NCBI RefSeq assembly: GCF_000380505.1
Contig: NZ_AQYH01000007.1
Span: 248,001-312,000 of the forward strand
DNA from: Kaistia granuli DSM 23481
GTDB lineage: Bacteria; Pseudomonadota; Alphaproteobacteria; Rhizobiales; Kaistiaceae
DNA length: 64,000 bases
Direction: 5' to 3'
Positions 1-64,000 of the stretch are shown one piece after another. The notes under the pieces were generated by a model that had not been told where the DNA came from, did not search any database, and saw only the letters and a list, made by a program, of their open reading frames with translations. Numbering within the stretch: the stretch's first letter is position 1; every line of letters starts with the position of its first letter. The position numbers and the translations under genes are program-made.

Positions 1-939
1 AAGTTCGAGCGCTGGGACCGCGGTGAGGAGGTCGTTCTCAAGGCCAATCCCGATTATTGGGGCGAGAAGCCGAAGGTCGACGAGGTGACATTCCGCTTCA
101 TTCCGGACGCCAGCACGCGACTGGCCGGACTGATGTCGGGCGAAGTCGACCTGATCAACAATGTGGCGCCGGAATTCGTGCCGCAACTGCCGAAGGTCGC
201 CAAGGTCGAAGGCCTCGAGCTGCCCTACATCGTCCTCAACGCCCGCGAGGGCTCGCCGATCGCCGACGCGCGCGTTCGCCAGGCGCTGCTCTATGCGATC
301 AATCGCGAGGAGTTGGCCGAGGGCCTGTTCGAAGGCAATGCCAGCGTCGCCTCCGGCCAGCTGGCCGTGCCAACCGCCTTCGGCTTCAACGATGCGGTCA
401 AGCCGTATCCGTATGATCCGGAGAAGGCGAAGGCCCTGCTGAAGGAAGCGGGCGCCGAAGGCCTCACGATCAATGTCGTTGGGCCCGGCGGTCGCTTCCT
501 CAAGGATCGCGACACGGTCGAAGCCGTCGCCGCCTACTGGACGGCGCTCGGCCTCGACGTGAAGGTCCGCATTCCCGAGTGGAGCGACTATCTGGCGACG
601 ATCTTCAACAAGGATGTCCGCCCCGACATCTACTACTCGTCGAGCGCCAACGAGCTGTTCGACGTCGATCGCGCCATCACCGCCTACTACCACCCGTCGA
701 GCCCGGGCGCGTCGAATGCCGACGCCGAGCTGGCCGAGTGGATCGACACCGCCCGCTTCGAGACCGATGTCGACAAGCGCAAGGCGCTCTACGCCAAGAT
801 CACCGAGCGGTCGTTCGACAAGGCCTATGTCAATTCGATCCTGCGGGTTCAGGACATTTACGGCCTGAGCGAGCGCATCGACTGGAAGCCGCGCGTCGAC
901 GGCAAGCTGTTCATCCAGGATGTCGTCGTCACCGAATAG
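1..939 (+). CDS. ABC transporter family 5 substrate-binding protein, 3' part
   Basis: The frame is open from base 1, so the N-terminus and signal peptide lie outside the window. The 312 visible residues are the C-terminal two thirds of a family 5 (peptide/nickel/opine/oligosaccharide) periplasmic binding protein. Typical marks are the ANPDYWG segment near the start, the ASTRLAGLMSGEVDLI stretch, and VRQALLYAINRE, the family's conserved helix. The protein would capture solute in the periplasm and deliver it to a DppBC-type permease, but no permease follows: the gene ends at a strong terminator and faces a GntR gene. Any partner permeases must lie upstream of the window. The solute cannot be inferred; the family covers peptides, opines, sugars and metals. 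Confidence 0.9.
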   Translation, partial: KFERWDRGEEVVLKANPDYWGEKPKVDEVTFRFIPDASTRLAGLMSGEVDLINNVAPEFVPQLPKVAKVEGLELPYIVLNAREGSPIADARVRQALLYAINREELAEGLFEGNASVASGQLAVPTAFGFNDAVKPYPYDPEKAKALLKEAGAEGLTINVVGPGGRFLKDRDTVEAVAAYWTALGLDVKVRIPEWSDYLATIFNKDVRPDIYYSSSANELFDVDRAITAYYHPSSPGASNADAELAEWIDTARFETDVDKRKALYAKITERSFDKAYVNSILRVQDIYGLSERIDWKPRVDGKLFIQDVVVTE

Positions 940-970
940 GTGCCGGTTTCTCCATCGGATCCGATAATGC

Positions 971-1007
971 AAAAGGCCGGGGCGCATCGCGCTCCGGCCT
1001 TTTGTTT
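971..1007. terminator. Bidirectional rho-independent terminator
   Basis: A hairpin pairs 971-983 with 991-1003 (AAAAGGCCGGGGC against GCTCCGGCCTTTT, one mismatch) and has T-rich flanks on both strands. It lies between the convergent binding-protein and GntR genes and can serve both. Confidence 0.8.
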
Positions 1008-1033
1008 CTAGGGTCAGACGGATTGTGCCTCCG

Positions 1034-1708
1034 TCAGCGCATGCTTTCGATCAGCTCTTCGGCATCGGCGTCGGCATGCCGGTTTGCCAGCTGGAAGGCC
1101 GCCTCGGCGTCGCCGTTGCAGATGGCGTCGACCAGCGGCGCATGCAGCTCGATGATGTCGTGCGGATCGCTGTAGAAGCGGTCGGTCAGTCGCAGGAACA
1201 TGCGGGTCTGGCCTTCGAGCCGGTTATAGATCTCCATCAGCCGGCGATGGCCCGAGATCTCGATCACAGTGCGGTGGAACTCGAAATCGAGCTCGACCAG
1301 CTTGGCCCGGTTGCCGGCCTCGGCAGCGGTGCGCATCGATTGCAGCAGCGCTTCCAGGGCCTTGCGTCCGCTATCGTCGATCCGTTTGGCGGCGAGGCGG
1401 GCGCCGAGCGATTCCAGCGCCTCGCGCAGCATCGAGATTTCGTAGACGTCGGCCTTTTCGACCGTAATGACGAAATTGCCGCGCCGCGGGCGGTATTCGA
1501 CCAGTCCTTCGGCCTGCAGGAATTTCAGCGCGGCGCGGATGGTGCCCTGGCTGACGTTGAAGCGGTTGGCGAGATCCAGCTCGATCAGGCGGGCTCCGGG
1601 GCTGAGTTCGCCGTCGAGAATGGCCGCGCGCAGCGCTTCGCCGATCTCGGATTCGAGGCTCGCATGGGTGTCGCCGGAAACCAGCTTCTTGCTCTGGCGC
1701 GCCATCAT
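1034..1708 (-). CDS. GntR family transcriptional regulator, FCD (FadR) subfamily
   Basis: The 224-residue protein has an N-terminal winged helix-turn-helix (about residues 17-85; recognition region NVSQGTIRAALKFLQAEGLV). A helical FCD ligand-binding domain follows (about 90-215), with the HRTVIEISGH segment typical of its metal/carboxylate site. FCD regulators usually repress transport and catabolic genes until a small organic acid or amino acid binds. It diverges from the aminotransferase gene. Three related sites with core ATCAATAATC (1915, 2046 and 3565) lie in this intergenic region and before the TRAP operon, making it the likely local regulator of all three units. The ligand is unknown. 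Confidence 0.9.
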   Translation of the reverse strand: MMARQSKKLVSGDTHASLESEIGEALRAAILDGELSPGARLIELDLANRFNVSQGTIRAALKFLQAEGLVEYRPRRGNFVITVEKADVYEISMLREALESLGARLAAKRIDDSGRKALEALLQSMRTAAEAGNRAKLVELDFEFHRTVIEISGHRRLMEIYNRLEGQTRMFLRLTDRFYSDPHDIIELHAPLVDAICNGDAEAAFQLANRHADADAEELIESMR

Positions 1709-1914
1709 AGACGACCTCCCGTCTTGCAGCGACGAGCGCTGGGTCGGCCGACCGTTATGCGGGCGCGAACGGCCGGAAACCGCTCCTGAGCGTCTGTCGG
1801 CGAGCCCGGGCCACCGCCCGCATCCCGCCGCATCGCCTGCCTTACCCCATGCCGGTTCCTCATGCGCCCAAGCCCGCTTCCAATGCTCATTCTGCCTGTC
1901 AGGCGTTGAAAACT

Positions 1915-1931
1915 AACAATAAACGATATTC
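1915..1931. promoter_or_regulatory. Candidate GntR operator, copy 1
   Basis: AACAATAAACGATATTC matches copy 2 at all but a few bases of A(T/A)CAATAA(T/A)CGATATT. It lies about 200 bases upstream of the regulator's start, on the shared divergent region. Confidence 0.5.
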
Positions 1932-2045
1932 CCACCACGACTAGGCCGGGAATTCTCTCGTCCCGCATCTTGAGCGCGATCGGCGATGCGCAGGGGCGGC
2001 GGCCTGGCCGATCGGCAATATCCTGTCCTTTTCGACGGTCATTTT

Positions 2046-2064
2046 ATCAATAATCGATATTGAC
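2046..2064. promoter_or_regulatory. Candidate GntR operator, copy 2
   Basis: ATCAATAATCGATATTGAC contains the perfect inverted repeat TCAATA-N5-TATTGA, the size and symmetry expected for an FCD-type GntR dimer. It lies about 105 bases upstream of the preferred aminotransferase start. Confidence 0.6.
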
Positions 2065-2169
2065 AGGGATGGCCACACACTGGATGTTGCGCGCCGCCAT
2101 CCGGCGGCCCGCAGGGCTGCCAATCCAGCTGCCCTGAAATGGGTGGCGACCGCCCAGCAGGAGAGCCAG

Positions 2170-3489
2170 GTGTCGTCGATTTTTTCCCGGGACTATGCGA
2201 CCGAGCTTCCGACCGCGGTCCGCGGCAGCGGCGTCTATCTCTATGACGCCGACGGCAAGTCCTATCTCGATGGCATGGGCAGCGCCGGCGTCATCGGCAT
2301 CGGCCATGGCCGCACCGAGATCTACCAGGCGCTGGCGGCCGCCGGCGATGCCGTGACCTTCGCCTATTCGGCCCAGTTCACGACGCCCTGGCAGGAAGAA
2401 TTCGGCAAATCGATCCTCTCCGTCGCGCCGAAGGGGATCGATTCGGTCTATTTCGTCTCGGGCGGCTCGGAGGCCAACGAGACGGCGCTGAAGCTCGCCC
2501 GCCAGTATCATCTCGAGCGCGGTGACACGCAGCGCCAGAAGATCATCTCGCGCTGGCAGAGCTATCACGGCGTGACCATCGCGACGCTGTCGCTGTCGGG
2601 TCGCACCAGCTGGCGCGCGCCCTATGCGCCCTACATGCTGCCGGTGATCCATATCGCGCCGCCCTACGAGTATCGCTGCGCCTATTGCAAGGATAAGGGC
2701 GGTTGCACGCTCGACTGCGCCGACGAGCTGGAGCGGGCGATCAACCTTGAAGGGCCGGAGACCGTCTCCGCCTTCTTCGCCGAGACGATCGTCGGCACCA
2801 CCGCCTCCGGCCTGGTGCCGCGCCCGGATTACTACAAGCGTATCCGCGAGATCTGCGATCGCTACGGCATCCTGTTCGTCGCCGACGAAGTGCTGGCCGG
2901 CTATGGCCGCACCGGCCGACCGTTCGCGATCGAGGATTGGGACGTCGTGCCGGACATGATCACCTGCGGCAAGGCGATCGGCAGCGGCTACGCGCCGCTC
3001 GGTGCCGTGCTGATCAACGACAAGATCACCAATTTCTTCCGCGAGAGCCGCAAGCGCTTCGTGCATGGCTTCACCTATAGCGGCCATCCGACGTCCTGCT
3101 TCATCGGCCAGCAGGTTTTCGACATCATGTCGAAGGAGGGCCTGTTCACCCGCGCCGGCACCATCGGCAAGCATCTGCATGCCCGGCTGAACGACCTGCA
3201 GCAGCGCCATCCTTGTATTGGCGAAGTGCGCGGCCGCGGCCTCTATGGCGGCGTCGAATTCGTGGCCGACCGGGCGACGCGCGCGCCGTTCCCAGCCGAG
3301 AAGAACTTCACCTCGCGGCTGGTTTCCGGCATGAAGGAGCGCGGCGTCATCATCGGCGGCGGCGTGCCGGGCGCCAATTTCGGCCAGGGTGGCGACCACA
3401 TCCAGATCACGCCGCCCTTCATCGTCAGCGAGGCCGAGATCGACCTACTCGTCGACGCGCTCGATGACACGATCGGCGAGATCGCCTGA
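2170..3489 (+). CDS. Class III PLP-dependent aminotransferase
   Basis: Class III (omega-type) transaminases move an amino group from an amine or omega-amino acid to a 2-oxo acid with pyridoxal phosphate. Visible motifs are VSGGSEANETALKLA, the catalytic-site Asp in VADEVLAGYGRTG, and the PLP lysine in CGKAIGSGY (Lys268 here). I chose the GTG at 2170 because AGGAG (2159-2163) sits six bases upstream and because family members begin this way; an in-frame GTG at 2143 would add nine residues. The 439-residue length is normal. An insert at residues 170-183 has four cysteines (C-x2-C-x5-C-x3-C). The gene precedes a TRAP operon whose promoter has the same operator motif, so the TRAP solute may feed this enzyme. 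The substrate is not identifiable. Confidence 0.9.
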   Translation: MSSIFSRDYATELPTAVRGSGVYLYDADGKSYLDGMGSAGVIGIGHGRTEIYQALAAAGDAVTFAYSAQFTTPWQEEFGKSILSVAPKGIDSVYFVSGGSEANETALKLARQYHLERGDTQRQKIISRWQSYHGVTIATLSLSGRTSWRAPYAPYMLPVIHIAPPYEYRCAYCKDKGGCTLDCADELERAINLEGPETVSAFFAETIVGTTASGLVPRPDYYKRIREICDRYGILFVADEVLAGYGRTGRPFAIEDWDVVPDMITCGKAIGSGYAPLGAVLINDKITNFFRESRKRFVHGFTYSGHPTSCFIGQQVFDIMSKEGLFTRAGTIGKHLHARLNDLQQRHPCIGEVRGRGLYGGVEFVADRATRAPFPAEKNFTSRLVSGMKERGVIIGGGVPGANFGQGGDHIQITPPFIVSEAEIDLLVDALDDTIGEIA

Positions 3490-3564
3490 GGCGCGCGACC
3501 GTCCATGGCCGGTGCTTGCCCGGATATCGGGCAGGGGCTTGCCGTCGAGACAGGCTTGCGAACT

Positions 3565-3582
3565 ATCAATAATCAAGTATCG
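3565..3582. promoter_or_regulatory. Candidate GntR operator, copy 3
   Basis: ATCAATAATCAAGTATCG shares its first ten bases exactly with the site at 2046 and lies about 120 bases upstream of the TRAP binding-protein start. It suggests co-regulation of the TRAP operon with the aminotransferase. Confidence 0.55.
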
Positions 3583-3687
3583 TTTCTTGAACCACGCACA
3601 AGCAACGGGACTGGATTGACTGCGCAGGCCGGCGCGTGCGCGCATGCGACGTGCCGGGATAACAAGAACCACTGAGGGGAATACAGG

Positions 3688-4644
3688 ATGTTGAAGACGC
3701 TTCTTGCTGCCGTCTGTGTCGCAGCGATCACCACCGTCTCGGCCCATGCCGGCGTCACAATCCGCATCGGCGGCGCGGGTTCCGACGACAGCCCGGACAC
3801 GAAGGCCATGCAGGTCTTCAAGGAGAAGATGGAAGCCGAGCTCGGCAGCGACGTCGCCATCGAGCTGTTTCCCGGTTCGCATCTCGGCACCGTCGACGAA
3901 ATGGTCGAGCAGGTGAAGGGCGGCGTGCTCGAATGCATGTATGAGAGCGTCGGCGTTCTCGGCTCCTTCCATCCGGCCGCCAATGTCGAGGGCGTCGCCT
4001 ATATCTACCGCGACGAAGACCATTTCTTCCGCATCTGGCGCGGCCCGGTCGGCCAGGAGGTCCTGGATTCGATCGCCAAGGACGCCGGCTTCCGCGTCGT
4101 CGGCCCGGCCTATCACGGCTTCCGCCAGTTCCTGGTGACCAAGCCCGCCGACAGCCTCGACGACCTGCAGGGCCGCAAGATCCGCGCGCCCGGCATCCCG
4201 GCCTATATCGAATCGATCCGCGCGCTTGGCGCCAATCCGGCGACCGTTGCCTTCGAGGAAGTCTACACGGCCGTGCAGCAGGGCGTCGTCGACGGTGTCG
4301 AGCAGCCGCTCTTCGCCATCCAGGACAAGCGCTTCTACGAAGTCGCCAAGCATCTGGTCATGACCAACCACATGGCCGAGACCATGGGCTTCATGTGCAA
4401 TTCGGACTGGTACCAGGGCCAGGACGAGCGCGTCCGCGGCGCGATCAACGCCGCCGCCGATGCCAGCGCCGACTGGTACAAGGGCTACACCACCGAGGCC
4501 CAGGCCAAGGTGCTGGACAAGCTGGTCGCCGAGGGTGTCGTCGTGCACAAGCCGGACCTCGCACCCTTCATGGAGAAGGCCAAGGAGGCGAAGTACGATC
4601 CGGCGCTCGAGCCGATCATCGCCAAGTTCCGCGCGGTCCAGTAA
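3688..4644 (+). CDS. TRAP transporter DctP-type substrate-binding protein
   Basis: The 318-residue protein is a periplasmic TRAP binding protein. It has a signal peptide of about 22 residues (MLKTLLAAVCVAAITTVSAHA) and the family core: ELFPGSHLGTVDEMVEQVKGG, the ligand-carboxylate region LQGRKIRAPG (whose arginine usually salt-bridges the substrate), and AFEEVYTAVQQGVVDGVE. It captures an organic acid or related anion and hands it to the DctQM membrane pair encoded just downstream. ACTGAGGGGAATACAGG supplies a ribosome site. A hairpin directly follows the stop. The solute is unknown; the linked aminotransferase hints at an amino or keto acid. Confidence 0.93.
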   Translation: MLKTLLAAVCVAAITTVSAHAGVTIRIGGAGSDDSPDTKAMQVFKEKMEAELGSDVAIELFPGSHLGTVDEMVEQVKGGVLECMYESVGVLGSFHPAANVEGVAYIYRDEDHFFRIWRGPVGQEVLDSIAKDAGFRVVGPAYHGFRQFLVTKPADSLDDLQGRKIRAPGIPAYIESIRALGANPATVAFEEVYTAVQQGVVDGVEQPLFAIQDKRFYEVAKHLVMTNHMAETMGFMCNSDWYQGQDERVRGAINAAADASADWYKGYTTEAQAKVLDKLVAEGVVVHKPDLAPFMEKAKEAKYDPALEPIIAKFRAVQ

Positions 4645-4650
4645 GACCCG

Positions 4651-4674
4651 GCCCGCCGCCTCGGTGCGGCGGGC
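4651..4674 (+). promoter_or_regulatory. Intercistronic hairpin after the TRAP binding-protein gene
   Basis: A perfect 9-bp stem (GCCCGCCGC with GCGGCGGGC, loop CTCGGT) starts seven bases after the dctP-like stop and 42 bases before the dctQ-like start. It probably attenuates transcription or protects the upstream mRNA. Confidence 0.65.
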
Positions 4675-4692
4675 TTCTCTCCCCTGGGGGTC

Positions 4693-5238
4693 ATGATGAC
4701 AAGCATCCTCGTCCGGATCGGCGATCTCCTTCGCCGCCTGCTCGGCTTTCTGGTCGGGGCCTTGCTGCTCGCGATCGTCCTTCTCGTCTGCGTGCAGGTC
4801 TTCTCGCGCTACTTCATCGGCGCGGCGACGCCGGGGATGGCGGAAATCTCTCGCCTTCTCTTCATCTGGCTCACCTTCCTCGGCGCCGCCCTGCTGATCA
4901 GCCGCCGCGAGCTGATCGTCATCGATTTCCTGCATGACAAGCTGAACGCCGACCTGTTCAAGCGGCTCGGCATCCTGATCGACCTCGCCACGGCTGCCTT
5001 CCTGGTCATGCTGGTGGTCTATGGCCGCCACCTGATGGCCGTCGTCGGCCAGAAGATCGCGCCGGCGACGGGGCTGCCCTTCGCCTGGTTCTACGGCTCG
5101 CTCGTCGCCTTCGCCGGCCTCGGCCTGTTCTTCATCATCGAGCGCATCCTGGCGCCCTCGGCCGCCGCCGCGCGCGAGGCGCAGGCCAGGGCCGTGGCCG
5201 AAGGCCATGCCACTCGGACCGAAAGCCTCCCGTCATGA
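4693..5238 (+). CDS. TRAP transporter small permease (DctQ type)
   Basis: This 181-residue integral membrane protein has four predicted membrane segments (about residues 14-36, 50-70, 92-113 and 132-155) and the DctQ-typical segments VQVFSRYFIG and PGMAEISRLLFIWLTFLGAA. It pairs with the large DctM subunit to form the sodium-driven secondary transporter served by the upstream binding protein. It starts at ATG 4693 or the adjacent ATG 4696. Its stop overlaps the dctM-like start by four bases (ATGA), implying translational coupling. Confidence 0.9.
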   Translation: MMTSILVRIGDLLRRLLGFLVGALLLAIVLLVCVQVFSRYFIGAATPGMAEISRLLFIWLTFLGAALLISRRELIVIDFLHDKLNADLFKRLGILIDLATAAFLVMLVVYGRHLMAVVGQKIAPATGLPFAWFYGSLVAFAGLGLFFIIERILAPSAAAAREAQARAVAEGHATRTESLPS

Positions 5239-6515
5239 CGATGCTTGCCGTTCTCGCTGCGGTCTTCTTCACGCTGACCCTGCTGGCGGTGCCGATCGCC
5301 ATCGCGCTCGGCGTCGCCGCCCTCATCATCGTGGCCGTCTGGGGCATGCCGGGCTTCATCCTCGCCCAGAAGATGGTCAACGGCATCGACTCGTTCCCGC
5401 TGCTCGCCGTGCCGTTCTTCATCCTCGCGGCGCTGGTGATGAACAGCGGCGGCATCACCACCCGTGTGGTCGACCTGTTCTCCTCGGCGCTGGGCCGCGT
5501 TCGCGGCTCGTCCGGCGTCGTCAATGTCGGAACCAACGTGTTCCTGGCCGGCATCTCGGGCTCGGCCGTCGCCGACGCTTCGGCGAGCGGCGCGCTGCTG
5601 ATCCCGGAGATGCGCAAGCAGGGCTATTCCGGCGGCTTCGCGGCGGCGCTCACCGCCGGCGCCGCGGTCATCGGTCCGATCATCCCGCCCAGCATCCCGC
5701 TGGTGATCTACGGCGTCATCGCCCAGGTCTCGATCACCAAGCTGTTCGTCGGCGCCTATATCCCGGGTCTGCTGATCGCTTCGGCGCTGATCGCCTATGT
5801 CATGCTGTATGCCAAGCGGCACGACCTGCCGGCGCGGGGCCGCCAGTCCTGGGGCGTGATCGGCCGGCAGTTCAAGGGCAGCGCCTGGGCGCTCTCCATG
5901 CCGCTGCTGCTCATCGTGGGCGCCAAGGGCGGGCTGTTCACCGTCACCGAGCTCGGCGCGGTGCTGGTGCTCTACGCGATCTTCATCGGCTGGATCATCC
6001 ACCGCGAGTTCAAGTGGCGGCAATTCCCGGCCATGCTGACCGATGCCGGGCTGCAGACGGCCAACATCATGCTGGTGGTCGCGGTCAGCTCGTTCATCGC
6101 CTATCTGGTCGTCGTGCACGGCATTCCGCGCGACATCCAGAACCTCCTGCACGGCGCCGAGCTGTCGCCGTGGGAATTCCTGCTGATCGTCAACCTGGTC
6201 TTCCTCGTCGCGGGCATGTTCCTCGATTCGACGCCGGCGACGATCATCCTGGTGCCGATCTTCCTTCCGGCCGCGACCAGCTTCGGGATCGATCCCACGC
6301 ATTTCGGCCTGGTGATCGTACTCAACCTGATGGTTGGCCTGATCCATCCGCCGCTCGGCCTCAATCTGCTGATCACCCAGTCGATCGCCAAAGTTCCGAT
6401 GCGCGACGTGATCTGGGCCAGCCTGCCGATCGTCGGCATCGTGCTCGTGGTGTTGCTGATCATCACCTTCGTGCCGCAGACCGTGCTCTGGCTGCCGCAC
6501 GCCATGGGCATGTAA
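5235..6515 (+). CDS. TRAP transporter large permease (DctM type)
   Basis: The 426-residue protein has 11-13 hydrophobic segments along its whole length and belongs to the DctM/ion-transporter family. Conserved motifs are GSAVADASASGALLIPEM and the re-entrant-loop region GPIIPPSIPLVIYG, plus NLMVGLIHPPLGLNL in the second half. It is the transport channel of the TRAP system and completes a full P-Q-M set. It begins inside the dctQ-like stop (ATGA) and ends just before a strong terminator. Confidence 0.94.
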   Translation: MTMLAVLAAVFFTLTLLAVPIAIALGVAALIIVAVWGMPGFILAQKMVNGIDSFPLLAVPFFILAALVMNSGGITTRVVDLFSSALGRVRGSSGVVNVGTNVFLAGISGSAVADASASGALLIPEMRKQGYSGGFAAALTAGAAVIGPIIPPSIPLVIYGVIAQVSITKLFVGAYIPGLLIASALIAYVMLYAKRHDLPARGRQSWGVIGRQFKGSAWALSMPLLLIVGAKGGLFTVTELGAVLVLYAIFIGWIIHREFKWRQFPAMLTDAGLQTANIMLVVAVSSFIAYLVVVHGIPRDIQNLLHGAELSPWEFLLIVNLVFLVAGMFLDSTPATIILVPIFLPAATSFGIDPTHFGLVIVLNLMVGLIHPPLGLNLLITQSIAKVPMRDVIWASLPIVGIVLVVLLIITFVPQTVLWLPHAMGM

Positions 6516-6541
6516 GGCGGGCGAAAGACTCACGTGAACAA

Positions 6542-6578
6542 GGGCCGCTCCCGCCTCGGAGCGGCCCCTTTTCTTTCT
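6542..6578 (+). terminator. Rho-independent terminator of the TRAP operon
   Basis: A perfect 10-bp stem (GGGCCGCTCC 6542-6551 with GGAGCGGCCC 6558-6567) is followed by CTTTTCTTTCTT. It separates the TRAP operon from the converging importer operon. Confidence 0.85.
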
Positions 6579-6587
6579 TCAGGCGGC

Positions 6588-6833
6588 CTAGCCGCGCTTG
6601 ATGATGATGGCGCCGACGACGATCGAGATCGCCGTCGCCACATAGATCGACAGCGACTGTTCGACGAAGCGCATCCAGAACAAATGGATGGCGACGAACA
6701 GCACCACCGCGATGAAGACGCGGTCGAACAGATTGGTGTCGATCGGCAGGAAGCCGTCGGGCCGGCCGGGGCGCTTCGGCGCTCCGTTGCCGTTTCCGGG
6801 CGTGCCGGTGAGATCGCTTGCCATCCCGTTCAT
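6588..6833 (-). CDS. Small membrane protein, DUF2160-like, of an ABC importer operon
   Basis: The 81-residue protein starts at an ATG that overlaps the stop of the MalG-type permease by ATGA. About 25 hydrophilic, Gly/Pro-rich residues precede [18 protein letters not shown] and then two membrane segments (about residues 37-55 and 60-78). The GFLPI...DR.FI pattern with two following helices resembles the C-terminal part of DUF2160 proteins, which accompany glycerol-type ABC importers in rhizobia. It is the last gene of the operon, and tight coupling argues that it is a real accessory subunit. Its function is unknown, and the family assignment is from memory of the pattern. Confidence 0.75.
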
Positions 6834-7666
6834 CCCTTCACGGCGCCGAAGGTCAGGCCGGCGACGATGTGCTTCTGCACCAGCGCAAGGAAGACGATCG
6901 CCGGGATCAGGGTCAGCATGGCGGTCGCCGCCATCTGGCCCCAGTTGGTACCGGTCACCGTGACGAATTCGGCGAGGCCGGTCGTGATGGTGCGGGCATG
7001 CACGCTCGTTAGCGTCGCCGCGAACAGATACTCGTTCCAGGCGAACACCCAGGTCAGGATGCCGGTGACGGCGAGGCCGGGCTTCGCCAGCGGCAGGATG
7101 ATGTACCAGATCACCTGCCAGGTCTTGGCGCCGTCGACATAGGCCGCCTCGTCCAATTCGGAGGGGATCGCCTCGATGACGCCCCGCAGCGTCCAGATCG
7201 CGAAGGGCAGGTTGAACACGCAATAGAGCAGGATCAGGCCCGTCCGCGTGTCGAACAGCTTCCAGTCGCCGACGACGAACACCTGCGTGTAGAGCAGGAA
7301 CAAGGGCAGCAGGAACGCCGCCGGCGGCGCCATCCGGTTTGTGATCGTCCAGAAGAAGATGTTCTCCTTGCCCGTCAGCTTGTAGCGCGCCAGCGCATAG
7401 GTGGCGAACAGGGCCAGCGTCGTGACGAGCGCGGCATTGGTGGTCGCCACGACGATCGAGTTGAACATGTATTTCTGGAAGGTCGGGTCGGTCAGCGTCT
7501 TGATGTAGTTTTCCGAGAAGAACGTCTTGATGATGAAGTTCGGTGCGCCGAACAGCTCGACGCGGCTCTTCGCCGAGACGATGAACATCCAGTAGATCGG
7601 GAACAGGGTCACCAGGCTGGAGACGAGCCAGAACAGGATCGACAGGAAGGGGCGATTGCGGGTCAT
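6830..7666 (-). CDS. Carbohydrate ABC transporter permease, MalG type
   Basis: This 278-residue inner-membrane permease has about six membrane helices and the cytoplasmic EAA loop ([27 protein letters not shown]) that docks the ATPase. The start MTRNRPFL at 7666 is chosen because it overlaps the upstream permease stop by ATGA; the longer frame adds an Arg-rich stretch that lies inside the neighbour. It forms a heterodimer with the MalF-type protein. No ATPase gene is present in the operon. Confidence 0.93.
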
Positions 7667-8544
7667 TCGGGCTTCCTCAGATCGCGGCGGGCGACGAGAC
7701 CGGCATAGAGCAGCCAGCACAACACGATGGTGAGATAGAGCGTGATCAGCGACATGGCCGAGCCGTAGCCATAGTCCGTCTTCGGGAAGACGACGCGCCA
7801 GATGTAGAGGCCGATATAGCGGGTGGCCGCGCCGGGGCCGCCGCCGGTCAGCATCCAGACCTCGTCGACGGTACGCATCGCGTCCATCAGGCGGATGAAG
7901 ACGGCCGACAGGATGGCGGGCTTCAGCATCGGCAGCGTCACGTACCAGAAGGTCTGGACGCGGTTGGCGCCGTCGATCTGCGCCTGCTCGAACGGTTCCT
8001 TCGGCATCGAGGAAAGCGCCGCCAGCAGCGTCAGCGTGACGAGCGGCGTCCAGTGCCAGATGTCCATGACGACGGTGGTCAGGAAGGCCTGGCCGACATA
8101 GCGGCTGATCAGGAATTCATAGCCGAACCACTTGTCGAGATAATAGGGGATCGGGCCGAGGCCAGGCACGGTCATCAGGCGCCAGGTGGCGCCGACGGCG
8201 ACCGGGGCGATCATCAGCGGCAGCGTGTGGATCGTGCGGAAGAAGCCCTTGAACGGGAAATCCTTCATGAACAATTGCGCCAGCAGATAGCCGAGGATGA
8301 TCTGGCTGACGACAGCGAAGACGCCGAATTTCAGCGTGTTCCAGAGGGCCATGAGGAAGCCCTTGTCGAACACCAGCTCGCGATAGTTGCCGAGGCCGGC
8401 GAAGCGCATCGTCGGGTCGGCGGCGAAGCTGTTCCAGTGGAAGAAGCTGATCACCGTCACATAGACGAAGGGCCAGACGCCGAACACGAACAGGATCAGA
8501 AGGGTCGGGGCGAGAAACAACCAGCCGACGGATTGAGAGCGCAT
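7663..8544 (-). CDS. Sugar ABC transporter permease, MalF type
   Basis: The 293-residue permease begins with a short basic N-terminus and has six predicted membrane segments. The EAA-type loop reads [24 protein letters not shown]. Together with the MalG-type subunit it forms the membrane channel for the solute bound by the upstream periplasmic protein. A GC-rich hairpin lies between it and the binding-protein gene, so it is probably expressed at a lower level. Confidence 0.93.
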
Positions 8545-8646
8545 GAAGCTGGTTCTCCTGTTGCCGCGGGGGATCGGGCGTGGCGTCGCGCGGCGGCGAT
8601 ACGGCCGGCAGGCGAGCGCGGGCGATGGTCGCGTGCCGCTGGAAGA

Positions 8647-8680
8647 ACGGGCGGGATCCCGCTGGGAGGACCCCGCCCGT
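8647..8680 (-). promoter_or_regulatory. Intercistronic hairpin after the binding-protein gene
   Basis: ACGGGCGGG (8647-8655) pairs with CCCGCCCGT (8672-8680). In the leftward transcript it lies 16 bases beyond the binding-protein stop and before the MalF-type permease. No U-run follows, so a stabiliser or partial attenuator is more likely than a full terminator. Confidence 0.6.
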
Positions 8681-8696
8681 CAGGCCGAAGCGACGC

Positions 8697-10130
8697 TTAC
8701 TTGCGGTAGCCGAGCTTGGTCAGTTCGGCTTCCGAAGCCGCCGCCATCTGGTCGAGCGCGTCGGAGGCCGAGAGCTCGCCGGTGATCGCCTGGTAGAAGA
8801 TCGGGGCGACCGTCTCGCGCAGCTGGTTGTGGAACGGATACGGAGGTGCGCCGGCGAACAGTTTGCCCTGGTCGCGCATCAGCGTGTAGTAGCCGTCCGT
8901 CTTGGCGTCCTGCGCCTTGACCTTCGGATCGTCGTAGGTGCCCTGCAGGGTGATGCGGGAACCGGCGACGGCCCAGTCGGCCTGCACGGAAGGCTGGGCG
9001 ATGTATTCGAGGAAGAGGGCGGCGGCCGCCTTGTTCTTCGACGAATGCGGGATGCCGAAGGCGCCGCCGTCATAGTAGCCGATATAGCCGGTTCCGGCCT
9101 CGGCGGCTTCCATCACGCCGGGCTCCACCGGCGGCAGGGCGACGCCGACCTTGCCGACAACCTTCGACTTGTTGGCGTCGGTGGCGATCCAGGCAGCGTT
9201 CTCGCCATAGACGAGACCCTGCGCGGCGCGGCCGGCGCCGAAGGTTGCAGCGACCTCGTCCCAGGTCGATGCGGTCGATTCCGGCGGGGCATTCTTGAGC
9301 AAGGCGAGCCAGTACTCCAGCGCCGCCTTGGCTTCGGGGCTGTTCATCTTGCCGCCATGCTCGACGGTCGCCGCATAATTGTTGGCCGCGTCGATGCCCC
9401 AGTTGTAGACGCCGAAGGTCGGCGCGACGGTCTCGACATATTCATACCAGGACGACGGGTGTCCGGTATTGGCCTGGACGGTCGTGCCCCAGAGCTCGAT
9501 GCCCTTGTCCTTGCCCCACTGGGTGAAGAAATCGGCGATCTCGGTGTATTCGGCGTGTGTCTTCGCCGGGGCGAGGTCGCGATTGTACTTCGCCTTGAAG
9601 GCAGCCTTGACCTCCGGATCCTCGAACAGGTCCTTGCGGTAGAGGTAGACCTTGATGAAGGCTTCCATCGGTACGCCGAACAGATCGCCGTCCTTGCCCT
9701 TGAAGTAGTTGGCGAAGGTGGTGAAGTTGGCCGGATCGTAGTCGGGCGCCTTGAGCTTCGGGTTCTCTTCAAAGAATTTGGTCAGGTCGACCAGGAAGTC
9801 GCGGGCGAGATAGCCGTAGACGGCGTCCTGCTCGATATAGACGAAGTCATAGATGCCGGTATTGGCCTCCATGTCCTTGATCGCCTTGTCGTACATCTGG
9901 TCCCAGGACGTCGCCTCGAACTCGACATTGATGCCGGTCGCCTTGGTGAAGGCGGGGGCCAGCACGTCCTTGACGTAGTTGGATGGCGGTGTGCTCTCGG
10001 AGACACCGCGAATGGTCGTTCCGGCCAGATCCTTGCCGGCATCGGCCCAGAAGTCGGCCTTGGCCGGAGCCACGCCGGCCATCAGGCCCGCGGCGATGGC
10101 GCCGAGCATCATACGCTTCAAACCAGACAT
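8697..10130 (-). CDS. Extracellular solute-binding protein, family 1 (sugar type)
   Basis: The 477-residue periplasmic protein has a signal peptide of about 25 residues (ending APAKA) and a family 1 fold of the maltose/glycerol-phosphate binding type. Typical segments are [19 protein letters not shown] near the start and [20 protein letters not shown] in the hinge-proximal C-terminal lobe. It is the first gene of an operon with MalF, MalG and a DUF2160-like small protein; an AraC regulator lies directly upstream. The DUF2160-like partner weakly suggests a polyol or glycerol-related solute. An inverted repeat at 10219-10243 lies in its leader or promoter. Confidence 0.92.
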
Positions 10131-10218
10131 TCCTCGTCCTCCCTCGGATTGTCGACGGCGATCCTGGATCCTGCGTCACTCCGGAAAGGGACGCGTCCGC
10201 AGTGCGTGACCCAAGCGA

Positions 10219-10243
10219 ACGCTTCATGTCGTTGATGAAGCGT
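10219..10243. promoter_or_regulatory. Inverted repeat upstream of the binding-protein gene
   Basis: ACGCTTCAT and ATGAAGCGT form a perfect 9-bp inverted repeat around a 7-base spacer, about 90 bases upstream of the start at 10130. It could be a regulator site or a leader hairpin; no U-run follows, so termination of the AraC transcript is unlikely. The rest of 10131-10417 shows no gene. Confidence 0.4.
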
Positions 10244-10417
10244 GCCGTATGCCTAACCTCCACGAAGCTGGCGGGACCCACCTCCGGGCCTCGGACCTGC
10301 CGATCGACCGCATGGCTTCTGCTCGGGACTCTAGAAGAGCGCGATGCGCCCCACTACGCTTGTTTGCGGCCGCATCTGTACAATTTTGTCGGCACGCCAA
10401 GGCCCACCGACGCACCG

Positions 10418-11416
10418 TCAAATCCGGGCTTCGGCCGCCTGATCCCAGCGCGTGACGGTGCCGATACGCCGGGAATCGCGGCGATAGGCCGAGGGCGATC
10501 GCCCGCAGATCTTGACAAACTGGCGGTTGAAATTGGCGACGTTGTTGAAGCCGACCTCGAAGCAGATGTCGGTGACCGGCTTGTCGCTCCGGCTCAGCAG
10601 ATTGCAGGCCGAGTGGACCCGGGTGCAGTTCACATAGCGGGCGAAGGTATGGCCGGTCTGCTTCTTGAAGAAGCGCGAGAAGGCGCTCGCTTCCATGCCG
10701 CAGAGGCTCGCCACCTGCGATAGCCGGATCGGCGCGGCGAAATTCTCCAGGATATGGCTGATGGCGACTTCCAGCTTGCCGGACGAGCGGGTGGGGGCAC
10801 CGGCCGCCGCCCGCGACAGGATCCGCCGCTCCGCCGGCCGCTCCGCCAGCGCGGTCATCAGCTCCAGGAATAGGACCAGGCGCTGCGGTCCGCTGGCGGC
10901 GCCGATCTCGCGCAGCAGCCGGCGGCCGGTCTCGGCCGCCTCGCCGCTGAATTCGATGCCGCGCGCCGCGTCGGCGAACAGGGTGCCCAGATCGTGAAAC
11001 TCGGGACACAGGCTGACGACCTTGTCGGCGAAGGCCGGGCTGAACTGGATCAGCATGTCGCGATCGGCAATGCGGGCGCCGGGCAGGATGGCGCTGACCC
11101 AGTTGTGCGGCAGGTCCGGTCCGGTCAGCACCAGGCAGCCGGCCTGGAAGTCGCCGACATAGTCGCCGATCATCATCTCGCCAGAGCTCTCCTGGATCAG
11201 GTGCAGCTCATACTCCGGGTGATGGTGCCACTTCGCCAGATGGTGGGGGTAATCGTGCACGTTCCAGCGAAACGATTCCGACGGCGCGCAGACGATAACC
11301 TCGAAATCCGGCGCGAATCTGCGCTCGAAGCCCATGGCGGTTCTTCCCTGTCCGTGGACCGCCTTCGGCGTTGTTGCCACGCCTTCTAGGACGGTCCTCT
11401 GCCTCACGCTTAACAT
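10418..11416 (-). CDS. AraC family transcriptional regulator
   Basis: The protein has an N-terminal cupin-like sensing domain (HHHPEYELHLI...GDFQAGCLVLTGPDLPHNW) and a C-terminal double helix-turn-helix of the AraC type (about the last 100 residues, including SLCGMEASAFSRFFKKQTG and DICFEVGFNNVANFNRQF). I start it at ATG 11416 (332 aa), preceded by GAGGGG; ATG 11335 (305 aa, preceded by AGGGAA) is equally possible. The longer open frame upstream is Arg/Pro-rich and looks non-coding. It lies upstream of, and in the same direction as, the sugar importer at 6588-10130, which it probably activates in response to the imported sugar. Confidence 0.88.
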   Translation of the reverse strand: MLSVRQRTVLEGVATTPKAVHGQGRTAMGFERRFAPDFEVIVCAPSESFRWNVHDYPHHLAKWHHHPEYELHLIQESSGEMMIGDYVGDFQAGCLVLTGPDLPHNWVSAILPGARIADRDMLIQFSPAFADKVVSLCPEFHDLGTLFADAARGIEFSGEAAETGRRLLREIGAASGPQRLVLFLELMTALAERPAERRILSRAAAGAPTRSSGKLEVAISHILENFAAPIRLSQVASLCGMEASAFSRFFKKQTGHTFARYVNCTRVHSACNLLSRSDKPVTDICFEVGFNNVANFNRQFVKICGRSPSAYRRDSRRIGTVTRWDQAAEARI

Positions 11417-11590
11417 AGTGGACCCCTCATTCTTGGACCAATCGCCGAGAAAATAAAGGGTGCGTGCAGAGAGGATCGGGGCGCGCCGGCGCCATCGGCG
11501 CGCGAGGGTGGCGCGGCGGGGGCAGGCGGGCGGGAAGAATGGCGCATTGGCGCCAGAAACGCGCTTCCTCCGCGAGGCGCCGCCGGGAAC

Positions 11591-11621
11591 GGCGCGTCCG
11601 GGCCGCAGGCCCCGACGCGCC
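11591..11621 (-). terminator. Hairpin downstream of the dehydratase gene
   Basis: A 14-bp stem with one mismatch (11591-11604 with 11608-11621, loop GCA) lies 22 bases beyond the dehydratase stop in the leftward direction. It is the likely transcript end, although its T-run is weak. The remaining bases up to the AraC start hold no gene. Confidence 0.6.
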
Positions 11622-11643
11622 AATTCGTTCTCGTGGCGGTCGA

Positions 11644-12582
11644 CTAGACCAGAGCGTCGGGACCTGCGCCGCAGACGAGCGCTCCGACGGAATGGCCGGC
11701 CGGGAAGGACAGCACCTTGGTCTGCAGCGCAGCGATGGCGGCGGCGCCGGAGAGATCGGCGGCGATGCCCATCTCGAACCAGAGCCAGCGGCTCGCCTCC
11801 AGCATCGCCTCGTCCGAGACCAGCACGATGTCGTCGACATGGTCGCGGACCAGCTCGAACACGCCCTGGTCCGTCTCGGCGCAGGACATGGTGGCGACGC
11901 GGCTGGTCACGGCAGGCAGGCGGACGACGCGGCCGGCGTCGAGCGAAGCCTTGAGAGTCGGTGAGCCTTCCGGCTCGATGCCGATGATCCGGACCGACGG
12001 CTTCAGCGTCTTGATGGCGACGCCCATGCCGGAAATCAGACCGCCACCGCCGATCGCCACCAGGACGGTGTCGACGTCGGGCACCTCTTCCAGCAGCTCG
12101 AGCGCCGTGGTGCCCTGGCCAGCGATGACATTGGCATCGGCGAAGGGGTGGAAATAGGCGGCGCCGTTTTCCTTGGCGAAGGCGAGCGCGTGCAGGTTCG
12201 TCTCGTTCCAGATGTCGCCGATGATCTCGACCGTGGCACCCCAGCGCTTCAGCTTCTCGACCTTGGCGGCGGTGATGCTCTTCGGCACGAAGATCGTCGC
12301 CGGCACGCCGGCAAGCCGCGCGGCGCGGGCGGTGGCGAGGCCGTGATTGCCGCCCGAGGCGGTGACGACACCGCCGGCGAGCTCTTCCTTCGGCGTCGTC
12401 AGCAGCTTGTTGGTGGCGCCGCGCGCCTTGAACGAGCCCGTCGGCTGCAGGCTTTCGAGCTTCAGCGACAGCGTGGCCTCGGTGACGGGCTCGGCCAGCG
12501 CCGTGGCGCGGATGTTCGGCGTCCGGCGGATATGCGGCGCGATCCGCTTGGCGGCCGCCTGGATGTCCTGGAGCGTGATCAT
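11644..12582 (-). CDS. eutB: Threonine dehydratase-like PLP lyase (EutB-like)
   Basis: The 312-residue protein is a fold type II PLP enzyme of the serine/threonine dehydratase group. The PLP lysine lies in SFKARGATNKL, the substrate loop is ASGGNHGLA, and the phosphate-binding glycine loop is GGGGLISG. It lacks the C-terminal ACT regulatory domain of biosynthetic IlvA, so it is a catabolic type. Its ATG overlaps the deacylase stop (ATGA). A dehydratase of this type next to an aspartoacylase-like deacylase is the EutB-EutE arrangement of (hydroxy)ectoine utilisation clusters. EutA, EutC and EutD are absent here, so that assignment is tentative; a serine, threonine or hydroxyaspartate dehydratase role is possible. 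Confidence 0.75.
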   Translation of the reverse strand: MITLQDIQAAAKRIAPHIRRTPNIRATALAEPVTEATLSLKLESLQPTGSFKARGATNKLLTTPKEELAGGVVTASGGNHGLATARAARLAGVPATIFVPKSITAAKVEKLKRWGATVEIIGDIWNETNLHALAFAKENGAAYFHPFADANVIAGQGTTALELLEEVPDVDTVLVAIGGGGLISGMGVAIKTLKPSVRIIGIEPEGSPTLKASLDAGRVVRLPAVTSRVATMSCAETDQGVFELVRDHVDDIVLVSDEAMLEASRWLWFEMGIAADLSGAAAIAALQTKVLSFPAGHSVGALVCGAGPDALV

Positions 12583-13601
12583 TTCAGCGAACCCCCATAG
12601 GGCGAGGCGACGACGAGGCAGCAATTGCCGGGTTTGACGCGGCCGGGTTGGCGGCGGCCGTAGAGGATGCCGTCGGCGGCATAGACGAGTTCCGCCGGCC
12701 TGCGATCCGGATGGGCGAGGAAATGGACGCGGCCGGCCGGCTGGCCCCGCGATACCATCGTGCCGTTCCTGTGGAAAGGCTCGAACACGCCGTCATCGTC
12801 GGAGATGACATAGGCGTCCGAACCCGGCAGCTCGAACAGCCGCGGCTCGGCGCGGGGAGGCGTGGCCATCTCCGGCGGCAGCACGCCGAGATGCGCCAGC
12901 ACGTTGCGCACGCCGCGGCGGCAGATGTCGAGCGCGTCGATCGAGACGGTGCCGCCGCCGGCCATCTCGGTGCCGACAACGGTCAGGCCGGCGCGGGCGG
13001 CGGAGGCGGTCGCGGTGCGGGTGTCGCCGCGATTGTCGATGACGACGACCAGCGGCGCATCGAAGGCGGTGACGGCGGCGACGTTCTTGGCGTGCTGGAC
13101 GGGATCGGCGACGGGTTCGATCACCGAGCTCGGCATCAGGTCGAGCGACGAGCCACCGGAATGCAGGTCGAGGAAGGCATCGCCCATCGGAAACAGCGCG
13201 TCGTTGACGAAGGCGGAGATCTGCTGCGTCGTCGTGCCGTTGAAATTGCCCGGAAAAGTCCGGTTCATGTTGAGGTCGTCGATCGGCGAGGTGCGGCGGG
13301 CGGCGTTGACCGCCGGCAGGTTGATCGCCGGGATGAAGATCAGCCGCCCCGAGACGAGGCCGGGATCCAGATCGCGGATGAGCTCACCGAGCGCAATCGG
13401 TCCCTCATATTCGTCGCCGTGATTGCCGCCTTCGAGGATGACGGTCGGGCCGTCGCCATTCTTGATCACGGCCAGCGGCACGCGGATCACGCCCCAGGCG
13501 TCATCATGGACGGACAGCGGCAGGTTGAAATAGCCGCTCTGCTTGCCGTCCTTGTCGAAGTCGACGGTGCATTGCGCCAGTTGCTTAGCGTTCAGGCCCA
13601 T
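12579..13601 (-). CDS. eutE: Succinylglutamate desuccinylase/aspartoacylase family deacylase (EutE/DoeB-like)
   Basis: The 340-residue zinc carboxypeptidase-fold enzyme hydrolyses an N-acyl amino acid. The zinc site is visible as GGNHGDEYEG (His and Glu) and FLDLHSGG (His); NRTFPGN supplies the conserved Arg. The C-terminal half carries the beta-domain typical of DoeB-like enzymes, which release diaminobutyrate from its N-acetyl form in ectoine breakdown. It is the first gene of a two-gene leftward operon, divergent from the IclR gene and controlled from a region with a perfect 11-bp inverted repeat. The exact substrate is an inference. Confidence 0.78.
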   Translation of the reverse strand: MGLNAKQLAQCTVDFDKDGKQSGYFNLPLSVHDDAWGVIRVPLAVIKNGDGPTVILEGGNHGDEYEGPIALGELIRDLDPGLVSGRLIFIPAINLPAVNAARRTSPIDDLNMNRTFPGNFNGTTTQQISAFVNDALFPMGDAFLDLHSGGSSLDLMPSSVIEPVADPVQHAKNVAAVTAFDAPLVVVIDNRGDTRTATASAARAGLTVVGTEMAGGGTVSIDALDICRRGVRNVLAHLGVLPPEMATPPRAEPRLFELPGSDAYVISDDDGVFEPFHRNGTMVSRGQPAGRVHFLAHPDRRPAELVYAADGILYGRRQPGRVKPGNCCLVVASPYGGSLK

Positions 13602-13671
13602 TTTCTACTCTGTGCGGAGACGACGAAGGGAGGGTCGCGATCGGGTCGATTGTTGAAGCTACCCTATTTTC

Positions 13672-13711
13672 TATCACTGATGATATCAAGAGTTGATATG
13701 TGATATCATCA
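13672..13711. promoter_or_regulatory. Candidate IclR operator, copy A
   Basis: TGATGATATCA (13678-13688) and TGATATCATCA (13701-13711) form a perfect 11-bp inverted repeat with a 12-base spacer, in the 187-base gap between the divergent deacylase and IclR genes. The stretch beginning TATCACTGA at 13672 matches 26 of 34 ungapped positions in the region at 19574. Confidence 0.65.
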
Positions 13712-13788
13712 AGAGGCAGTATCGGCGCAAATGTCGCCTTGCGCCGCCGTGTCGGCGCGGCAATGACGGGCACCAAAGGAGAATCGCT

Positions 13789-14841
13789 ATGACCACAGCC
13801 AAGCGGCCATCCGGCGGGAGCGGCGTCGATAGTCCAAAGCCCGCCCGCAAGACGGCGAAGGCCGAGAGCAGGGCAGCGGCGAAGGGCGCCGACGCAGCGG
13901 AAGCGAAGGTCGCGTCGAAGGCGACCGTCAAATCCCCAGCGAAGCCAGCGGCCAAGCGGCCGGCCAAGGCCGCTGCTGGCAAGGTCTCCGCCACCCGATC
14001 CGCCAAGCCGGTGCTCAGCGACGCGGTCGCCAAGCCCGCTTATAGCGCGCCGGCGCTGGAAAAGGGGCTCGACGTGCTCGAGCTTTTGGCGAGCCTCTCC
14101 GAAGGCGTGACGCCGAGCCAGATCGCCCAGCAGCTCGGGCGTTCGCTGCAGGAGGTCTACCGCGTCGTCGTCGCGCTGGAGCGCCGCGGCTACATCCAGC
14201 GGCCGCCGGGCGAGGAAAGCCTGGTGCTGTCGAGCAAGCTGCACGACCTGTCCTATCGCTATCCGCCGATGCGGCGGCTGGTCGATGCGGCGCGGCCGGT
14301 GTTGAACCGGGTGGCGATCGACGCCTATCAGGCGTTCCACCTGGCGGTGCTGGACGGGCTTTCCATCCGCGTCGTCGCCCAGGTCGACAGCCCGGCGCCG
14401 CTCGGTTTCCGCCTGCGCGTCGGCACGCAGAACCCGGCCATCCGGACCGCGTCCGGCCGTCTGCTGATCGCCTATCAGCCACCGGCGGTGCAGGAATGGC
14501 TGTTCGAGGCGATCGGACAGACCGCGCCGAAGAGCGAGGTCGAGTGGCTGCGCCGACGCGTCGAGGTGGTGCGTTCGGTCGGCTACGAGATGATCGCCGG
14601 CGAGGCGCTCAAGGGCATCACCGATGTCAGCTTCCCGATCCTCGATTCGGAAGGGTTCGCCCCGGCCGTGATCACCATGCCGTTTCTCGCTTCCTCGACC
14701 GAAAAGGTGCCGCTTGACGACGCCAACCGGCGGCTGTTCGAGGCGGCCCAGACGATCACCGGGCTGCTGGGCGGCCAGCTCGCCGAGCCGAAGTTCCCGC
14801 TGGTCGATACCGGCGGTCCCGTCGGCAGCCCCGGCCGCTGA
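13789..14841 (+). CDS. IclR family regulator with a basic, histone-like N-terminal tail
   Basis: The 350-residue protein starts at ATG 13789 with AAAGGAG just upstream. Residues 1 to about 80 are very rich in Lys, Ala and Pro (repeats such as KSPAKPAAKRPAKAAAGK), like histone H1-type tails. The IclR winged helix-turn-helix follows (about 85-145, GVTPSQIAQQLGRSLQEVYRVV), then the GAF-like effector domain (about 160-335). IclR proteins normally have about 250-280 residues, so the tail is an addition. The regulator diverges from the dehydratase/deacylase operon and probably binds the inverted repeat between them. A matching site at 19574 suggests that it also controls the sugar genes on the other side. 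Confidence 0.9.
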   Translation: MTTAKRPSGGSGVDSPKPARKTAKAESRAAAKGADAAEAKVASKATVKSPAKPAAKRPAKAAAGKVSATRSAKPVLSDAVAKPAYSAPALEKGLDVLELLASLSEGVTPSQIAQQLGRSLQEVYRVVVALERRGYIQRPPGEESLVLSSKLHDLSYRYPPMRRLVDAARPVLNRVAIDAYQAFHLAVLDGLSIRVVAQVDSPAPLGFRLRVGTQNPAIRTASGRLLIAYQPPAVQEWLFEAIGQTAPKSEVEWLRRRVEVVRSVGYEMIAGEALKGITDVSFPILDSEGFAPAVITMPFLASSTEKVPLDDANRRLFEAAQTITGLLGGQLAEPKFPLVDTGGPVGSPGR

Positions 14842-14891
14842 CAGCGGGGGCGGGAGGGCGGCCGACCGCGCCGCCGCCCCGGGGCCGCGCC

Positions 14892-15755
14892 TCACCGCAC
14901 CGCGCCGGCGATGGCGCCGGACAGGATCTGGCGCTGGAACAGCATGTAGACGAGGATCACCGGCAGCAGGGCGACGATCAGCCCGGCGCTGATCAGCGGG
15001 ATCGAGACGTCGTACTGTCCGGAAAGCAGCGCTACGCCGACCATCAGCGTCTTCTTGTCGGATCCGCCCATGATGACGAGCGGCAAGAGCAGGTCGTTCC
15101 ACATCCAGACGAAGTTCAGGATGGAGAGCGCCGCGATCGCCGGGATCGAGATCGGCAGCAGGATCGAGAACAGGATGCGGATGTCGCCGGCGCCATCGAG
15201 GCGCGCTGCCTCGATCAGCTCGTCCGGAATCGCCCGGAAATAGGCCGACAGCAGATAGGTGCCGAGCGGCAGCCCGAAGGCCGCATAGGCGAAGATCAGG
15301 CCCTGGTAGGTACCGCCGAAGCCGAGGTCGAGGATCGTCTCGTAGAGCGGATAGATGATCACCTGGCTCGGGATCACCAGCATGGCGATGATGAACAGGA
15401 AGATGTAGTTGCCGCCGCGGATCTTCAGCTTGGTGACGGCATAGGCGATGAACAGCGCCGCGACGGTGGAGAGAACAAGCCCGCCCGCCGTGGTGATGAT
15501 GCTGTTGACCAGCAGCCGGCCGACCTGCATGCGCTGGAAGGTCTCGATGTAGTTGTCGAAGGTGATGTCGGTGACGAAGCCGAGCGGATCGGCGGCGAAA
15601 TCGGCTCGGCTTTTCAGCGAGTTGATCACCGTGAAGATCAGCGGATAGAGCGTCACCACGGCGAGCACGACGAGGACGCTCGTCACCAGCCAGCGCGTCA
15701 GCGCGATGCGGACCGAGGAGATCGTCACCTGCGGGGCGGGGGCGGAGGACTTCAT
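14892..15755 (-). CDS. Carbohydrate ABC transporter permease, MalG type
   Basis: The 287-residue inner-membrane permease has six predicted helices and the EAA loop DELIEAARLDGAGDIRILFSILLPIS. The start MKSSAPAPQ at 15755 overlaps the upstream permease stop by ATGA; the longer upstream frame runs through the neighbour and is not coding. It pairs with the MalF-type subunit. It is the last transport gene of an operon without an ATPase gene, and it converges on the IclR gene. Confidence 0.93.
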   Translation of the reverse strand: MKSSAPAPQVTISSVRIALTRWLVTSVLVVLAVVTLYPLIFTVINSLKSRADFAADPLGFVTDITFDNYIETFQRMQVGRLLVNSIITTAGGLVLSTVAALFIAYAVTKLKIRGGNYIFLFIIAMLVIPSQVIIYPLYETILDLGFGGTYQGLIFAYAAFGLPLGTYLLSAYFRAIPDELIEAARLDGAGDIRILFSILLPISIPAIAALSILNFVWMWNDLLLPLVIMGGSDKKTLMVGVALLSGQYDVSIPLISAGLIVALLPVILVYMLFQRQILSGAIAGAVR

Positions 15756-16681
15756 CGGGGCTTGCTCCCTTCCACATACATGCGACGGACGACGAAGGCG
15801 GAGACGATGGCGACGAACACGAACAGCGCCATGCCGATCGCCGCGCCCTTGCCGCGATCCATGAACTGGAAGGTTGTCGTGAAGACGAGGAATTCCGGCA
15901 GCACGGTCGCCGTGCCCGGCCCGCCCTTGGTCAGCGCGTAGATCAGCGGGAACATCCAGATCAGGATGCCGGAGGTGCACAGCACGGCCCAGTAGCCGAT
16001 CACCGATTTGAGCAGCGGCATGATGATGTGGAAGAGCAGTTGCCAGAAGCCGGCGCCGTCGAGTTTGGCCGCCTCCACCACTTCCTCGGAGACGGTCGAG
16101 AGGCCGGAGAGATAGGTCAGCACGCCGAGGCCGAAGAAGCTCCAGAGCGCGACGGCGGTCAGCGCCAGCAGCGCGCTGGTCGGGCCGTTCAGCCATTCGA
16201 TGGCGAGCGGCGCCAGGCCGATGGCACGCAGCACCGCATTGAGCGGGCCGTCCGGCGCCAGGATCTGGCGGAACATGATGCCGACGACGATCGGCGCGAT
16301 CATGTAGGGCAGGAAGAAGGCGGCGCGGAAGAACTTCCAGCCCGGCGTCTTCTGGAACAGGAGGAAGGCCAGCACCAGCGGCAGCACGATCCAGATCGGT
16401 AGCGTCGCGAAGGCGATCAGCGCATTGCGGAACGAATCCGCGACGGCAGGGTCGGCCACCATGGCGCGGTAATTGGCTAGGCCGGCGAAGGTCGGGTCCT
16501 CGAAGCCGCGCGTCTCCTGCAGGCTGAGCCAGATCGTCCGCACGAGCGGCACCAGCTTGAACAGGATGGCGAGCGCCAGTCCCGGCAGCACGAACAGTAT
16601 GGCGATGAGCATGTCGCGCCGGATGAAGGGCCTCGCGCGCGCGTCGCCCGCGCCTCTCGCCAGATTGGCCAGCTCAGCCAT
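15752..16681 (-). CDS. Sugar ABC transporter permease, MalF type
   Basis: The 309-residue permease has an N-terminal cytoplasmic stretch of about 30 residues, then six membrane segments and the EAA loop EVVEAAKLDGAGFWQLLFHIIMPLLK. ATG 16681 is preceded by GCAGGAG and fits the family length; the extended frame upstream overlaps the binding-protein gene and is rejected. It forms the channel together with the MalG-type protein. Confidence 0.93.
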   Translation of the reverse strand: MAELANLARGAGDARARPFIRRDMLIAILFVLPGLALAILFKLVPLVRTIWLSLQETRGFEDPTFAGLANYRAMVADPAVADSFRNALIAFATLPIWIVLPLVLAFLLFQKTPGWKFFRAAFFLPYMIAPIVVGIMFRQILAPDGPLNAVLRAIGLAPLAIEWLNGPTSALLALTAVALWSFFGLGVLTYLSGLSTVSEEVVEAAKLDGAGFWQLLFHIIMPLLKSVIGYWAVLCTSGILIWMFPLIYALTKGGPGTATVLPEFLVFTTTFQFMDRGKGAAIGMALFVFVAIVSAFVVRRMYVEGSKPR

Positions 16682-16708
16682 CGAAACTCCTGCCTGTTGC
16701 GGGTTGGG

Positions 16709-16735
16709 GCGGGGAGGCCTCGTCGGCCTCCCCGC
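16709..16735 (-). promoter_or_regulatory. Intercistronic hairpin after the binding-protein gene
   Basis: A perfect 11-bp stem (GCGGGGAGGCC with GGCCTCCCCGC, loop TCGTC) fills the 76-base gap between the binding-protein stop and the MalF-type permease start. Confidence 0.65.
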
Positions 16736-16757
16736 GATCTTGTCGCGAGCGCGGTTG

Positions 16758-18071
16758 TTACTGGCGCTTGCTCGGGCTCTGCTCGAGCGCGGTCTGCATC
16801 CGCGCCGTCCAGTCCTCGATCGACAGGCGGCCGAGCGAGACTTCCTGCCAGCCGCGGGCGAGCGCATCGGCTTCCTGGCCGGAGAGCAGCACGCCGGCAT
16901 GCAGCGTCGGCTTCTTGATGATCTCGAGGATCTGGGTGAGCGCCTCGGACTTCGGCAGGATCGACGGGTCGACATTCTTGTTGAGCGAGATGCCGCCGGC
17001 GACCTTGGTCAGAAGCTCGGCATTCTCCTTGCCGGCCATGAACTTCACGAACTGGAAGGCGGCGTCCTTCTTGTCGCTCCAGGCGGAGACGCCGAAGACC
17101 GAGCTTTCGATGCCGGAGAAGCTGCCGGCGAGCGGTGCGTCGGCGACGATGGTCGGCCAGCGCATGGCGCCGAGATTCTCGTCGCCGAGGATCTTGCCGA
17201 AGGCGGCCCAGTTGGCGGCGTCCGAGATGATGGTGCCGGCGAAGGCGGCGTTGCCGCTCTGGAAAATGTCGGCGCCGTCCGGCAGCATGGTGATCGAGGG
17301 GGCGCTGGAATTGGTCCAGCCCTTCTCGGTGATCGAGGCGAGGCCCTTGAGGACGTTGACCATCTTCGGGTCGGTCCAGGGCATCTTGCCGGCGAGCATG
17401 GCGCGCATGTCGTCTTCGGTCAGGTAGTTGCGCGCGACCTCGGGGAAGTTCCAGTAGGCCGGGAAGATGCCGGACAGGCCGATGGCGAGGCAGGTCTTGC
17501 CGGCGGCCTTCACCTTCTCGCAAGCGGCGTTCATCTCGTCCCAGGTCTTGGGCGGGTTGGCGGCGTCGAGGCCGGCCTCCGTCAGCACCTTCTTGTTGTA
17601 GTACATGACGTTGCCCTGGTAGCCGAAGGGCAGGCCGTAGCAGGCTTGGCTGGTGTCGAAGTTCAGGCAGCCGCCGCTATAGGTAATCAGGTCCTTGCCG
17701 GCCTCCAGAACTTCCGGCGGCAGCTGCTCATAGGCGCGGCGGCGATCGAACAGTTCGAGGCCAGCATTGTTCTCCATCACGTCCGGGCCGCTCTTGGTCG
17801 TGATGTAGGGGCCCTGGACTTCCGGATAGCGGTCGAACGGCACGGTCTCGAGCTCGACCTTGATGGTCGGGTTCTGCTTCTCGAACTCGGCGACGAGCGC
17901 CTTCCAGTAGTCGGCGCCGCCCGGCTCCCAGTTCAGCACGCGGATGGTCGTGACGTCCTGCGCCAGGGCTGCCTGGCCGCCGAGCGCGGTCATCGAGGCG
18001 AAGGCGAGGCCGGCGAGCATGCCGCGGACGGAGCGGCCCGAGCGGCCGTTCCCGAATGGTGTTGGCTTCAT
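16758..18071 (-). CDS. Extracellular sugar-binding protein, family 1
   Basis: The 437-residue periplasmic protein begins with a long signal peptide (about 37 residues, cleavage after ALAQ). It has the family 1 sugar-binding layout: TTIRVLNWEPGGADYWKALV, EFEKQNPTIKVELETVPFD, the PFGYQGNVMYYNKKVL hinge strand and NAAFAGTIISDAANWA. It starts at ATG 18071; the longer frame adds an Arg-rich stretch with no support. It delivers solute to the MalF/MalG pair downstream. An oxidoreductase gene lies upstream on the same strand, 377 bases away, with two tandem palindromes near 18340 that are candidate control sites. The sugar is unknown. Confidence 0.92.
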   Translation of the reverse strand: MKPTPFGNGRSGRSVRGMLAGLAFASMTALGGQAALAQDVTTIRVLNWEPGGADYWKALVAEFEKQNPTIKVELETVPFDRYPEVQGPYITTKSGPDVMENNAGLELFDRRRAYEQLPPEVLEAGKDLITYSGGCLNFDTSQACYGLPFGYQGNVMYYNKKVLTEAGLDAANPPKTWDEMNAACEKVKAAGKTCLAIGLSGIFPAYWNFPEVARNYLTEDDMRAMLAGKMPWTDPKMVNVLKGLASITEKGWTNSSAPSITMLPDGADIFQSGNAAFAGTIISDAANWAAFGKILGDENLGAMRWPTIVADAPLAGSFSGIESSVFGVSAWSDKKDAAFQFVKFMAGKENAELLTKVAGGISLNKNVDPSILPKSEALTQILEIIKKPTLHAGVLLSGQEADALARGWQEVSLGRLSIEDWTARMQTALEQSPSKRQ

Positions 18072-18448
18072 TGTGTGTCCCTTTCCGTCAGGTTTCTGTC
18101 GCACTGCTTCAGGAATTCGGTCCGGTCCGGCCCTGTCGCGGTCGACCGTCGATCGGGTTCGTCGAAAGGCCGCTCGACGCGTCGCCATCGCTGCCGGCAG
18201 CAAGCGCCGGGCAGCCGAACGAAGGCGCGATACGAGCGGTCAGCATCCCTGTCACCCCGCCATGGCCGCCGCCCTTGAGACGGGTTTTGTGGGCGGCCAT
18301 GCGTCAACGCTAGCACAGCGATTTTTCTATTGAAATAGAGATTTCTTATAAGAAACCATTCCGATTGGAGCCGGCAGACGGACGGCAAAGTTCGGGCCGC
18401 CGCATCGGATGCGGCAGCCTAAGTGTTTCAGCTCTCAGATGATTTTGA
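18072..18448. promoter_or_regulatory. Leader and promoter region of the second sugar importer
   Basis: This 377-base gap has no credible gene. Its only standout content is an AT-rich block near 18320-18360 holding two adjacent palindromes, about 260-290 bases upstream of the binding-protein start and about 100 bases past the oxidoreductase stop. Confidence 0.5.
18326..18355. promoter_or_regulatory. Two tandem AT-rich palindromes
   Basis: TCTATTGAAATAGA (18326-18339, 6+2+6) and TTTCTTATAAGAAA (18342-18355, perfect 7+7) lie side by side with centres 16 bases apart. They are candidate operators for the importer at 14892-18071. No matching regulator can be named, and the sequence differs from the IclR-linked motif. 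Confidence 0.5.
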
Positions 18449-19519
18449 TCAGGTGGTCTTCGGCACGACGCCGCCGAGACGGCTCGACGCCAGGCAGGCA
18501 TCGACGAGTGCCATGGTGCGGATCGAGTCGTGCACATCCGTGTCGAGCACGCTGTCCTCGCCCGCCACATAGCGCTGCAGATTGGACATGACGGCGCCGA
18601 ATGCGTCCGGCACGCGCTCCCCGACCAGCGGGATCTCCGTCCAATCGCTGCCCTCGACGATGACCTCGAGCTTTTCCGGCACCGGCTTCAGGTAGTCGTG
18701 CAGATAGCCGAGATCGAGATGGGCGCAGCCCTTGGTGCCTTCGACGCGGATCGTTGCGTCGATGTGCTTGGGGCCATAATTGTAGGTGTGGTTGAGCGAC
18801 AGGTTGCAGCGGGCGCGCGCACCATAGTCGAGGATGATGCTGGAGCGCGCATCCTTGAGGTCGGGATAGCGCGGATGCGGCACCGTCTTGGCGTAGACGC
18901 TTTCCGGTTCGCCGAGGATCGAACGAATCCAGTCAAGATAATGGATCGAGTGCAGTGGGATCTCGACGGCGTCGAGATGCGGGATGAACGACCACATCTC
19001 CCACGGCATGTAGATGGCGAGCCGCACTTCGAGCTCGACGACGTCGCCGAGCAGGCCGCGCCGGACGGCGTCGCGGATCGCCAGCATGGACGGCGTGTAG
19101 CGGAGCTGGAAATTGGTCGCCGCGGTGATCTTGCGCGCGTCGATCGCCTCGACGATTTGGCGCGCTGCCGAGAGATTGGCGCCGAGCGGCTTCTGGATCA
19201 GCGCGGCGCTGCCGACCGGCAGTTGCTCGACCGCGCCGAGGATGGCGGCCGGCGGCAGAGCGAGGTCGAACACGGTGTCGTCGGTACGCGCGGCGATCGC
19301 CGCGGCCAGACTTTCATGCACGACGGGAATATCGAACTCGGCGGCGACGGCGCGCGCCTTATCTAGGTCGAGATCGAAGATGCCGGCGACCGGCAGGCCG
19401 ATCTTGCGATAGGCGGGCAGATGGGCGCTGGTGACGATGTCACCGGCGCCGATGATCGTGATCGGGCGCGGCCGGGTCGGGAGGGGCCAGGTCTGTTCGA
19501 GTTCCAAGCCAGACGTCAT
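18449..19519 (-). CDS. Gfo/Idh/MocA family oxidoreductase
   Basis: The 356-residue protein has an N-terminal Rossmann fold (TIIGAGDIVTSAHLPAYRKI), the family's EKP-type motif as IQKPLGANL, and a C-terminal alpha/beta domain with the HSIHYLDWIRSILGEPESVYA segment. These NAD(P)-dependent enzymes oxidise sugars, inositols or amino sugars. ATG 19519 is preceded by GGGAGGG; an upstream ATG at 19579 would extend into the operator region and is less likely. It diverges from a glycosidase-like gene and lies upstream of the importer operon, so it probably processes the imported sugar. Substrate unknown. Confidence 0.88.
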   Translation of the reverse strand: MTSGLELEQTWPLPTRPRPITIIGAGDIVTSAHLPAYRKIGLPVAGIFDLDLDKARAVAAEFDIPVVHESLAAAIAARTDDTVFDLALPPAAILGAVEQLPVGSAALIQKPLGANLSAARQIVEAIDARKITAATNFQLRYTPSMLAIRDAVRRGLLGDVVELEVRLAIYMPWEMWSFIPHLDAVEIPLHSIHYLDWIRSILGEPESVYAKTVPHPRYPDLKDARSSIILDYGARARCNLSLNHTYNYGPKHIDATIRVEGTKGCAHLDLGYLHDYLKPVPEKLEVIVEGSDWTEIPLVGERVPDAFGAVMSNLQRYVAGEDSVLDTDVHDSIRTMALVDACLASSRLGGVVPKTT

Positions 19520-19573
19520 GCTCGCCCTCCCAGGCGCCGCCGAACGGGGCCGGCGGGCTTCATTCCAATGATT

Positions 19574-19612
19574 TATCACTGACGATAGTCGACGTTGATA
19601 TTTGATACTGGA
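19574..19612. promoter_or_regulatory. Candidate IclR operator, copy B
   Basis: The stretch starts TATCACTGA, continues with GATA and GTTGATAT, and ends TGATA at exactly the spacing seen at 13672 (26 of 34 bases identical without gaps). It lies between the divergent oxidoreductase and glycosidase-like genes. Its inverted-repeat symmetry is poorer than copy A's. Confidence 0.55.
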
Positions 19613-19684
19613 TGGGCAATCCTGTCAACATCGCCGGCGACGTCGCGGCGACACGCAAGCGCATGGCATGAGGAGGATGACGGG

Positions 19685-21361
19685 ATGGCTGGAGCGAATG
19701 AAGTCCGGATCGCGGGGCGGGTCGCACTGGAGCATGGCGAGCGCCATGTGCATGCGGCGCGGCGGCTCCGGGCAGCCTTTCCGATGCTGGAATTCGTGCC
19801 GCTCGCTGCGGCTTCCACGAGCCTTCCGGTTGTCCGCCTGGTCGAGGATCGCTCGCTCGCCGAGGGTGCCTTCACGCTGACGGTCAAGCCGCGTAACGGC
19901 TCCGACGCCGAGATCGTCATCGCGGGTGGCCCCTTCTCCGGCGTCATCTACGGCGCCGAGGAGCTGATCGCGCGCGCCCGCGTGGCAGATGGCGCCGTGC
20001 AGGTTCCAGCCGGTGAGCGTCGTGTGGCGCCTGGCCTCGCCTATCGCACCTTCTGGACCTGGGACCATTCGACCAACTGGGAATTGTCGCAGGTCGGCCA
20101 TCAGGAGATCGGCGTCTTCAATCCCTATGGCAAGCCGCCGTCCGGCTTCCTCGGCGACTATACGCGCTTGGTCGATTTCGCCAGCCGCAACCGCATTCCG
20201 TCGGTCGTCATCTACGGCTTCCTGCGCAATACGCATGGCGGCATCGAGGCAGCGCAGGAACTCTGCCGCTATGCGACCGAGCGCGGCGTGCGCATCGTTC
20301 CCGGCATCGCCATCGGCTCCTATGGCGGCGTCTACTGGGAGGGCGACCATCCCTACAATCTCGCCACATGGCTGAAGAAGAACCCGCAGCATGCCGCCAG
20401 CATGGAGAAGGGCGTCGGCTTCCAGATCGCCGACCTCGACTTCCCGCTCAATTTCCCGCGCTCCGACTACACCATGAGCGCGTGCCCGAGCGCGCCGGAG
20501 ACGATGGACTGGATGGAGGAGGCGGTCTCCTGGCTCGCCGACACCTTCGAGATCGGTGGCGTCAACATCGAGAGCGGCGACTATGGCGTCTGCGGCTGCG
20601 CGCGCTGCGTCGCCCGTCGCAACAACGAGGCCGAGGCCGCCCGCCGCGTCGACGATCACGGCGATTCATGGTCGCACACCGACATGGCCGAGAATTTCCC
20701 GCGCCTTTATCGCGCGGCGAAGGCAAAGAAGCCGGACGCCTGGATCTACAGCGAGCTGCAGTGGGACAATCTGTTCGATCCGGTCGCCCATGACGCCCAG
20801 CGCAGCATGCCGAAGGGCGCGATCTACCAGCACACCACCAACCGCACCTTCTGGGGCCGGCTGCAGAAGGAACTGACCCGGGCTGATGTCGAGAAGCTGC
20901 CGACGCAGCCGAACGTGCTGCGCTGCCAGTTCGCCTGCCAGTGGAACGGCGACCGGCGCACCGAGCGCTATGCCTTCAATGGCCGCGTCTTCGCCGACAT
21001 GAACAAGTTCTGCGCCGATGTCGGCATGCAGGGCCTGACCGTTTGGGGCGAGCCGTCGCCCTATCATGCGACGGTCGAGCTCTCCTATCTCGCCTTCGCC
21101 CGCTTCGGCTACGAGCCGACGCTCTCCTGGGACCGCTTCCTCGCCGAGGACGCGGCGCCGCTGCTCGGCAGTCAGGCCGCGGCCGAACGCTTTATTGAGA
21201 TTGCCGAGGAGCTAGACGCCAATATCGAACTGCCGGTCGAGCGGCTGCGCGCGCTGCAGGGCGAGGCGCGCGAAGCCTCGCGCCAGAACGACGACGAGGT
21301 GTCGCGCCGCTGGCTGAGCCTGGAAGACCAGATCGCCCGCCGCGCCTATATGGGCCGGTAG
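19685..21361 (+). CDS. Putative glycoside hydrolase-like protein of unknown specificity
   Basis: The 558-residue protein starts at ATG 19685 behind GAGGAGGATG. It has no signal peptide. Residues 10 to about 110 look like the alpha/beta N-terminal domain found before GH20 or GH67 barrels (ending in the GVIYGAEELI type of segment). A barrel-like region follows, with GIEAAQELCRYATERGVRIVPGIAIGSY cut here into GIEAAQELCRYATERG and VRIVPGIAIGSYGG, a Cys-rich CGCARCVAR segment near residue 305, and acidic residues in NIESGDYGVC and SELQWDN. I cannot name its family or catalytic residues. It diverges from a sugar oxidoreductase and shares the operator motif with the IclR locus, so a role in breaking down the imported glycoside or glycuronide is inferred. 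Confidence 0.75.
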   Translation: MAGANEVRIAGRVALEHGERHVHAARRLRAAFPMLEFVPLAAASTSLPVVRLVEDRSLAEGAFTLTVKPRNGSDAEIVIAGGPFSGVIYGAEELIARARVADGAVQVPAGERRVAPGLAYRTFWTWDHSTNWELSQVGHQEIGVFNPYGKPPSGFLGDYTRLVDFASRNRIPSVVIYGFLRNTHGGIEAAQELCRYATERGVRIVPGIAIGSYGGVYWEGDHPYNLATWLKKNPQHAASMEKGVGFQIADLDFPLNFPRSDYTMSACPSAPETMDWMEEAVSWLADTFEIGGVNIESGDYGVCGCARCVARRNNEAEAARRVDDHGDSWSHTDMAENFPRLYRAAKAKKPDAWIYSELQWDNLFDPVAHDAQRSMPKGAIYQHTTNRTFWGRLQKELTRADVEKLPTQPNVLRCQFACQWNGDRRTERYAFNGRVFADMNKFCADVGMQGLTVWGEPSPYHATVELSYLAFARFGYEPTLSWDRFLAEDAAPLLGSQAAAERFIEIAEELDANIELPVERLRALQGEAREASRQNDDEVSRRWLSLEDQIARRAYMGR

Positions 21362-21404
21362 AGGCTGGCCGCCGGGGGACGGCTCGGCGATCGGAATGAA
21401 GAAA

Positions 21405-21433
21405 GGCCCCGGCGAGGGGAAATCGCCGGGGCC
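21405..21433 (-). terminator. Terminator hairpin between convergent genes
   Basis: A perfect 11-bp stem (GGCCCCGGCGA with TCGCCGGGGCC) is followed on the minus strand by TTTCTTC. It probably ends the leftward alpha-galactoside operon and may also serve the glycosidase-like gene. Confidence 0.7.
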
Positions 21434-21519
21434 TGCGCGCAGCTTCCTGCCGGGGAGGGGAACGGAACCAAGCCGCGCGCCTCACAGCGCGTCTTCGGGT
21501 GAAGACGCGCCGGAGTAGC

Positions 21520-22890
21520 CTATGCGACGCGCTGCTTGGCCGTGCCGCGCGCCCATTCCGGCAGCCATTCGCCATGCGCCGCCAGCAAATCGTCGACCAG
21601 GTGCCAGATCTGGTCGAGGTCGAGCTCGGCCGCCGTGTGCGGGTCCATCATCGCGGCGTGGTAGATGTGCTCGCGGTTCTCCGTCAGCAGCGCCTTCACC
21701 GTCAGTTCCTGCACGTTGATGTTGGTGCGCATCAGCGCGGTCAGCTGCGGCGGCAGCTCGCCGATATAGGTCGGCTGGATCCCCGAGGCGTCGACCAGGC
21801 AGGGCACTTCCGCCGCGCAATCGGCCGGCAGCGAAGGGATGCAGCCATTGTTGCGGACGTTGCCGTAGATCACCGACGGCTCGCCGGTCCAGATCGAGTT
21901 GATGATCTCGGAGGCGTATTCCTTGCTCTGCGAGACCTCGATGCGGTCGGCGGTGCGGTATTCCTCCGCCTGGTTCTTCCAGCGCGCGATCTGCTCGATG
22001 CAGCGCTTGGGATATTCGTCGAGCGGGATGCCGAACTTCTCGATCAGGTCCTCGCGGCCTTCCTTGATGAAATAGGGCGTGTACTCGGCGAAATGCTCCG
22101 AGCTCTCGGTCACGAAATAGCCGAGCCGCGTCAGCATCTCGTAGCGCACCTTGTTGGGGCAGCGCGGGTTCCAGCCGGGTTTTGGCGCGCGGCCTTCGCG
22201 GTAGCCGCGGACGAGGTCGGGGTAGAGATCGCGGTACGAGCCGTCGGCCTGGCGGTGCTCGAACTTCAGGTAGAACGCCATGTGGTTGATGCCGGCGGAA
22301 CGATAGCGGATTTCCTCGTAGGGAATGTCGAGGTCGTGCGCCAGTTCCATCGCCGTGCCCTGGACGGAGTGGCAAAGGCCGACCTGCTTGATCGTCGGGT
22401 ATTTCGCCGTGATCGACCAGGTGTTGATCGCCATCGGGTTCACATATTGCAGCATCACGGCGTCCGGGCAGATGGCGAGCATGTCCTCGCAGATCTTCCA
22501 GAGATGCGGCACGGTGCGGAGGCCGCGCATGATGCCGCCGACGCCGAGCGTGTCGGCGATGGTCTGGCGCAGGCCGTAGCGCTTCGGCACCTCGAAATCG
22601 GTGATCGTGCAGGGGTCGTAGCCGCCGATCTGGAAGGCGACGACGACGAAGTTTGCACCCTGGAGCGCCTTCTTCTGATCCGTGTAGGTTTCGACCTTGG
22701 CGGGAACGTCGAGCGTGGAGGCGATCTTGCGGACGACGATGGCGCTTTCTTCGAGGCGCTGCGGGTTGATGTCCATCAGCGCGATCGTCGCGCCGGCAAG
22801 GGCCGGACGCTGCAGCACGTCGCCGACGATGTTCTTCATGAACACGGTCGAGCCGGCGCCGATGAAGGTGATCCTGGGATTGGCAGTCAT
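21520..22890 (-). CDS. Family 4 glycoside hydrolase (alpha-galactosidase/alpha-glucosidase type)
   Basis: The 456-residue cytoplasmic GH4 enzyme uses NAD+ and a divalent metal for an oxidation-elimination mechanism. The NAD-binding FIGAGSTVFMKNIVGD lies at the N-terminus. The metal-site cysteine and histidine are in GLCHSVQG, the NPMAIN loop follows the nucleotide site, and GINHMAF carries a second histidine. It is the last gene of the agp/mel-type operon and a paralogue of the GH4 gene at 29180-30655, so the locus has two cytoplasmic glycosidases, possibly for different linkages or chain ends. The stop is followed by a terminator. Confidence 0.9.
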   Translation of the reverse strand: MTANPRITFIGAGSTVFMKNIVGDVLQRPALAGATIALMDINPQRLEESAIVVRKIASTLDVPAKVETYTDQKKALQGANFVVVAFQIGGYDPCTITDFEVPKRYGLRQTIADTLGVGGIMRGLRTVPHLWKICEDMLAICPDAVMLQYVNPMAINTWSITAKYPTIKQVGLCHSVQGTAMELAHDLDIPYEEIRYRSAGINHMAFYLKFEHRQADGSYRDLYPDLVRGYREGRAPKPGWNPRCPNKVRYEMLTRLGYFVTESSEHFAEYTPYFIKEGREDLIEKFGIPLDEYPKRCIEQIARWKNQAEEYRTADRIEVSQSKEYASEIINSIWTGEPSVIYGNVRNNGCIPSLPADCAAEVPCLVDASGIQPTYIGELPPQLTALMRTNINVQELTVKALLTENREHIYHAAMMDPHTAAELDLDQIWHLVDDLLAAHGEWLPEWARGTAKQRVA

Positions 22891-22913
22891 GGGGAGAAGC
22901 TCCGGTAGTAAGA

Positions 22914-24581
<1,668 letters not shown>

Positions 24582-24595
24582 GCTCGATCCGCCGT

Positions 24596-25750
24596 TCAAT
24601 AAGGGTCGATCGCGTCGCGCAGACCATCGCCGAGCGCGTTGAACGCGAAGACGGTGATCAGCACGAAGACGACGGGGGAGAGGATCCACGGATAGGAGCC
24701 GATCACCGAGAAGGCGCCGGTATCCTGCAGCATCAGGCCCCAGGAGATCAGCGGCGGCTTCACGGCGAAGCCGAGGAATCCGAGGAAGGATTCGAGCAGC
24801 ACGATGGTCGGGATGGCAAGCGTCACGCCGACGATCACATGGCTCATCACATTGGGCAGGATGTGGCGGAAGATGATGCGGCCGTCGCCGGCGCCCACCG
24901 CCATGGCGGCGCGCACATATTCGATCCTGGCCAGCGCCAGCGTCTTGCCGCGCACCTCGCGCGACAGCTGCGCCCAGCCGAGCGCCGCCATCACGCCGAT
25001 GACGAAGGCAATGAACACGTTCGAAGGCGCGGTGATCGGGATCAACGAGGTCAGCGCGAGGTAGAGCGGCAATTGCGGGAAGGCGAGGACGAGATCGACG
25101 AAGCGCTGCACCCAGGCGTCGATCCGGCCGCCCAGATAGCCGGAGGTGATGCCGACCGTGGTGCCGACCGTCGTCGTGATCATGACGACGATCAGCGCGA
25201 TGGTGAGCGAGATCCGCGATCCGACGATGCCGCGGGAAAGAATGTCGCGACCGAACTTGTCGGTACCGAGCAGATGGATCGGCGCGCCGTCGCGCGAGCC
25301 GAACAGGTGGATATTGCTCGGGATCAGCCAGAGCAGCTTGTACGGATAGCCGCGCACGAACAGAGCCAGCTCGTGCGGGTTTTCCAGATCGGGGCCGTTC
25401 ATCGGCTGGAACGTTACCGGGTCGAGCTCGTCGGTCTCGACGATCGGATAGATGCGCGGGATGAAGGTGAACGAACCGTCGGCCTTGAAGAAGGAGATGT
25501 GGTCTGGCGGCGCGAAGCCGATGCCGTTGGCGCGCGGATCGACGGGCGCGAAGAAGTCGGCGAACAGCGCCATGACCAGCAGGCCGATGACCATGACGAG
25601 GCCGATCATGCCCATGACCGAGCGGCGGAAGCGCCGCCAGACCAGGGCGAAATAGCCTTCATTGCCATGGGCGAAGCGGGCATTGGGAACGAGCGGTGCG
25701 GCCGGATGGGCGGGCGGCAGCGTCGAGACGGAATCGGAGCGATCGGTCAT
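24596..25750 (-). CDS. agpC: ABC transporter permease, DppC/OppC type (AgpC-like)
   Basis: The 384-residue inner-membrane permease has an N-terminal OppC-type helix (about 48-70), then a long periplasmic insertion (about 75-165) and the five-helix transport domain. The ATPase-contact loop is typical: EYVRAAMAVGAGDGRIIFRHILPN. Start MTDRSDSVS at 25750 overlaps the upstream permease stop by ATGA. It is the partner of the DppB-type subunit in the alpha-galactoside-type importer. Confidence 0.92.
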   Translation of the reverse strand: MTDRSDSVSTLPPAHPAAPLVPNARFAHGNEGYFALVWRRFRRSVMGMIGLVMVIGLLVMALFADFFAPVDPRANGIGFAPPDHISFFKADGSFTFIPRIYPIVETDELDPVTFQPMNGPDLENPHELALFVRGYPYKLLWLIPSNIHLFGSRDGAPIHLLGTDKFGRDILSRGIVGSRISLTIALIVVMITTTVGTTVGITSGYLGGRIDAWVQRFVDLVLAFPQLPLYLALTSLIPITAPSNVFIAFVIGVMAALGWAQLSREVRGKTLALARIEYVRAAMAVGAGDGRIIFRHILPNVMSHVIVGVTLAIPTIVLLESFLGFLGFAVKPPLISWGLMLQDTGAFSVIGSYPWILSPVVFVLITVFAFNALGDGLRDAIDPY

Positions 25751-26757
25751 GAATTGCCTCCACCCAGCCGGACGCGCGGATCGAGCAGCGCCAGCAGCAT
25801 GTCGGCGATGATGTTGCCGATGATCAGGGTTGTCGCGAGCACCAGCATGAAGGTCGCGGTGACATAGACGTCGCCGACGGCCATCGAGCCGACGATGGCG
25901 GGACCGACGGTGGCGAGCGAGAAGACGATCGCCACCTCGATCTCGCCGGTCAGCATGTAGGGCAGGACGACGCCCTGATACATGACGAGCGGGTGCAGCG
26001 CGTTCGGCACGGCGTGGCGCATGATCACCTGCGATTCCGGCAGGCCTTTCGCACGCGCCGTCTCGACATACTGGGCGTTGAGCGTATCGAGCAGGTTGCC
26101 GCGCATGACGCGCATGTTGTAGGCGAGGCCGCCGAAGGTGGCGATCGCCACCACGGGCCAGATATGCTTCACCAGGTCGACGAACTTTGCCCAGGACCAG
26201 GGCGCGCCGCCATATTGCGGCGAGAAGAAGCTGCCGATCTCCTGCACGTTCAGTTTGAACGCCAGCAGGTAGACGATGATGATCGCGATCAGGAAGCGCG
26301 GCACCGTCATGCCGAGGAACGACACGAAGGAGAGCGCCGTGTCGATCCAGCTGTACTGGCGGGTCGCGGCGATGATGCCGAAGGCGATGCCGAACATCGA
26401 GGCCAGCACGTGGCAGGTCAGCGCCAGCAGCAGCGTGCGCGGCAGTCGCTCGGCCACCACCGTGGAAACAGGCTTGTTGTAGAAGTAGCTGTCGCCAAAA
26501 TCGAAGCGGGTGACGATCCCCCAGATCCAGTTGAAGTACTGGATGATGATCGGATCGTTGAGCCCATGTGCCTGGCGGTAGGCATCGGCCTGCGCCTCGG
26601 CGACAGCAGCGGAAGCGCCGCCCTGGTTCATGAGCTGGGCGCGGATGAAATCGCCATAGTCGCCGGGCGGCGCCTGGATGATGGCGAAGGTGACGATGCT
26701 CAGGATGAGCAGCACCGGTATCGCCGAGAGGATCCGCATCGTCAGGAAACGTAGCAT
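25747..26757 (-). CDS. agpB: ABC transporter permease, DppB/OppB type (AgpB-like)
   Basis: The 336-residue permease starts with the typical first helix (LTMRILSAIPVLLILSIVTF) and has six membrane segments. The EAA loop reads QYVETARAKGLPESQVIMRHAVPNAL. It heterodimerises with the DppC-type subunit. It is separated from the binding-protein gene by a 166-base gap with a strong hairpin, while the genes downstream are tightly coupled. Confidence 0.92.
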   Translation of the reverse strand: MLRFLTMRILSAIPVLLILSIVTFAIIQAPPGDYGDFIRAQLMNQGGASAAVAEAQADAYRQAHGLNDPIIIQYFNWIWGIVTRFDFGDSYFYNKPVSTVVAERLPRTLLLALTCHVLASMFGIAFGIIAATRQYSWIDTALSFVSFLGMTVPRFLIAIIIVYLLAFKLNVQEIGSFFSPQYGGAPWSWAKFVDLVKHIWPVVAIATFGGLAYNMRVMRGNLLDTLNAQYVETARAKGLPESQVIMRHAVPNALHPLVMYQGVVLPYMLTGEIEVAIVFSLATVGPAIVGSMAVGDVYVTATFMLVLATTLIIGNIIADMLLALLDPRVRLGGGNS

Positions 26758-26874
26758 CGGGCAGCAGGTCCTTGCGTTGGCTCTTCGAGGGCGGCGCGCT
26801 CGCGGGAGCCGCCGCCCTGTCGTTCCGTCGTGCCCGCTTGGCGCGGGACCGGACGCCGTCTCGGTCCCGTCGTT

Positions 26875-26900
26875 CCGGCCAGGGCGTCAACCCTGGCCGG
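26875..26900 (-). promoter_or_regulatory. Intercistronic hairpin after the agpA-like gene
   Basis: A perfect 10-bp stem (CCGGCCAGGG with CCCTGGCCGG, loop CGTCAA) lies 23 bases beyond the binding-protein stop in the leftward transcript and before the permease genes. Confidence 0.65.
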
Positions 26901-26923
26901 TTTCGACGGGGACCGGGCGAAGA

Positions 26924-29014
26924 TCAGCCCTTGATCGGGCCGCCCTTGGCGCCGGGTGCGCTCGGCAAGGTCTCCGGGAAGAGCTCGTAATTGCCCTGCT
27001 GGTCGGCCGGCACGAACACCCGCTCGCGGATGATGCTGTCCTCGGCCCAGTTGAACAGGTTGATCGGAACTCCCTTCGGGATGTTGGCGAAGCGCTTGTT
27101 GATGATCAGGGCACCCGGATACTGGGTCAGGCCGATGCCGTAGACGTTGTCGGTGTAGATCTTCTGGAACGTCTTCATCAGTTCCTTGCGCTCGGCATTG
27201 TCGCTCGAGGCAATGAACTTGTTGACGACATCGACCAACTCCTGCTCGAACGGCAGCAGATCGACCTTGTCGTCCTTGCCGGCGCGGTGGAACCAGCTGG
27301 TCTTCGGACCGACCGGGGCCAGGTTGACGGTCTTCTGCACGACGGAGGTCAGGTCTTCCTGGTTGCGGAAAATCAGCCAGTCGAACTGGCCGCCCTGCTG
27401 CAGCGCGTCGCGCTGCTTGCCCTCGACCTGGTTCAGCAGGACGCGGATGCCGAGCGGCTCCATCATGGCGACGACACCGTCGGCCAGGCTCTTGTCGGTC
27501 TGGTAGTCGGAATTGACCAGCAGGGTGACTTCGACATTCTTGCCGCCCGCCGTTCCGGCCGGGAAGTTGACGAGGCCGTCGCCGTCCGTATCGGTCAGAC
27601 CGGCCAGCGCGAGCTCGGCCTTGGCGCCTTCGAGGTCGAAGGGATAGTAGGCGGTCGATTCCTTGTCGTAATAGGTGGTGCCGGAATAGATGCCGCCCGG
27701 ATAGATGGTCGTGAACGGACCCTTGACCAGCGATTCACCCAGCCGCTTGCGGTCGATCGCCGAGGTGACGGCCTTGCGGAAGTGCTCGTTGCGGTTCAGC
27801 TCGCGCACCGCCTGGCCGCGCTCGTCCGGTTCGCCCCAGCCATTGGCCGAGAGGTTCGGGTAGAGCGAGTAGCCGATGATCCGGGGCCCGAATTCGAGGC
27901 GGGCCGGGGCGTCGGGGCTGGCCGAGCGCTTCAGCGCCTCGACGAAGCTCTCCGGCTGCTCGAGATTGGAGAAGTCAGCCGATCCGGCCACCGTCTGCAC
28001 GTCGCGGTCGGCCCAGGTCGAGAGCTTGTAGTGCATCTCGTTCAGGTAGGGCAGCTGGTTGCCGGCCTCGTCGACCTTCCAATAGTAGGGATTGCGGCGC
28101 AGCACGATGATGTCGTCCGCGCGATACTCGACCGGGGCCCAGGCGCCCATCACCGGGATGTTCATGTATTCCGGCGGGAAGGCGTTCTTGTACTGCTCGT
28201 AGGTGTTCTTCGAATATTTCGGATGCTGCGGCTTCAGGATGTGCGCCGGGCCGGGGCAGAACGTGCCATAGGCCATCTGATAGAGATACTGCTTCGGGAA
28301 GGCCTCCTTGAAGGTCCAGATCAGCGTGTAGTCGCCCTCGGCGGTGAGGGTCGTGCCATCACCGAACGAGCCGGGCGCGGCGCCGTTCAGCGGCGTGACA
28401 TTCGGATCGTTTACGTTGTCTTCCCAGTAGAAGATCGCGTCGGCGGTGGTGAAGGGCTGGCCGTCCGACCATTTTGCCCCTTCGATCAGGTGCATGGTCA
28501 GGGTGTGGCCGTCTTCCGACCATTCCCAGCTCTTGGCGAGGTTTGGCAGCGGCTGCAGCTCGTCGGCCTTGATCTGGAACAGCGGACCCGAGCGCGTCAG
28601 GCATTCCGACATGCCGATATCGATGCCGCCCCAGCCCTGGGTCTGGCCGGCAGTATAGTTCCAGCCTTCCGGTCGGCCACCGATGACGTGGCGGATCGTG
28701 TCGCCATAGACGCCGATGCCGTCGACGGTGTTGCCCTTCTTGTAGACCATCGGCTCCTTGGGGAGGCGGTCCTTGACGGCGGGCAGCTTGCCGGTCGCGA
28801 CGAAGTTCTTCGTGACCCAGTCGGGCTCGTGATATTCGGGCAGCGCCTTGAATTCGAGGATGTCGGCGGCGCCGACATAGTTGATCTGGCCCTGGGCATC
28901 GAATTTCGGCGGATCGGGCGGCGCGACCGGCGGCTTCACCTGGGCGAGCGCCGCCGTGACGGAAACGCCGAGCAGCAGGCTGGCTGCGCTGACGGCCAAT
29001 ACGGACTTCTTCAT
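26924..29014 (-). CDS. agpA: ABC transporter family 5 substrate-binding protein (AgpA-like)
   Basis: The 696-residue periplasmic protein has a 24-residue signal peptide (ending TAALAQ). Its length, well over the roughly 530 residues of peptide-binding members, matches the rhizobial alpha-galactoside protein AgpA, as I recall that family. Family 5 features include the SWEWSEDGHTLTMHLIEGAK segment, KWSDGQPFTTADAIFYWED and FRKAVTSAIDRKRLGESL. Flanking GH4 glycosidases and the divergent AraC gene reproduce the agp/mel arrangement needed for melibiose and raffinose use in Sinorhizobium. The substrate is therefore probably an alpha-galactoside, but this is inferred from context. Confidence 0.88.
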   Translation of the reverse strand: MKKSVLAVSAASLLLGVSVTAALAQVKPPVAPPDPPKFDAQGQINYVGAADILEFKALPEYHEPDWVTKNFVATGKLPAVKDRLPKEPMVYKKGNTVDGIGVYGDTIRHVIGGRPEGWNYTAGQTQGWGGIDIGMSECLTRSGPLFQIKADELQPLPNLAKSWEWSEDGHTLTMHLIEGAKWSDGQPFTTADAIFYWEDNVNDPNVTPLNGAAPGSFGDGTTLTAEGDYTLIWTFKEAFPKQYLYQMAYGTFCPGPAHILKPQHPKYSKNTYEQYKNAFPPEYMNIPVMGAWAPVEYRADDIIVLRRNPYYWKVDEAGNQLPYLNEMHYKLSTWADRDVQTVAGSADFSNLEQPESFVEALKRSASPDAPARLEFGPRIIGYSLYPNLSANGWGEPDERGQAVRELNRNEHFRKAVTSAIDRKRLGESLVKGPFTTIYPGGIYSGTTYYDKESTAYYPFDLEGAKAELALAGLTDTDGDGLVNFPAGTAGGKNVEVTLLVNSDYQTDKSLADGVVAMMEPLGIRVLLNQVEGKQRDALQQGGQFDWLIFRNQEDLTSVVQKTVNLAPVGPKTSWFHRAGKDDKVDLLPFEQELVDVVNKFIASSDNAERKELMKTFQKIYTDNVYGIGLTQYPGALIINKRFANIPKGVPINLFNWAEDSIIRERVFVPADQQGNYELFPETLPSAPGAKGGPIKG

Positions 29015-29128
29015 GTTACCTCCCCTTGGATCGGTGTCGGCGCGACGGCGCCTTCACCAGGTCTGCCTTTCACTTCCCTGCGGCAGCTCCCCGAACGCCT
29101 TGTCTCGGGTCTGTCGGGCTCTGCCGAT

Positions 29129-29158
29129 CCGGCATGGCGGCTCCTCCCGCCATGCTGG
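29129..29158 (-). promoter_or_regulatory. Intercistronic hairpin between the GH4 gene and agpA-like gene
   Basis: CCGGCATGGCGG (29129-29140) pairs with CCGCCATGCTGG (29147-29158) with one wobble position. It lies between the GH4 stop and the binding-protein start in the leftward transcript. Confidence 0.5.
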
Positions 29159-29179
29159 ATCCGTTCGTCGGGGCCGCCG

Positions 29180-30655
29180 CTACTCTGCGGCCTCGGCCTT
29201 TTCCTTGGCCCGCTCGGCGCGGACCGTCTCGATGCCGCGCACCTCGCGCCGCGCCGCGCCCTGCCAGTCGCGCGTGGCGACCGTCTTGTTGGCGAGGCGC
29301 TCCTTGGCGCCGTCGATGGCGTGGGCGTATTGTGGCAGCCAGCGCGCCTGGGCGACGACCATCTCGTCGACCATCTGCCAGACCTCCTCCGGCGAGCAGA
29401 TGGCGCCGACCAGCGGGTCGTGCAGCACGGCGAGCTTCAAGAGGTCGAGGTCGCCGGTGACGGCGGCGTGCACGGCCATGCGCTGGACGTTGATCGACGA
29501 CACGCAGGTGGCGGCGCAGGCTTCCGGCAGCTGGATGCCGGCCGCCATGTTGAGGCCGAAGCGGTCGACGAAGCCGGTCGATTCGATGATCGCGTCTTCC
29601 GGCAGATTGGCAATGATGCCGCGGTTCTTGACGTTGAAATGGCCGCGATAGACGCGCCCGGTCTCCAGCGCCTCGATGATGTGGCTGGCATGCTCGTTCG
29701 AGCGCTTCTTCGGATCGAGCGGCTTGCCGGCGTCTTCCAGGAATTTCGGGAAGTCGGTCTCGAACCAGTTGCGCGTCTCGGTCGAGTGGCGCAGATAGCC
29801 GCCGGTCTCGCCGTGGATCCAGTTCGACATGTCGATCCAGCGGCCGATTTCCTCCGGCCGCTTGCGGTACCAGGGCAGGTACTCCGACAGATGGCCGTTG
29901 CTCTCGGTCGAATAGAAGCCGAAGCGCTTCAGGACGTCGATGCGGACCTTTTCCTGCTGCGAATAGACGGGATGGCGCTCGAAGGCGGCGATCAGCTCGT
30001 CCTTGCCGATCTTGCGGCCGCGGAAGCGGATGTCGACGAACCAGGTCTGGTGGTTGATGCCCGAGCAGATGAATTCGAGCTCGCTCTCGTCGGTGGCGCC
30101 CAGCACCTCGGCGATCTGCTCGCCGCCATGCTGTACGCCATGGCAGAGGCCGATCGTGTCGACCTTGCCGTATTCGATCGCCGCCCAGGTGTTCATCGCC
30201 ATCGGGTTGGCATAGTTCAGGAAGCGGGCGCCGGGGGCCGCGACTTCGCGGATATCCTTGCAGAAATCCAGGATGACCGGGATGTTGCGCTGGCCGTAGA
30301 GGATGCCGCCCGCGCAGATCGTGTCGCCGACGCACTGGTCAACGCCGTATTTGAGCGGAATGCGGATGTCGTCGGCATAGGCCTCAAGGCCGCCGACGCG
30401 GACGCAGCTGATGACATAGCGCGCGCCGGCGAGTGCCTCGCGCCGATCCGTCGTCGCCGTGATCCTGGTCGGCAGCTTGTTCGCCGCGACCATGCGGTCG
30501 AGGATCTGGTGGACCATGGAGAGATTGTGTTCGCTGATGTCGGTCAGCGCGAACTCGACCTCGCGCAGTTCCGGCACGGCGAGGATGTCGGAGACCAGCT
30601 TCTTGGTGAAGCCGACGCTGCCGGCGCCGATGATGGCAATCTTGAAACTAGACAT
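29180..30655 (-). CDS. melA: Family 4 glycoside hydrolase, probable alpha-galactosidase (MelA)
   Basis: The 491-residue GH4 enzyme opens with the NAD-binding AIIGAGSVGFTKKLVSDIL and has the acidic loop ALTDISEHNL. The metal-binding cysteine and histidine are in GLCHGVQHG and GINHQTW; NPMAMNTW is the conserved asparagine loop. GH4 members cleave alpha-galactosides or alpha-glucosides in the cytoplasm with NAD+ and Mn2+. It is the first gene of the leftward operon that continues into agpA-like and permease genes, and it diverges from an AraC gene that probably activates it. Family members that act on alpha-galacturonides or alpha-glucosides cannot be excluded. Confidence 0.88.
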   Translation of the reverse strand: MSSFKIAIIGAGSVGFTKKLVSDILAVPELREVEFALTDISEHNLSMVHQILDRMVAANKLPTRITATTDRREALAGARYVISCVRVGGLEAYADDIRIPLKYGVDQCVGDTICAGGILYGQRNIPVILDFCKDIREVAAPGARFLNYANPMAMNTWAAIEYGKVDTIGLCHGVQHGGEQIAEVLGATDESELEFICSGINHQTWFVDIRFRGRKIGKDELIAAFERHPVYSQQEKVRIDVLKRFGFYSTESNGHLSEYLPWYRKRPEEIGRWIDMSNWIHGETGGYLRHSTETRNWFETDFPKFLEDAGKPLDPKKRSNEHASHIIEALETGRVYRGHFNVKNRGIIANLPEDAIIESTGFVDRFGLNMAAGIQLPEACAATCVSSINVQRMAVHAAVTGDLDLLKLAVLHDPLVGAICSPEEVWQMVDEMVVAQARWLPQYAHAIDGAKERLANKTVATRDWQGAARREVRGIETVRAERAKEKAEAAE

Positions 30656-30927
30656 GACGGTTCTGGGGTCCCTCGGAGGCGGTCGTCGCGCGCAGGGCGC
30701 GGTTCCAGGCGGCGCATTCCGGTCGGTCGGCCATTGTCGGGGCGATGCCGTGGATCGGGCGGGGCAATGGCAGCCTTGGGTGGTATTTGCTCATCCAGCT
30801 GCTCTTTCTTGTCGCCCAGTTGCTCTGCGCGAGGCTAGTATGCGCAAGGCTCTCAAGCGATCCAGAGAGATTTTGTGCTTTCGTGGGTAATTCTGTGCTC
30901 GACAAACTCGCCCGCCGCGCGCCGGTG

Positions 30928-31767
30928 ATGAAGACCGTGTCGCTGCCGCGCGGCCGCCATCGCCTGCATACGATGCCGACCAGCACCGGCTATGAGGTGC
31001 GGACGGATACGACCTATGCCTGGGACGGCAGAAGGCGAGGCCAGACGCCGTTCACGGTGCTCCAGCACACGGTTTCCGGCGTCGGCCGGCTGCGCTACGA
31101 CCGCCGCAATTATCGCCTCACGGCGGGCGAGACCATGCTCGTCCTGGTGCCGCACAATCATCGCTACTGGGTCGAGCAGGGGGATCGCTGGGAGTTCTTC
31201 TGGATCTCGATGAACGGCCAGGAGGCGCTTCGCATCCACCGCTCGATCCTGGCGGCGACCGGGCCGGTGTTCCGGCTTCGGCCCGATACGATCGAGCATC
31301 TCGCCGATTGCAGCCTTCGTCTGATCGACGGCGGCGGCGAGACGCCGGGAGCGGCCTCGGCCATCGCCTATGAGGCGGCTGCGGCGCTCTATGACGACGT
31401 GTTCGGACCGCATGGCGACATGCGCGCCGAGGATGGCGCCATCCAGCGCGTCGTCGACCATATCCTCGCCAATCTCGACAAGCCGCTCTCGGTGCCTGAT
31501 CTCGCCGAGGTGTCCGGTTTCAGTCGGGCGCATTTCTCGCGCATGTTCACGGCGAGCGAGGGCATGCCGCCGGCCGAATTCGTTCTGCAGGAGCGGATGC
31601 GGCGCGCGGCGAGGCTGCTCGCCGGCCAGCAGGTGCTCTCGGTCAAGGAGGTCGCCGTGCTGTCGGGCTTCGACGATTCGAACTATTTCGCCAAGGTGTT
31701 CCGCCGCTTCTTCGGCACCAGCCCGACCGAATTCCGCACCACCGGCATGTATGCGAGCGCGAGCTGA
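30928..31767 (+). CDS. agpT: AraC family regulator of the alpha-galactoside locus (AgpT-like)
   Basis: The 279-residue protein has an N-terminal arabinose-binding-like cupin domain (RRNYRLTAGETMLVLVPHNHRYW, with the HNHRYW histidines) and a C-terminal double helix-turn-helix (about 178-275, LAEVSGFSRAHFSRMFTASEG and AVLSGFDDSNYFAKVFRRFFG). The start is uncertain: ATG 30928 has no clear ribosome site, and in-frame GTG 30895 would add 11 residues. It diverges from melA across a 272-base gap and should activate the GH4/transport operon in response to the sugar, as AgpT does in Sinorhizobium. Nothing else was recognised in the gap. Confidence 0.85.
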   Translation: MKTVSLPRGRHRLHTMPTSTGYEVRTDTTYAWDGRRRGQTPFTVLQHTVSGVGRLRYDRRNYRLTAGETMLVLVPHNHRYWVEQGDRWEFFWISMNGQEALRIHRSILAATGPVFRLRPDTIEHLADCSLRLIDGGGETPGAASAIAYEAAAALYDDVFGPHGDMRAEDGAIQRVVDHILANLDKPLSVPDLAEVSGFSRAHFSRMFTASEGMPPAEFVLQERMRRAARLLAGQQVLSVKEVAVLSGFDDSNYFAKVFRRFFGTSPTEFRTTGMYASAS

Positions 31768-31900
31768 CGGGGCGGCGCGGAATTTCCACAACCGCGGAAC
31801 CGCGCCGCCGCTTCGGAATGCGCCGGGGTCGCCGATTCGTGAACTGTCAACCAGCATCTACATGTTGACGTTTTGGCGCCTAGGGCGTCTACATCTGCGT

Positions 31901-32088
31901 GTCGAGGTTCTCTTGAGTCGCAAGGCTCAAGGGCTAGAGGGAATGCCGGGACGCCCCATGGGGTGATGCCGGAGCTGCCCCCGCAACTGTGAACGGCGAG
32001 TATCTGTCCGGAGAGACCACTGGGACCGAAAGGCCCTGGGAAGGTGGGCAGAGCGACGACCCGTGAGCCAGGAAACCTGCCCCGACAG
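31901..32088 (+). ncRNA. Adenosylcobalamin (B12) riboswitch upstream of nrdA
   Basis: All hallmarks of a cobalamin riboswitch are present in order: the 5' P1 strand (AGGTT, 31905-31909); GAGGGAATGCCGG; the near-invariant GCTGCCCCCGCAACTGT (about 31976-31992); CGGCGAG; the B12-box region CCACTGGGACC...CTGGGAAGGTGGG; GACGACCCGTGAGCCAGG; and AAACCTGCC closing P1. The element ends about 125 bases before the preferred nrdA start. I see no terminator stem with a U-run behind it; a GCGCTG/CAGCGC pair lies at about 32134-32164. Control may therefore be translational. It should lower nrdA-nrdB expression when B12 is abundant. Confidence 0.93.
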
Positions 32089-32212
32089 AATGAAAACGTC
32101 CTCGGGCGGGGTGTCCCGGTGGAGCGCTGGTTTCGTGCGGCCTTTTTCAGCGCCGTTCGTCGTCCTGTCCGCTTCCGCTCGGCCTTTGCTCCCAACATTT
32201 GGGCTGAAGCCG

Positions 32213-35152
<2,940 letters not shown>

Positions 35153-35179
35153 GGGCGGTTTTGTGAGGGTAGCACTGCG

Positions 35180-35306
35180 CTTCACCTCTCCCTGAGGGAG
35201 AGGTCGGACGCAGGTCCGGGTGAGGGTTTACGGCCTCACCCGGAGAATTCCCGAAACCCTCACCCGCCGGCTTCGCCGTCGACCTCTCCCTCAGGGAGAG
35301 GTGAAG
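35180..35306. repeat. 127-bp palindromic intergenic repeat (MITE/REP-like)
   Basis: The ends are perfect 27-bp inverted repeats (35180-35206 and 35280-35306). Each arm is itself a small palindrome built on CCTCTCCCT...AGGGAGAGG. An inner inverted pair (GGGTGAGGGTTT 35218-35229, AAACCCTCACCC 35254-35265) completes a nested cruciform. This pattern matches the short, repeated intergenic palindromes common in alphaproteobacterial genomes. It sits between nrdA and nrdB and would fold strongly in their joint transcript. Confidence 0.8.
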
Positions 35307-35363
35307 AAGAATGTTTTGGTCGCTTCCTTGGGAACGCGCCACCCGACTTCAAAGGAGTTGACC

Positions 35364-36512
35364 ATGCTCGACTGGTCCGAACCGAAATTCGCCGCCACCA
35401 TCGGCGCCCATGTCTCCTCCGGCAACAATGCTTCCGCCGGCAAGGATGCGCCCGCAGCCGACGCCACCGGTCTTGGAACGATTGACCGCGCCGGCGGCCG
35501 TGTTTCCGTCGACGACAAGGCGATGATCAATTGCCGCGCCGACGTGAACCAGCTGCTGCCGCTCAAATATCGCTGGGCCTGGGAAAAGTACCTCGCCGGC
35601 TGCAACAATCACTGGATGCCGACCGAGGTCTCGATGCAGGCCGACATCGCGCTCTGGAAGTCGAAGGACGGGCTGACCGAGGACGAGCGCCGCGCCATCA
35701 AGCGCAATCTCGGCTTCTTTGCCGCCTCAGAGTCGCTTGTGGCCAACAACATCGTGCTGGCGATCTACCGCCATCTGACCAACCCCGAATGCCGGCAGTA
35801 CCTGCTGCGCCAGGCGTTCGAGGAAGCGGTGCACACGCATACCTTCCAGTACATCGTCGAAAGCCTCGGCCTCGACGAGGGCGAGCTGTTCAACATGTAC
35901 CGGGAAGTGCCGTCGATCACCGACAAGGCGGCTTGGGCGCTGAAGCACACCCAGCATCTCGACGACCCGGATTTCAAGACCGGCACGCCCGAGACCGACC
36001 AGGCGTTTCTGCGCGACCTCGTCGCCTTCTATGTGATCTTCGAGGGCATGTGGTTCTACACCGGCTTCGCGCAGATCCTGTCGCTCGGCCGCCGCAACAA
36101 GATGGTCGGCATCGCCGAGCAGTATCAGTACATCCTGCGCGACGAGTCGATCCACCTGAACTTCGGCATCGACGTCATCAACCAGATCAAGGCGGAAAAC
36201 CCGCATCTCTGGACGGCCGAATTCCAGGACGAGCTGCGCACGATGATCCGCGAGGCGGCGGAACTCGAGGCTGCCTACAGCCTCGATACAATGCCGCGCG
36301 GCTTCCTCGGCCTGAATGCGGCGCTTTGCGCGAGCTACATGCACTTCATCGCCAACCGCCGCTGCGCGCAGCTGGGTCTGGCGCCGGTGTTCCCGGAGAC
36401 GGAGAACCCGTTCCCGTGGATGTCGGAGGCGATGGACCTCAAGAAGGAAAAGAACTTCTTCGAGACGCGCGTGATCGAATACCAGAACGGCGGCGCGCTC
36501 GCCTGGGACTGA
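35364..36512 (+). CDS. nrdB: Class Ia ribonucleotide reductase, beta subunit
   Basis: The 382-residue ferritin-like protein holds the di-iron centre and tyrosyl radical that activate NrdA. Ligand-bearing segments are visible: [28 protein letters not shown] (Glu, His and the probable radical Tyr of QYI), [14 protein letters not shown] and [13 protein letters not shown] (Glu, His). ATG 35364 is preceded by AAAGGAG. The first ~50 residues are a variable hydrophilic lead. It lies 211 bases downstream of nrdA, the gap being filled by a palindromic repeat, and shares the riboswitch-controlled transcript unless it has its own promoter. Confidence 0.95.
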
Positions 36513-36631
36513 GTGGAAGCCCGGCGGGATGCGGTGCGTCCCGCCGGGCGAGCCTCGGCGGCGTGGTGAATTGGTTGACGCGGCGAAGGGCTCCAAGCAG
36601 ACTTCGCTATCGCTCAGGCTGGAGGATCGTC

Positions 36632-37030
36632 TTGGAAGATATTGCCGAAATAGAGAACTGCGAACAGCAACTGCGCGCCGCTATGCTGCTCAGTGATGTG
36701 GCGCAGCTTGATCGCCTTCTGAGCGATGGGCTTATTTTCGTCAATCAGGATGGAGCCCGCCTCACCAAGGCGGATGATATTGCCACGCATCGATCAGGTC
36801 TGCTTGCGATCACGGCGCTCTCGGAACCAGGTGACCGTGTCATCCAAAGGTTTGGGGATACTGCGATCGTCTGCCTGACCACTGAGGTCTCCGGCACATA
36901 TGCTGACCAGCAATTTGGCGCCACCTTGGCCTACTCGCGCGTATGGCATCGCACGGATGGGCGCTGGCAAGTTGTACTCGGGCACTGTTCTGCTGTCGGT
37001 TCAGCAGGCCAGATTGTTGACGCAGCGTAG
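36632..37030 (+). CDS. Small NTF2-like (SnoaL/DUF4440-type) protein
   Basis: I propose a TTG start at 36632 because GGAGG (36621-36625) sits six bases upstream and the frame then gives a complete 132-residue protein. It begins LEDIAEIENCEQQLRAAMLL (first residue read as Met) and ends in HRTDGRWQVVLGHCSA. This is the layout of DUF4440 proteins: an N-terminal helix, LDRLLSDGLIFVNQDG, then a curved beta-sheet ending in YSRVWHRTDGRWQVV. The fold covers enzymes and ligand binders, so function is open. Its base composition is visibly less GC-rich than its neighbours, and it lies next to a transposase remnant, which suggests acquisition by transfer. Confidence 0.75.
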   Translation: MEDIAEIENCEQQLRAAMLLSDVAQLDRLLSDGLIFVNQDGARLTKADDIATHRSGLLAITALSEPGDRVIQRFGDTAIVCLTTEVSGTYADQQFGATLAYSRVWHRTDGRWQVVLGHCSAVGSAGQIVDAA

Positions 37031-37034
37031 GCTG

Positions 37035-37267
37035 CTTCTGGCCCATACCGGCTACGACGCAACGCAATCCGTGCCGATCTCAGGCGCCGTGGCATGGAGG
37101 TCGTCATCCCGGGGCGATCAAACCGCCGCGTGACGATCGAGCATGACCAGGCGCTCGATAATCAATGGCGCTATCCCTACCCGATACGACCAGCCCCGGC
37201 CAACTTCCTTGGGCATGTCCACATCGCCATAGCTAGATGCTGGATCAACCTCGTCGACGGCGCCTAG
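37035..37267 (+). pseudogene. Decayed IS5-family transposase C-terminal fragment
   Basis: Translation with frame changes gives LLAHTGYDA, then in another frame NAIRADLRRRGMEVVIPGRS and NRRVTIEHDQAL, then TRYDQ and FLGHVHIAIARCWINLVDGA. This is the order of the C-terminal catalytic region of IS5-type transposases (D-x-GYDA ... IP.R.NR ... TRYD ... FLGM.HIA). The usual RN.IERMF catalytic-Glu block is replaced by unrelated sequence, and at least two frameshifts are needed, so it is inactive. No N-terminal half or terminal inverted repeats are visible. Its end overlaps the GntR stop codon. Confidence 0.75.
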
Positions 37268-38082
37268 CCTTGCTGCGCTGGGGAATTCGGCTGCTCCAGG
37301 CGGGCCGCGGCCTCTGCCCGTTCCGTCGCGGCGGCGTGGGCGAGGTCTCGTTCGGCGAGATTGAGGATGGCGTCGACCGCCTTGCGGGCGCCGTTGGTGT
37401 CGCGCAGGCGCAGCGCCTCGACGAGCGAGTGATGCGCCACGATCGCGTCCTTGTAGTCCGCCACGGCCCGGGCCGATGCGCCGAGGGCGCGATGCAGGGC
37501 GGCGTGGATCAGCCCGTAGAGCTGCGCGAAGACGCGGTTGTGGCTCGCCTTCAAAAGCACCGTGTGGAAGACGACGTCGGCCTCGGTGAAGGCGGTGTAG
37601 TCCTCGGCCGCCGCCATGCGCTGCCAGGCATGGTCGAGATCGGCGATTTCCTGTGCCGAAGCGCGGGTTGCGGCGAGTTCGGCCGCCGCCGGCTCGATCG
37701 CCCGGCGCGCCTCGAGCACTGATTTGAGTAGCGCCTCGTCGAGAAAATCGCTGCCCATCCATTCAATGATGTCGGGGTCGAGGAGGTTCCAGTCCTCCTT
37801 GTCGCGCACGACGGTGCCAACGCGCGGCCGGCCGCGCACCAGTCCCTTCGATTCCAGAACCTTTAGCGCCTCGCGGATCACCGTCCGGCTGACGCCGAAC
37901 TCGGCGCAGAGGTCGTTTTCGCGGGGGAGATTGGTGTTGGGTGGGAAGCGGCCGGAAGCGATGGAGCGCGCCAGCGTGGCGATGATTTCCTTCTGGACGC
38001 GCGGTTTCGCGCGGCGCGGCGGCGCGGAACCGACAGCGGCGTCCTTTGGGGGCGCTTTCAACGTATAGGTCTCGCTTGTCAT
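37264..38082 (-). CDS. GntR family regulator, FCD subfamily (DgoR-like)
   Basis: The 272-residue protein has a hydrophilic lead, a winged helix-turn-helix (about 30-95; NLPRENDLCAEFGVSRTVIREALKVLESKGLV), and an FCD domain (about 120-250) with the metal-site residues in DVVFHTVLLKASHN and IVAHHSLVEAL. I start it at ATG 38082; ATG 38136 would add 18 residues. It diverges from the AraFGH-like importer and galactonate-dehydratase-like genes, matching DgoR-type regulators of sugar-acid catabolism. The nested palindrome at 38179-38206 is its likely operator. Its C-terminus abuts the transposase remnant, and the final residues may have been altered by that insertion. Confidence 0.88.
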   Translation of the reverse strand: MTSETYTLKAPPKDAAVGSAPPRRAKPRVQKEIIATLARSIASGRFPPNTNLPRENDLCAEFGVSRTVIREALKVLESKGLVRGRPRVGTVVRDKEDWNLLDPDIIEWMGSDFLDEALLKSVLEARRAIEPAAAELAATRASAQEIADLDHAWQRMAAAEDYTAFTEADVVFHTVLLKASHNRVFAQLYGLIHAALHRALGASARAVADYKDAIVAHHSLVEALRLRDTNGARKAVDAILNLAERDLAHAAATERAEAAARLEQPNSPAQQG

Positions 38083-38178
38083 CACACTCGGCTTGGGCGT
38101 CGCGGGAACGCGCGTCGGACCTAAAGCCAATCCCATGCGCTCGCGCCGGGATCAAGGGTGTAATCCCAATCTCAATTA

Positions 38179-38206
38179 ATCATACAACGTCGTTGACGGG
38201 TATGAT
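38179..38206. promoter_or_regulatory. Candidate operator for the FCD GntR regulator
   Basis: ATCATAC (38179-38185) and GTATGAT (38200-38206) form a perfect inverted repeat that encloses a second palindrome, CAACGTCGTTG (38185-38195). It lies 68 bases upstream of the binding-protein start, between the divergent regulator and transport genes. Confidence 0.6.
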
Positions 38207-38273
38207 CATTCGAAATATGGATCTGACACTGCCGCTACATGCGGTGGGCAGTTTATCTCGTGGGAGTGAGACA

Positions 38274-39257
38274 ATGCGCCTTTGGAAGAGTGCCGTCATG
38301 GCGGGTGCCGCCGTGATGATCGCCCTGTCGTCGGCCTATGCCGCGGACGTCAAGATCGGCTTCGTCGTCAAGCAGCCGGAAGAGCCCTGGTTCCAGGACG
38401 AATGGAAGTTCGCCGAGATCGCGGCCAAGGAGAAGGGCTTCACGCTGGTGAAGATCGCCGCCGAAGACGGCGAGAAGGTCCAGTCGGCGATCGACAATCT
38501 TGGCGCCCAGGGCGCGCAGGGCTTCATCGTCTGCACCCCCGACGTCAAGCTCGGCCCCGGCATCGTCGCCAAGGCCGCCGCCAACAATCTGAAGCTGATG
38601 ACCGTCGATGATCGTCTCGTCGACGCGGCCGGCAATCCGCTCGAGGACGTGCCGCATATGGGCATTTCCGCCACCAAGATCGGCGAAGCCGTCGGCGAGG
38701 CGATCGCCGCCGAGATCAAGAAGCGCGGCTGGGACATGAAGACGGTCGGCGCGATCCGCGTCTCCTACGACCAGCTGCCGACCGCCGTCGATCGCGTCGA
38801 AGGCACCATCGCGGCCCTGAAGGCTGCCGGCTTCCCGGCCGAGAACATCTTCGATGCGCCGCAGGCCAAGACTGACACGGAAGCAGCCTTGAACGCTGCC
38901 ACCGTGGTGCTCAACAAGCATGCCGACATCAAGAACTGGGTTGCCTTCGGCCTGAACGACGAAGCCGCCCTCGGCGCCGTGCGCGCCACGGAAAGCGTCG
39001 GCATTCCGGCAGCCAACGTCATCGCCATCGGCATCGGCGGCGCTGAATCGGCGATCAACGAGTTCAAGAAGGCGGATGCGACCGGCTTCGTCGGCACGGT
39101 GATCATCTCGCCGAAGCGTCACGGCTATGAGACGGCGCTCAACATGTATGAGTGGATCGCCAACGACAAGGCGCCGCCGGCCCTGACCCTCACCGCCGGC
39201 CAGCTGGCGCTGCGCGACAACTACGAAGCCGTCCGCAAGGACCTCGGCATCGAGTAG
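38274..39257 (+). CDS. araF: Sugar ABC transporter substrate-binding protein (AraF-like)
   Basis: The 327-residue periplasmic protein has a signal peptide of about 23 residues (ending SSAYA) and a type I periplasmic fold. It resembles the L-arabinose-binding protein: KIGFVVKQPEEPWFQDEWKFAE, ICTPDVKLGPGIV, LMTVDDRLVDA and WVAFGLNDEAALGAVRATE follow AraF closely, including the region that contacts the pyranose. AraF also binds D-galactose, which fits the downstream galactonate-type dehydratase. The start at ATG 38274 has GGGAGTGAG upstream. A strong hairpin follows the stop. Confidence 0.9.
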   Translation: MRLWKSAVMAGAAVMIALSSAYAADVKIGFVVKQPEEPWFQDEWKFAEIAAKEKGFTLVKIAAEDGEKVQSAIDNLGAQGAQGFIVCTPDVKLGPGIVAKAAANNLKLMTVDDRLVDAAGNPLEDVPHMGISATKIGEAVGEAIAAEIKKRGWDMKTVGAIRVSYDQLPTAVDRVEGTIAALKAAGFPAENIFDAPQAKTDTEAALNAATVVLNKHADIKNWVAFGLNDEAALGAVRATESVGIPAANVIAIGIGGAESAINEFKKADATGFVGTVIISPKRHGYETALNMYEWIANDKAPPALTLTAGQLALRDNYEAVRKDLGIE

Positions 39258-39276
39258 TTCGCCCGGCCTCGATCAC

Positions 39277-39302
39277 CCGGCGGCGGAGTCATCCGCCGCC
39301 GG
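39277..39302 (+). promoter_or_regulatory. Intercistronic hairpin after the araF-like gene
   Basis: A perfect 11-bp stem (CCGGCGGCGGA with TCCGCCGCCGG, loop GTCA) lies 19 bases after the araF-like stop and 27 bases before the ATPase start. Confidence 0.65.
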
Positions 39303-39329
39303 TTCTCGTTTGCGGGGGGAGCGTCGCAT

Positions 39330-40850
39330 ATGGCTGATTTTCTAGAATTCTCCAGCATTTCCAAGAGCTACCCAGGCGTCAAGGCGCTGTCGGGCATCTC
39401 TTTCGGCGTCGCCAAGGGCCGCGTGCACGGCCTGATGGGCGAGAATGGCGCCGGCAAGTCGACCCTGATCAAGATCCTCTCGGGCGATATCCGCGCCGAT
39501 GAGGGCGAGATCCGCATCGACGGCGTCGCCCAGAATTTCCATTCGACCCGCGACGCCTTCGCCGCTCGGGTGACGGTGGTACACCAGGAATTGCAGCTGG
39601 TGCCGGAACTGACCGTCGCCGAAAACCTGCGGCTCGGCCATTTCCCGGCCAAAGCGGGCGTCATCAGCTTCCGCGAGCTCGCCGCGGATGTCGGCGGCAA
39701 GCTTCGGGATATCGGCGTCGACGTCGATCCCCGCACCAAGGTTTCCGCGCTCTCCATCGGCGAGCGCCAGATGATCGAGATCGCCAAGGCGGTGATGCTC
39801 GATGCCCGCGTCATCGCGCTGGACGAGCCGACCTCGTCGCTCTCCTCGCGCGAGAGCGAGATCCTGTTCAAGCTGATCGAACGCCTGCGCGAGCAGGGCA
39901 AGGTCATCCTCTACATCTCGCACCGCCTCGACGAGGTCTTCCGCCTCTGCGACGGCGTCACGGTGCTGCGCGACGGCAAGCTCGCCGCCCATCACGCCAG
40001 CATGGAAGGGGTCACGCGCGACCAGATCGTCTCCGAGATGGTCGGCCGCGAGATCAGCGACATCTGGGGCTGGCGCGGCCGCGCGATCGGTGAAACGCGC
40101 CTGAAGGTGGAGACCATCACCGGCTCGAAGCTGCCGAAGCCGGCGAGCTTCGAGGCGCGCAAGGGCGAGATCCTCGGCTTCTTCGGCCTGGTCGGCGCCG
40201 GCCGCAGCGAGCTGATGCGTCTCGTCTATGGCGCCGATCATCGCCACGCCGGCAGTGTCGCCATCGACGGCAAGCCGGTCGCGCCGAGTGATCCGCGCCA
40301 GTCGATCCGCGCCGGCCTCGTGCTCTGCCCGGAGGACCGCAAGTTCGACGGCATCGTCCAGGGCCGCTCGGTTTCGGACAACATCGCCATCTCGGCGCGC
40401 CGTCATTTCTCGCCCTTCGGCATCCTGAACCTCGGCAAGGAAGCGGCGCTCGCCGACGGCTTCATCAGGAGTCTTCGCATCCGCACGCCGTCGCGCAAGC
40501 AGGACATCGTCAACCTCTCGGGTGGCAACCAGCAGAAGGTCATCCTGGCCCGCTGGCTGGCCGAGACCGACGTCCGCGTGCTGATCGTCGACGAGCCGAC
40601 GCGCGGCATCGATGTCGGCGCCAAGTCCGAGATCTACGACTTGCTGTATTCACTGGCCGAAGGCGGTCTCGCCATCGTCGTGGTGTCGAGCGAGCTGCCG
40701 GAAGTGATGGGCATCTCCGATCGCATCGCCGTCATGTGCGGCGGCGGCATCGCCGCCACCTTCGATCGCGCCGATTTCAACGAACGCACCATTCTCGCGG
40801 CCGCTCTGCCGGACCGCTCGGCTGCCGAAGCAATCCAGAAGGTTTCCTGA
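39330..40850 (+). CDS. araG: Sugar ABC transporter ATP-binding protein, two domains (AraG-like)
   Basis: The 506-residue cytoplasmic ATPase has two nucleotide-binding domains as in AraG, RbsA and MglA. Domain 1 (about 5-240) has Walker A GENGAGKS (38-45) and Walker B IALDEPTSSL. Domain 2 (about 255-500) has the degenerate P-loop GLVGAGRSEL typical of this family, LSGGNQQKV and LIVDEPTRGIDVG. It drives the AraH-like permease, whose ATG overlaps this stop codon. Confidence 0.93.
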   Translation: MADFLEFSSISKSYPGVKALSGISFGVAKGRVHGLMGENGAGKSTLIKILSGDIRADEGEIRIDGVAQNFHSTRDAFAARVTVVHQELQLVPELTVAENLRLGHFPAKAGVISFRELAADVGGKLRDIGVDVDPRTKVSALSIGERQMIEIAKAVMLDARVIALDEPTSSLSSRESEILFKLIERLREQGKVILYISHRLDEVFRLCDGVTVLRDGKLAAHHASMEGVTRDQIVSEMVGREISDIWGWRGRAIGETRLKVETITGSKLPKPASFEARKGEILGFFGLVGAGRSELMRLVYGADHRHAGSVAIDGKPVAPSDPRQSIRAGLVLCPEDRKFDGIVQGRSVSDNIAISARRHFSPFGILNLGKEAALADGFIRSLRIRTPSRKQDIVNLSGGNQQKVILARWLAETDVRVLIVDEPTRGIDVGAKSEIYDLLYSLAEGGLAIVVVSSELPEVMGISDRIAVMCGGGIAATFDRADFNERTILAAALPDRSAAEAIQKVS

Positions 40851-41800
40851 TGACCGGTTCCCTGAAGCGAATCCTGCTCGGCGAGCAGGGCCTCGTCGTC
40901 ATCTTCACCATCGCCTTCGCCGTGGTGTCGCTGACCGTCCCGAACTTCCTCACCGAGCGCAACATGCTCGGCCTGCTGCAGTCGGTGGTGACGATCGGCA
41001 TCGTCGCCTGCACGATGATGTTCTGCCTGGCCTCGCGCGATTTCGACCTGTCGGTCGGCTCGATCGTCGCCTTCACCGGCATGGTCGCGGTCATGGCCTC
41101 GAACGCCACCGGCTCGATCCCGCTCGGCCTCCTGATCGCGATCGGCTTCGGCACCTTCGTCGGCTTCGTCAATGGCGTCGTCATCGCCAAGCTGAAGATC
41201 AACGCGCTGATCACCACGCTCGCCACGATGCAGATCGTGCGCGGCCTGGCGCTGATCTCGTCGGACGGCCGCGCCGTCGGCATCAACGACGCGTCGTTCT
41301 ACCAGCTCGCTCTGTCGAAGTTCCTCGGCGTGCCCACCCCGATCTGGGTGATGGGCATCCTGTTCTGCATCTTCGGCTTCGTGCTGAACCGGACCGTCTT
41401 CGGTCGCAACACGCTCGCCATTGGCGGCAATCCCGAGGCCTCGCGCCTCGCCGGCGTCAATGTCGACTGGATGCGGATCTGGATCTTCACGCTGCAGGGC
41501 CTGGTCTGCGCCATCGCCGGCATCCTGCTCGCCTCGCGCATCACCTCGGGCCAGCCGAACGCGGCGACCGGCCTCGAGCTCTCGGTCATCTCGGCCTGCG
41601 TGCTCGGCGGCGTGTCGCTCGCCGGCGGCCGCGCGGCGATGACCGGCGTCATCGTCGGCGTGCTGATCATGGGCATTGCCGAGAACGTTATGAACCTACT
41701 CAACATCCAGGCCTTCTACCAGTATGTCGTGCGCGGCCTGATTCTGCTGATGGCGGTCTTGCTCGACAATCTGCGCTCCCGCTCGCTCGGCCGTCGCTAG
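40850..41800 (+). CDS. araH: Sugar ABC transporter permease (AraH-like)
   Basis: The 316-residue inner-membrane protein of the RbsC/AraH family has about ten hydrophobic segments. Family motifs include ASRDFDLSVGSIVAFTGM, FVNGVVIAKLKINALITTLA, FGRNTLAIGGNPEASRLAGV and LGGVSLAGGRAAMTGVIVG. The start overlaps the ATPase stop (TGATG, one base), which excludes the longer frame. It probably works as a homodimer. Confidence 0.93.
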   Translation: MTGSLKRILLGEQGLVVIFTIAFAVVSLTVPNFLTERNMLGLLQSVVTIGIVACTMMFCLASRDFDLSVGSIVAFTGMVAVMASNATGSIPLGLLIAIGFGTFVGFVNGVVIAKLKINALITTLATMQIVRGLALISSDGRAVGINDASFYQLALSKFLGVPTPIWVMGILFCIFGFVLNRTVFGRNTLAIGGNPEASRLAGVNVDWMRIWIFTLQGLVCAIAGILLASRITSGQPNAATGLELSVISACVLGGVSLAGGRAAMTGVIVGVLIMGIAENVMNLLNIQAFYQYVVRGLILLMAVLLDNLRSRSLGRR

Positions 41801-41811
41801 GAACTGACAGA

Positions 41812-42987
41812 ATGAAGATCACCAAGATCGAGACGCATGTCGTCAACGCCGAGATGCGGAACTGGGTGTTCGTCCGCGTCCTGACCGACCAGCCCGGCCT
41901 CTATGGCTGGGGCGAGGCGACGCTCGAATGGAAGGCGCGCGCCATCGTCGGGGCCATCGCCGACCTCGAGCCGATCCTGCTTGGCCATGATCCGCGCGAC
42001 ATCGAGAATGCCGTGCGTGCCATGAAGAAGCACGGCTTCTGGCAGCCGCTCGGCGTCATCGGCATGACGGCGCTGTCGGGCATCGAGATGGCGCTCTGGG
42101 ACATTCTCGGCAAGTCGCTCGGCGTGCCGGTCTGGCGCCTGTTCGGCGGCAAGGTGCGCGACCGCGTGCCGATCTATACCCATCTCGGTCTCGGCCAGAT
42201 GGATGCCGTCTACCATTCGATGGACGCCTCCTCGCTGGTCGAGCGCGGTCTCGCCGTCAAGGAGCAGGGCTACAAGGCGATGAAGGTCGTCAACGTGCCC
42301 TACACGCACTACACGGCGACGCCGGCGGCGATCGACGATTTCGTCAAGAGCATGGGCGCGCTACGCGACGCCGTCGGACCCGAGATCGAGCTGATGGTCG
42401 ATTTCCACGGCCGCTGCGCCTCGGCCGGCGCCGCGCTCTCCTATCTGCGCGCGCTGGAGCCGTTCAACGTGATGTTCGCCGAGGAGCCGATCCCGCCCGG
42501 CGACGTCGCCTCGATGAAGGTGATCGCCGATGCGTCGCCGGTCGCCATTGCCCATGGCGAGCGGCTGACGAGCGCTGCCGAATTCGCCCCCTATATCGAG
42601 GCGCGGACGATGACCATCGCCCAGCCCGATCTCTGCCATTGCGGCGGCTTCAGCGAGGCGCGGCGGATCGCGGCGCTCGCCGAGGTGGCCGGCATCGGCC
42701 TCGCCCCGCACAACCCGCTCGGGCCGATCGCCGGCGTCGCGGCGCTGCATTTCGACGTCGCCACCCCGAACGTCATCATCCAGGAAGAAATGACCGGCGC
42801 GGTGCCGTGGTATTTCGAGGTGGTGCAGGGTCCGATCGAGCGTGTCGACGGCGCCTGGCAGATCCCGCAGGCGCCGGGCCTCGGCGTCGAGGTTGATCTC
42901 GCCGTCGCGGCGAAGCATCCCTGGAAGCAGGAGCCGTTCCCGACCCGCGAAGCCGTCCTGCCGGACGGCACCATCGTCGACTGGTAG
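41812..42987 (+). CDS. dgoD: Enolase-superfamily sugar acid dehydratase (D-galactonate dehydratase-like)
   Basis: The 391-residue enzyme belongs to the mandelate racemase/galactonate dehydratase subgroup. It has an N-terminal capping domain (1-120) and a barrel with metal ligands Asp197 (MVDFHGR), Glu224/225 (FAEEPIPP) and Glu250 (AHGER); His199 and His300 (APHNPLGPIA) match the acid/base residues of DgoD. It would convert D-galactonate, or a related acid, to the 2-keto-3-deoxy acid. It follows the araH-like gene by 11 bases, so the importer probably supplies the parent sugar. Other acid sugar specificities are known in this subgroup. Confidence 0.8.
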   Translation: MKITKIETHVVNAEMRNWVFVRVLTDQPGLYGWGEATLEWKARAIVGAIADLEPILLGHDPRDIENAVRAMKKHGFWQPLGVIGMTALSGIEMALWDILGKSLGVPVWRLFGGKVRDRVPIYTHLGLGQMDAVYHSMDASSLVERGLAVKEQGYKAMKVVNVPYTHYTATPAAIDDFVKSMGALRDAVGPEIELMVDFHGRCASAGAALSYLRALEPFNVMFAEEPIPPGDVASMKVIADASPVAIAHGERLTSAAEFAPYIEARTMTIAQPDLCHCGGFSEARRIAALAEVAGIGLAPHNPLGPIAGVAALHFDVATPNVIIQEEMTGAVPWYFEVVQGPIERVDGAWQIPQAPGLGVEVDLAVAAKHPWKQEPFPTREAVLPDGTIVDW

Positions 42988-42994
42988 GTTCATC

Positions 42995-43771
42995 ATGGCC
43001 GGACGCCTCGAAGGCAAGATCGCCATCGTCACCGGTGCCGCGCGCGGCATCGGCGCGGCGATCGCCCGCAAGTTCGCCGCCGAGGGCGCCTCGCTCGGCC
43101 TGATCGACATCGACGCGCCGGCGCTCGCCGCCTTCGCGGCGGAGCTCGCGGCCGAAGGCGCCACCCTCGTCACGGCGGAGGCGAATATCGGCGAGCGCGC
43201 CTCGGTCGAAGCCGCGGTCGCCGTGGTGCTCGCGCGCTATGGCCGGGTCGACGTGCTGGTCAACAATGCCGGCATCAACGTCTTCTCCGACCCGCTGGAA
43301 CTCGCGGACGAGGAATGGCGGCGCTGCATGGCCGTCAACCTCGAAGGCGCCTGGCACATGATCCGCGCCGTCCTGCCGGGGATGATCGCGGCGGGGCAGG
43401 GGGCGATCGTCAACATCGCCTCGACCCACGCCTTCGCCATCATCCCGGGCACCTTCCCCTATCCGGTGGCGAAGCATGGGCTTGTCGGCCTGACGCGGTC
43501 GCTCGCCGTCGACTACGCGCCGAAGGGCATCCGCATCAACGCGGTCGCGCCGGGCTATATCGAGACCGACAAGGTCAGGGATTGGCTGGCGGAGTTCGAG
43601 GATCCAGCCGCCGCGCGGTCGCGGATCGAGAATCTGATTCCGCTCCGCCGCATCGGCACGCCCGAGCAGGTGGCCTCGGCGGCGCTGTTCCTCGCCAGCG
43701 ACGAATCCGCCTTCAGCACCGGCTCGGTGCTGACCATGGATGGCGGTCGCTCGGTCGTCTATCACGACTAA
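42995..43771 (+). CDS. SDR family NAD(P)-dependent oxidoreductase
   Basis: The 258-residue short-chain dehydrogenase has the cofactor motif TGAARGIG (13-20), an acidic residue after the second strand (IDID) that favours NAD, NNAGINV, and the catalytic Tyr156 and Lys160 in YPVAK. ATG 42995 lies seven bases after the dehydratase stop. In this operon it may oxidise the imported aldose at C1 before dehydration, as galactose and arabinose dehydrogenases do, but the substrate is inferred from position only. Confidence 0.88.
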   Translation: MAGRLEGKIAIVTGAARGIGAAIARKFAAEGASLGLIDIDAPALAAFAAELAAEGATLVTAEANIGERASVEAAVAVVLARYGRVDVLVNNAGINVFSDPLELADEEWRRCMAVNLEGAWHMIRAVLPGMIAAGQGAIVNIASTHAFAIIPGTFPYPVAKHGLVGLTRSLAVDYAPKGIRINAVAPGYIETDKVRDWLAEFEDPAAARSRIENLIPLRRIGTPEQVASAALFLASDESAFSTGSVLTMDGGRSVVYHD

Positions 43772-43777
43772 GGAAAA

Positions 43778-43800
43778 CGGCCGGCCCCCAGGGCCGGCCG
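43778..43800 (+). terminator. Hairpin ending the ara/dgo-type operon
   Basis: A perfect 10-bp stem (CGGCCGGCCC with GGGCCGGCCG, loop CCA) follows the SDR stop by six bases. A weak T-run leaves some doubt about true rho-independent action. Confidence 0.65.
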
Positions 43801-43821
43801 CGCAGTTCTTCCCAAAAGCGC

Positions 43822-44448
43822 CTAGAGCTTCAGCAACGGGTCGGGCTGCGACGTGCTGAACGGCACGTCGTCGACGCCCCAGCTGCGGTGCACGGTGTGG
43901 ATGTGCGCGTCACGACCGCCATTCTGCTTCAGGATGTCGAGGACCTTGGCGTCGTCCTTGGCATCCGACACATGCACCCAGAGCAGCAGGCCGCCATTGG
44001 CGAGCTGCTGGTGGATGGCGTTCGCATGCTTGCGGCCGAAGATGCGCGACAGCATGAAGCCGGCCGAGCCGGTGGCGAGCGTGCCGCCGATCGTCAGCGC
44101 CAGAGCCGGGATCAGGGCGGCGCCGACCGTGCCGGCGACGAGCGCGGCGCCGAGGCCGGTGACGAGTGCCGGGCCGCCCGTCAGGGCCGCCGCGCCTTCG
44201 GTGCGCGAATCCTCGGTGACATAGCTCGCCCGGGCAACGTCGTCCTTGTCTTCGAGCGCGGTCGTCGGGTTGGCGGCGGACAGCGTTTCCGTCGTGGCGA
44301 GGACGCTCAGATCCTCCTGCCGGAGCCCGTATTGCATGAGGGCGTCGACAGCCGCGTTGAGGGCGGCTTCGCTGTCGAAGACGGCCACGGCTTCGCGCTC
44401 CTGATAGCCGATAGTGCCGTTGGTGCCGTCCTGGCCAGGTTGGGTCAT
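43822..44448 (-). CDS. General stress protein-like protein with a glycine-zipper membrane segment
   Basis: The 208-residue protein starts at ATG 44448 (GAGGAA upstream). Residues 15-65 (EAVAVFDSEAALNAAVDALMQYGL) look like the small alpha/beta domain of the YflT-type heat-induced stress proteins. Residues about 95-145 are hydrophobic and Gly/Ala-rich (LVTGLGAALVAGTVGAALIP), suggesting one or two membrane helices. A second alpha/beta domain (LLLWVHVSDAKDDAKVLDIL) closes the protein. It is transcribed alone, convergent with the SDR operon. The precise function is unknown. Confidence 0.75.
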   Translation of the reverse strand: MTQPGQDGTNGTIGYQEREAVAVFDSEAALNAAVDALMQYGLRQEDLSVLATTETLSAANPTTALEDKDDVARASYVTEDSRTEGAAALTGGPALVTGLGAALVAGTVGAALIPALALTIGGTLATGSAGFMLSRIFGRKHANAIHQQLANGGLLLWVHVSDAKDDAKVLDILKQNGGRDAHIHTVHRSWGVDDVPFSTSQPDPLLKL

Positions 44449-44614
44449 CTTGATTTCCTCGATTAACGCGGACACTCGCTCGCGCAGCGGCACCGTCCAT
44501 CGGTTGCGCCGCTGCCCCGTGCCAGCATCCTATAAGCTGGAGCGAATGTAACCCATACGAAGGTCCGACCGCGACGTTCTGTCCACAAGGGGGTGTGGGG
44601 CTGGCGAGCGCCGC

Positions 44615-46120
44615 TCAGGCGTCGGCGTCGAAATAGGCCGCGGCGCGGCGGCGCTCCAGCGGCGACAGGCCGTAGAAACGGTGTTTTTCCTCATACATCC
44701 GCACATCGGCGCGCTTCACGACATCTTCCAACGCCTCGCCGGGCTCGCTGGTGGCGGCGCCGATCGAAAGGCTGAGCATGGTGCTCGAATAGAACTGGTT
44801 GTTGAGCTCGACGAGCCGGCGGATGTCCTCGATGGTCTTCTCCGCGCCGGCCTCGTCCGTGCCGGGCAGCAGGACGGCGAATTCGTCGCCGCCGATGCGG
44901 GCGGCATGATAGGGCTGGGTGACCAGCTTGCCGAGCACCTCGCCGACGCGCCGCAGCAGCTCGTCGCCGGCGGCGTGGCCCCACTTGTCGTTGGCAGCCT
45001 TCAACCCGTTCAGGTCGACGATGATGATCGATACGGGAGCCGGGCCGTTGCGCCGCAGCCGGTTCAGCTCGTCGACATAGAAGGAGCGATTGTACAGCTT
45101 GGTCAGCACGTCGTGCTTGCCGAGGAATTCCAGATAGGCTTCCGCCGCCTTGCGGGCGGTGATGTCGGTCAGCGCGACCTGCACGAGCGACCAGTCCTGC
45201 TCATGGCCGGGCAGAACCGAGAACTGCAGGTGCAGGTGCAGCTCCTTGCCGTCGAGCGCGTAGTTCACGACTTCGCGCTGCTGGAATAGCTTGCCGTCCC
45301 ACAGATCGATCAGCTGCTCGCGGAAGTGGCCGTTCATCGAATCGCGCAGCACGTCGCCGAGATTTCGCAGCAAGGTCGGCTTGTCGGCGGCGGCGAACAG
45401 CTGCAGCGTATGCTGGTTGACGTCGATGACGCGGATCTCGCTCATGCAGCGGGTGACGAATTCCGGATGCACGTCGGTGAACACGCGGAAGTCGATGATG
45501 CCCTTCTGGCGGATCTCGTCGATCAGTCGCTTGACGCTGGAAAAATCCTCGACCCAGAGCGACACCGGCGAATGATGGAACAGGCCGCGGGCATACTCCT
45601 CGCTGCGCACCAGGCTGCGTCGGGCCGTCTCGCGCTCGGTCACGTCCTCGATCGTCACGAGCACGCGCTGCCAGTTCGCCTCGTAGCCGGGAACGATGGT
45701 TCCCTTCAGCAGGACATCGAGCCTCCGGCCGGAAAGCGTGTAGTTGGCCGTCAGGCTGCTGAAGGTCATCTCGCCGTTCCAGAGCTGCACCAGCTCGCCG
45801 ATATGAGCGTGCAGCATGTCGTCGCGGAACACGCGGTCGAGATTGGCGACCAGATGGTGGAGATCGTCGGCTTCAAGCAGCGACAGGGTCTTGCGGTTGA
45901 CGCGCAGGACCCGGATCTGGCTGGAGCAGGCCGCCGCCCGCGCGGGATCCTCGCGTAGATAGGCTTCGAGATCGACGACCCCGGCTGCCCGCCAGCTATC
46001 GAAGAGTGCTTTCAGGCCGCTATAGTCTTCTTCCCATAGCGACACTGGGGCGATGTCGAAAATCTGGCCGTCAGTGCTCGGCTCACGCAGCATTCGTTCG
46101 GTCCGGTCATTCGGTGGCAT
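44615..46120 (-). CDS. Diguanylate cyclase with two tandem PAS domains
   Basis: The 501-residue protein makes the second messenger cyclic di-GMP from GTP. Two homologous PAS units (about 20-165 and 180-325) each open with PVSLWEEDYSGLK/PVSLWVEDFSSVK and end in VTERETARRSL/ITARKAAEAYL, showing an internal duplication. The GGDEF domain (about 335-490) has an intact active site GGDEF at 410-414. The product-inhibition RxxD five residues upstream is absent (TQPY instead), so feedback control by c-di-GMP is unlikely at that site. No membrane helix is visible, so it senses an internal signal. It stands alone. Confidence 0.93.
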   Translation of the reverse strand: MPPNDRTERMLREPSTDGQIFDIAPVSLWEEDYSGLKALFDSWRAAGVVDLEAYLREDPARAAACSSQIRVLRVNRKTLSLLEADDLHHLVANLDRVFRDDMLHAHIGELVQLWNGEMTFSSLTANYTLSGRRLDVLLKGTIVPGYEANWQRVLVTIEDVTERETARRSLVRSEEYARGLFHHSPVSLWVEDFSSVKRLIDEIRQKGIIDFRVFTDVHPEFVTRCMSEIRVIDVNQHTLQLFAAADKPTLLRNLGDVLRDSMNGHFREQLIDLWDGKLFQQREVVNYALDGKELHLHLQFSVLPGHEQDWSLVQVALTDITARKAAEAYLEFLGKHDVLTKLYNRSFYVDELNRLRRNGPAPVSIIIVDLNGLKAANDKWGHAAGDELLRRVGEVLGKLVTQPYHAARIGGDEFAVLLPGTDEAGAEKTIEDIRRLVELNNQFYSSTMLSLSIGAATSEPGEALEDVVKRADVRMYEEKHRFYGLSPLERRRAAAYFDADA

Positions 46121-46247
46121 TAGGGAAAGCTACTCGCTTCGCACCGTCTTCGCCATCGCGAATGCTCTGCGCGTTCCATATGGCAGCATGATTGTCATCT
46201 CCGGAAGGGCTGGCGGGGAGGCCGACCCTTCCGGCAAGCGGCGGGGG

Positions 46248-46724
46248 TCAGGTGCCCGCTACGCGCGTCAGCGTGATCGAGCCGATGCCGGCGGCTATGT
46301 CCAGGCCCTTCTGGCCGGAGACCGAAAGCGGCTGCAGCGAGATGCCGCCATTGCCGCCGCCGACCAGCACATTGGCGCCCAGTCCGACGCCGGCGGTGGC
46401 TTCGGCCGACGCGCCGACATAGGTGCCGCCGAGATCGCCATGCCGGCGCGACGGCTCCAGCACGGCCCAGGCGATCTTGCCGCCCGTGGTGATACCGATA
46501 TCGAGGCCGAGCTTGTTGATCCTGCCGGTATAGCGCTCGCGGCCGGTCTTCGAGTTGAACTGGCAATCGAGACGCTTGCTGGATCCGATGAGGAATCCCA
46601 TGCCCGGCGCGACCGTGCAGACCAGGGTGCCGGTGCGGGTCGCTGCGCTGGCGGGGACGACGGTGGACGCGGACATGACGATGACAGCGGAAGCTGCGAT
46701 GATGATGTTCGGAAGACGGGACAT
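46248..46724 (-). CDS. DUF992 family secreted protein
   Basis: The 158-residue protein has a signal peptide of about 28 residues (ending VPASA) and the DUF992 layout: TGTLVCTVAPGMGFLIGSSK, CQFNSKTGRERYTG, and a Gly/Ala-rich middle (SAEATAGVGLGANVLVGGG) ending in ISLQPLSVSGQKG. Its two cysteines could form a disulfide in the periplasm. DUF992 proteins are common in Hyphomicrobiales and have no known function. ATG 46724 is chosen over longer Arg-rich extensions. Confidence 0.85.
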   Translation of the reverse strand: MSRLPNIIIAASAVIVMSASTVVPASAATRTGTLVCTVAPGMGFLIGSSKRLDCQFNSKTGRERYTGRINKLGLDIGITTGGKIAWAVLEPSRRHGDLGGTYVGASAEATAGVGLGANVLVGGGNGGISLQPLSVSGQKGLDIAAGIGSITLTRVAGT

Positions 46725-46872
46725 GGCAGACCTCGTGACGCGTGTCGGGCCCGGAAAACGGCGCCGCGGCGCGAACGTTCCGGCCCGCATGCCCCTCCGC
46801 CGACAGCGGCACATCAAATGCGTGTGACCGCGCCATGCATTGACGATTGCGAAACAAGGACGACGAGATCGA

Positions 46873-47289
46873 ATGACCAAAGTGAAAATCACCGCCGGTC
46901 CCTTCACCTTCTACGGCAAGCTCGAGGAAGAGCTGGCGCCGAAGACCTGCGCGGTCTTCAAGAAGCTGCTGCCCTACCGCGAGAAGATCATTCATGTGCG
47001 CTGGAGCGGTGAAGGTTGCTGGATTCCGCTCGGCGATCTCGATCTCGGCCTCGGCTACGAGAACAACACCAGCCATCCGGCGCCCGGCCAGATCATCGTC
47101 TATCCCGGCGGTGTCAGTGAAACCGAGATCCTGCTCGCCTATGGCGGCGTCTGCTTCTCGTCGAAGGTTGGCCAGCTTTCGGGCAACCACTTCCTGACCA
47201 TCACCGAGGGGCTCGAGAACATCGTCGCGCTCGGCAAGCTGACGCTCTGGAAGGGTGCTCAGGATATCCTGTTCGAACTGGCCGACTGA
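46873..47289 (+). CDS. DUF3830 family cyclophilin-like protein
   Basis: The 138-residue soluble protein starts at ATG 46873. It has the beta-rich, cyclophilin-like pattern of DUF3830: ITAGPFTFYGKLEEELAPKT, HVRWSGEGCWIPLGDLD, NTSHPAPGQIIVYPGG and ILLAYGGVCFSSKVGQLSGNHF. DUF3830 genes often accompany amidase, hydantoinase or transport genes, but here it is isolated. It diverges from the DUF992 gene. No activity is established. Confidence 0.82.
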   Translation: MTKVKITAGPFTFYGKLEEELAPKTCAVFKKLLPYREKIIHVRWSGEGCWIPLGDLDLGLGYENNTSHPAPGQIIVYPGGVSETEILLAYGGVCFSSKVGQLSGNHFLTITEGLENIVALGKLTLWKGAQDILFELAD

Positions 47290-47378
47290 TCGGCCCCTTG
47301 AGGACGCCCCGGCGCATCAGCGTCGGGGTAGCCCGTCTGCCGTGGGGCCGTAGCCGCGACCCACAGGCGCTCCACAGC

Positions 47379-47387
47379 TTATCCACA
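47379..47387 (+). other. Consensus DnaA box
   Basis: TTATCCACA is a perfect DnaA consensus. Related CCACAG words lie at about 47370, 47373 and 47394. It is in the 243-base gap before the ROK gene. A single perfect box without an AT-rich unwinding element or dnaA/parA neighbours is not evidence of an origin. Confidence 0.4.
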
Positions 47388-47480
47388 GCCGGCCCACAGG
47401 ATATTCCGGTTGTAGCCCGCCACTTATGCACCGCTTCCGGCGACCGGCGCGGCGGCGTCCGCAGCAATATATAAATCCAT

Positions 47481-47508
47481 TTGACTGAATAAATCATTGG
47501 GCTAACGT
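47481..47508 (+). promoter_or_regulatory. Candidate promoter of the ROK/importer operon
   Basis: TTGACT (47481-47486) and TAACGT (47503-47508) are separated by 16 bases, in an AT-rich patch that precedes the ROK start by about 25 bases. The -35 is good and the -10 is poor. Confidence 0.35.
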
Positions 47509-47532
47509 TGAGGTAACAGGACGGGAGCGACG

Positions 47533-48765
47533 ATGGCCCTGCGCGGCACCAACCAGGAGTTTGGGCGACCCTACAACCGGCGTATCGTGCTCGAGACGAT
47601 ACGGCTGGAAGCGCCCATTGCTCGCGGTGACATCGCCAGCCGCGTCGGCCTTACCGTCCAGACCGTCTCCACCATCATCCGCGAACTGGAACAGAACGGC
47701 TTTGTCACCGGCTCCCGAGACGCGCCCAAGGGCCGCGGACTGCCGCGCACGAGCCTGATGCTCAATCCGGAGGGCGGTTTCGCCATCGGCCTGCATGTGA
47801 CGCCGATCGGCATCGGCGCGGCGCTGGTCAACCTCGCCGGCGACATCGTCGGTAGCCGCTACCATGCCTTCGCGCCGGTCACTCCGGAGCGTTCCTTCGC
47901 CATCTTCGAGACCCTGATCGCCGAGATGCGGGCCCTGCGGCCGGATGCCCGGATGCTCGGAATCGGCGTCGCCATGCCGGGGCCGAACGACGTCGAGTCG
48001 ATGAGCTTCGTCGGCCCGACCACGCTGGAAGGCTGGAAGGGCGTCGATGTCGGCGGCCGCCTGACGGCCACGACCGGGCTGCCGGCCTTCGTTGGCACCG
48101 AACCGAGCGCCGCGGCGCTCGGCGAGCGTCTCTACGGCAAGGGCCGCGACCTCAACTCCTTCTACTATCTCTATGTCGGCGTCGGCTTCGGCGGCGCCAT
48201 GGTGCATGGCGGCAGCGTGCTGCTCGGCGCGCATGGCAATGCCGGCGAGATCGGCCATATCCCGATCGTGCCGGATGGCGATCTTTGCCCGTGCGGCAAT
48301 CGAGGCTGCCTGGAGCGCTATGTGTCGCTGGAGGCGCTCGACCGGCGCCTGAAGGCCGTCGATCCCGGCGCCGAGGTCGAGAGGGCGCTCGAGGATCATC
48401 CCGCCATCGTCGACGAGTGGATCGCCGAGACCGCGCCCGTATTGCGCCGGGCGATCGCCACCATCGAGAACCTGTTCGATCCCGAAGGCATCGTCATCAG
48501 CGGCTTCGCTTCGGAAGCGCTGCTGCGCCGCCTGTTCGCGGCGACCGAGCCGCTGATGCATTCCGTCGCCGAGCGCAGCGGGCGAACCTCGCCGCGGCTG
48601 CTGCTGTCGACCGAGGGCAAGGACGCCGTGATGCGGGGCTCCGCCGCCCTGGCGATCTCCGGCGTGCTGTCCCCCCGTTTTGGTCTTCTTTTCGCCGGCG
48701 AGGAGGAGCGCACCGATCGCGATCCGATCATGACCGGCCCGGCAAAGAAAGAGGTAGCTGCATGA
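47533..48765 (+). CDS. ROK family transcriptional regulator
   Basis: The 410-residue protein has an N-terminal winged helix-turn-helix (about 15-70; RGDIASRVGLTVQTVSTIIR) and a ROK domain. The ROK zinc motif is complete (GHIPIVPDGDLCPCGNRGCLERY split as GHIPIVPDGDLCPCG and NRGCLERY). The kinase motif NDxNxAALGE is replaced by TEPSAAALGE, so the catalytic Asp is missing and it is a pure sugar-sensing repressor or activator. It is the first gene of its operon and overlaps the ATPase start by ATGA, so it controls its own importer. Ligand unknown. Confidence 0.92.
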   Translation: MALRGTNQEFGRPYNRRIVLETIRLEAPIARGDIASRVGLTVQTVSTIIRELEQNGFVTGSRDAPKGRGLPRTSLMLNPEGGFAIGLHVTPIGIGAALVNLAGDIVGSRYHAFAPVTPERSFAIFETLIAEMRALRPDARMLGIGVAMPGPNDVESMSFVGPTTLEGWKGVDVGGRLTATTGLPAFVGTEPSAAALGERLYGKGRDLNSFYYLYVGVGFGGAMVHGGSVLLGAHGNAGEIGHIPIVPDGDLCPCGNRGCLERYVSLEALDRRLKAVDPGAEVERALEDHPAIVDEWIAETAPVLRRAIATIENLFDPEGIVISGFASEALLRRLFAATEPLMHSVAERSGRTSPRLLLSTEGKDAVMRGSAALAISGVLSPRFGLLFAGEEERTDRDPIMTGPAKKEVAA

Positions 48766-49565
48766 CCACCGAAGCGCCGCTGCTGCGGCTCGAGAACATC
48801 TCCAGGAGCTTCGGCGCAATCCAGGCGTTGCGCGACATCTCGTTTGAGATCGGACGCGGCGAGGTCGTGGCGCTGCTCGGCGACAATGGCGCCGGCAAGT
48901 CGACGCTGGTGAAGATCATTTCGGGCGGCCTGGAGCCGAGTTCAGGCCGGGTCATCTATGACGGCGCGGAGCGCCATTTCACCTCGCCCGCCGACGGCAA
49001 GGCAGCCGGCATCGAGACCGTCTACCAGGACCTGTCGCTCTGCACGAATGTCGACGTCGTGGCGAACTTCTTCATGGGCCGCGAGATCGTGAAGAAGTAT
49101 CTCGGCGTGCCCGTGCTGCAGGAAAAGGCGATGGAGGAGATCGTTGCCAAGGCGCTGTCCGACGCCGGCACGAAGATCCCGTCCCTCCGGACCAATGTCG
49201 AGCATCTCTCCGGCGGCCAGCGCCAGGCGATCGAGCTGAACCGCTTCGTCCATTGGGGCGGCAAGCTGGTGCTGCTCGACGAACCGTTCGCAGCGCTCGG
49301 CGTCGAGCAGACGCGGCGCGGCCTGGAACTGATCCGCCGCATCGCCGACCAGGGCATCGGCGTCATCTTCATCACCCACATCATGAGCCAGGCCTTCCAG
49401 GTGGCCGACCGCATGGTGGTGATCCGGCAGGGCAAGGTCGCCGGCGATGTCCGTCGCTCCGAGACTTCGGCCGACGAGATCGTGCAACTGATTACCGGCG
49501 AGGCACTGGGCGGCCGCGCGCGGAGTATCGACCAGGACAATGGTCAAGCCCATCCGGCGGCATAG
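48762..49565 (+). CDS. Sugar ABC transporter ATP-binding protein, single domain (FrcA-like)
   Basis: The 267-residue ATPase has one nucleotide-binding domain, unlike the two-domain AraG type: Walker A GDNGAGKS (40-47), VYQDLSL Q-loop, LSGGQRQA signature and VLLDEPFAALG. The short form is the one used by fructose-type FrcA systems and would act as a dimer. ATG 48762 overlaps the ROK stop. It precedes a binding protein and an RbsC-type permease, giving a complete importer. The sugar is not identified. Confidence 0.92.
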   Translation: MTTEAPLLRLENISRSFGAIQALRDISFEIGRGEVVALLGDNGAGKSTLVKIISGGLEPSSGRVIYDGAERHFTSPADGKAAGIETVYQDLSLCTNVDVVANFFMGREIVKKYLGVPVLQEKAMEEIVAKALSDAGTKIPSLRTNVEHLSGGQRQAIELNRFVHWGGKLVLLDEPFAALGVEQTRRGLELIRRIADQGIGVIFITHIMSQAFQVADRMVVIRQGKVAGDVRRSETSADEIVQLITGEALGGRARSIDQDNGQAHPAA

Positions 49566-49622
49566 GCTGGCAAGAGCCGAAACCGCACCTTCCAGACTAC
49601 GAACACCAGCTGAGGGAGCCAT

Positions 49623-50672
49623 ATGATGAAGCGTTTGATGGGTGTCCTGGCGGGAGCCGTCGTGCTCGGCGCCGCAACCTTCCTGACGCCGGCCGCTTGG
49701 GCCGCCGACAAGGGCAAGGTCTATTACCTGGTGCCGACCCTGCTGGACGAATTCCAGACGGGATCGGTGACCGCCATCACCAAGTTCATGAAGGATGTCG
49801 GCTACGAGACCGTCGCGCTCAATGCCGACAACAAGACCGATGTCCAGCAGGGCCAGATGAATGACGTCATCGCCCTGAAGCCGTCGGCGATCGTGCTCGC
49901 CGCCGTCGATTTCAACGCCCTGAAGCCGCAGATCGAGGCGGCCCGCGCCGCCGGCATCCCGGTCATGCAGTTCGACCGCCAGATCACCTCGACCAAGAGT
50001 GATCTGACCTCGGTCGCCGGCACGATCGAGATCGGCCACGTCGCGGCTGCCGAGATCGAGCGCCTGCTCAAGGAGAAGAACGGTGCCGTGAAGGGCAAGG
50101 TGCTGCAGGTCCTCGGCGACCCCGGCGATCCCTACACGCTCGACATCCAGAAGGGTTTCGAGGAGAAGATGAAGGCGTTCCCGGACGTCACCATCATTTC
50201 GCATCCGGCCATGCAGTGGGAGGCCTCGAACGCCGGTTCGATCGTCGCCGATCAGCTGCTCGCCAACCCTGACATCGACCTGATCTTCGTGCATGCCGCC
50301 CATCTCTCGGTCGCCGCCGTCGCGGCGCTCGAGGCGGCCGGCAAGAAGCCGGGCGACATCATGCTCGTCTCGTCGAACGGCGCTCCGGTCGGTCTCGACC
50401 TGATCCGCAAGGGCTGGCAGCAGGTCGAGGTCGAGCAGCCGCTGTTCGCCCAGGCCGCAGCGCTCGCCATGTTCACCGACAAGGTCGTGAACAAGCAGGA
50501 GATCAAGCCCGGCACCTATGACGTGCTCGGTCTCGAAGGCGTCATGACGATCGAGGACTGGGGTCCGAACATCAAGATCCCGGGCGCCGCGATCACCAAG
50601 GACAACATCGACGACCCACGCTTCTGGGGCAACATGAAGACACCGGAAGCGCCGGTTAAGTCGGTCGAGTAA
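49623..50672 (+). CDS. Sugar ABC transporter substrate-binding protein (ribose type)
   Basis: The 349-residue periplasmic protein has a signal peptide of about 27 residues (ending PAAWA) and a type I fold: [20 protein letters not shown], the sugar-contact [31 protein letters not shown] and the C-terminal hinge. It starts at ATG 49623 or the adjacent ATG 49626, after GAGGGAGCC. It lies between the single-domain ATPase and permease genes, and a hairpin follows its stop. Confidence 0.92.
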
Positions 50673-50688
50673 CGGTTCCATGCAACTC

Positions 50689-50716
50689 GTCGTCCCGGCC
50701 AGCCGGTCGGGACGAC
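50689..50716 (+). promoter_or_regulatory. Intercistronic hairpin after the ribose-type binding-protein gene
   Basis: GTCGTCCCGGCC (50689-50700) pairs with GGTCGGGACGAC (50705-50716) with one mismatch and is followed by TTTGCTTCCT. It resembles a leaky terminator before the permease gene. Confidence 0.65.
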
Positions 50717-50840
50717 TTTGCTTCCTCGTGTCGTCGCCGGCCTGGCCGCCGACGGCGCGGGACAGTTCCAGGCGGCCGCGCTGCTGAAGCCGGCGTCCCT
50801 GAAGCCTGTCCGCCATCGCCGCAACACCCGGAGCCGCTCC

Positions 50841-51839
50841 ATGGTCTCGTCCAATCGCCGGGCCGCGATCGAATTCGTCCTCGATCATCTCGTCTGGTTC
50901 ATCCTCATCGCCGTGCTGGCGCTGTTCTCGCTGACGATCCCGAACTATTTCCAGATCGGCATCTTCGCCAACATCGTCGAGCAGTCGACCTTCGTCGGCA
51001 CGCTGGCGATTGGCCTCTCCCTGCTGATCATCGCCGGCTATATGGACCTTTCCATCGAGTCCGTGATGGCGCTCGCCGCCATGGTGGTGGGAATCCTGTT
51101 CGCCAAGTCGGGCGTCGGTCTCGGCATCGCTTTCACGCCAGAATGGCTGGTGGTGCCGATCTCACTCGCCGTCGCGCTGGCGATTGGCGCCATGGTCGGA
51201 GCTAGCAACGCGCTCTTCGTCGTCAAGCTGAAGATGAACTCGTTCATCGTCACGCTCGCCGCCTATATCTGGGGCCGCGGACTGGTCGTCGCGCTGTCCG
51301 GTGGTCGCTCGGCGCAGGAACTGCCGGCCGAGCTCCGCTTTCTCGCGATCCAGCGCTTCCTGCAGATCCCGCTGATGGCCTGGATCGCCATCATCGCCAC
51401 GCTGGTCTTCGCCTTCATCCTCAACCGGACGCCGTTCGGCCGCCACCTGCTGATGATCGGCGGCAATCCGACCGCCGCCTATCGCGCCGGCATCAAGGTC
51501 GACCGGCTGACGGCGACCACCTTCGTCCTCGCCGGCGCCATCGCCGGCCTGGCCGGCTGGCTGCTGGCGATCCGGACCTCCGGCGCGACCGCCAATCTCG
51601 GCGTCGGCATGTTGTTCCAGACCTTCGCGGCCGTGGTCATCGGCGGCGTTAGCCTCAAGGGTGGCGTCGGCAGCTTGCCGGGCGTCTATGCCGGCGTGCT
51701 GCTGCTCGCCTCGATCCAGACCGCGATCAACCTGATGGGCATGCCGGCGCACTTCACCCAGTTGATCCAGGGCGGCATGGTTCTCGTGGCGGTGCTGCTC
51801 GATACCTTCAAACTCAGCATCAGAAAGAGGCTCGCGTAA
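50841..51839 (+). CDS. Sugar ABC transporter permease, RbsC/FrcC type
   Basis: The 332-residue inner-membrane protein has about ten hydrophobic segments with family motifs AGYMDLSIESVMALAAMV, NALFVVKLKMNSFIVTLAAY, FGRHLLMIGGNPTAAYRAG and GGVSLKGGVGSLPGVYAG. ATG 50841 follows CCGGAGCC; the longer frame contains the hairpin region and is rejected. Its stop overlaps the SDR start (TAATG). Confidence 0.92.
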   Translation: MVSSNRRAAIEFVLDHLVWFILIAVLALFSLTIPNYFQIGIFANIVEQSTFVGTLAIGLSLLIIAGYMDLSIESVMALAAMVVGILFAKSGVGLGIAFTPEWLVVPISLAVALAIGAMVGASNALFVVKLKMNSFIVTLAAYIWGRGLVVALSGGRSAQELPAELRFLAIQRFLQIPLMAWIAIIATLVFAFILNRTPFGRHLLMIGGNPTAAYRAGIKVDRLTATTFVLAGAIAGLAGWLLAIRTSGATANLGVGMLFQTFAAVVIGGVSLKGGVGSLPGVYAGVLLLASIQTAINLMGMPAHFTQLIQGGMVLVAVLLDTFKLSIRKRLA

Positions 51840-52630
51840 TGAGCACTACGTCTCAACGTCTCGACGGCCGTGTCGCGCTCGTCGTGGGCGGGGCGCGCGG
51901 TATTGGCGGCGGCATCGCCGCCCGCTTTGCCGCCGAAGGCGCCCGTGTGGTCGTCGCCGACACCGAGATCGAGGCGGGCGAGGCCTTCGTGGCGTCGCTT
52001 GGCGGCCCGGAAAAGGCGCGCTTCATCCAGACGGACATCTCGAAGCAGGCGGATGCCGAGCGCGCGGTCGCGGAAGCCGTGACCCATTTCGGCGGTCTCG
52101 ATATCGCCGTGCAGAATGCCGGCATCTATCCCTGGACCTTGATCGAGAACATCGAGCCGGAAGAATGGGACGCCGTGCTCGGCGTCAATCTGCGCGGCAC
52201 CTTCCTGGTGGCGCGCGCGGCGCTGCCGGTCATGCGGGCCAAGGGCTATGGGCGGATGATCTTCACCTCGTCGATCACCGGCCCGCGCGTCTCCAGCCCC
52301 GGTCATGGCCACTACTCGGCCTCGAAGGCCGGCATCAACGGCTTCATCAAGTCGGCGGCGCTGGAATTCGCCGGCTACGGCATCACCGTCAACGGCATCG
52401 AGCCCGGCAACATCCTGACCGAAGGCATGAAGGCCGGCCGCAGCGCCGCCTTCATCAAGGGCATGGAGGATTCGATCCCGCTCGGCCGTCTCGGCACGCC
52501 GGAGGATATCGCCAATGCGGCACTGTTCCTGGCCTCGGACGAGTCCGCCTACATCACCGGCACGACGATCGTCGTCGATGGCGGCCAGACCTTGCCCGAG
52601 AGCAAGGATTTCCGCCTGACGCCGCCCTAG
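51839..52630 (+). CDS. SDR family oxidoreductase
   Basis: The 263-residue short-chain dehydrogenase has GGARGIGGGIA as its cofactor loop (atypical GG at the start, where TG is usual), Asp after the second strand (VVADTE) favouring NAD, QNAGIYP, the catalytic Ser in FTSSITGP and Tyr/Lys in YSASK. Its start overlaps the permease stop, so it is translationally coupled to the importer and probably oxidises or reduces the imported sugar or polyol. A strong terminator follows. Confidence 0.9.
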   Translation: MSTTSQRLDGRVALVVGGARGIGGGIAARFAAEGARVVVADTEIEAGEAFVASLGGPEKARFIQTDISKQADAERAVAEAVTHFGGLDIAVQNAGIYPWTLIENIEPEEWDAVLGVNLRGTFLVARAALPVMRAKGYGRMIFTSSITGPRVSSPGHGHYSASKAGINGFIKSAALEFAGYGITVNGIEPGNILTEGMKAGRSAAFIKGMEDSIPLGRLGTPEDIANAALFLASDESAYITGTTIVVDGGQTLPESKDFRLTPP

Positions 52631-52648
52631 TCGGGCGAACGGATGTCG

Positions 52649-52675
52649 CCTGTCCCGACCAGCGGTCGGGACAGG
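52649..52675 (+). terminator. Terminator between convergent SDR and hydrolase genes
   Basis: A perfect 12-bp stem (CCTGTCCCGACC with GGTCGGGACAGG, loop AGC) is followed by TTGTTGTTG. It ends the ROK/importer/SDR operon and may also serve the leftward hydrolase gene. Confidence 0.75.
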
Positions 52676-52691
52676 TTGTTGTTGCCACTCT

Positions 52692-53363
52692 CTAGACGGC
52701 TGCCTTGTTGCCGAGCGCGGCGAGCATCGCGGTCGTCAGCTCGACCTCGTCGGCGTTCACGCCATGCGCGGAGCCCTGGTAGATTCGCTTGGTCACCGTC
52801 GCGCCGGCCTTGGCGAAACGGGCCGCCGTTTCCTCGACGCGGGCGAGCGGGATGTGGCCGTCGCGCTCGGCGCAGCCGAGCAGGACCGGCGTTCCGGCGA
52901 GATCGCCGGATCCGTCCCACATCTCGTTCTCCGCGCCGATCAGGCCGCCGCTCAGCCCGACGGCGCCGCCATAGAGCCCCGGCTTGCGGGCCACGGCCTC
53001 CAGCGCCAGGCAGGCGCCTTGCGAGAAGCCGAGCAGCACGATCCGCTCGCGCGGAATGCCGGCCCCGATGATGTCGTCGACGAGGCTATGGACGATGCCG
53101 AGCGCCGAGCCGAGCCAGGGCTCGTTCAGCGCCCGCGGTTCCATGAAGCGCTGTGGATACCAGACCGAGCCCGCCGCCTGCGGCGCGAAATAGGCGATAT
53201 CGTCCTGGCCGAGATGATCGGACAGCCCGATGATGTCGTCGGCGGAGGCTCCCCGGCCATGCAGCGTGATGACGGCGCCGCGCGCGCCGGCAATCGGCGC
53301 GCCGGCGGTCAGGATCCGCTGGCCGGAGTGGGGGCCGGAGCCTCCCGTCCTGTCGATGGTCAT
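52692..53363 (-). CDS. Alpha/beta hydrolase, phospholipase/carboxylesterase type (MhqD-like)
   Basis: The 223-residue hydrolase has the oxyanion region LHGRGASADD, the nucleophile elbow GFSQGA (Ser114), and the remaining triad residues Asp168 (CAERDGHIP) and His200 (GSAHGV). It lies 18 bases downstream of a ring-cleaving dioxygenase-like gene on the same strand. In Firmicutes the MhqO dioxygenase and MhqD hydrolase pair protects against quinones and catechols, and the same pairing recurs in many proteobacteria. A role in detoxifying aromatic electrophiles is therefore plausible. Confidence 0.88.
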   Translation of the reverse strand: MTIDRTGGSGPHSGQRILTAGAPIAGARGAVITLHGRGASADDIIGLSDHLGQDDIAYFAPQAAGSVWYPQRFMEPRALNEPWLGSALGIVHSLVDDIIGAGIPRERIVLLGFSQGACLALEAVARKPGLYGGAVGLSGGLIGAENEMWDGSGDLAGTPVLLGCAERDGHIPLARVEETAARFAKAGATVTKRIYQGSAHGVNADEVELTTAMLAALGNKAAV

Positions 53364-53381
53364 ATCGTTCGTTCCCTGCCG

Positions 53382-54332
53382 TCAGAGCGGCTTCAGATTG
53401 TCTTCGATCGACTGGCGCCGGCCTTCGAGGAAGGGCGGCAGCGACAGATTCTCGCCGAGAGACTCCATCGGCTCGTCGGCGGTGAAGCCGGGGATGTCCG
53501 TGGCGATCTCGAACAGGATGCCGTTCGGCTCGCGGAAATAGAGCGAGCGGAAATAGTAGCGCTCGACCTCGCCGCTGGAGCCGATGCGGAAGTCGCGCAC
53601 CCGCTCGGCCCAGAGCCGCAGGCTGTCATAGTCGGGCGTGCGGAAGGCAACGTGGTGGACGCCGCCCGCGCCCTCGCGCGCCGTCGGCGCGTCCGGTTCG
53701 ACGACGACATGCAGTTCCGTCTCCGGTCCGCCGGTGCCCATCTGGTAGACGTGCACCCGGTTCGACGAGATCGCGCTCTGCGGATAGTCGCGCACCTTCT
53801 TCATGTGCATGACGCGGGTCAGCACCATCTCGGTCGGCGCCAGATCGCGCACGCTGATCGTGATCGGGCCGAGGCCGTGGATCTGATGCTCGGCCGGCAC
53901 GGTGCTCCGCTCCCAGGGATGGGTCGCCGCGACCGATCCGTTGTCGACCAGCGACAGGCGCTGACCTTCCGGATCCTCGAACACCAGGCCCTGGCGGCCG
54001 CCGACATCCGCGACGTCGCCGGTGGTGACGCCCTGGGCGCGCAGGTGATCGCGCCACCAGCCGAGGCTGCCGCCGTCGACACGGAAGCCGGTGCGGACGA
54101 TGGAATGGGTTCCGCGCCGGGCCGGGCCGACCGGCCAGTCGAAGAAGGTGATGTCGGAGCCCGGCGTCGCCGCGCCGTCGCCATAGAAGAGATGGTAGGC
54201 GCTGGTATCGTCCTGGTTGACCGTCTTCTTCACCAGACGAAGGCCGAGGACCTTGGTGTAGAAGGCGAGATTGCCCGGCGCGTCCGCCGTGATCGCGGTG
54301 AGATGGTGGAAGCCACCGAGCTGCAGATCCAT
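53382..54332 (-). CDS. VOC family ring-cleaving dioxygenase (MhqO-like)
   Basis: The 316-residue protein has two vicinal-oxygen-chelate modules. The metal ligands are in FHHLTA (His9/His10), GGVHHVAF (His226/His227) and ILFEIATD (Glu275), the His-His-Glu iron site of extradiol-type enzymes. The C-terminal FEIATDIPGFTADEP segment is characteristic of the MhqO-like group. It is the first gene of a two-gene unit with the MhqD-like hydrolase. Substrates of this group are hydroquinone- or catechol-like; the real one is unknown. Confidence 0.87.
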   Translation of the reverse strand: MDLQLGGFHHLTAITADAPGNLAFYTKVLGLRLVKKTVNQDDTSAYHLFYGDGAATPGSDITFFDWPVGPARRGTHSIVRTGFRVDGGSLGWWRDHLRAQGVTTGDVADVGGRQGLVFEDPEGQRLSLVDNGSVAATHPWERSTVPAEHQIHGLGPITISVRDLAPTEMVLTRVMHMKKVRDYPQSAISSNRVHVYQMGTGGPETELHVVVEPDAPTAREGAGGVHHVAFRTPDYDSLRLWAERVRDFRIGSSGEVERYYFRSLYFREPNGILFEIATDIPGFTADEPMESLGENLSLPPFLEGRRQSIEDNLKPL

Positions 54333-54737
54333 GATGTTCTCTCCATTGAGTGCGTTGGTCTGAAAATGGCTTTCTGCGACCGGAACTCAACCGTCCCGCC
54401 AGAATAAGGCTGTCTCCGGAGAATGGACAATCGCCGCCATTCGACGGTTGAGCTTCCCTTGAAGAATCCGTAGTAAGATTGCGATACTTCCGTAAGGGTA
54501 TTCCCTGCGTGCGGGCTTCCTGTGAAGAAGTTCTGGACGCGATTGCAGTCGCGACGCATTTTGCGTGCGTGACGTTGCGTGAGGCGGTAAGATACTCAAA
54601 TATCTCAGATATGGAGAGTGTGGCCCTGGCGCGAGAACCGGCTTGCTCGAGGGTGGAAGGAGACGGCGGCGTTCGCGCGAAGGGAGGCGCGGGGTCGGCG
54701 AACCGGTCCAATCAAGAATATCTAGGGAGGCTACAAC
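54333..54737. promoter_or_regulatory. Divergent regulatory region between the dioxygenase and sugar importer
   Basis: These 405 bases have no credible gene. They contain a 10-bp inverted repeat CTCAACCGTC/GACGGTTGAG (54386-54395 and 54443-54452) enclosing the palindrome TCTCCGGAGA (54413-54422) near the dioxygenase start. ATATCTCAGATAT (54600-54612) lies about 130 bases before the importer. An AT-richer patch from 54590 to 54615 could hold the importer promoter. Confidence 0.45.
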
Positions 54738-55865
54738 ATGGTGAAGCTCATCCGGCAGCTCCTGGCGACGACGATCGCCATCGGCGCCCTCGCCACCGCG
54801 GCGCATGCCGCTGGTCCCGAAATCGTGGCGGGACCGAGCAACGACCCCAACTGCTTCAAGCCGTGGACGGCGGACACGAAATTCTTCAAGTTCCCGAAGA
54901 AGGAAGGTCCGTACCGGATCGCGCTGGCCAACGGGTTCATCGGCAATACCTGGCGCATCCAGATGATCCAGACGGCGAAGGCCTATGCCGAGCAGCCGGA
55001 CGTCAAGGCGAAGCTCAAGGAATTCAAGGTCGTCTCGACCGGTGACGACGTCGCCGCGCAGATCGCCGCCGTCGATAACTTCATCAATTCGGGCTACGAC
55101 GCGATCGTCGTCAACGCCCAGAACCCGACCTCCTTCAAGCCGGTGATCAAGCGCGCCAAGGCGGCCGGCGTCGTGCTCGTCGCCTTTGACAATACGCTCG
55201 ACACCGACGAGGCGATCAACGTCAACGTCAGCCAGAAGGGCCTCGGCGAGCTCTGGGGCCAGTGGATGGTCGACCACTTGCCCGAGGGCGGCAAGCTGCT
55301 CGAGGTGCGCGGCGTGACCGGCACCTCGGTTGACCGCGATCGTCATGAAGGCATCCAGGAAGTGCTCGCCAAGTCCGGCAAGAAGTTCGAGACCGTCGAG
55401 GTCATCGGCCGCTGGGACGACGGCACGGCGCAGAAGGTGACGGCCGATGCGGTCGCCGTGCACAAGAAGTTTGACGGCGTCACCGTCCAGGGCGGTTCGA
55501 CCGGCACGGTTCGGGCGCTGATGGATGCCGGTCATCCGTTCGTTCCCGTCGGCGGCGAGACCGAGAACGGCTTCCGCAAGCTCTGCGCCGAGCATACGGG
55601 CGACGGCCTGAAATGCGTTTCGGCCGGATCCGGCCCGGCCCAGGTCGCGGTCGCCATCAAGACGGCGATCGAGGCGCTCGAAGGCAATGTCGTCCCGCAG
55701 TCGATCGAGCTGCCGCTCGCCATCGACAAGGACCCGGACTTCAAGGACGGCGTGAATTTCTACGCCAAGGAATCCGACAACTTCTTCGTCGGCAACGCCT
55801 TCCCCAGCTGCGGGATCAACTTCACCGCCCAGGAGATCATGGGCCAGAGCAAAGAGAACCAGTAG
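54738..55865 (+). CDS. Sugar ABC transporter substrate-binding protein
   Basis: The 375-residue periplasmic protein has a 24-residue signal peptide (ending AAHAA) and a type I sugar-binding fold: YRIALANGFIGNTWRIQMIQ, NSGYDAIVVNAQNPTSF, VLVAFDNTLDTDEAINV and TVQGGSTGTVRALMDAGHP. A cysteine pair (NDPNC near the N-terminus; also LCAEHTGDGLKC) may form disulfides. A ribosome site (CTAGGGAGGC) lies 10 bases upstream. It heads a four-gene importer and a GH1 glucosidase gene, so a beta-glucoside is the likely substrate. Confidence 0.92.
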   Translation: MVKLIRQLLATTIAIGALATAAHAAGPEIVAGPSNDPNCFKPWTADTKFFKFPKKEGPYRIALANGFIGNTWRIQMIQTAKAYAEQPDVKAKLKEFKVVSTGDDVAAQIAAVDNFINSGYDAIVVNAQNPTSFKPVIKRAKAAGVVLVAFDNTLDTDEAINVNVSQKGLGELWGQWMVDHLPEGGKLLEVRGVTGTSVDRDRHEGIQEVLAKSGKKFETVEVIGRWDDGTAQKVTADAVAVHKKFDGVTVQGGSTGTVRALMDAGHPFVPVGGETENGFRKLCAEHTGDGLKCVSAGSGPAQVAVAIKTAIEALEGNVVPQSIELPLAIDKDPDFKDGVNFYAKESDNFFVGNAFPSCGINFTAQEIMGQSKENQ

Positions 55866-55876
55866 CGCCTGTCTTT

Positions 55877-55908
55877 CCGGCTGGCGGGCCTTATGACCCG
55901 CCAGCCGG
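55877..55908 (+). promoter_or_regulatory. Intercistronic hairpin after the sugar-binding protein gene
   Basis: A perfect 12-bp stem (CCGGCTGGCGGG with CCCGCCAGCCGG, loop CCTTATGA) starts 12 bases after the stop. ATTCTGTCTCTCC follows, so some termination is possible before the ATPase gene. Confidence 0.7.
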
Positions 55909-55938
55909 ATTCTGTCTCTCCTTGCGTGGATCGCCGCC

Positions 55939-57461
<1,523 letters not shown>

Positions 57462-57465
<4 letters not shown>

Positions 57466-58457
57466 GCCACGGAGCGATGAGCAATGCGCGCTATTGGCTC
57501 GCCCACAATGCCGGCGTGCTGACCGCCGTCGCGTTGTTCGCGGTGATGTTCACCCTTTATGTCTCCAACCACAGCGCCGGGCTGACGCCGGCCGTCGCCA
57601 CCACGGCGGCGAACAAGGCGGTGCTGCTCGCCCTCGTCGCCATGGCGCAGACCTTGCCGGTGCTGACGCGCGGCCTCGATCTCTCGGTCGGCATGGTGTT
57701 CGTGCTGGCGAACTGCATCGCCTCGACCATCGTCGTCGGTTCGGTCGGGACCGGCCTTCTCGGCGTCGCCGCCGTGCTCGGGATCGGCGCGCTGGCCGGC
57801 TTCATCAATGGCGCCATCGTCGTCTGGGGCCGCCTGCAGCCAATCATCACGACGCTGGCGACCGGCGCCGTCTATTACGGCATCTCCCTGTTCATCCGGC
57901 CGAGCCCGGGCGGCGACGTGCAGTCCGATATCGCCGATTTGCTGACCGGCCAGTTGTTCGGCGTCGTGCCGGCCGCGCTGGTCGTGCTCTTCTTCATCGT
58001 GCTGGTGGTGTGGATCCCCTATCGCCGGTCGATCCTCGGGCGGGCCGCCTATGCCGTCGGCTCGAACGAGCAGGCCGCCTACATGTCCGGCGTGCCGGTA
58101 CAGCGGGCGAAGCTGCTGGCCTATACGCTGGCCGGCCTGCTGGCGTCGGCCGGCGGCCTGATGCTGACCTTCAACACCTATTCCGGCGAAGCATCGGCGC
58201 CGATCGCCGGCGCCTATACGCTGAATTCGATCGCCGCCGTCGTCATCGGCGGCACCTCGCTGTTCGGCGGCTGGGGCTCGGCCATCGGCTCGATCTTCGG
58301 CGCCTTCGTGCTTCGGACCATCGAGGACCTCCTGTTCGTCTTCGATCTGCCGCCGCTCTGGCAGCCGCTGTTCCAGGGTGTCGTGCTGCTGTTCGCCGTC
58401 AGCCTCGGCGCCTTCCGCATCCTGCGCGTTCGCAATCGTCTGGAGCTTTTCACGTGA
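57462..58457 (+). CDS. Sugar ABC transporter permease 1 (RbsC family)
   Basis: The 331-residue membrane protein has 8-10 hydrophobic segments with LTRGLDLSVGMVFVLANC, GFINGAIVVWGRLQPIITTL, LGRAAYAVGSNEQAAYMSGV and GGTSLFGGWGSAIGSIFG. It overlaps the ATPase stop (ATGA) and the next permease (GTGA). Two distinct RbsC-type genes in one operon imply a heterodimeric channel. Confidence 0.92.
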
Positions 58458-59446
58458 CCGGGGTCGACACGGGGGCCGCGCGCGGCCCGAGCCTGGCCGG
58501 CCGTTTCGGCATCGATCGGTCGGTGGCGATCGCCTTCGGCTGCATCCTGCTGATCCTGGCGGGCGGCGCGCTCTATTCGCCCGCTTTCCTGTCGCCGGAA
58601 TATCTGCTGCAGCAACTGCAGGTCGGCGCATTCCTGGGCATCATCGCCTCTGGCGCGATGATGGTGATCCTGCTCGGCCACATCGACCTGTCGATCCCCT
58701 GGGTGGTGACGCTGGGCGCGATGATGGCGACCGCCATGGTCGGCTGGGGCGGGGCGGCCGGTGTCTGGCTCTGCATCCCGTTCGGCGTGTTCTGCGGTGC
58801 CGTCGTCGGCACGCTGAACGGTCTCGGCGTCGCCTATCTGCGCCTGCCGTCGATGATCTTCACGCTGGGCATGAACGCCGTCGCCCAGGGTCTGATGGTG
58901 CTGCATACGGGCGGATTCGCGCCGCTCGACCAGGCGACGAAGGCGATGCATTTCATCGCCGTGCAACGCAGCCTGTTCGGCATTCCGAATGCGCTGTTCG
59001 TCTGGGCCATCGTCGGCCTGTTCGTCATCTACGTGCTTCGGCGCACCGCCTTCGGCCGGGCGGTCTATGCGGTGGGAAACCGAGAATCCGCCGCCTACCT
59101 CTCCGGCGTCAACACCAATCGCGTGCTGATCGGCTGCTTCGCCTTCTCCGGCGCCATGGCCGCCTTCGCCGGCGTGCTGCTCGCCGGCTATTCCAACAAG
59201 GCCTACCAGAACATGGGCGATTCCTACCTGCTGCCGGCGATCGCGGCGGTGGTGCTGGGCGGAACCAACATCCTCGGCGGGCGCGGCAATTATCTCGGCA
59301 CCATCGCCGGCGTCATCCTGATCACGCTGCTGCAATCGATTCTCTCGGTGATGCAGATGCCGGAGGCGGGACGCCAGGTGATTTATGGCTGCGTCATCAT
59401 CGTCATGCTGCTGATCTATGGGCGCGGAGCCAAGGCACGGAGCTGA
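58454..59446 (+). CDS. Sugar ABC transporter permease 2 (RbsC family)
   Basis: The 330-residue paralogue of permease 1 starts at GTG 58454, overlapping the previous stop (GTGA), which excludes the longer frame. It has ILLGHIDLSIPWVVTLGAM, GLGVAYLRLPSMIFTLGMN, FGRAVYAVGNRESAAYLSGV and GGTNILGGRGNYLGTIAG. It pairs with permease 1 and the two-domain ATPase. A GH1 glucosidase gene follows 85 bases later. Confidence 0.92.
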   Translation: MTGVDTGAARGPSLAGRFGIDRSVAIAFGCILLILAGGALYSPAFLSPEYLLQQLQVGAFLGIIASGAMMVILLGHIDLSIPWVVTLGAMMATAMVGWGGAAGVWLCIPFGVFCGAVVGTLNGLGVAYLRLPSMIFTLGMNAVAQGLMVLHTGGFAPLDQATKAMHFIAVQRSLFGIPNALFVWAIVGLFVIYVLRRTAFGRAVYAVGNRESAAYLSGVNTNRVLIGCFAFSGAMAAFAGVLLAGYSNKAYQNMGDSYLLPAIAAVVLGGTNILGGRGNYLGTIAGVILITLLQSILSVMQMPEAGRQVIYGCVIIVMLLIYGRGAKARS

Positions 59447-59531
59447 TCTCGTGCGCGCCTGAAAGAAGCCAAGTTCGGAGCGTCGTATCCGAGGCGCCGT
59501 CGGGCAGGCGGCGTGGAAGGGAGCGCCGTAT

Positions 59532-60938
59532 ATGGTGTCGACGAAGTTTCTCTGGGGCGCGGCGAGCGCCGCCTATCAGGTAGAGGGCGCCTGGCAGGCC
59601 GACGGCAAGGGCCTGTCGAACTGGGACATCTACACCAACGTCTACCGCGCCACGGAGCCGGTCACCGAGAAGCACGAGACGGGCAACGTCGCGATCAACG
59701 CCTATGATCGGACCCAGTATCTCGAAGACATCGCCCTGATGCAGAAGCTCGGCATCAATTGCTATCGCTTCTCCCTCTCCTGGGCGCGTCTGCTGCCGGA
59801 CGGTGTCGGCAAGATCAACGAGGCAGGCGTCGCCCATTACCAGCAATTCGTCGTCGATCTGCTCGAGGCCGGCATCGAGCCGGTGGTGACGCTGTATCAC
59901 TGGGACCTGCCGCGGGCGCTCGACGATCGCGGCGGCTGGTCGAACCCGGAATCGGTCAGCTGGTTCCGCCAGTACGCGAACCTCGTGCGCGAGGTGCTCG
60001 GCGCCAAGGTGACGAAATTCATCACCTTCAACGAGCCCTTCATCAATCTCTTCCTGATCGAGCCGATGGTCGAGAACATCAAGACGGGCGTTGGCGATCC
60101 CGCCGCCATCACCGATGCGCAATATGGACGCCAGGCCGTCGCCCTGCATCACTGGCTGCTGGCGAATGCCGAGACGATTGGCGATTTCCGCGCCGCCGGC
60201 TATCGCGGCGAGATCGGCGTCGCGCTGCCGCTGATGCCGACAATCCCCGAAAATCCCGGCAAATCCGACGACATCCTGTCGGCGGGGCTCGGCGACGCCG
60301 TCATCAATCGCTGGTGCCTCGATGCCCTGTTCAAGGGTCGCTATCCGATCGAGGTGATGAACTCGTTCCAGGCGCTCAATCCGGATTTCGTCGTCTCGGA
60401 CGCCGATCTCGCCACGCTGGCGGCGAACCGGCCGGACTTTCTCGGCGTCAATTTCTACGCGCCGGCCTATGTCCGCCACGATCCGCTGAAGCCGCTCGGC
60501 ATCAACTGGATGGAGACGAATCCCGATCCGGCGCCCGCCGCCTTCAACGGCCCGGTCCGGCCCGACTATCTGCGCCGCCTGCTCGAGCGCATTCGCGACG
60601 AATACGACAATCCGCCGATCTACATCACCGAAAACGGCGCCGGCTTCGGGCCGATCGACGAGGTGCTGGACGGCGACACGGTCAACGATCCCCGCCGCGC
60701 CAACTATATCCGCCGTCATATCGAGGCGGCGCTGAAGGCCAAGGCGAATGGCGTCGACCTGCGCGGCTACATGGTTTGGAGCCTGTTCGACAATTTCGAA
60801 TGGCTGCAGGGCTATGGCCGCCGCTTCGGTATCGTCCATGTCGATTTCGACACCCAGAAGCGCACGCCGAAACGCAGCTTCGAGGCCTATCGCGAGATCA
60901 TCGCCAAGGGCATCGACTATCACGGCGACGGGACCTGA
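59532..60938 (+). CDS. Family 1 glycoside hydrolase (beta-glucosidase)
   Basis: The 468-residue cytoplasmic GH1 enzyme has the standard N-terminal signature (FLWGAASAAYQVEGAW), the acid/base Glu168 in TFNEP and the nucleophile Glu367 in YITENGA. No signal peptide is present, so it acts on imported beta-glucosides, and possibly beta-galactosides or fucosides, as GH1 enzymes are broad. GGAAGGGAGC precedes ATG 59532. It completes the importer operon, so uptake and hydrolysis are coupled. GH1 phospho-glucosidases are unlikely here because there is no PTS component. Confidence 0.94.
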   Translation: MVSTKFLWGAASAAYQVEGAWQADGKGLSNWDIYTNVYRATEPVTEKHETGNVAINAYDRTQYLEDIALMQKLGINCYRFSLSWARLLPDGVGKINEAGVAHYQQFVVDLLEAGIEPVVTLYHWDLPRALDDRGGWSNPESVSWFRQYANLVREVLGAKVTKFITFNEPFINLFLIEPMVENIKTGVGDPAAITDAQYGRQAVALHHWLLANAETIGDFRAAGYRGEIGVALPLMPTIPENPGKSDDILSAGLGDAVINRWCLDALFKGRYPIEVMNSFQALNPDFVVSDADLATLAANRPDFLGVNFYAPAYVRHDPLKPLGINWMETNPDPAPAAFNGPVRPDYLRRLLERIRDEYDNPPIYITENGAGFGPIDEVLDGDTVNDPRRANYIRRHIEAALKAKANGVDLRGYMVWSLFDNFEWLQGYGRRFGIVHVDFDTQKRTPKRSFEAYREIIAKGIDYHGDGT

Positions 60939-60968
60939 ACGGACGGGGCCGCCAAGCGCAGTCCGGCA

Positions 60969-62312
60969 TTACCGGGCCGCGGCCGGATAGACGAACGGCT
61001 CGGCCCGGTCGCGTTCATAGACCGGCTCGCCGGCGATATAGGTCGTCCGGATCGCCCGGTCGTCGCCGAGCGTCATCAGCACGAACAGCGTCTCGGCGAG
61101 GTCACGCGCATGCGCGAGACGGAATTCGAGCAGTGGCGTCGCCTTCAGGTCGAGCACGACGAGATCGGCCTCGAAGCCGGGAGCGATCTGGCCAAGACGG
61201 TCGTCGAGCCGCAGCGCTTCGGCGCCGCCGCGTGTCGCCAGGTAGAAGCCCTGCTCGGGGGTCAGGGCGTTGCCGCCGAGTTTCGCCACCTTGTAGGCCT
61301 CGTTCAGCGACTGCAGCTGCGAGAAGCTGGTGCCGGCGCCGATATCGGTGCCGAGGCCGACCCGCACGGGCCGGTCCGCCCGCCTGGCGTCGAACAGGCG
61401 GAACAGGCCGCTGCCGAGGAAGAGGTTCGAGGTGGGGCAATGCGCCAGCGCCGAGCCGGTGTGGTGGCAGCAGGCGAAGTCGTCTTCGCTCATGTGCACG
61501 GCATGGCCGAAGATGGCGCGCGGGCCGGTCAGCCCGGCATGGTCGTAGACGTCGAGATAGCTGGAGCGATCCGGGAAGAGCTCGCGCACCCAGGCGATCT
61601 CGCCGGGGTTCTCGCAGAGATGCGTCTGCACATAGGTGCCGGGATGTTCGCGCCAGAGGCGGCCGGCGGCCTCGAGCTGCGCCTCCGTCGATGAGGGCGC
61701 GAAGCGCGGCGTGATGCAATAGAGCTGCCGGCCCCTGCCGTGCCATCGCTCGATCAGGGCCTTCGACTGGGCGTAGCCGGTTCCGGCCGTGTCGAGCAGG
61801 CCTTCCGGCGCATTGCGGTCCATCAGCACCTTGCCGGCGATCATCCTTGTGTTGAAGCGCTCGGACTCCTCGAACAGCGCGTCGACGGAATGCGGATGCA
61901 CAGTGCAGTAGACGGCCGCCGTCGTCGTGCCGGCGCGCAGCAGCTCCCGCAGGAAGCGGCCCGCCACGTCGCGCGCATGGTCCTCATCGGCGAAATCCTG
62001 CTCGGCGACGAAGGTGTAGCGATCCAGCCATTCCAGCAGTTCCGCGCCGAAGGCGCCGATCATCTGCATCTGCGGAAAATGCACATGCGCGTCGATGAAA
62101 CCCGGGCAGATCAGGGCGTCGGCATGATGCGTCAGCGGCACGCCGGCCGGCAGCCGGGCCAGGCCCTCGGCCGCGTCCTCGACGCTGGCGATGCGGCCGT
62201 CCTCGATCCGGATCAGCGCATCCGGCCAATAGTGCAGGGCTTCGCCGGCCGGCAACCGGAACGGGTCGCCGCGAAACGTCAGGGCGGGACCGCGGATCGC
62301 CCGCTGCGTCAT
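60969..62312 (-). CDS. guaD: Guanine deaminase
   Basis: The 447-residue amidohydrolase converts guanine to xanthine in purine salvage and breakdown. The metal site is visible as HVHFPQ (76-81), with HLCEN and FGHAVHM supplying the further histidines and GLGTDIGAG the catalytic Asp. HVHFPQMQMIGAFG and CYRITPRFAP-type motifs (here YCITPRFAPSS) are diagnostic for GuaD among amidohydrolases. ATG 62312 has AAGGAAG upstream; the longer frame is Arg/Ser-rich and non-coding. It is a single-gene unit convergent with the glucosidase. Confidence 0.92.
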   Translation of the reverse strand: MTQRAIRGPALTFRGDPFRLPAGEALHYWPDALIRIEDGRIASVEDAAEGLARLPAGVPLTHHADALICPGFIDAHVHFPQMQMIGAFGAELLEWLDRYTFVAEQDFADEDHARDVAGRFLRELLRAGTTTAAVYCTVHPHSVDALFEESERFNTRMIAGKVLMDRNAPEGLLDTAGTGYAQSKALIERWHGRGRQLYCITPRFAPSSTEAQLEAAGRLWREHPGTYVQTHLCENPGEIAWVRELFPDRSSYLDVYDHAGLTGPRAIFGHAVHMSEDDFACCHHTGSALAHCPTSNLFLGSGLFRLFDARRADRPVRVGLGTDIGAGTSFSQLQSLNEAYKVAKLGGNALTPEQGFYLATRGGAEALRLDDRLGQIAPGFEADLVVLDLKATPLLEFRLAHARDLAETLFVLMTLGDDRAIRTTYIAGEPVYERDRAEPFVYPAAAR

Positions 62313-62645
62313 GGTGGCTTCCTTTTCCGGGAGGGGCGGAATCCGCCCCGAATACCTGCACTGGACACGAACGACCACGATCTCCCGGCCAGCCGGGAAA
62401 TGCCAGTGGGGAAGATGCGCGAGTTTGAAATAGGATGCAGGCGAGGCGGTTCGCCCCTCGCCGGCCGCGCCGCGAAAGGCTCCGTCGCCGCTCTTCGCCG
62501 ATTTCGAGGGCGCCGCGGGGGCACGGGCTCGAATCGGCCGCAGGGCGATTTGTGGACAGCGATGGCCGCAGCCGATAAAAGGCGCTGTCAGTAACCAGAC
62601 GGAGCAGAGGTCGGTGTGCGTCTCAGGACGCCGGACCAAGCGCAC
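62313..62645. promoter_or_regulatory. Divergent region between guaD and the MsbA-like exporter
   Basis: These 333 bases have no gene. In the guaD leader lie two palindromes: GGGGCGGA/TCCGCCCC (62333-62349) and TCCCGGC/GCCGGGA (62383-62398). Nothing was recognised in 62400-62645 beyond the likely exporter promoter. Confidence 0.4.
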
Positions 62646-64000
62646 ATGACAAAGCCCCAGGCTCAATTGCATCCCAAGACGCCGATGCCTCCCGAGGAGG
62701 CAAAGCTCAATCTGCGTCGATGGGGCGATTTCTACCGCGCAATCGTCAACAATGACGAGGGAACGATCGGCGTGGTGGCGCGGATCCTGCGGGCCAACTT
62801 CCGCGATCACCGCAAGGGCTATCTGATCTCTTTCGGCTTCCTGTTCCTTGTCGCTGCGATGACCTCGCTCTCGGCCTGGATCATGCGCGACGTCGTCAAC
62901 CAGATATTCGTCGCCCAGAATGTCCAGATGCTCTGGGTGCTGTCCTTCGGCGTGATGGCGATCTTCATCGTCAAGGGCTTTGCCACCTATGGCCAGGTGG
63001 TCATCCAGAGCCGCATCGGCAATCGCATTGTCGCGGAGAACCAGAAGCGGTTCTACGATCGCTGCCTGAATTTCGGCCTCGATTTCTACAATGATCGCGC
63101 CTCAAGCGAACTGATCATGTCGATTTCGCGCGGTTCGAATGCCATCCGCTCGATCCTCGACACCATCGTGCTCAGCCTCGGCCGCGATCTCGTCACGCTG
63201 ATCGGCCTGATCTTCGTCATGGTCTACCAGGCGCCGCTGATGTCGATCATCGCGCTGCTGGTGGCGCCGATCGCGATCGTTTTCGTCACGCGTCTGGTGA
63301 AGCGCATCCGCAACATCTCCAAGTCGGAATTCGCCTCCAGCACGCAGATCGTCTCGATCATCCAGGAGACCGTGCACGGCGCCAAGATGGTCAAGGCCTT
63401 CGGGCTTGCCGATCACATGCGCGGCCGGATGACGGAGGCCGTATCGGCGGTCGAGCAGCGCGCCAACAAGGTGTCGCAACTGCAGGCCCGCACCAGCCCG
63501 CTGATGGAAACGCTTGGCGGCATCTCGATCGGTCTCGTCATCCTCTATGCCGGCTGGAGCACGATCTCCGCCGGCAAGACGCCGGGCGAGTTCATGTCGT
63601 TCATCACCGCGCTGCTGCTCGCCTACGAGCCGGCGAAGCGGCTGGCCCGCATGAATGTCGGCATCGCCGAAAGCCTGATCTCGGTGCGGGCGCTGTTCAA
63701 CATTCTCGACCATCCGCAGAGCGCGACGGAATCGGATGATCATCCGCCGCTGCGACTGACGCGTGGCAAGATCGAGCTCGAGGATGTGAGTTTCGGCTAC
63801 CGCAAGACCGATCCGGTGCTGCGGGATGTCAATCTGTCCGTCGACCACGGGCAGCGCCTGGCGCTGGTCGGGCCTTCGGGCGGCGGAAAATCGACCATCC
63901 TGTCGCTGATCCAGCGCTTCTACGATGTGCAGACGGGCGCGGTGAAGATCGACGGACAGGATATCCGCACCGTTTCAGTCGGCTCGCTGCGCCACCAGAT
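62646..64000 (+). CDS. ABC exporter, fused membrane and ATPase domains (MsbA-like), 5' part
   Basis: The frame runs off the window end, so only 451 residues are visible. A hydrophilic lead (1-55) is followed by a six-helix membrane domain (about 60-345) with the LARMNVGIAESLISVRALFNIL coupling region in two parts: LARMNVGIAES and LISVRALFNIL. The ATPase domain follows (from about 365), with the A-loop Tyr in FGYRK and Walker A GPSGGGKST. This is the MsbA/multidrug/lipid flippase type and works as a dimer. ATG 62646 is chosen as the first in-frame Met; ATG 62685 is an alternative. The substrate (lipid A precursor, lipid or drug) cannot be told. Confidence 0.9.
   Translation, partial: MTKPQAQLHPKTPMPPEEAKLNLRRWGDFYRAIVNNDEGTIGVVARILRANFRDHRKGYLISFGFLFLVAAMTSLSAWIMRDVVNQIFVAQNVQMLWVLSFGVMAIFIVKGFATYGQVVIQSRIGNRIVAENQKRFYDRCLNFGLDFYNDRASSELIMSISRGSNAIRSILDTIVLSLGRDLVTLIGLIFVMVYQAPLMSIIALLVAPIAIVFVTRLVKRIRNISKSEFASSTQIVSIIQETVHGAKMVKAFGLADHMRGRMTEAVSAVEQRANKVSQLQARTSPLMETLGGISIGLVILYAGWSTISAGKTPGEFMSFITALLLAYEPAKRLARMNVGIAESLISVRALFNILDHPQSATESDDHPPLRLTRGKIELEDVSFGYRKTDPVLRDVNLSVDHGQRLALVGPSGGGKSTILSLIQRFYDVQTGAVKIDGQDIRTVSVGSLRHQ

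Follow-up and report, generated by a model that had tools for sequence, protein, structure and literature searches.

The locus analysed here raises the question of what a conserved 558-residue protein (P0001), encoded in Kaistia granuli DSM 23481 beside a MalFG-type importer and a divergent oxidoreductase, does in the cell. The window, i.e. the whole stretch of 64,000 nucleotides that was analysed, belongs to a host genome of 4.77 Mb. We consider, with a probability of roughly 0.45, that P0001 starts an oxidative, non-phosphorylating pathway for a 2-acetamido sugar in many hosts, acting as the cytoplasmic exo-glycosidase of an undescribed family with a GH20/GH84/GH67-type fold. A cytoplasmic exo-glycosidase is the most likely role of the protein itself, and we infer its activity, its location and its substrate.

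On translation, the P0001 gene gives 558 residues followed by a terminal stop; its frame is open from position 19595, and the ATG is directly preceded by gaggaggatgacggg, which was judged to be a good ribosome site. Together with relatives at 54 loci, this identifies the reading frame proposed in the earlier note as a real gene. Two further features described there are also present: by eye, no signal peptide is visible at the N-terminus (MAGANEVRIAGRV...), in keeping with a protein that lacks a secretion signal, and the Cys-rich CGCARC segment lies at residues 303–308, with C303, C305 and C308 invariant in all 46 aligned rows. The 54 loci are found in alphaproteobacteria, Microbacteriaceae and Chloroflexota, and the true spread of the family may be wider because the scan reached close relatives only. 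The nearest named relatives are those of K. defluvii (93% identity), K. adipata (92%) and K. terrae (92%), and the gene is present in nine of 14 Kaistia genomes, the host genome included. Outside the genus its occurrence is patchy: in a sample of the phylum (n = 398) it was found in the host genome and one other, in a sample of the class (n = 385) in the host genome only, besides one weak match of 26% identity that contains two stops, and in a plasmid collection no relative was found at E ≤ 0.01. Alignment A1, used throughout, has 46 rows, one for the window and the rest for 45 loci; of the 54, L035, L036, L041, L048, L049, L050, L052, L054 and L056 were excluded (most are partial, and L048 is full-length). 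The 45 aligned relatives, from Pseudomonadota, Actinomycetota and Chloroflexota, are 56–93% identical to P0001, and the 46 rows have a mean column identity of 71% with 131 invariant columns. A literature search by function words, rather than by accession, found no publication on P0001. The features of the locus are collected in Table 1.

Table 1. Features of the P0001 locus, in positions of the window.
Feature	Position	Strand	Basis
P0001, glycosidase-like protein, 558 aa	19685..21361	+	Translation, AlphaFold models and folds, profile segments, 54 related loci
P0001 residues 294–308, NIESGDYGVCGCARC: end of strand 4 and following loop	20564..20608	+	Invariant columns of 46 rows; model strand 292–296
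Gfo/Idh/MocA oxidoreductase, divergent neighbour	18449..19579	-	Pfam PF22725, PF02894 and PF01408 above cut-off
Extracellular solute-binding protein of importer	16758..18203	-	Pfam SBP_bac_8, SBP_bac_1; relatives in 10 of 54 loci
MalF/UgpA-type permease	15752..16975	-	Pfam BPD_transp_1; NCBIfam UgpA-like, below cut-off
MalG-type permease	14892..16196	-	Pfam BPD_transp_1 at residues 245–423; mechanical ORF probably starts too early
IclR-type regulator	13693..14841	+	Pfam IclR_C, HTH_IclR; in 15 of 56 sources
AstE/AspA-type deacylase, DoeB-like	12579..13601	-	Pfam PF24827, 2.7e-37; DoeB model 299.6 bits versus cut-off 402.7
Ser/Thr-dehydratase-like PLP enzyme	11644..12624	-	NCBIfam serine/threonine dehydratase, 292.4 bits versus cut-off 331
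GH4 gene	21520-22890	convergent with P0001 gene	

P0001 is a member of a conserved glycosidase-like family that lies outside the curated models, and the earlier view that it cannot be placed in a GH family still stands at the thresholds used here. Searched alone, the protein has no Pfam match at E ≤ 0.1 and no NCBIfam match at E ≤ 0.01; among PDB chains (E ≤ 1), the sole match is a designed protein at 0.64, and natural chains give none. In a member-by-member scan, ten Pfam families were touched at E ≤ 1 by any of the 46 members; the GH20b front domain (PF02838) was matched by 23 of them, with a best E value of 1.7e-5 and P0001 itself without a match, and DUF4838 of GH163 (PF16126) was touched by two, with a best E value of 0.23. 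The GH20 catalytic domain (PF00728), the GH84 NAGidase domain (PF07555) and the Pfam domains of GH67 are absent from these matches, and no Pfam glycosidase core was found at E ≤ 1 in any of the 45 aligned relatives. PF07555 also gave no match in the host genome, in a search in which no control matched either. Used as a profile, the 46 rows reached GH20 chains (solved Nag2) at 1.6e-4 over profile positions 17–198.

Segments of P0001 were then compared with control profiles built from two GH20, three GH67, nine GH84 sequences and one DUF4838 sequence, each score being set against 12 column shuffles. Residues 1–125 scored 36.4 with GH20 (maximum of the shuffles 19.8) and 24.9 with GH67 (maximum 16.6), which, with the PF02838 matches, supports the GH20/GH67-like front domain of the earlier note. 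Residues 110–260 exceeded the shuffles for GH20 and GH84 (24.8 versus 19.2 for GH84) and slightly so for the single DUF4838 sequence (20.4 versus 18.9, hhalign), and residues 425–558 did so for GH67 (28.6 versus 18.1) and barely for GH84 (18.1 versus 17.2). The segments 265–340 and 340–430, which hold barrel strands 4–7, rose above their shuffles for none of the four profiles tried. At full length and against 30 shuffles, GH20 (33.3 versus 26.2) and GH67 (30.9 versus 25.4) were both above, whereas neither GH84 (24.7 versus 26.7, where the sequence of control L067 may include a leader from outside the gene) nor DUF4838 (16.4 versus 27.4) was.

The AlphaFold model of P0001 (mean pLDDT 86.8, pTM 0.89) is composed of a GH20b/GH67N-like front domain (about residues 1–115), a (β/α)8 barrel (about 116–480) and C-terminal helices (about 482–558). 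The barrel-like features noted earlier from the sequence correspond in this model to eight predicted strands, at 120–126, 173–177, 203–209, 292–296, 353–358, 380–385, 410–414 and 450–454; loops 129–147 and 420–424 have a pLDDT below 50, although much of both is conserved. The structure nearest to the full-length model is that of the GH84 chain 2w66, with a Z score of 22.3 and a deviation of 4.1 Å over 414 residues, and the best 45 matches listed cover Z scores of 20.2–22.3 over 386–433 residues; Foldseek placed GH20 on top (5bxr, E 3.0e-15, TM 0.51). Modelled alone (pLDDT 80.8), the barrel matches GH20 (6yhh, Z 19.8, 3.8 Å over 281 residues), GH84 (5diy, Z 19.4, 3.0 Å over 262), Cwp19 (5oq2, Z 19.1, 4.0 Å over 293) and PgaB (4p7l, Z 19.1, 4.0 Å over 292), so that its four nearest folds are all tied as far as the predicted structure goes, and fold likeness does not show function. 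The Foldseek list for the barrel also includes an α-L-fucosidase and amylases. The best 50 matches listed for the full-length model and those listed for the barrel contain no chain of GH67 or GH163, which excludes nothing.

In GH20, the catalytic pair is an Asp followed directly by a Glu where strand 4 ends, GH84 has a catalytic Asp-Asp pair, and in GH67 the SEGQPG segment holds the catalytic acid. Strand 4 of P0001 is predicted to end in NIESGDYGVCGC, in which E296 and D299 are invariant in the 46 rows and are not adjacent; within residues 294–308 the invariant positions include these two acids and the three cysteines. None of the 15 invariant acids of the 46 rows is next to another, and thus neither the DE pair of GH20 nor the DD pair of GH84 has a counterpart, so that the N-acetyl-assisted mechanism of these families cannot be assumed for P0001. 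The GGDE motif of both GH20 controls is missing (strand 4 reads NIESGDYG at that place), and P0001 also lacks SEGQPG and EFQIT, which the three GH67 controls have. As candidate acids, E296 and D299 may have a catalytic role. Membership of GH67, and with it a glycuronide substrate, was rejected on the missing motifs and the lack of Pfam matches.

The same residues bear on the possibility that P0001 is a barrel-fold lyase, a phosphorylase or a binding protein rather than a hydrolase, and that its partners vary by genome. We regard this as highly improbable: the absence of a transferable catalytic motif, the failure of strands 4–7 to match any of the four profiles and the lack of all five partner classes described below in 21 of 56 sources speak for it, whereas the invariant acids and aromatics (W124 to W132, E296, D299, E357, W454 and E456) are concentrated just behind the barrel strands, where a glycosidase would be expected to have them.

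The divergent oxidoreductase and the MalFG-type importer named in the earlier note are both encoded next to P0001 (Table 1), the former probably starting at an ATG near 19519. This Gfo/Idh enzyme is proposed to be a sugar C1 dehydrogenase. For the AstE/AspA-type protein, proposed to be the deacetylase of a 2-acetamido-aldonate, the nearest solved chain is 3cdx (1.9e-85), named only succinylglutamate desuccinylase/aspartoacylase, and DoeB (6twm) is matched at 1.6e-70; the PLP enzyme, proposed to be the dehydratase of a 2-amino-aldonate, matches serine racemase 5cvc at 1.6e-58. Within the window, no match to a lactonase, a mutarotase or RidA was found. The neighbouring GH4 gene, to which the earlier note makes no reference, was rejected as a part of the system, as it has a match in only four of the 54 loci, all of them close and Kaistia-like.

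Based on family membership and gene neighbourhood, from which we infer all of the steps, the pathway would run as follows. P0001 would cleave a small glycoside, taken up through the ABC importer encoded nearby, and free a 2-acetamido sugar, the anomer of which may be set by a mutarotase of the RhaM or FucU type, found in relatives; the Gfo/Idh enzyme would oxidize the sugar at C1 to the lactone, which an amidohydrolase, also found in relatives, would open; the AstE/AspA enzyme would take the acetate off the resulting N-acetyl amino acid; and the Ser/Thr-dehydratase-like enzyme, helped in relatives by RidA, would eliminate water and ammonia to give a 2-keto-3-deoxy-aldonate. The partner set makes sense if the acetamido group is at C2, because the oxidized sugar would then be an N-acetyl α-amino β-hydroxy acid, the kind of substrate on which such deacylases and dehydratases act. 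The earlier note had suggested an undescribed pathway for a glycoside or glycuronide; an undescribed catabolic pathway is plausible, and a glycuronide is not supported, given the absence of SEGQPG and the recurrent deacylase, Ser/Thr-dehydratase-like enzyme, lactonase and mutarotase, which rather suggest a sugar of the fucose type or an amino sugar that is N-acetylated.

Partners were counted within 10 kb in 56 sources (the 54 loci, L058 and the window), with mechanical, GC3-based gene calls at the loci; L035/L056 and L050/L052, which look like gene halves from one MAG each, were counted apart. With identity thresholds that were set after seeing the matches, and with a low one (28%) for RhaM, a Gfo/Idh enzyme was found in 28 of the 56 sources (23 of the window type and five of another), an N-acyl-amino-acid deacylase in 27 (AstE/AspA in 22, M20 in five), a PLP dehydratase or lyase in 24 (Ser/Thr-dehydratase-like in 19, class V in five), a sugar mutarotase in 22 (RhaM in 16, FucU in eight, both in two), a fuconolactonase-like lactonase in 20 and RidA in eight. 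The window-type Gfo/Idh gene is adjacent in all 23 sources, divergent in 17 and co-directional in six, with a gap of 59–211 bp measured between alignments rather than checked starts, and the linkage noted at this locus is thus a recurrent one. In ten loci the lactonase gene lies directly 3' of the gene for the GH-like protein and is co-directional with it, the alignment starting 9–45 bp on. Of the five partner classes (Gfo/Idh, deacylase, PLP enzyme, mutarotase and lactonase), 27 of the 56 sources have at least three and 21 have none, eight of the latter being flanked by 8.8 kb or more on either side, so the partner link is not obligate; 24 sources have less than 3 kb on one side, where absences mean little, and of the 32 sources with at least 5 kb on both sides, 24 have one or more partner classes and eight have none. 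As an obligate partner the Gfo/Idh type was rejected: when 27 host genomes were searched whole, a full-length match of at least 42% identity was present in four, two of these being the neighbour at L010 itself and contig L056 of the L035 genome, and the next match was at 38%. Partnerless loci, the lack of a lactonase and a mutarotase in the window and a Mesorhizobium cluster without the GH-like protein (see below) count against the oxidative route, as does a ribokinase-like gene near the GH-like gene in seven of the 56 sources, since the proposed route has no need of a kinase; the only such protein scanned, that of L041, is above the NCBIfam ribokinase cut-off (305.3 versus 299.65). At L035, homologs of E. 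coli SgcQ (47%) and SgcX (36%) lie beside the GH-like gene, but no known substrate could be traced through them.

In five Microbacteriaceae, proteins of other families take the deacylase and PLP roles, and distant homologs take those of Gfo/Idh and lactonase. As the first two roles are both regular and taken over by other families in this group, their enzymes are unlikely to be bystanders. They could instead belong to a system for an O-glycosylated N-acyl serine or threonine, i.e. a glycopeptide fragment from which P0001 frees the sugar and the deacylase the amino acid, which the dehydratase and RidA then burn. That GH84, the nearest full-length fold, includes O-GlcNAcases, that the dehydratase-like enzyme belongs to the Ser/Thr dehydratase group and that RidA is nearby in eight of 56 sources are consistent with this reading. 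It is nonetheless quite unlikely, as the lactonase and Gfo/Idh would serve the sugar half only and the Mesorhizobium lactonase travels with the deacylase and dehydratase in the absence of a GH-like protein.

Returning to the oxidative pathway, at L036 a single ORF joins the GH-like protein to an Amidohydro_2 domain (residues 510–785) that is closest to L-fucono-1,5-lactonase (119.8 bits, cut-off 400); this locus is a single short metagenomic contig, and the fusion could be an assembly fault. Between the window and K. hirudinis (L047), Gfo/Idh and AstE are both 81% identical and the GH-like protein is 65% identical. In a tree of the 46 A1 rows, the window copy groups with rows mostly labelled lone (98/95), and L047 is placed elsewhere. 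The module label changes six times on this tree, fewer than in any of 500 shuffles, a number that near-copies alone could cause; the labels were assigned by the authors, and short-flank rows may be wrongly lone. From these comparisons of sequence, it seems that one GH-like gene replaced another at this position within the Kaistia group of the window, which would hint that the position is important for the module.

As for the sugar, our best single guess, a speculative one with the odds clearly against it, is a 6-deoxy-L-sugar such as N-acetyl-L-fucosamine. It is suggested by the lactonase, the mutarotases, Gfo/Idh and, in two relatives, an FAH hydrolase being closest to proteins of L-fucose and L-rhamnose pathways, and by the resemblance of the deacylase and dehydratase to enzymes of L-amino acids. 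The FAH gene is next to the GH-like gene at L040 and L005, where the best model is 2,4-didehydro-3-deoxy-L-rhamnonate hydrolase (240 and 227 bits, cut-off 500); the L040 protein matches solved chain 8gsr at 3.9e-57, and at this locus the FAH hydrolase and an SDR follow the GH-like gene. For the SDR neighbours, no family is above cut-off among the matches listed, and one of these proteins gave unspecific matches to solved chains. NCBIfam scores are 48–120 bits for the lactonases (cut-off 400) and 84 for FucU (cut-off 141), and as the lactonase, FucU, AstE, dehydratase and FAH proteins are all below their equivalog cut-offs, these matches do not fix exact substrates. A stronger claim, that P0001 founds a new GH family opening a route from a 2-acetamido-2,6-dideoxy-L-sugar to 2-keto-3-deoxy-L-fuconate by dehydrogenase, lactonase, N-deacetylase and PLP dehydratase, is doubtful.

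The alternative on the D side is that P0001 is a cytoplasmic GlcNAc/GalNAc-type hexosaminidase of the kind known from the ong pathway discussed below, acting on ordinary D-sugars (chitin-type oligomers) and followed by the same oxidative tail. Many GH20, GH84 and PgaB chains are indeed among the best solved matches of the barrel, and on a Rhizobium plasmid about 8 kb separate a relative of the deacylase–dehydratase pair from genes that carry the annotations GlcNAc-6-P deacetylase and GlcN-6-P deaminase. We consider it very unlikely because the acid pairs of GH20 and GH84 are absent from the family and because C2 of glucosaminate is D-configured, whereas the deacylase and dehydratase resemble L-amino-acid enzymes. 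The deacetylase OngB, in the excerpts of its description used here, is itself D-aminoacylase-like (PMC12017989).

If the oxidative pathway is correct, a class of bacterial surface sugars gains a dedicated degradation route, a glycosidase family has been missed by current annotation, and the cascade would be small enough, at a handful of proteins, to reconstitute in a single tube.

Of the known gene clusters, that of S. meliloti pSymB (CP140883, L078) was examined among the nearest plasmid relatives of the Gfo/Idh enzyme, which are about 49% identical. It resembles the present system in Gfo/Idh (about 50%), IclR (34–39%) and lactonase (28–33%, and 39% for the L036 domain), and it is annotated with an L-fuconate dehydratase (FucD) and a rhamnose mutarotase; it differs in that no GH-like protein, AstE/AspA, M20 or Ser/Thr dehydratase is annotated, FucD being the enzyme annotated for dehydration. 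Its annotation also lists a polysaccharide deacetylase. This cluster is an argument for P0001 as an L-fucosidase or other 6-deoxyhexosidase, in which case plain L-fucose would be oxidized by Gfo/Idh, lactonase, FucD, SDR and FAH, and the deacylase and dehydratase would serve the aglycone or be unrelated. The best matches of the lactonase, FucU and FAH, although below cut-offs, would fit, and in the genome of the window FucD is matched at 78% on a different contig. The proposal is still unlikely, given that FucD is unmatched in 55 loci and the window (60% coverage, E ≤ 1e-15) and that the deacylase and PLP enzymes, in 27 and 24 of 56 sources, recur with much the same regularity as the sugar enzymes. 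On a Mesorhizobium plasmid, the IclR, lactonase, AstE and dehydratase genes occur together with 46–68% identity in the best rows, and neither a GH-like protein nor Gfo/Idh is annotated in the 17 kb shown.

Among the glycosidases, P0001 shares with GH84 the overall architecture of front domain, barrel and helical tail in the model (Z 22.3), yet PF07555 is unmatched in the 46 members and the invariant adjacent acid pair is lacking. With GH20 it has in common a GH20b-like front domain, for which PF02838 is touched by 23 of the 46 members though not by P0001 itself, and the highest profile score, but neither a PF00728 match in the family nor the GGDE of the controls; and with GH67 it shares the front domain and residues 425–558, both above shuffles, but no Pfam match and neither SEGQPG nor EFQIT.

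The proposed pathway is like the published ong pathway for oxidative chitin use in Pseudoalteromonas, an analogy drawn from excerpts of the two papers, in which the glycosidase OngA, the deacetylase OngB, the deaminase OngC, the RidA protein OngD and KdgK are described (PMC9537276) and an oxidized amino sugar is deacetylated and deaminated (PMC9537276, PMC12017989). A glycosidase, an N-deacetylase, a PLP deaminase, RidA and, in some relatives, a PfkB-type kinase would correspond, with the chemistry in the same order. As far as these excerpts go, OngA is predicted to be periplasmic and OngB is D-aminoacylase-like, whereas here the glycosidase belongs to no curated family, the deacylase is of the AstE/AspA or M20 type, and a dehydrogenase and a lactonase are added. 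If the oxidative reading holds, this would suggest that the catabolism of oxidized amino sugars was assembled on more than one occasion and that the deacylases and PLP enzymes recruited to it differed.

In the window, the gene for the glycosidase-like (GH-like) protein is accompanied by two GH4 genes and an importer block. Among the 54 loci encoding relatives of this protein, only four, each Kaistia-like, contain close matches to the first GH4 gene.

GH4 genes and importer block in the window
Feature	Coordinates	Strand	Position
GH4 family glycosidase, first	21520-22890	-	convergent with the GH-like gene
GH4 family glycosidase, second	29180-30655	-	
Opp-type importer block	22914-29014		between the two GH4 genes

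In locus L036 (1-2364), a single ORF joins the GH-like protein to a fuconolactonase-like amidohydrolase domain (residues 510-785). In L006 (11744-13150) and L052 (777-2169), a FucU-type mutarotase gene and a ribokinase-like gene lie directly 3' of the GH-like gene, and the relative of the latter in L041 exceeds the NCBIfam ribokinase cut-off. The proposed non-phosphorylating oxidative route for 2-acetamido sugars does not need a ribokinase.

On a Mesorhizobium plasmid (L076:4582-12871), genes for IclR, the lactonase, AstE/AspA and the dehydratase adjoin an ABC importer, and the GH-like protein and the Gfo enzyme are both absent from the annotation of this stretch. On S. meliloti pSymB (L078:511-13522), an L-fuconate dehydratase is clustered with a rhamnose mutarotase and a Gfo/Idh enzyme that matches no NCBIfam model at E<=1e-15; a polysaccharide deacetylase is also among the listed genes.

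A brief literature search turned up no substrate known to be handled by the sgc cluster of E. coli. In L035 (1425-4819), the genes after the GH-like gene encode an FGGY kinase and proteins homologous to SgcQ (47%) and SgcX (36%) of E. coli, and SgcQ or SgcX homologs occur near the GH-like gene in four of the 56 sources (the 54 loci, L058 and the window).
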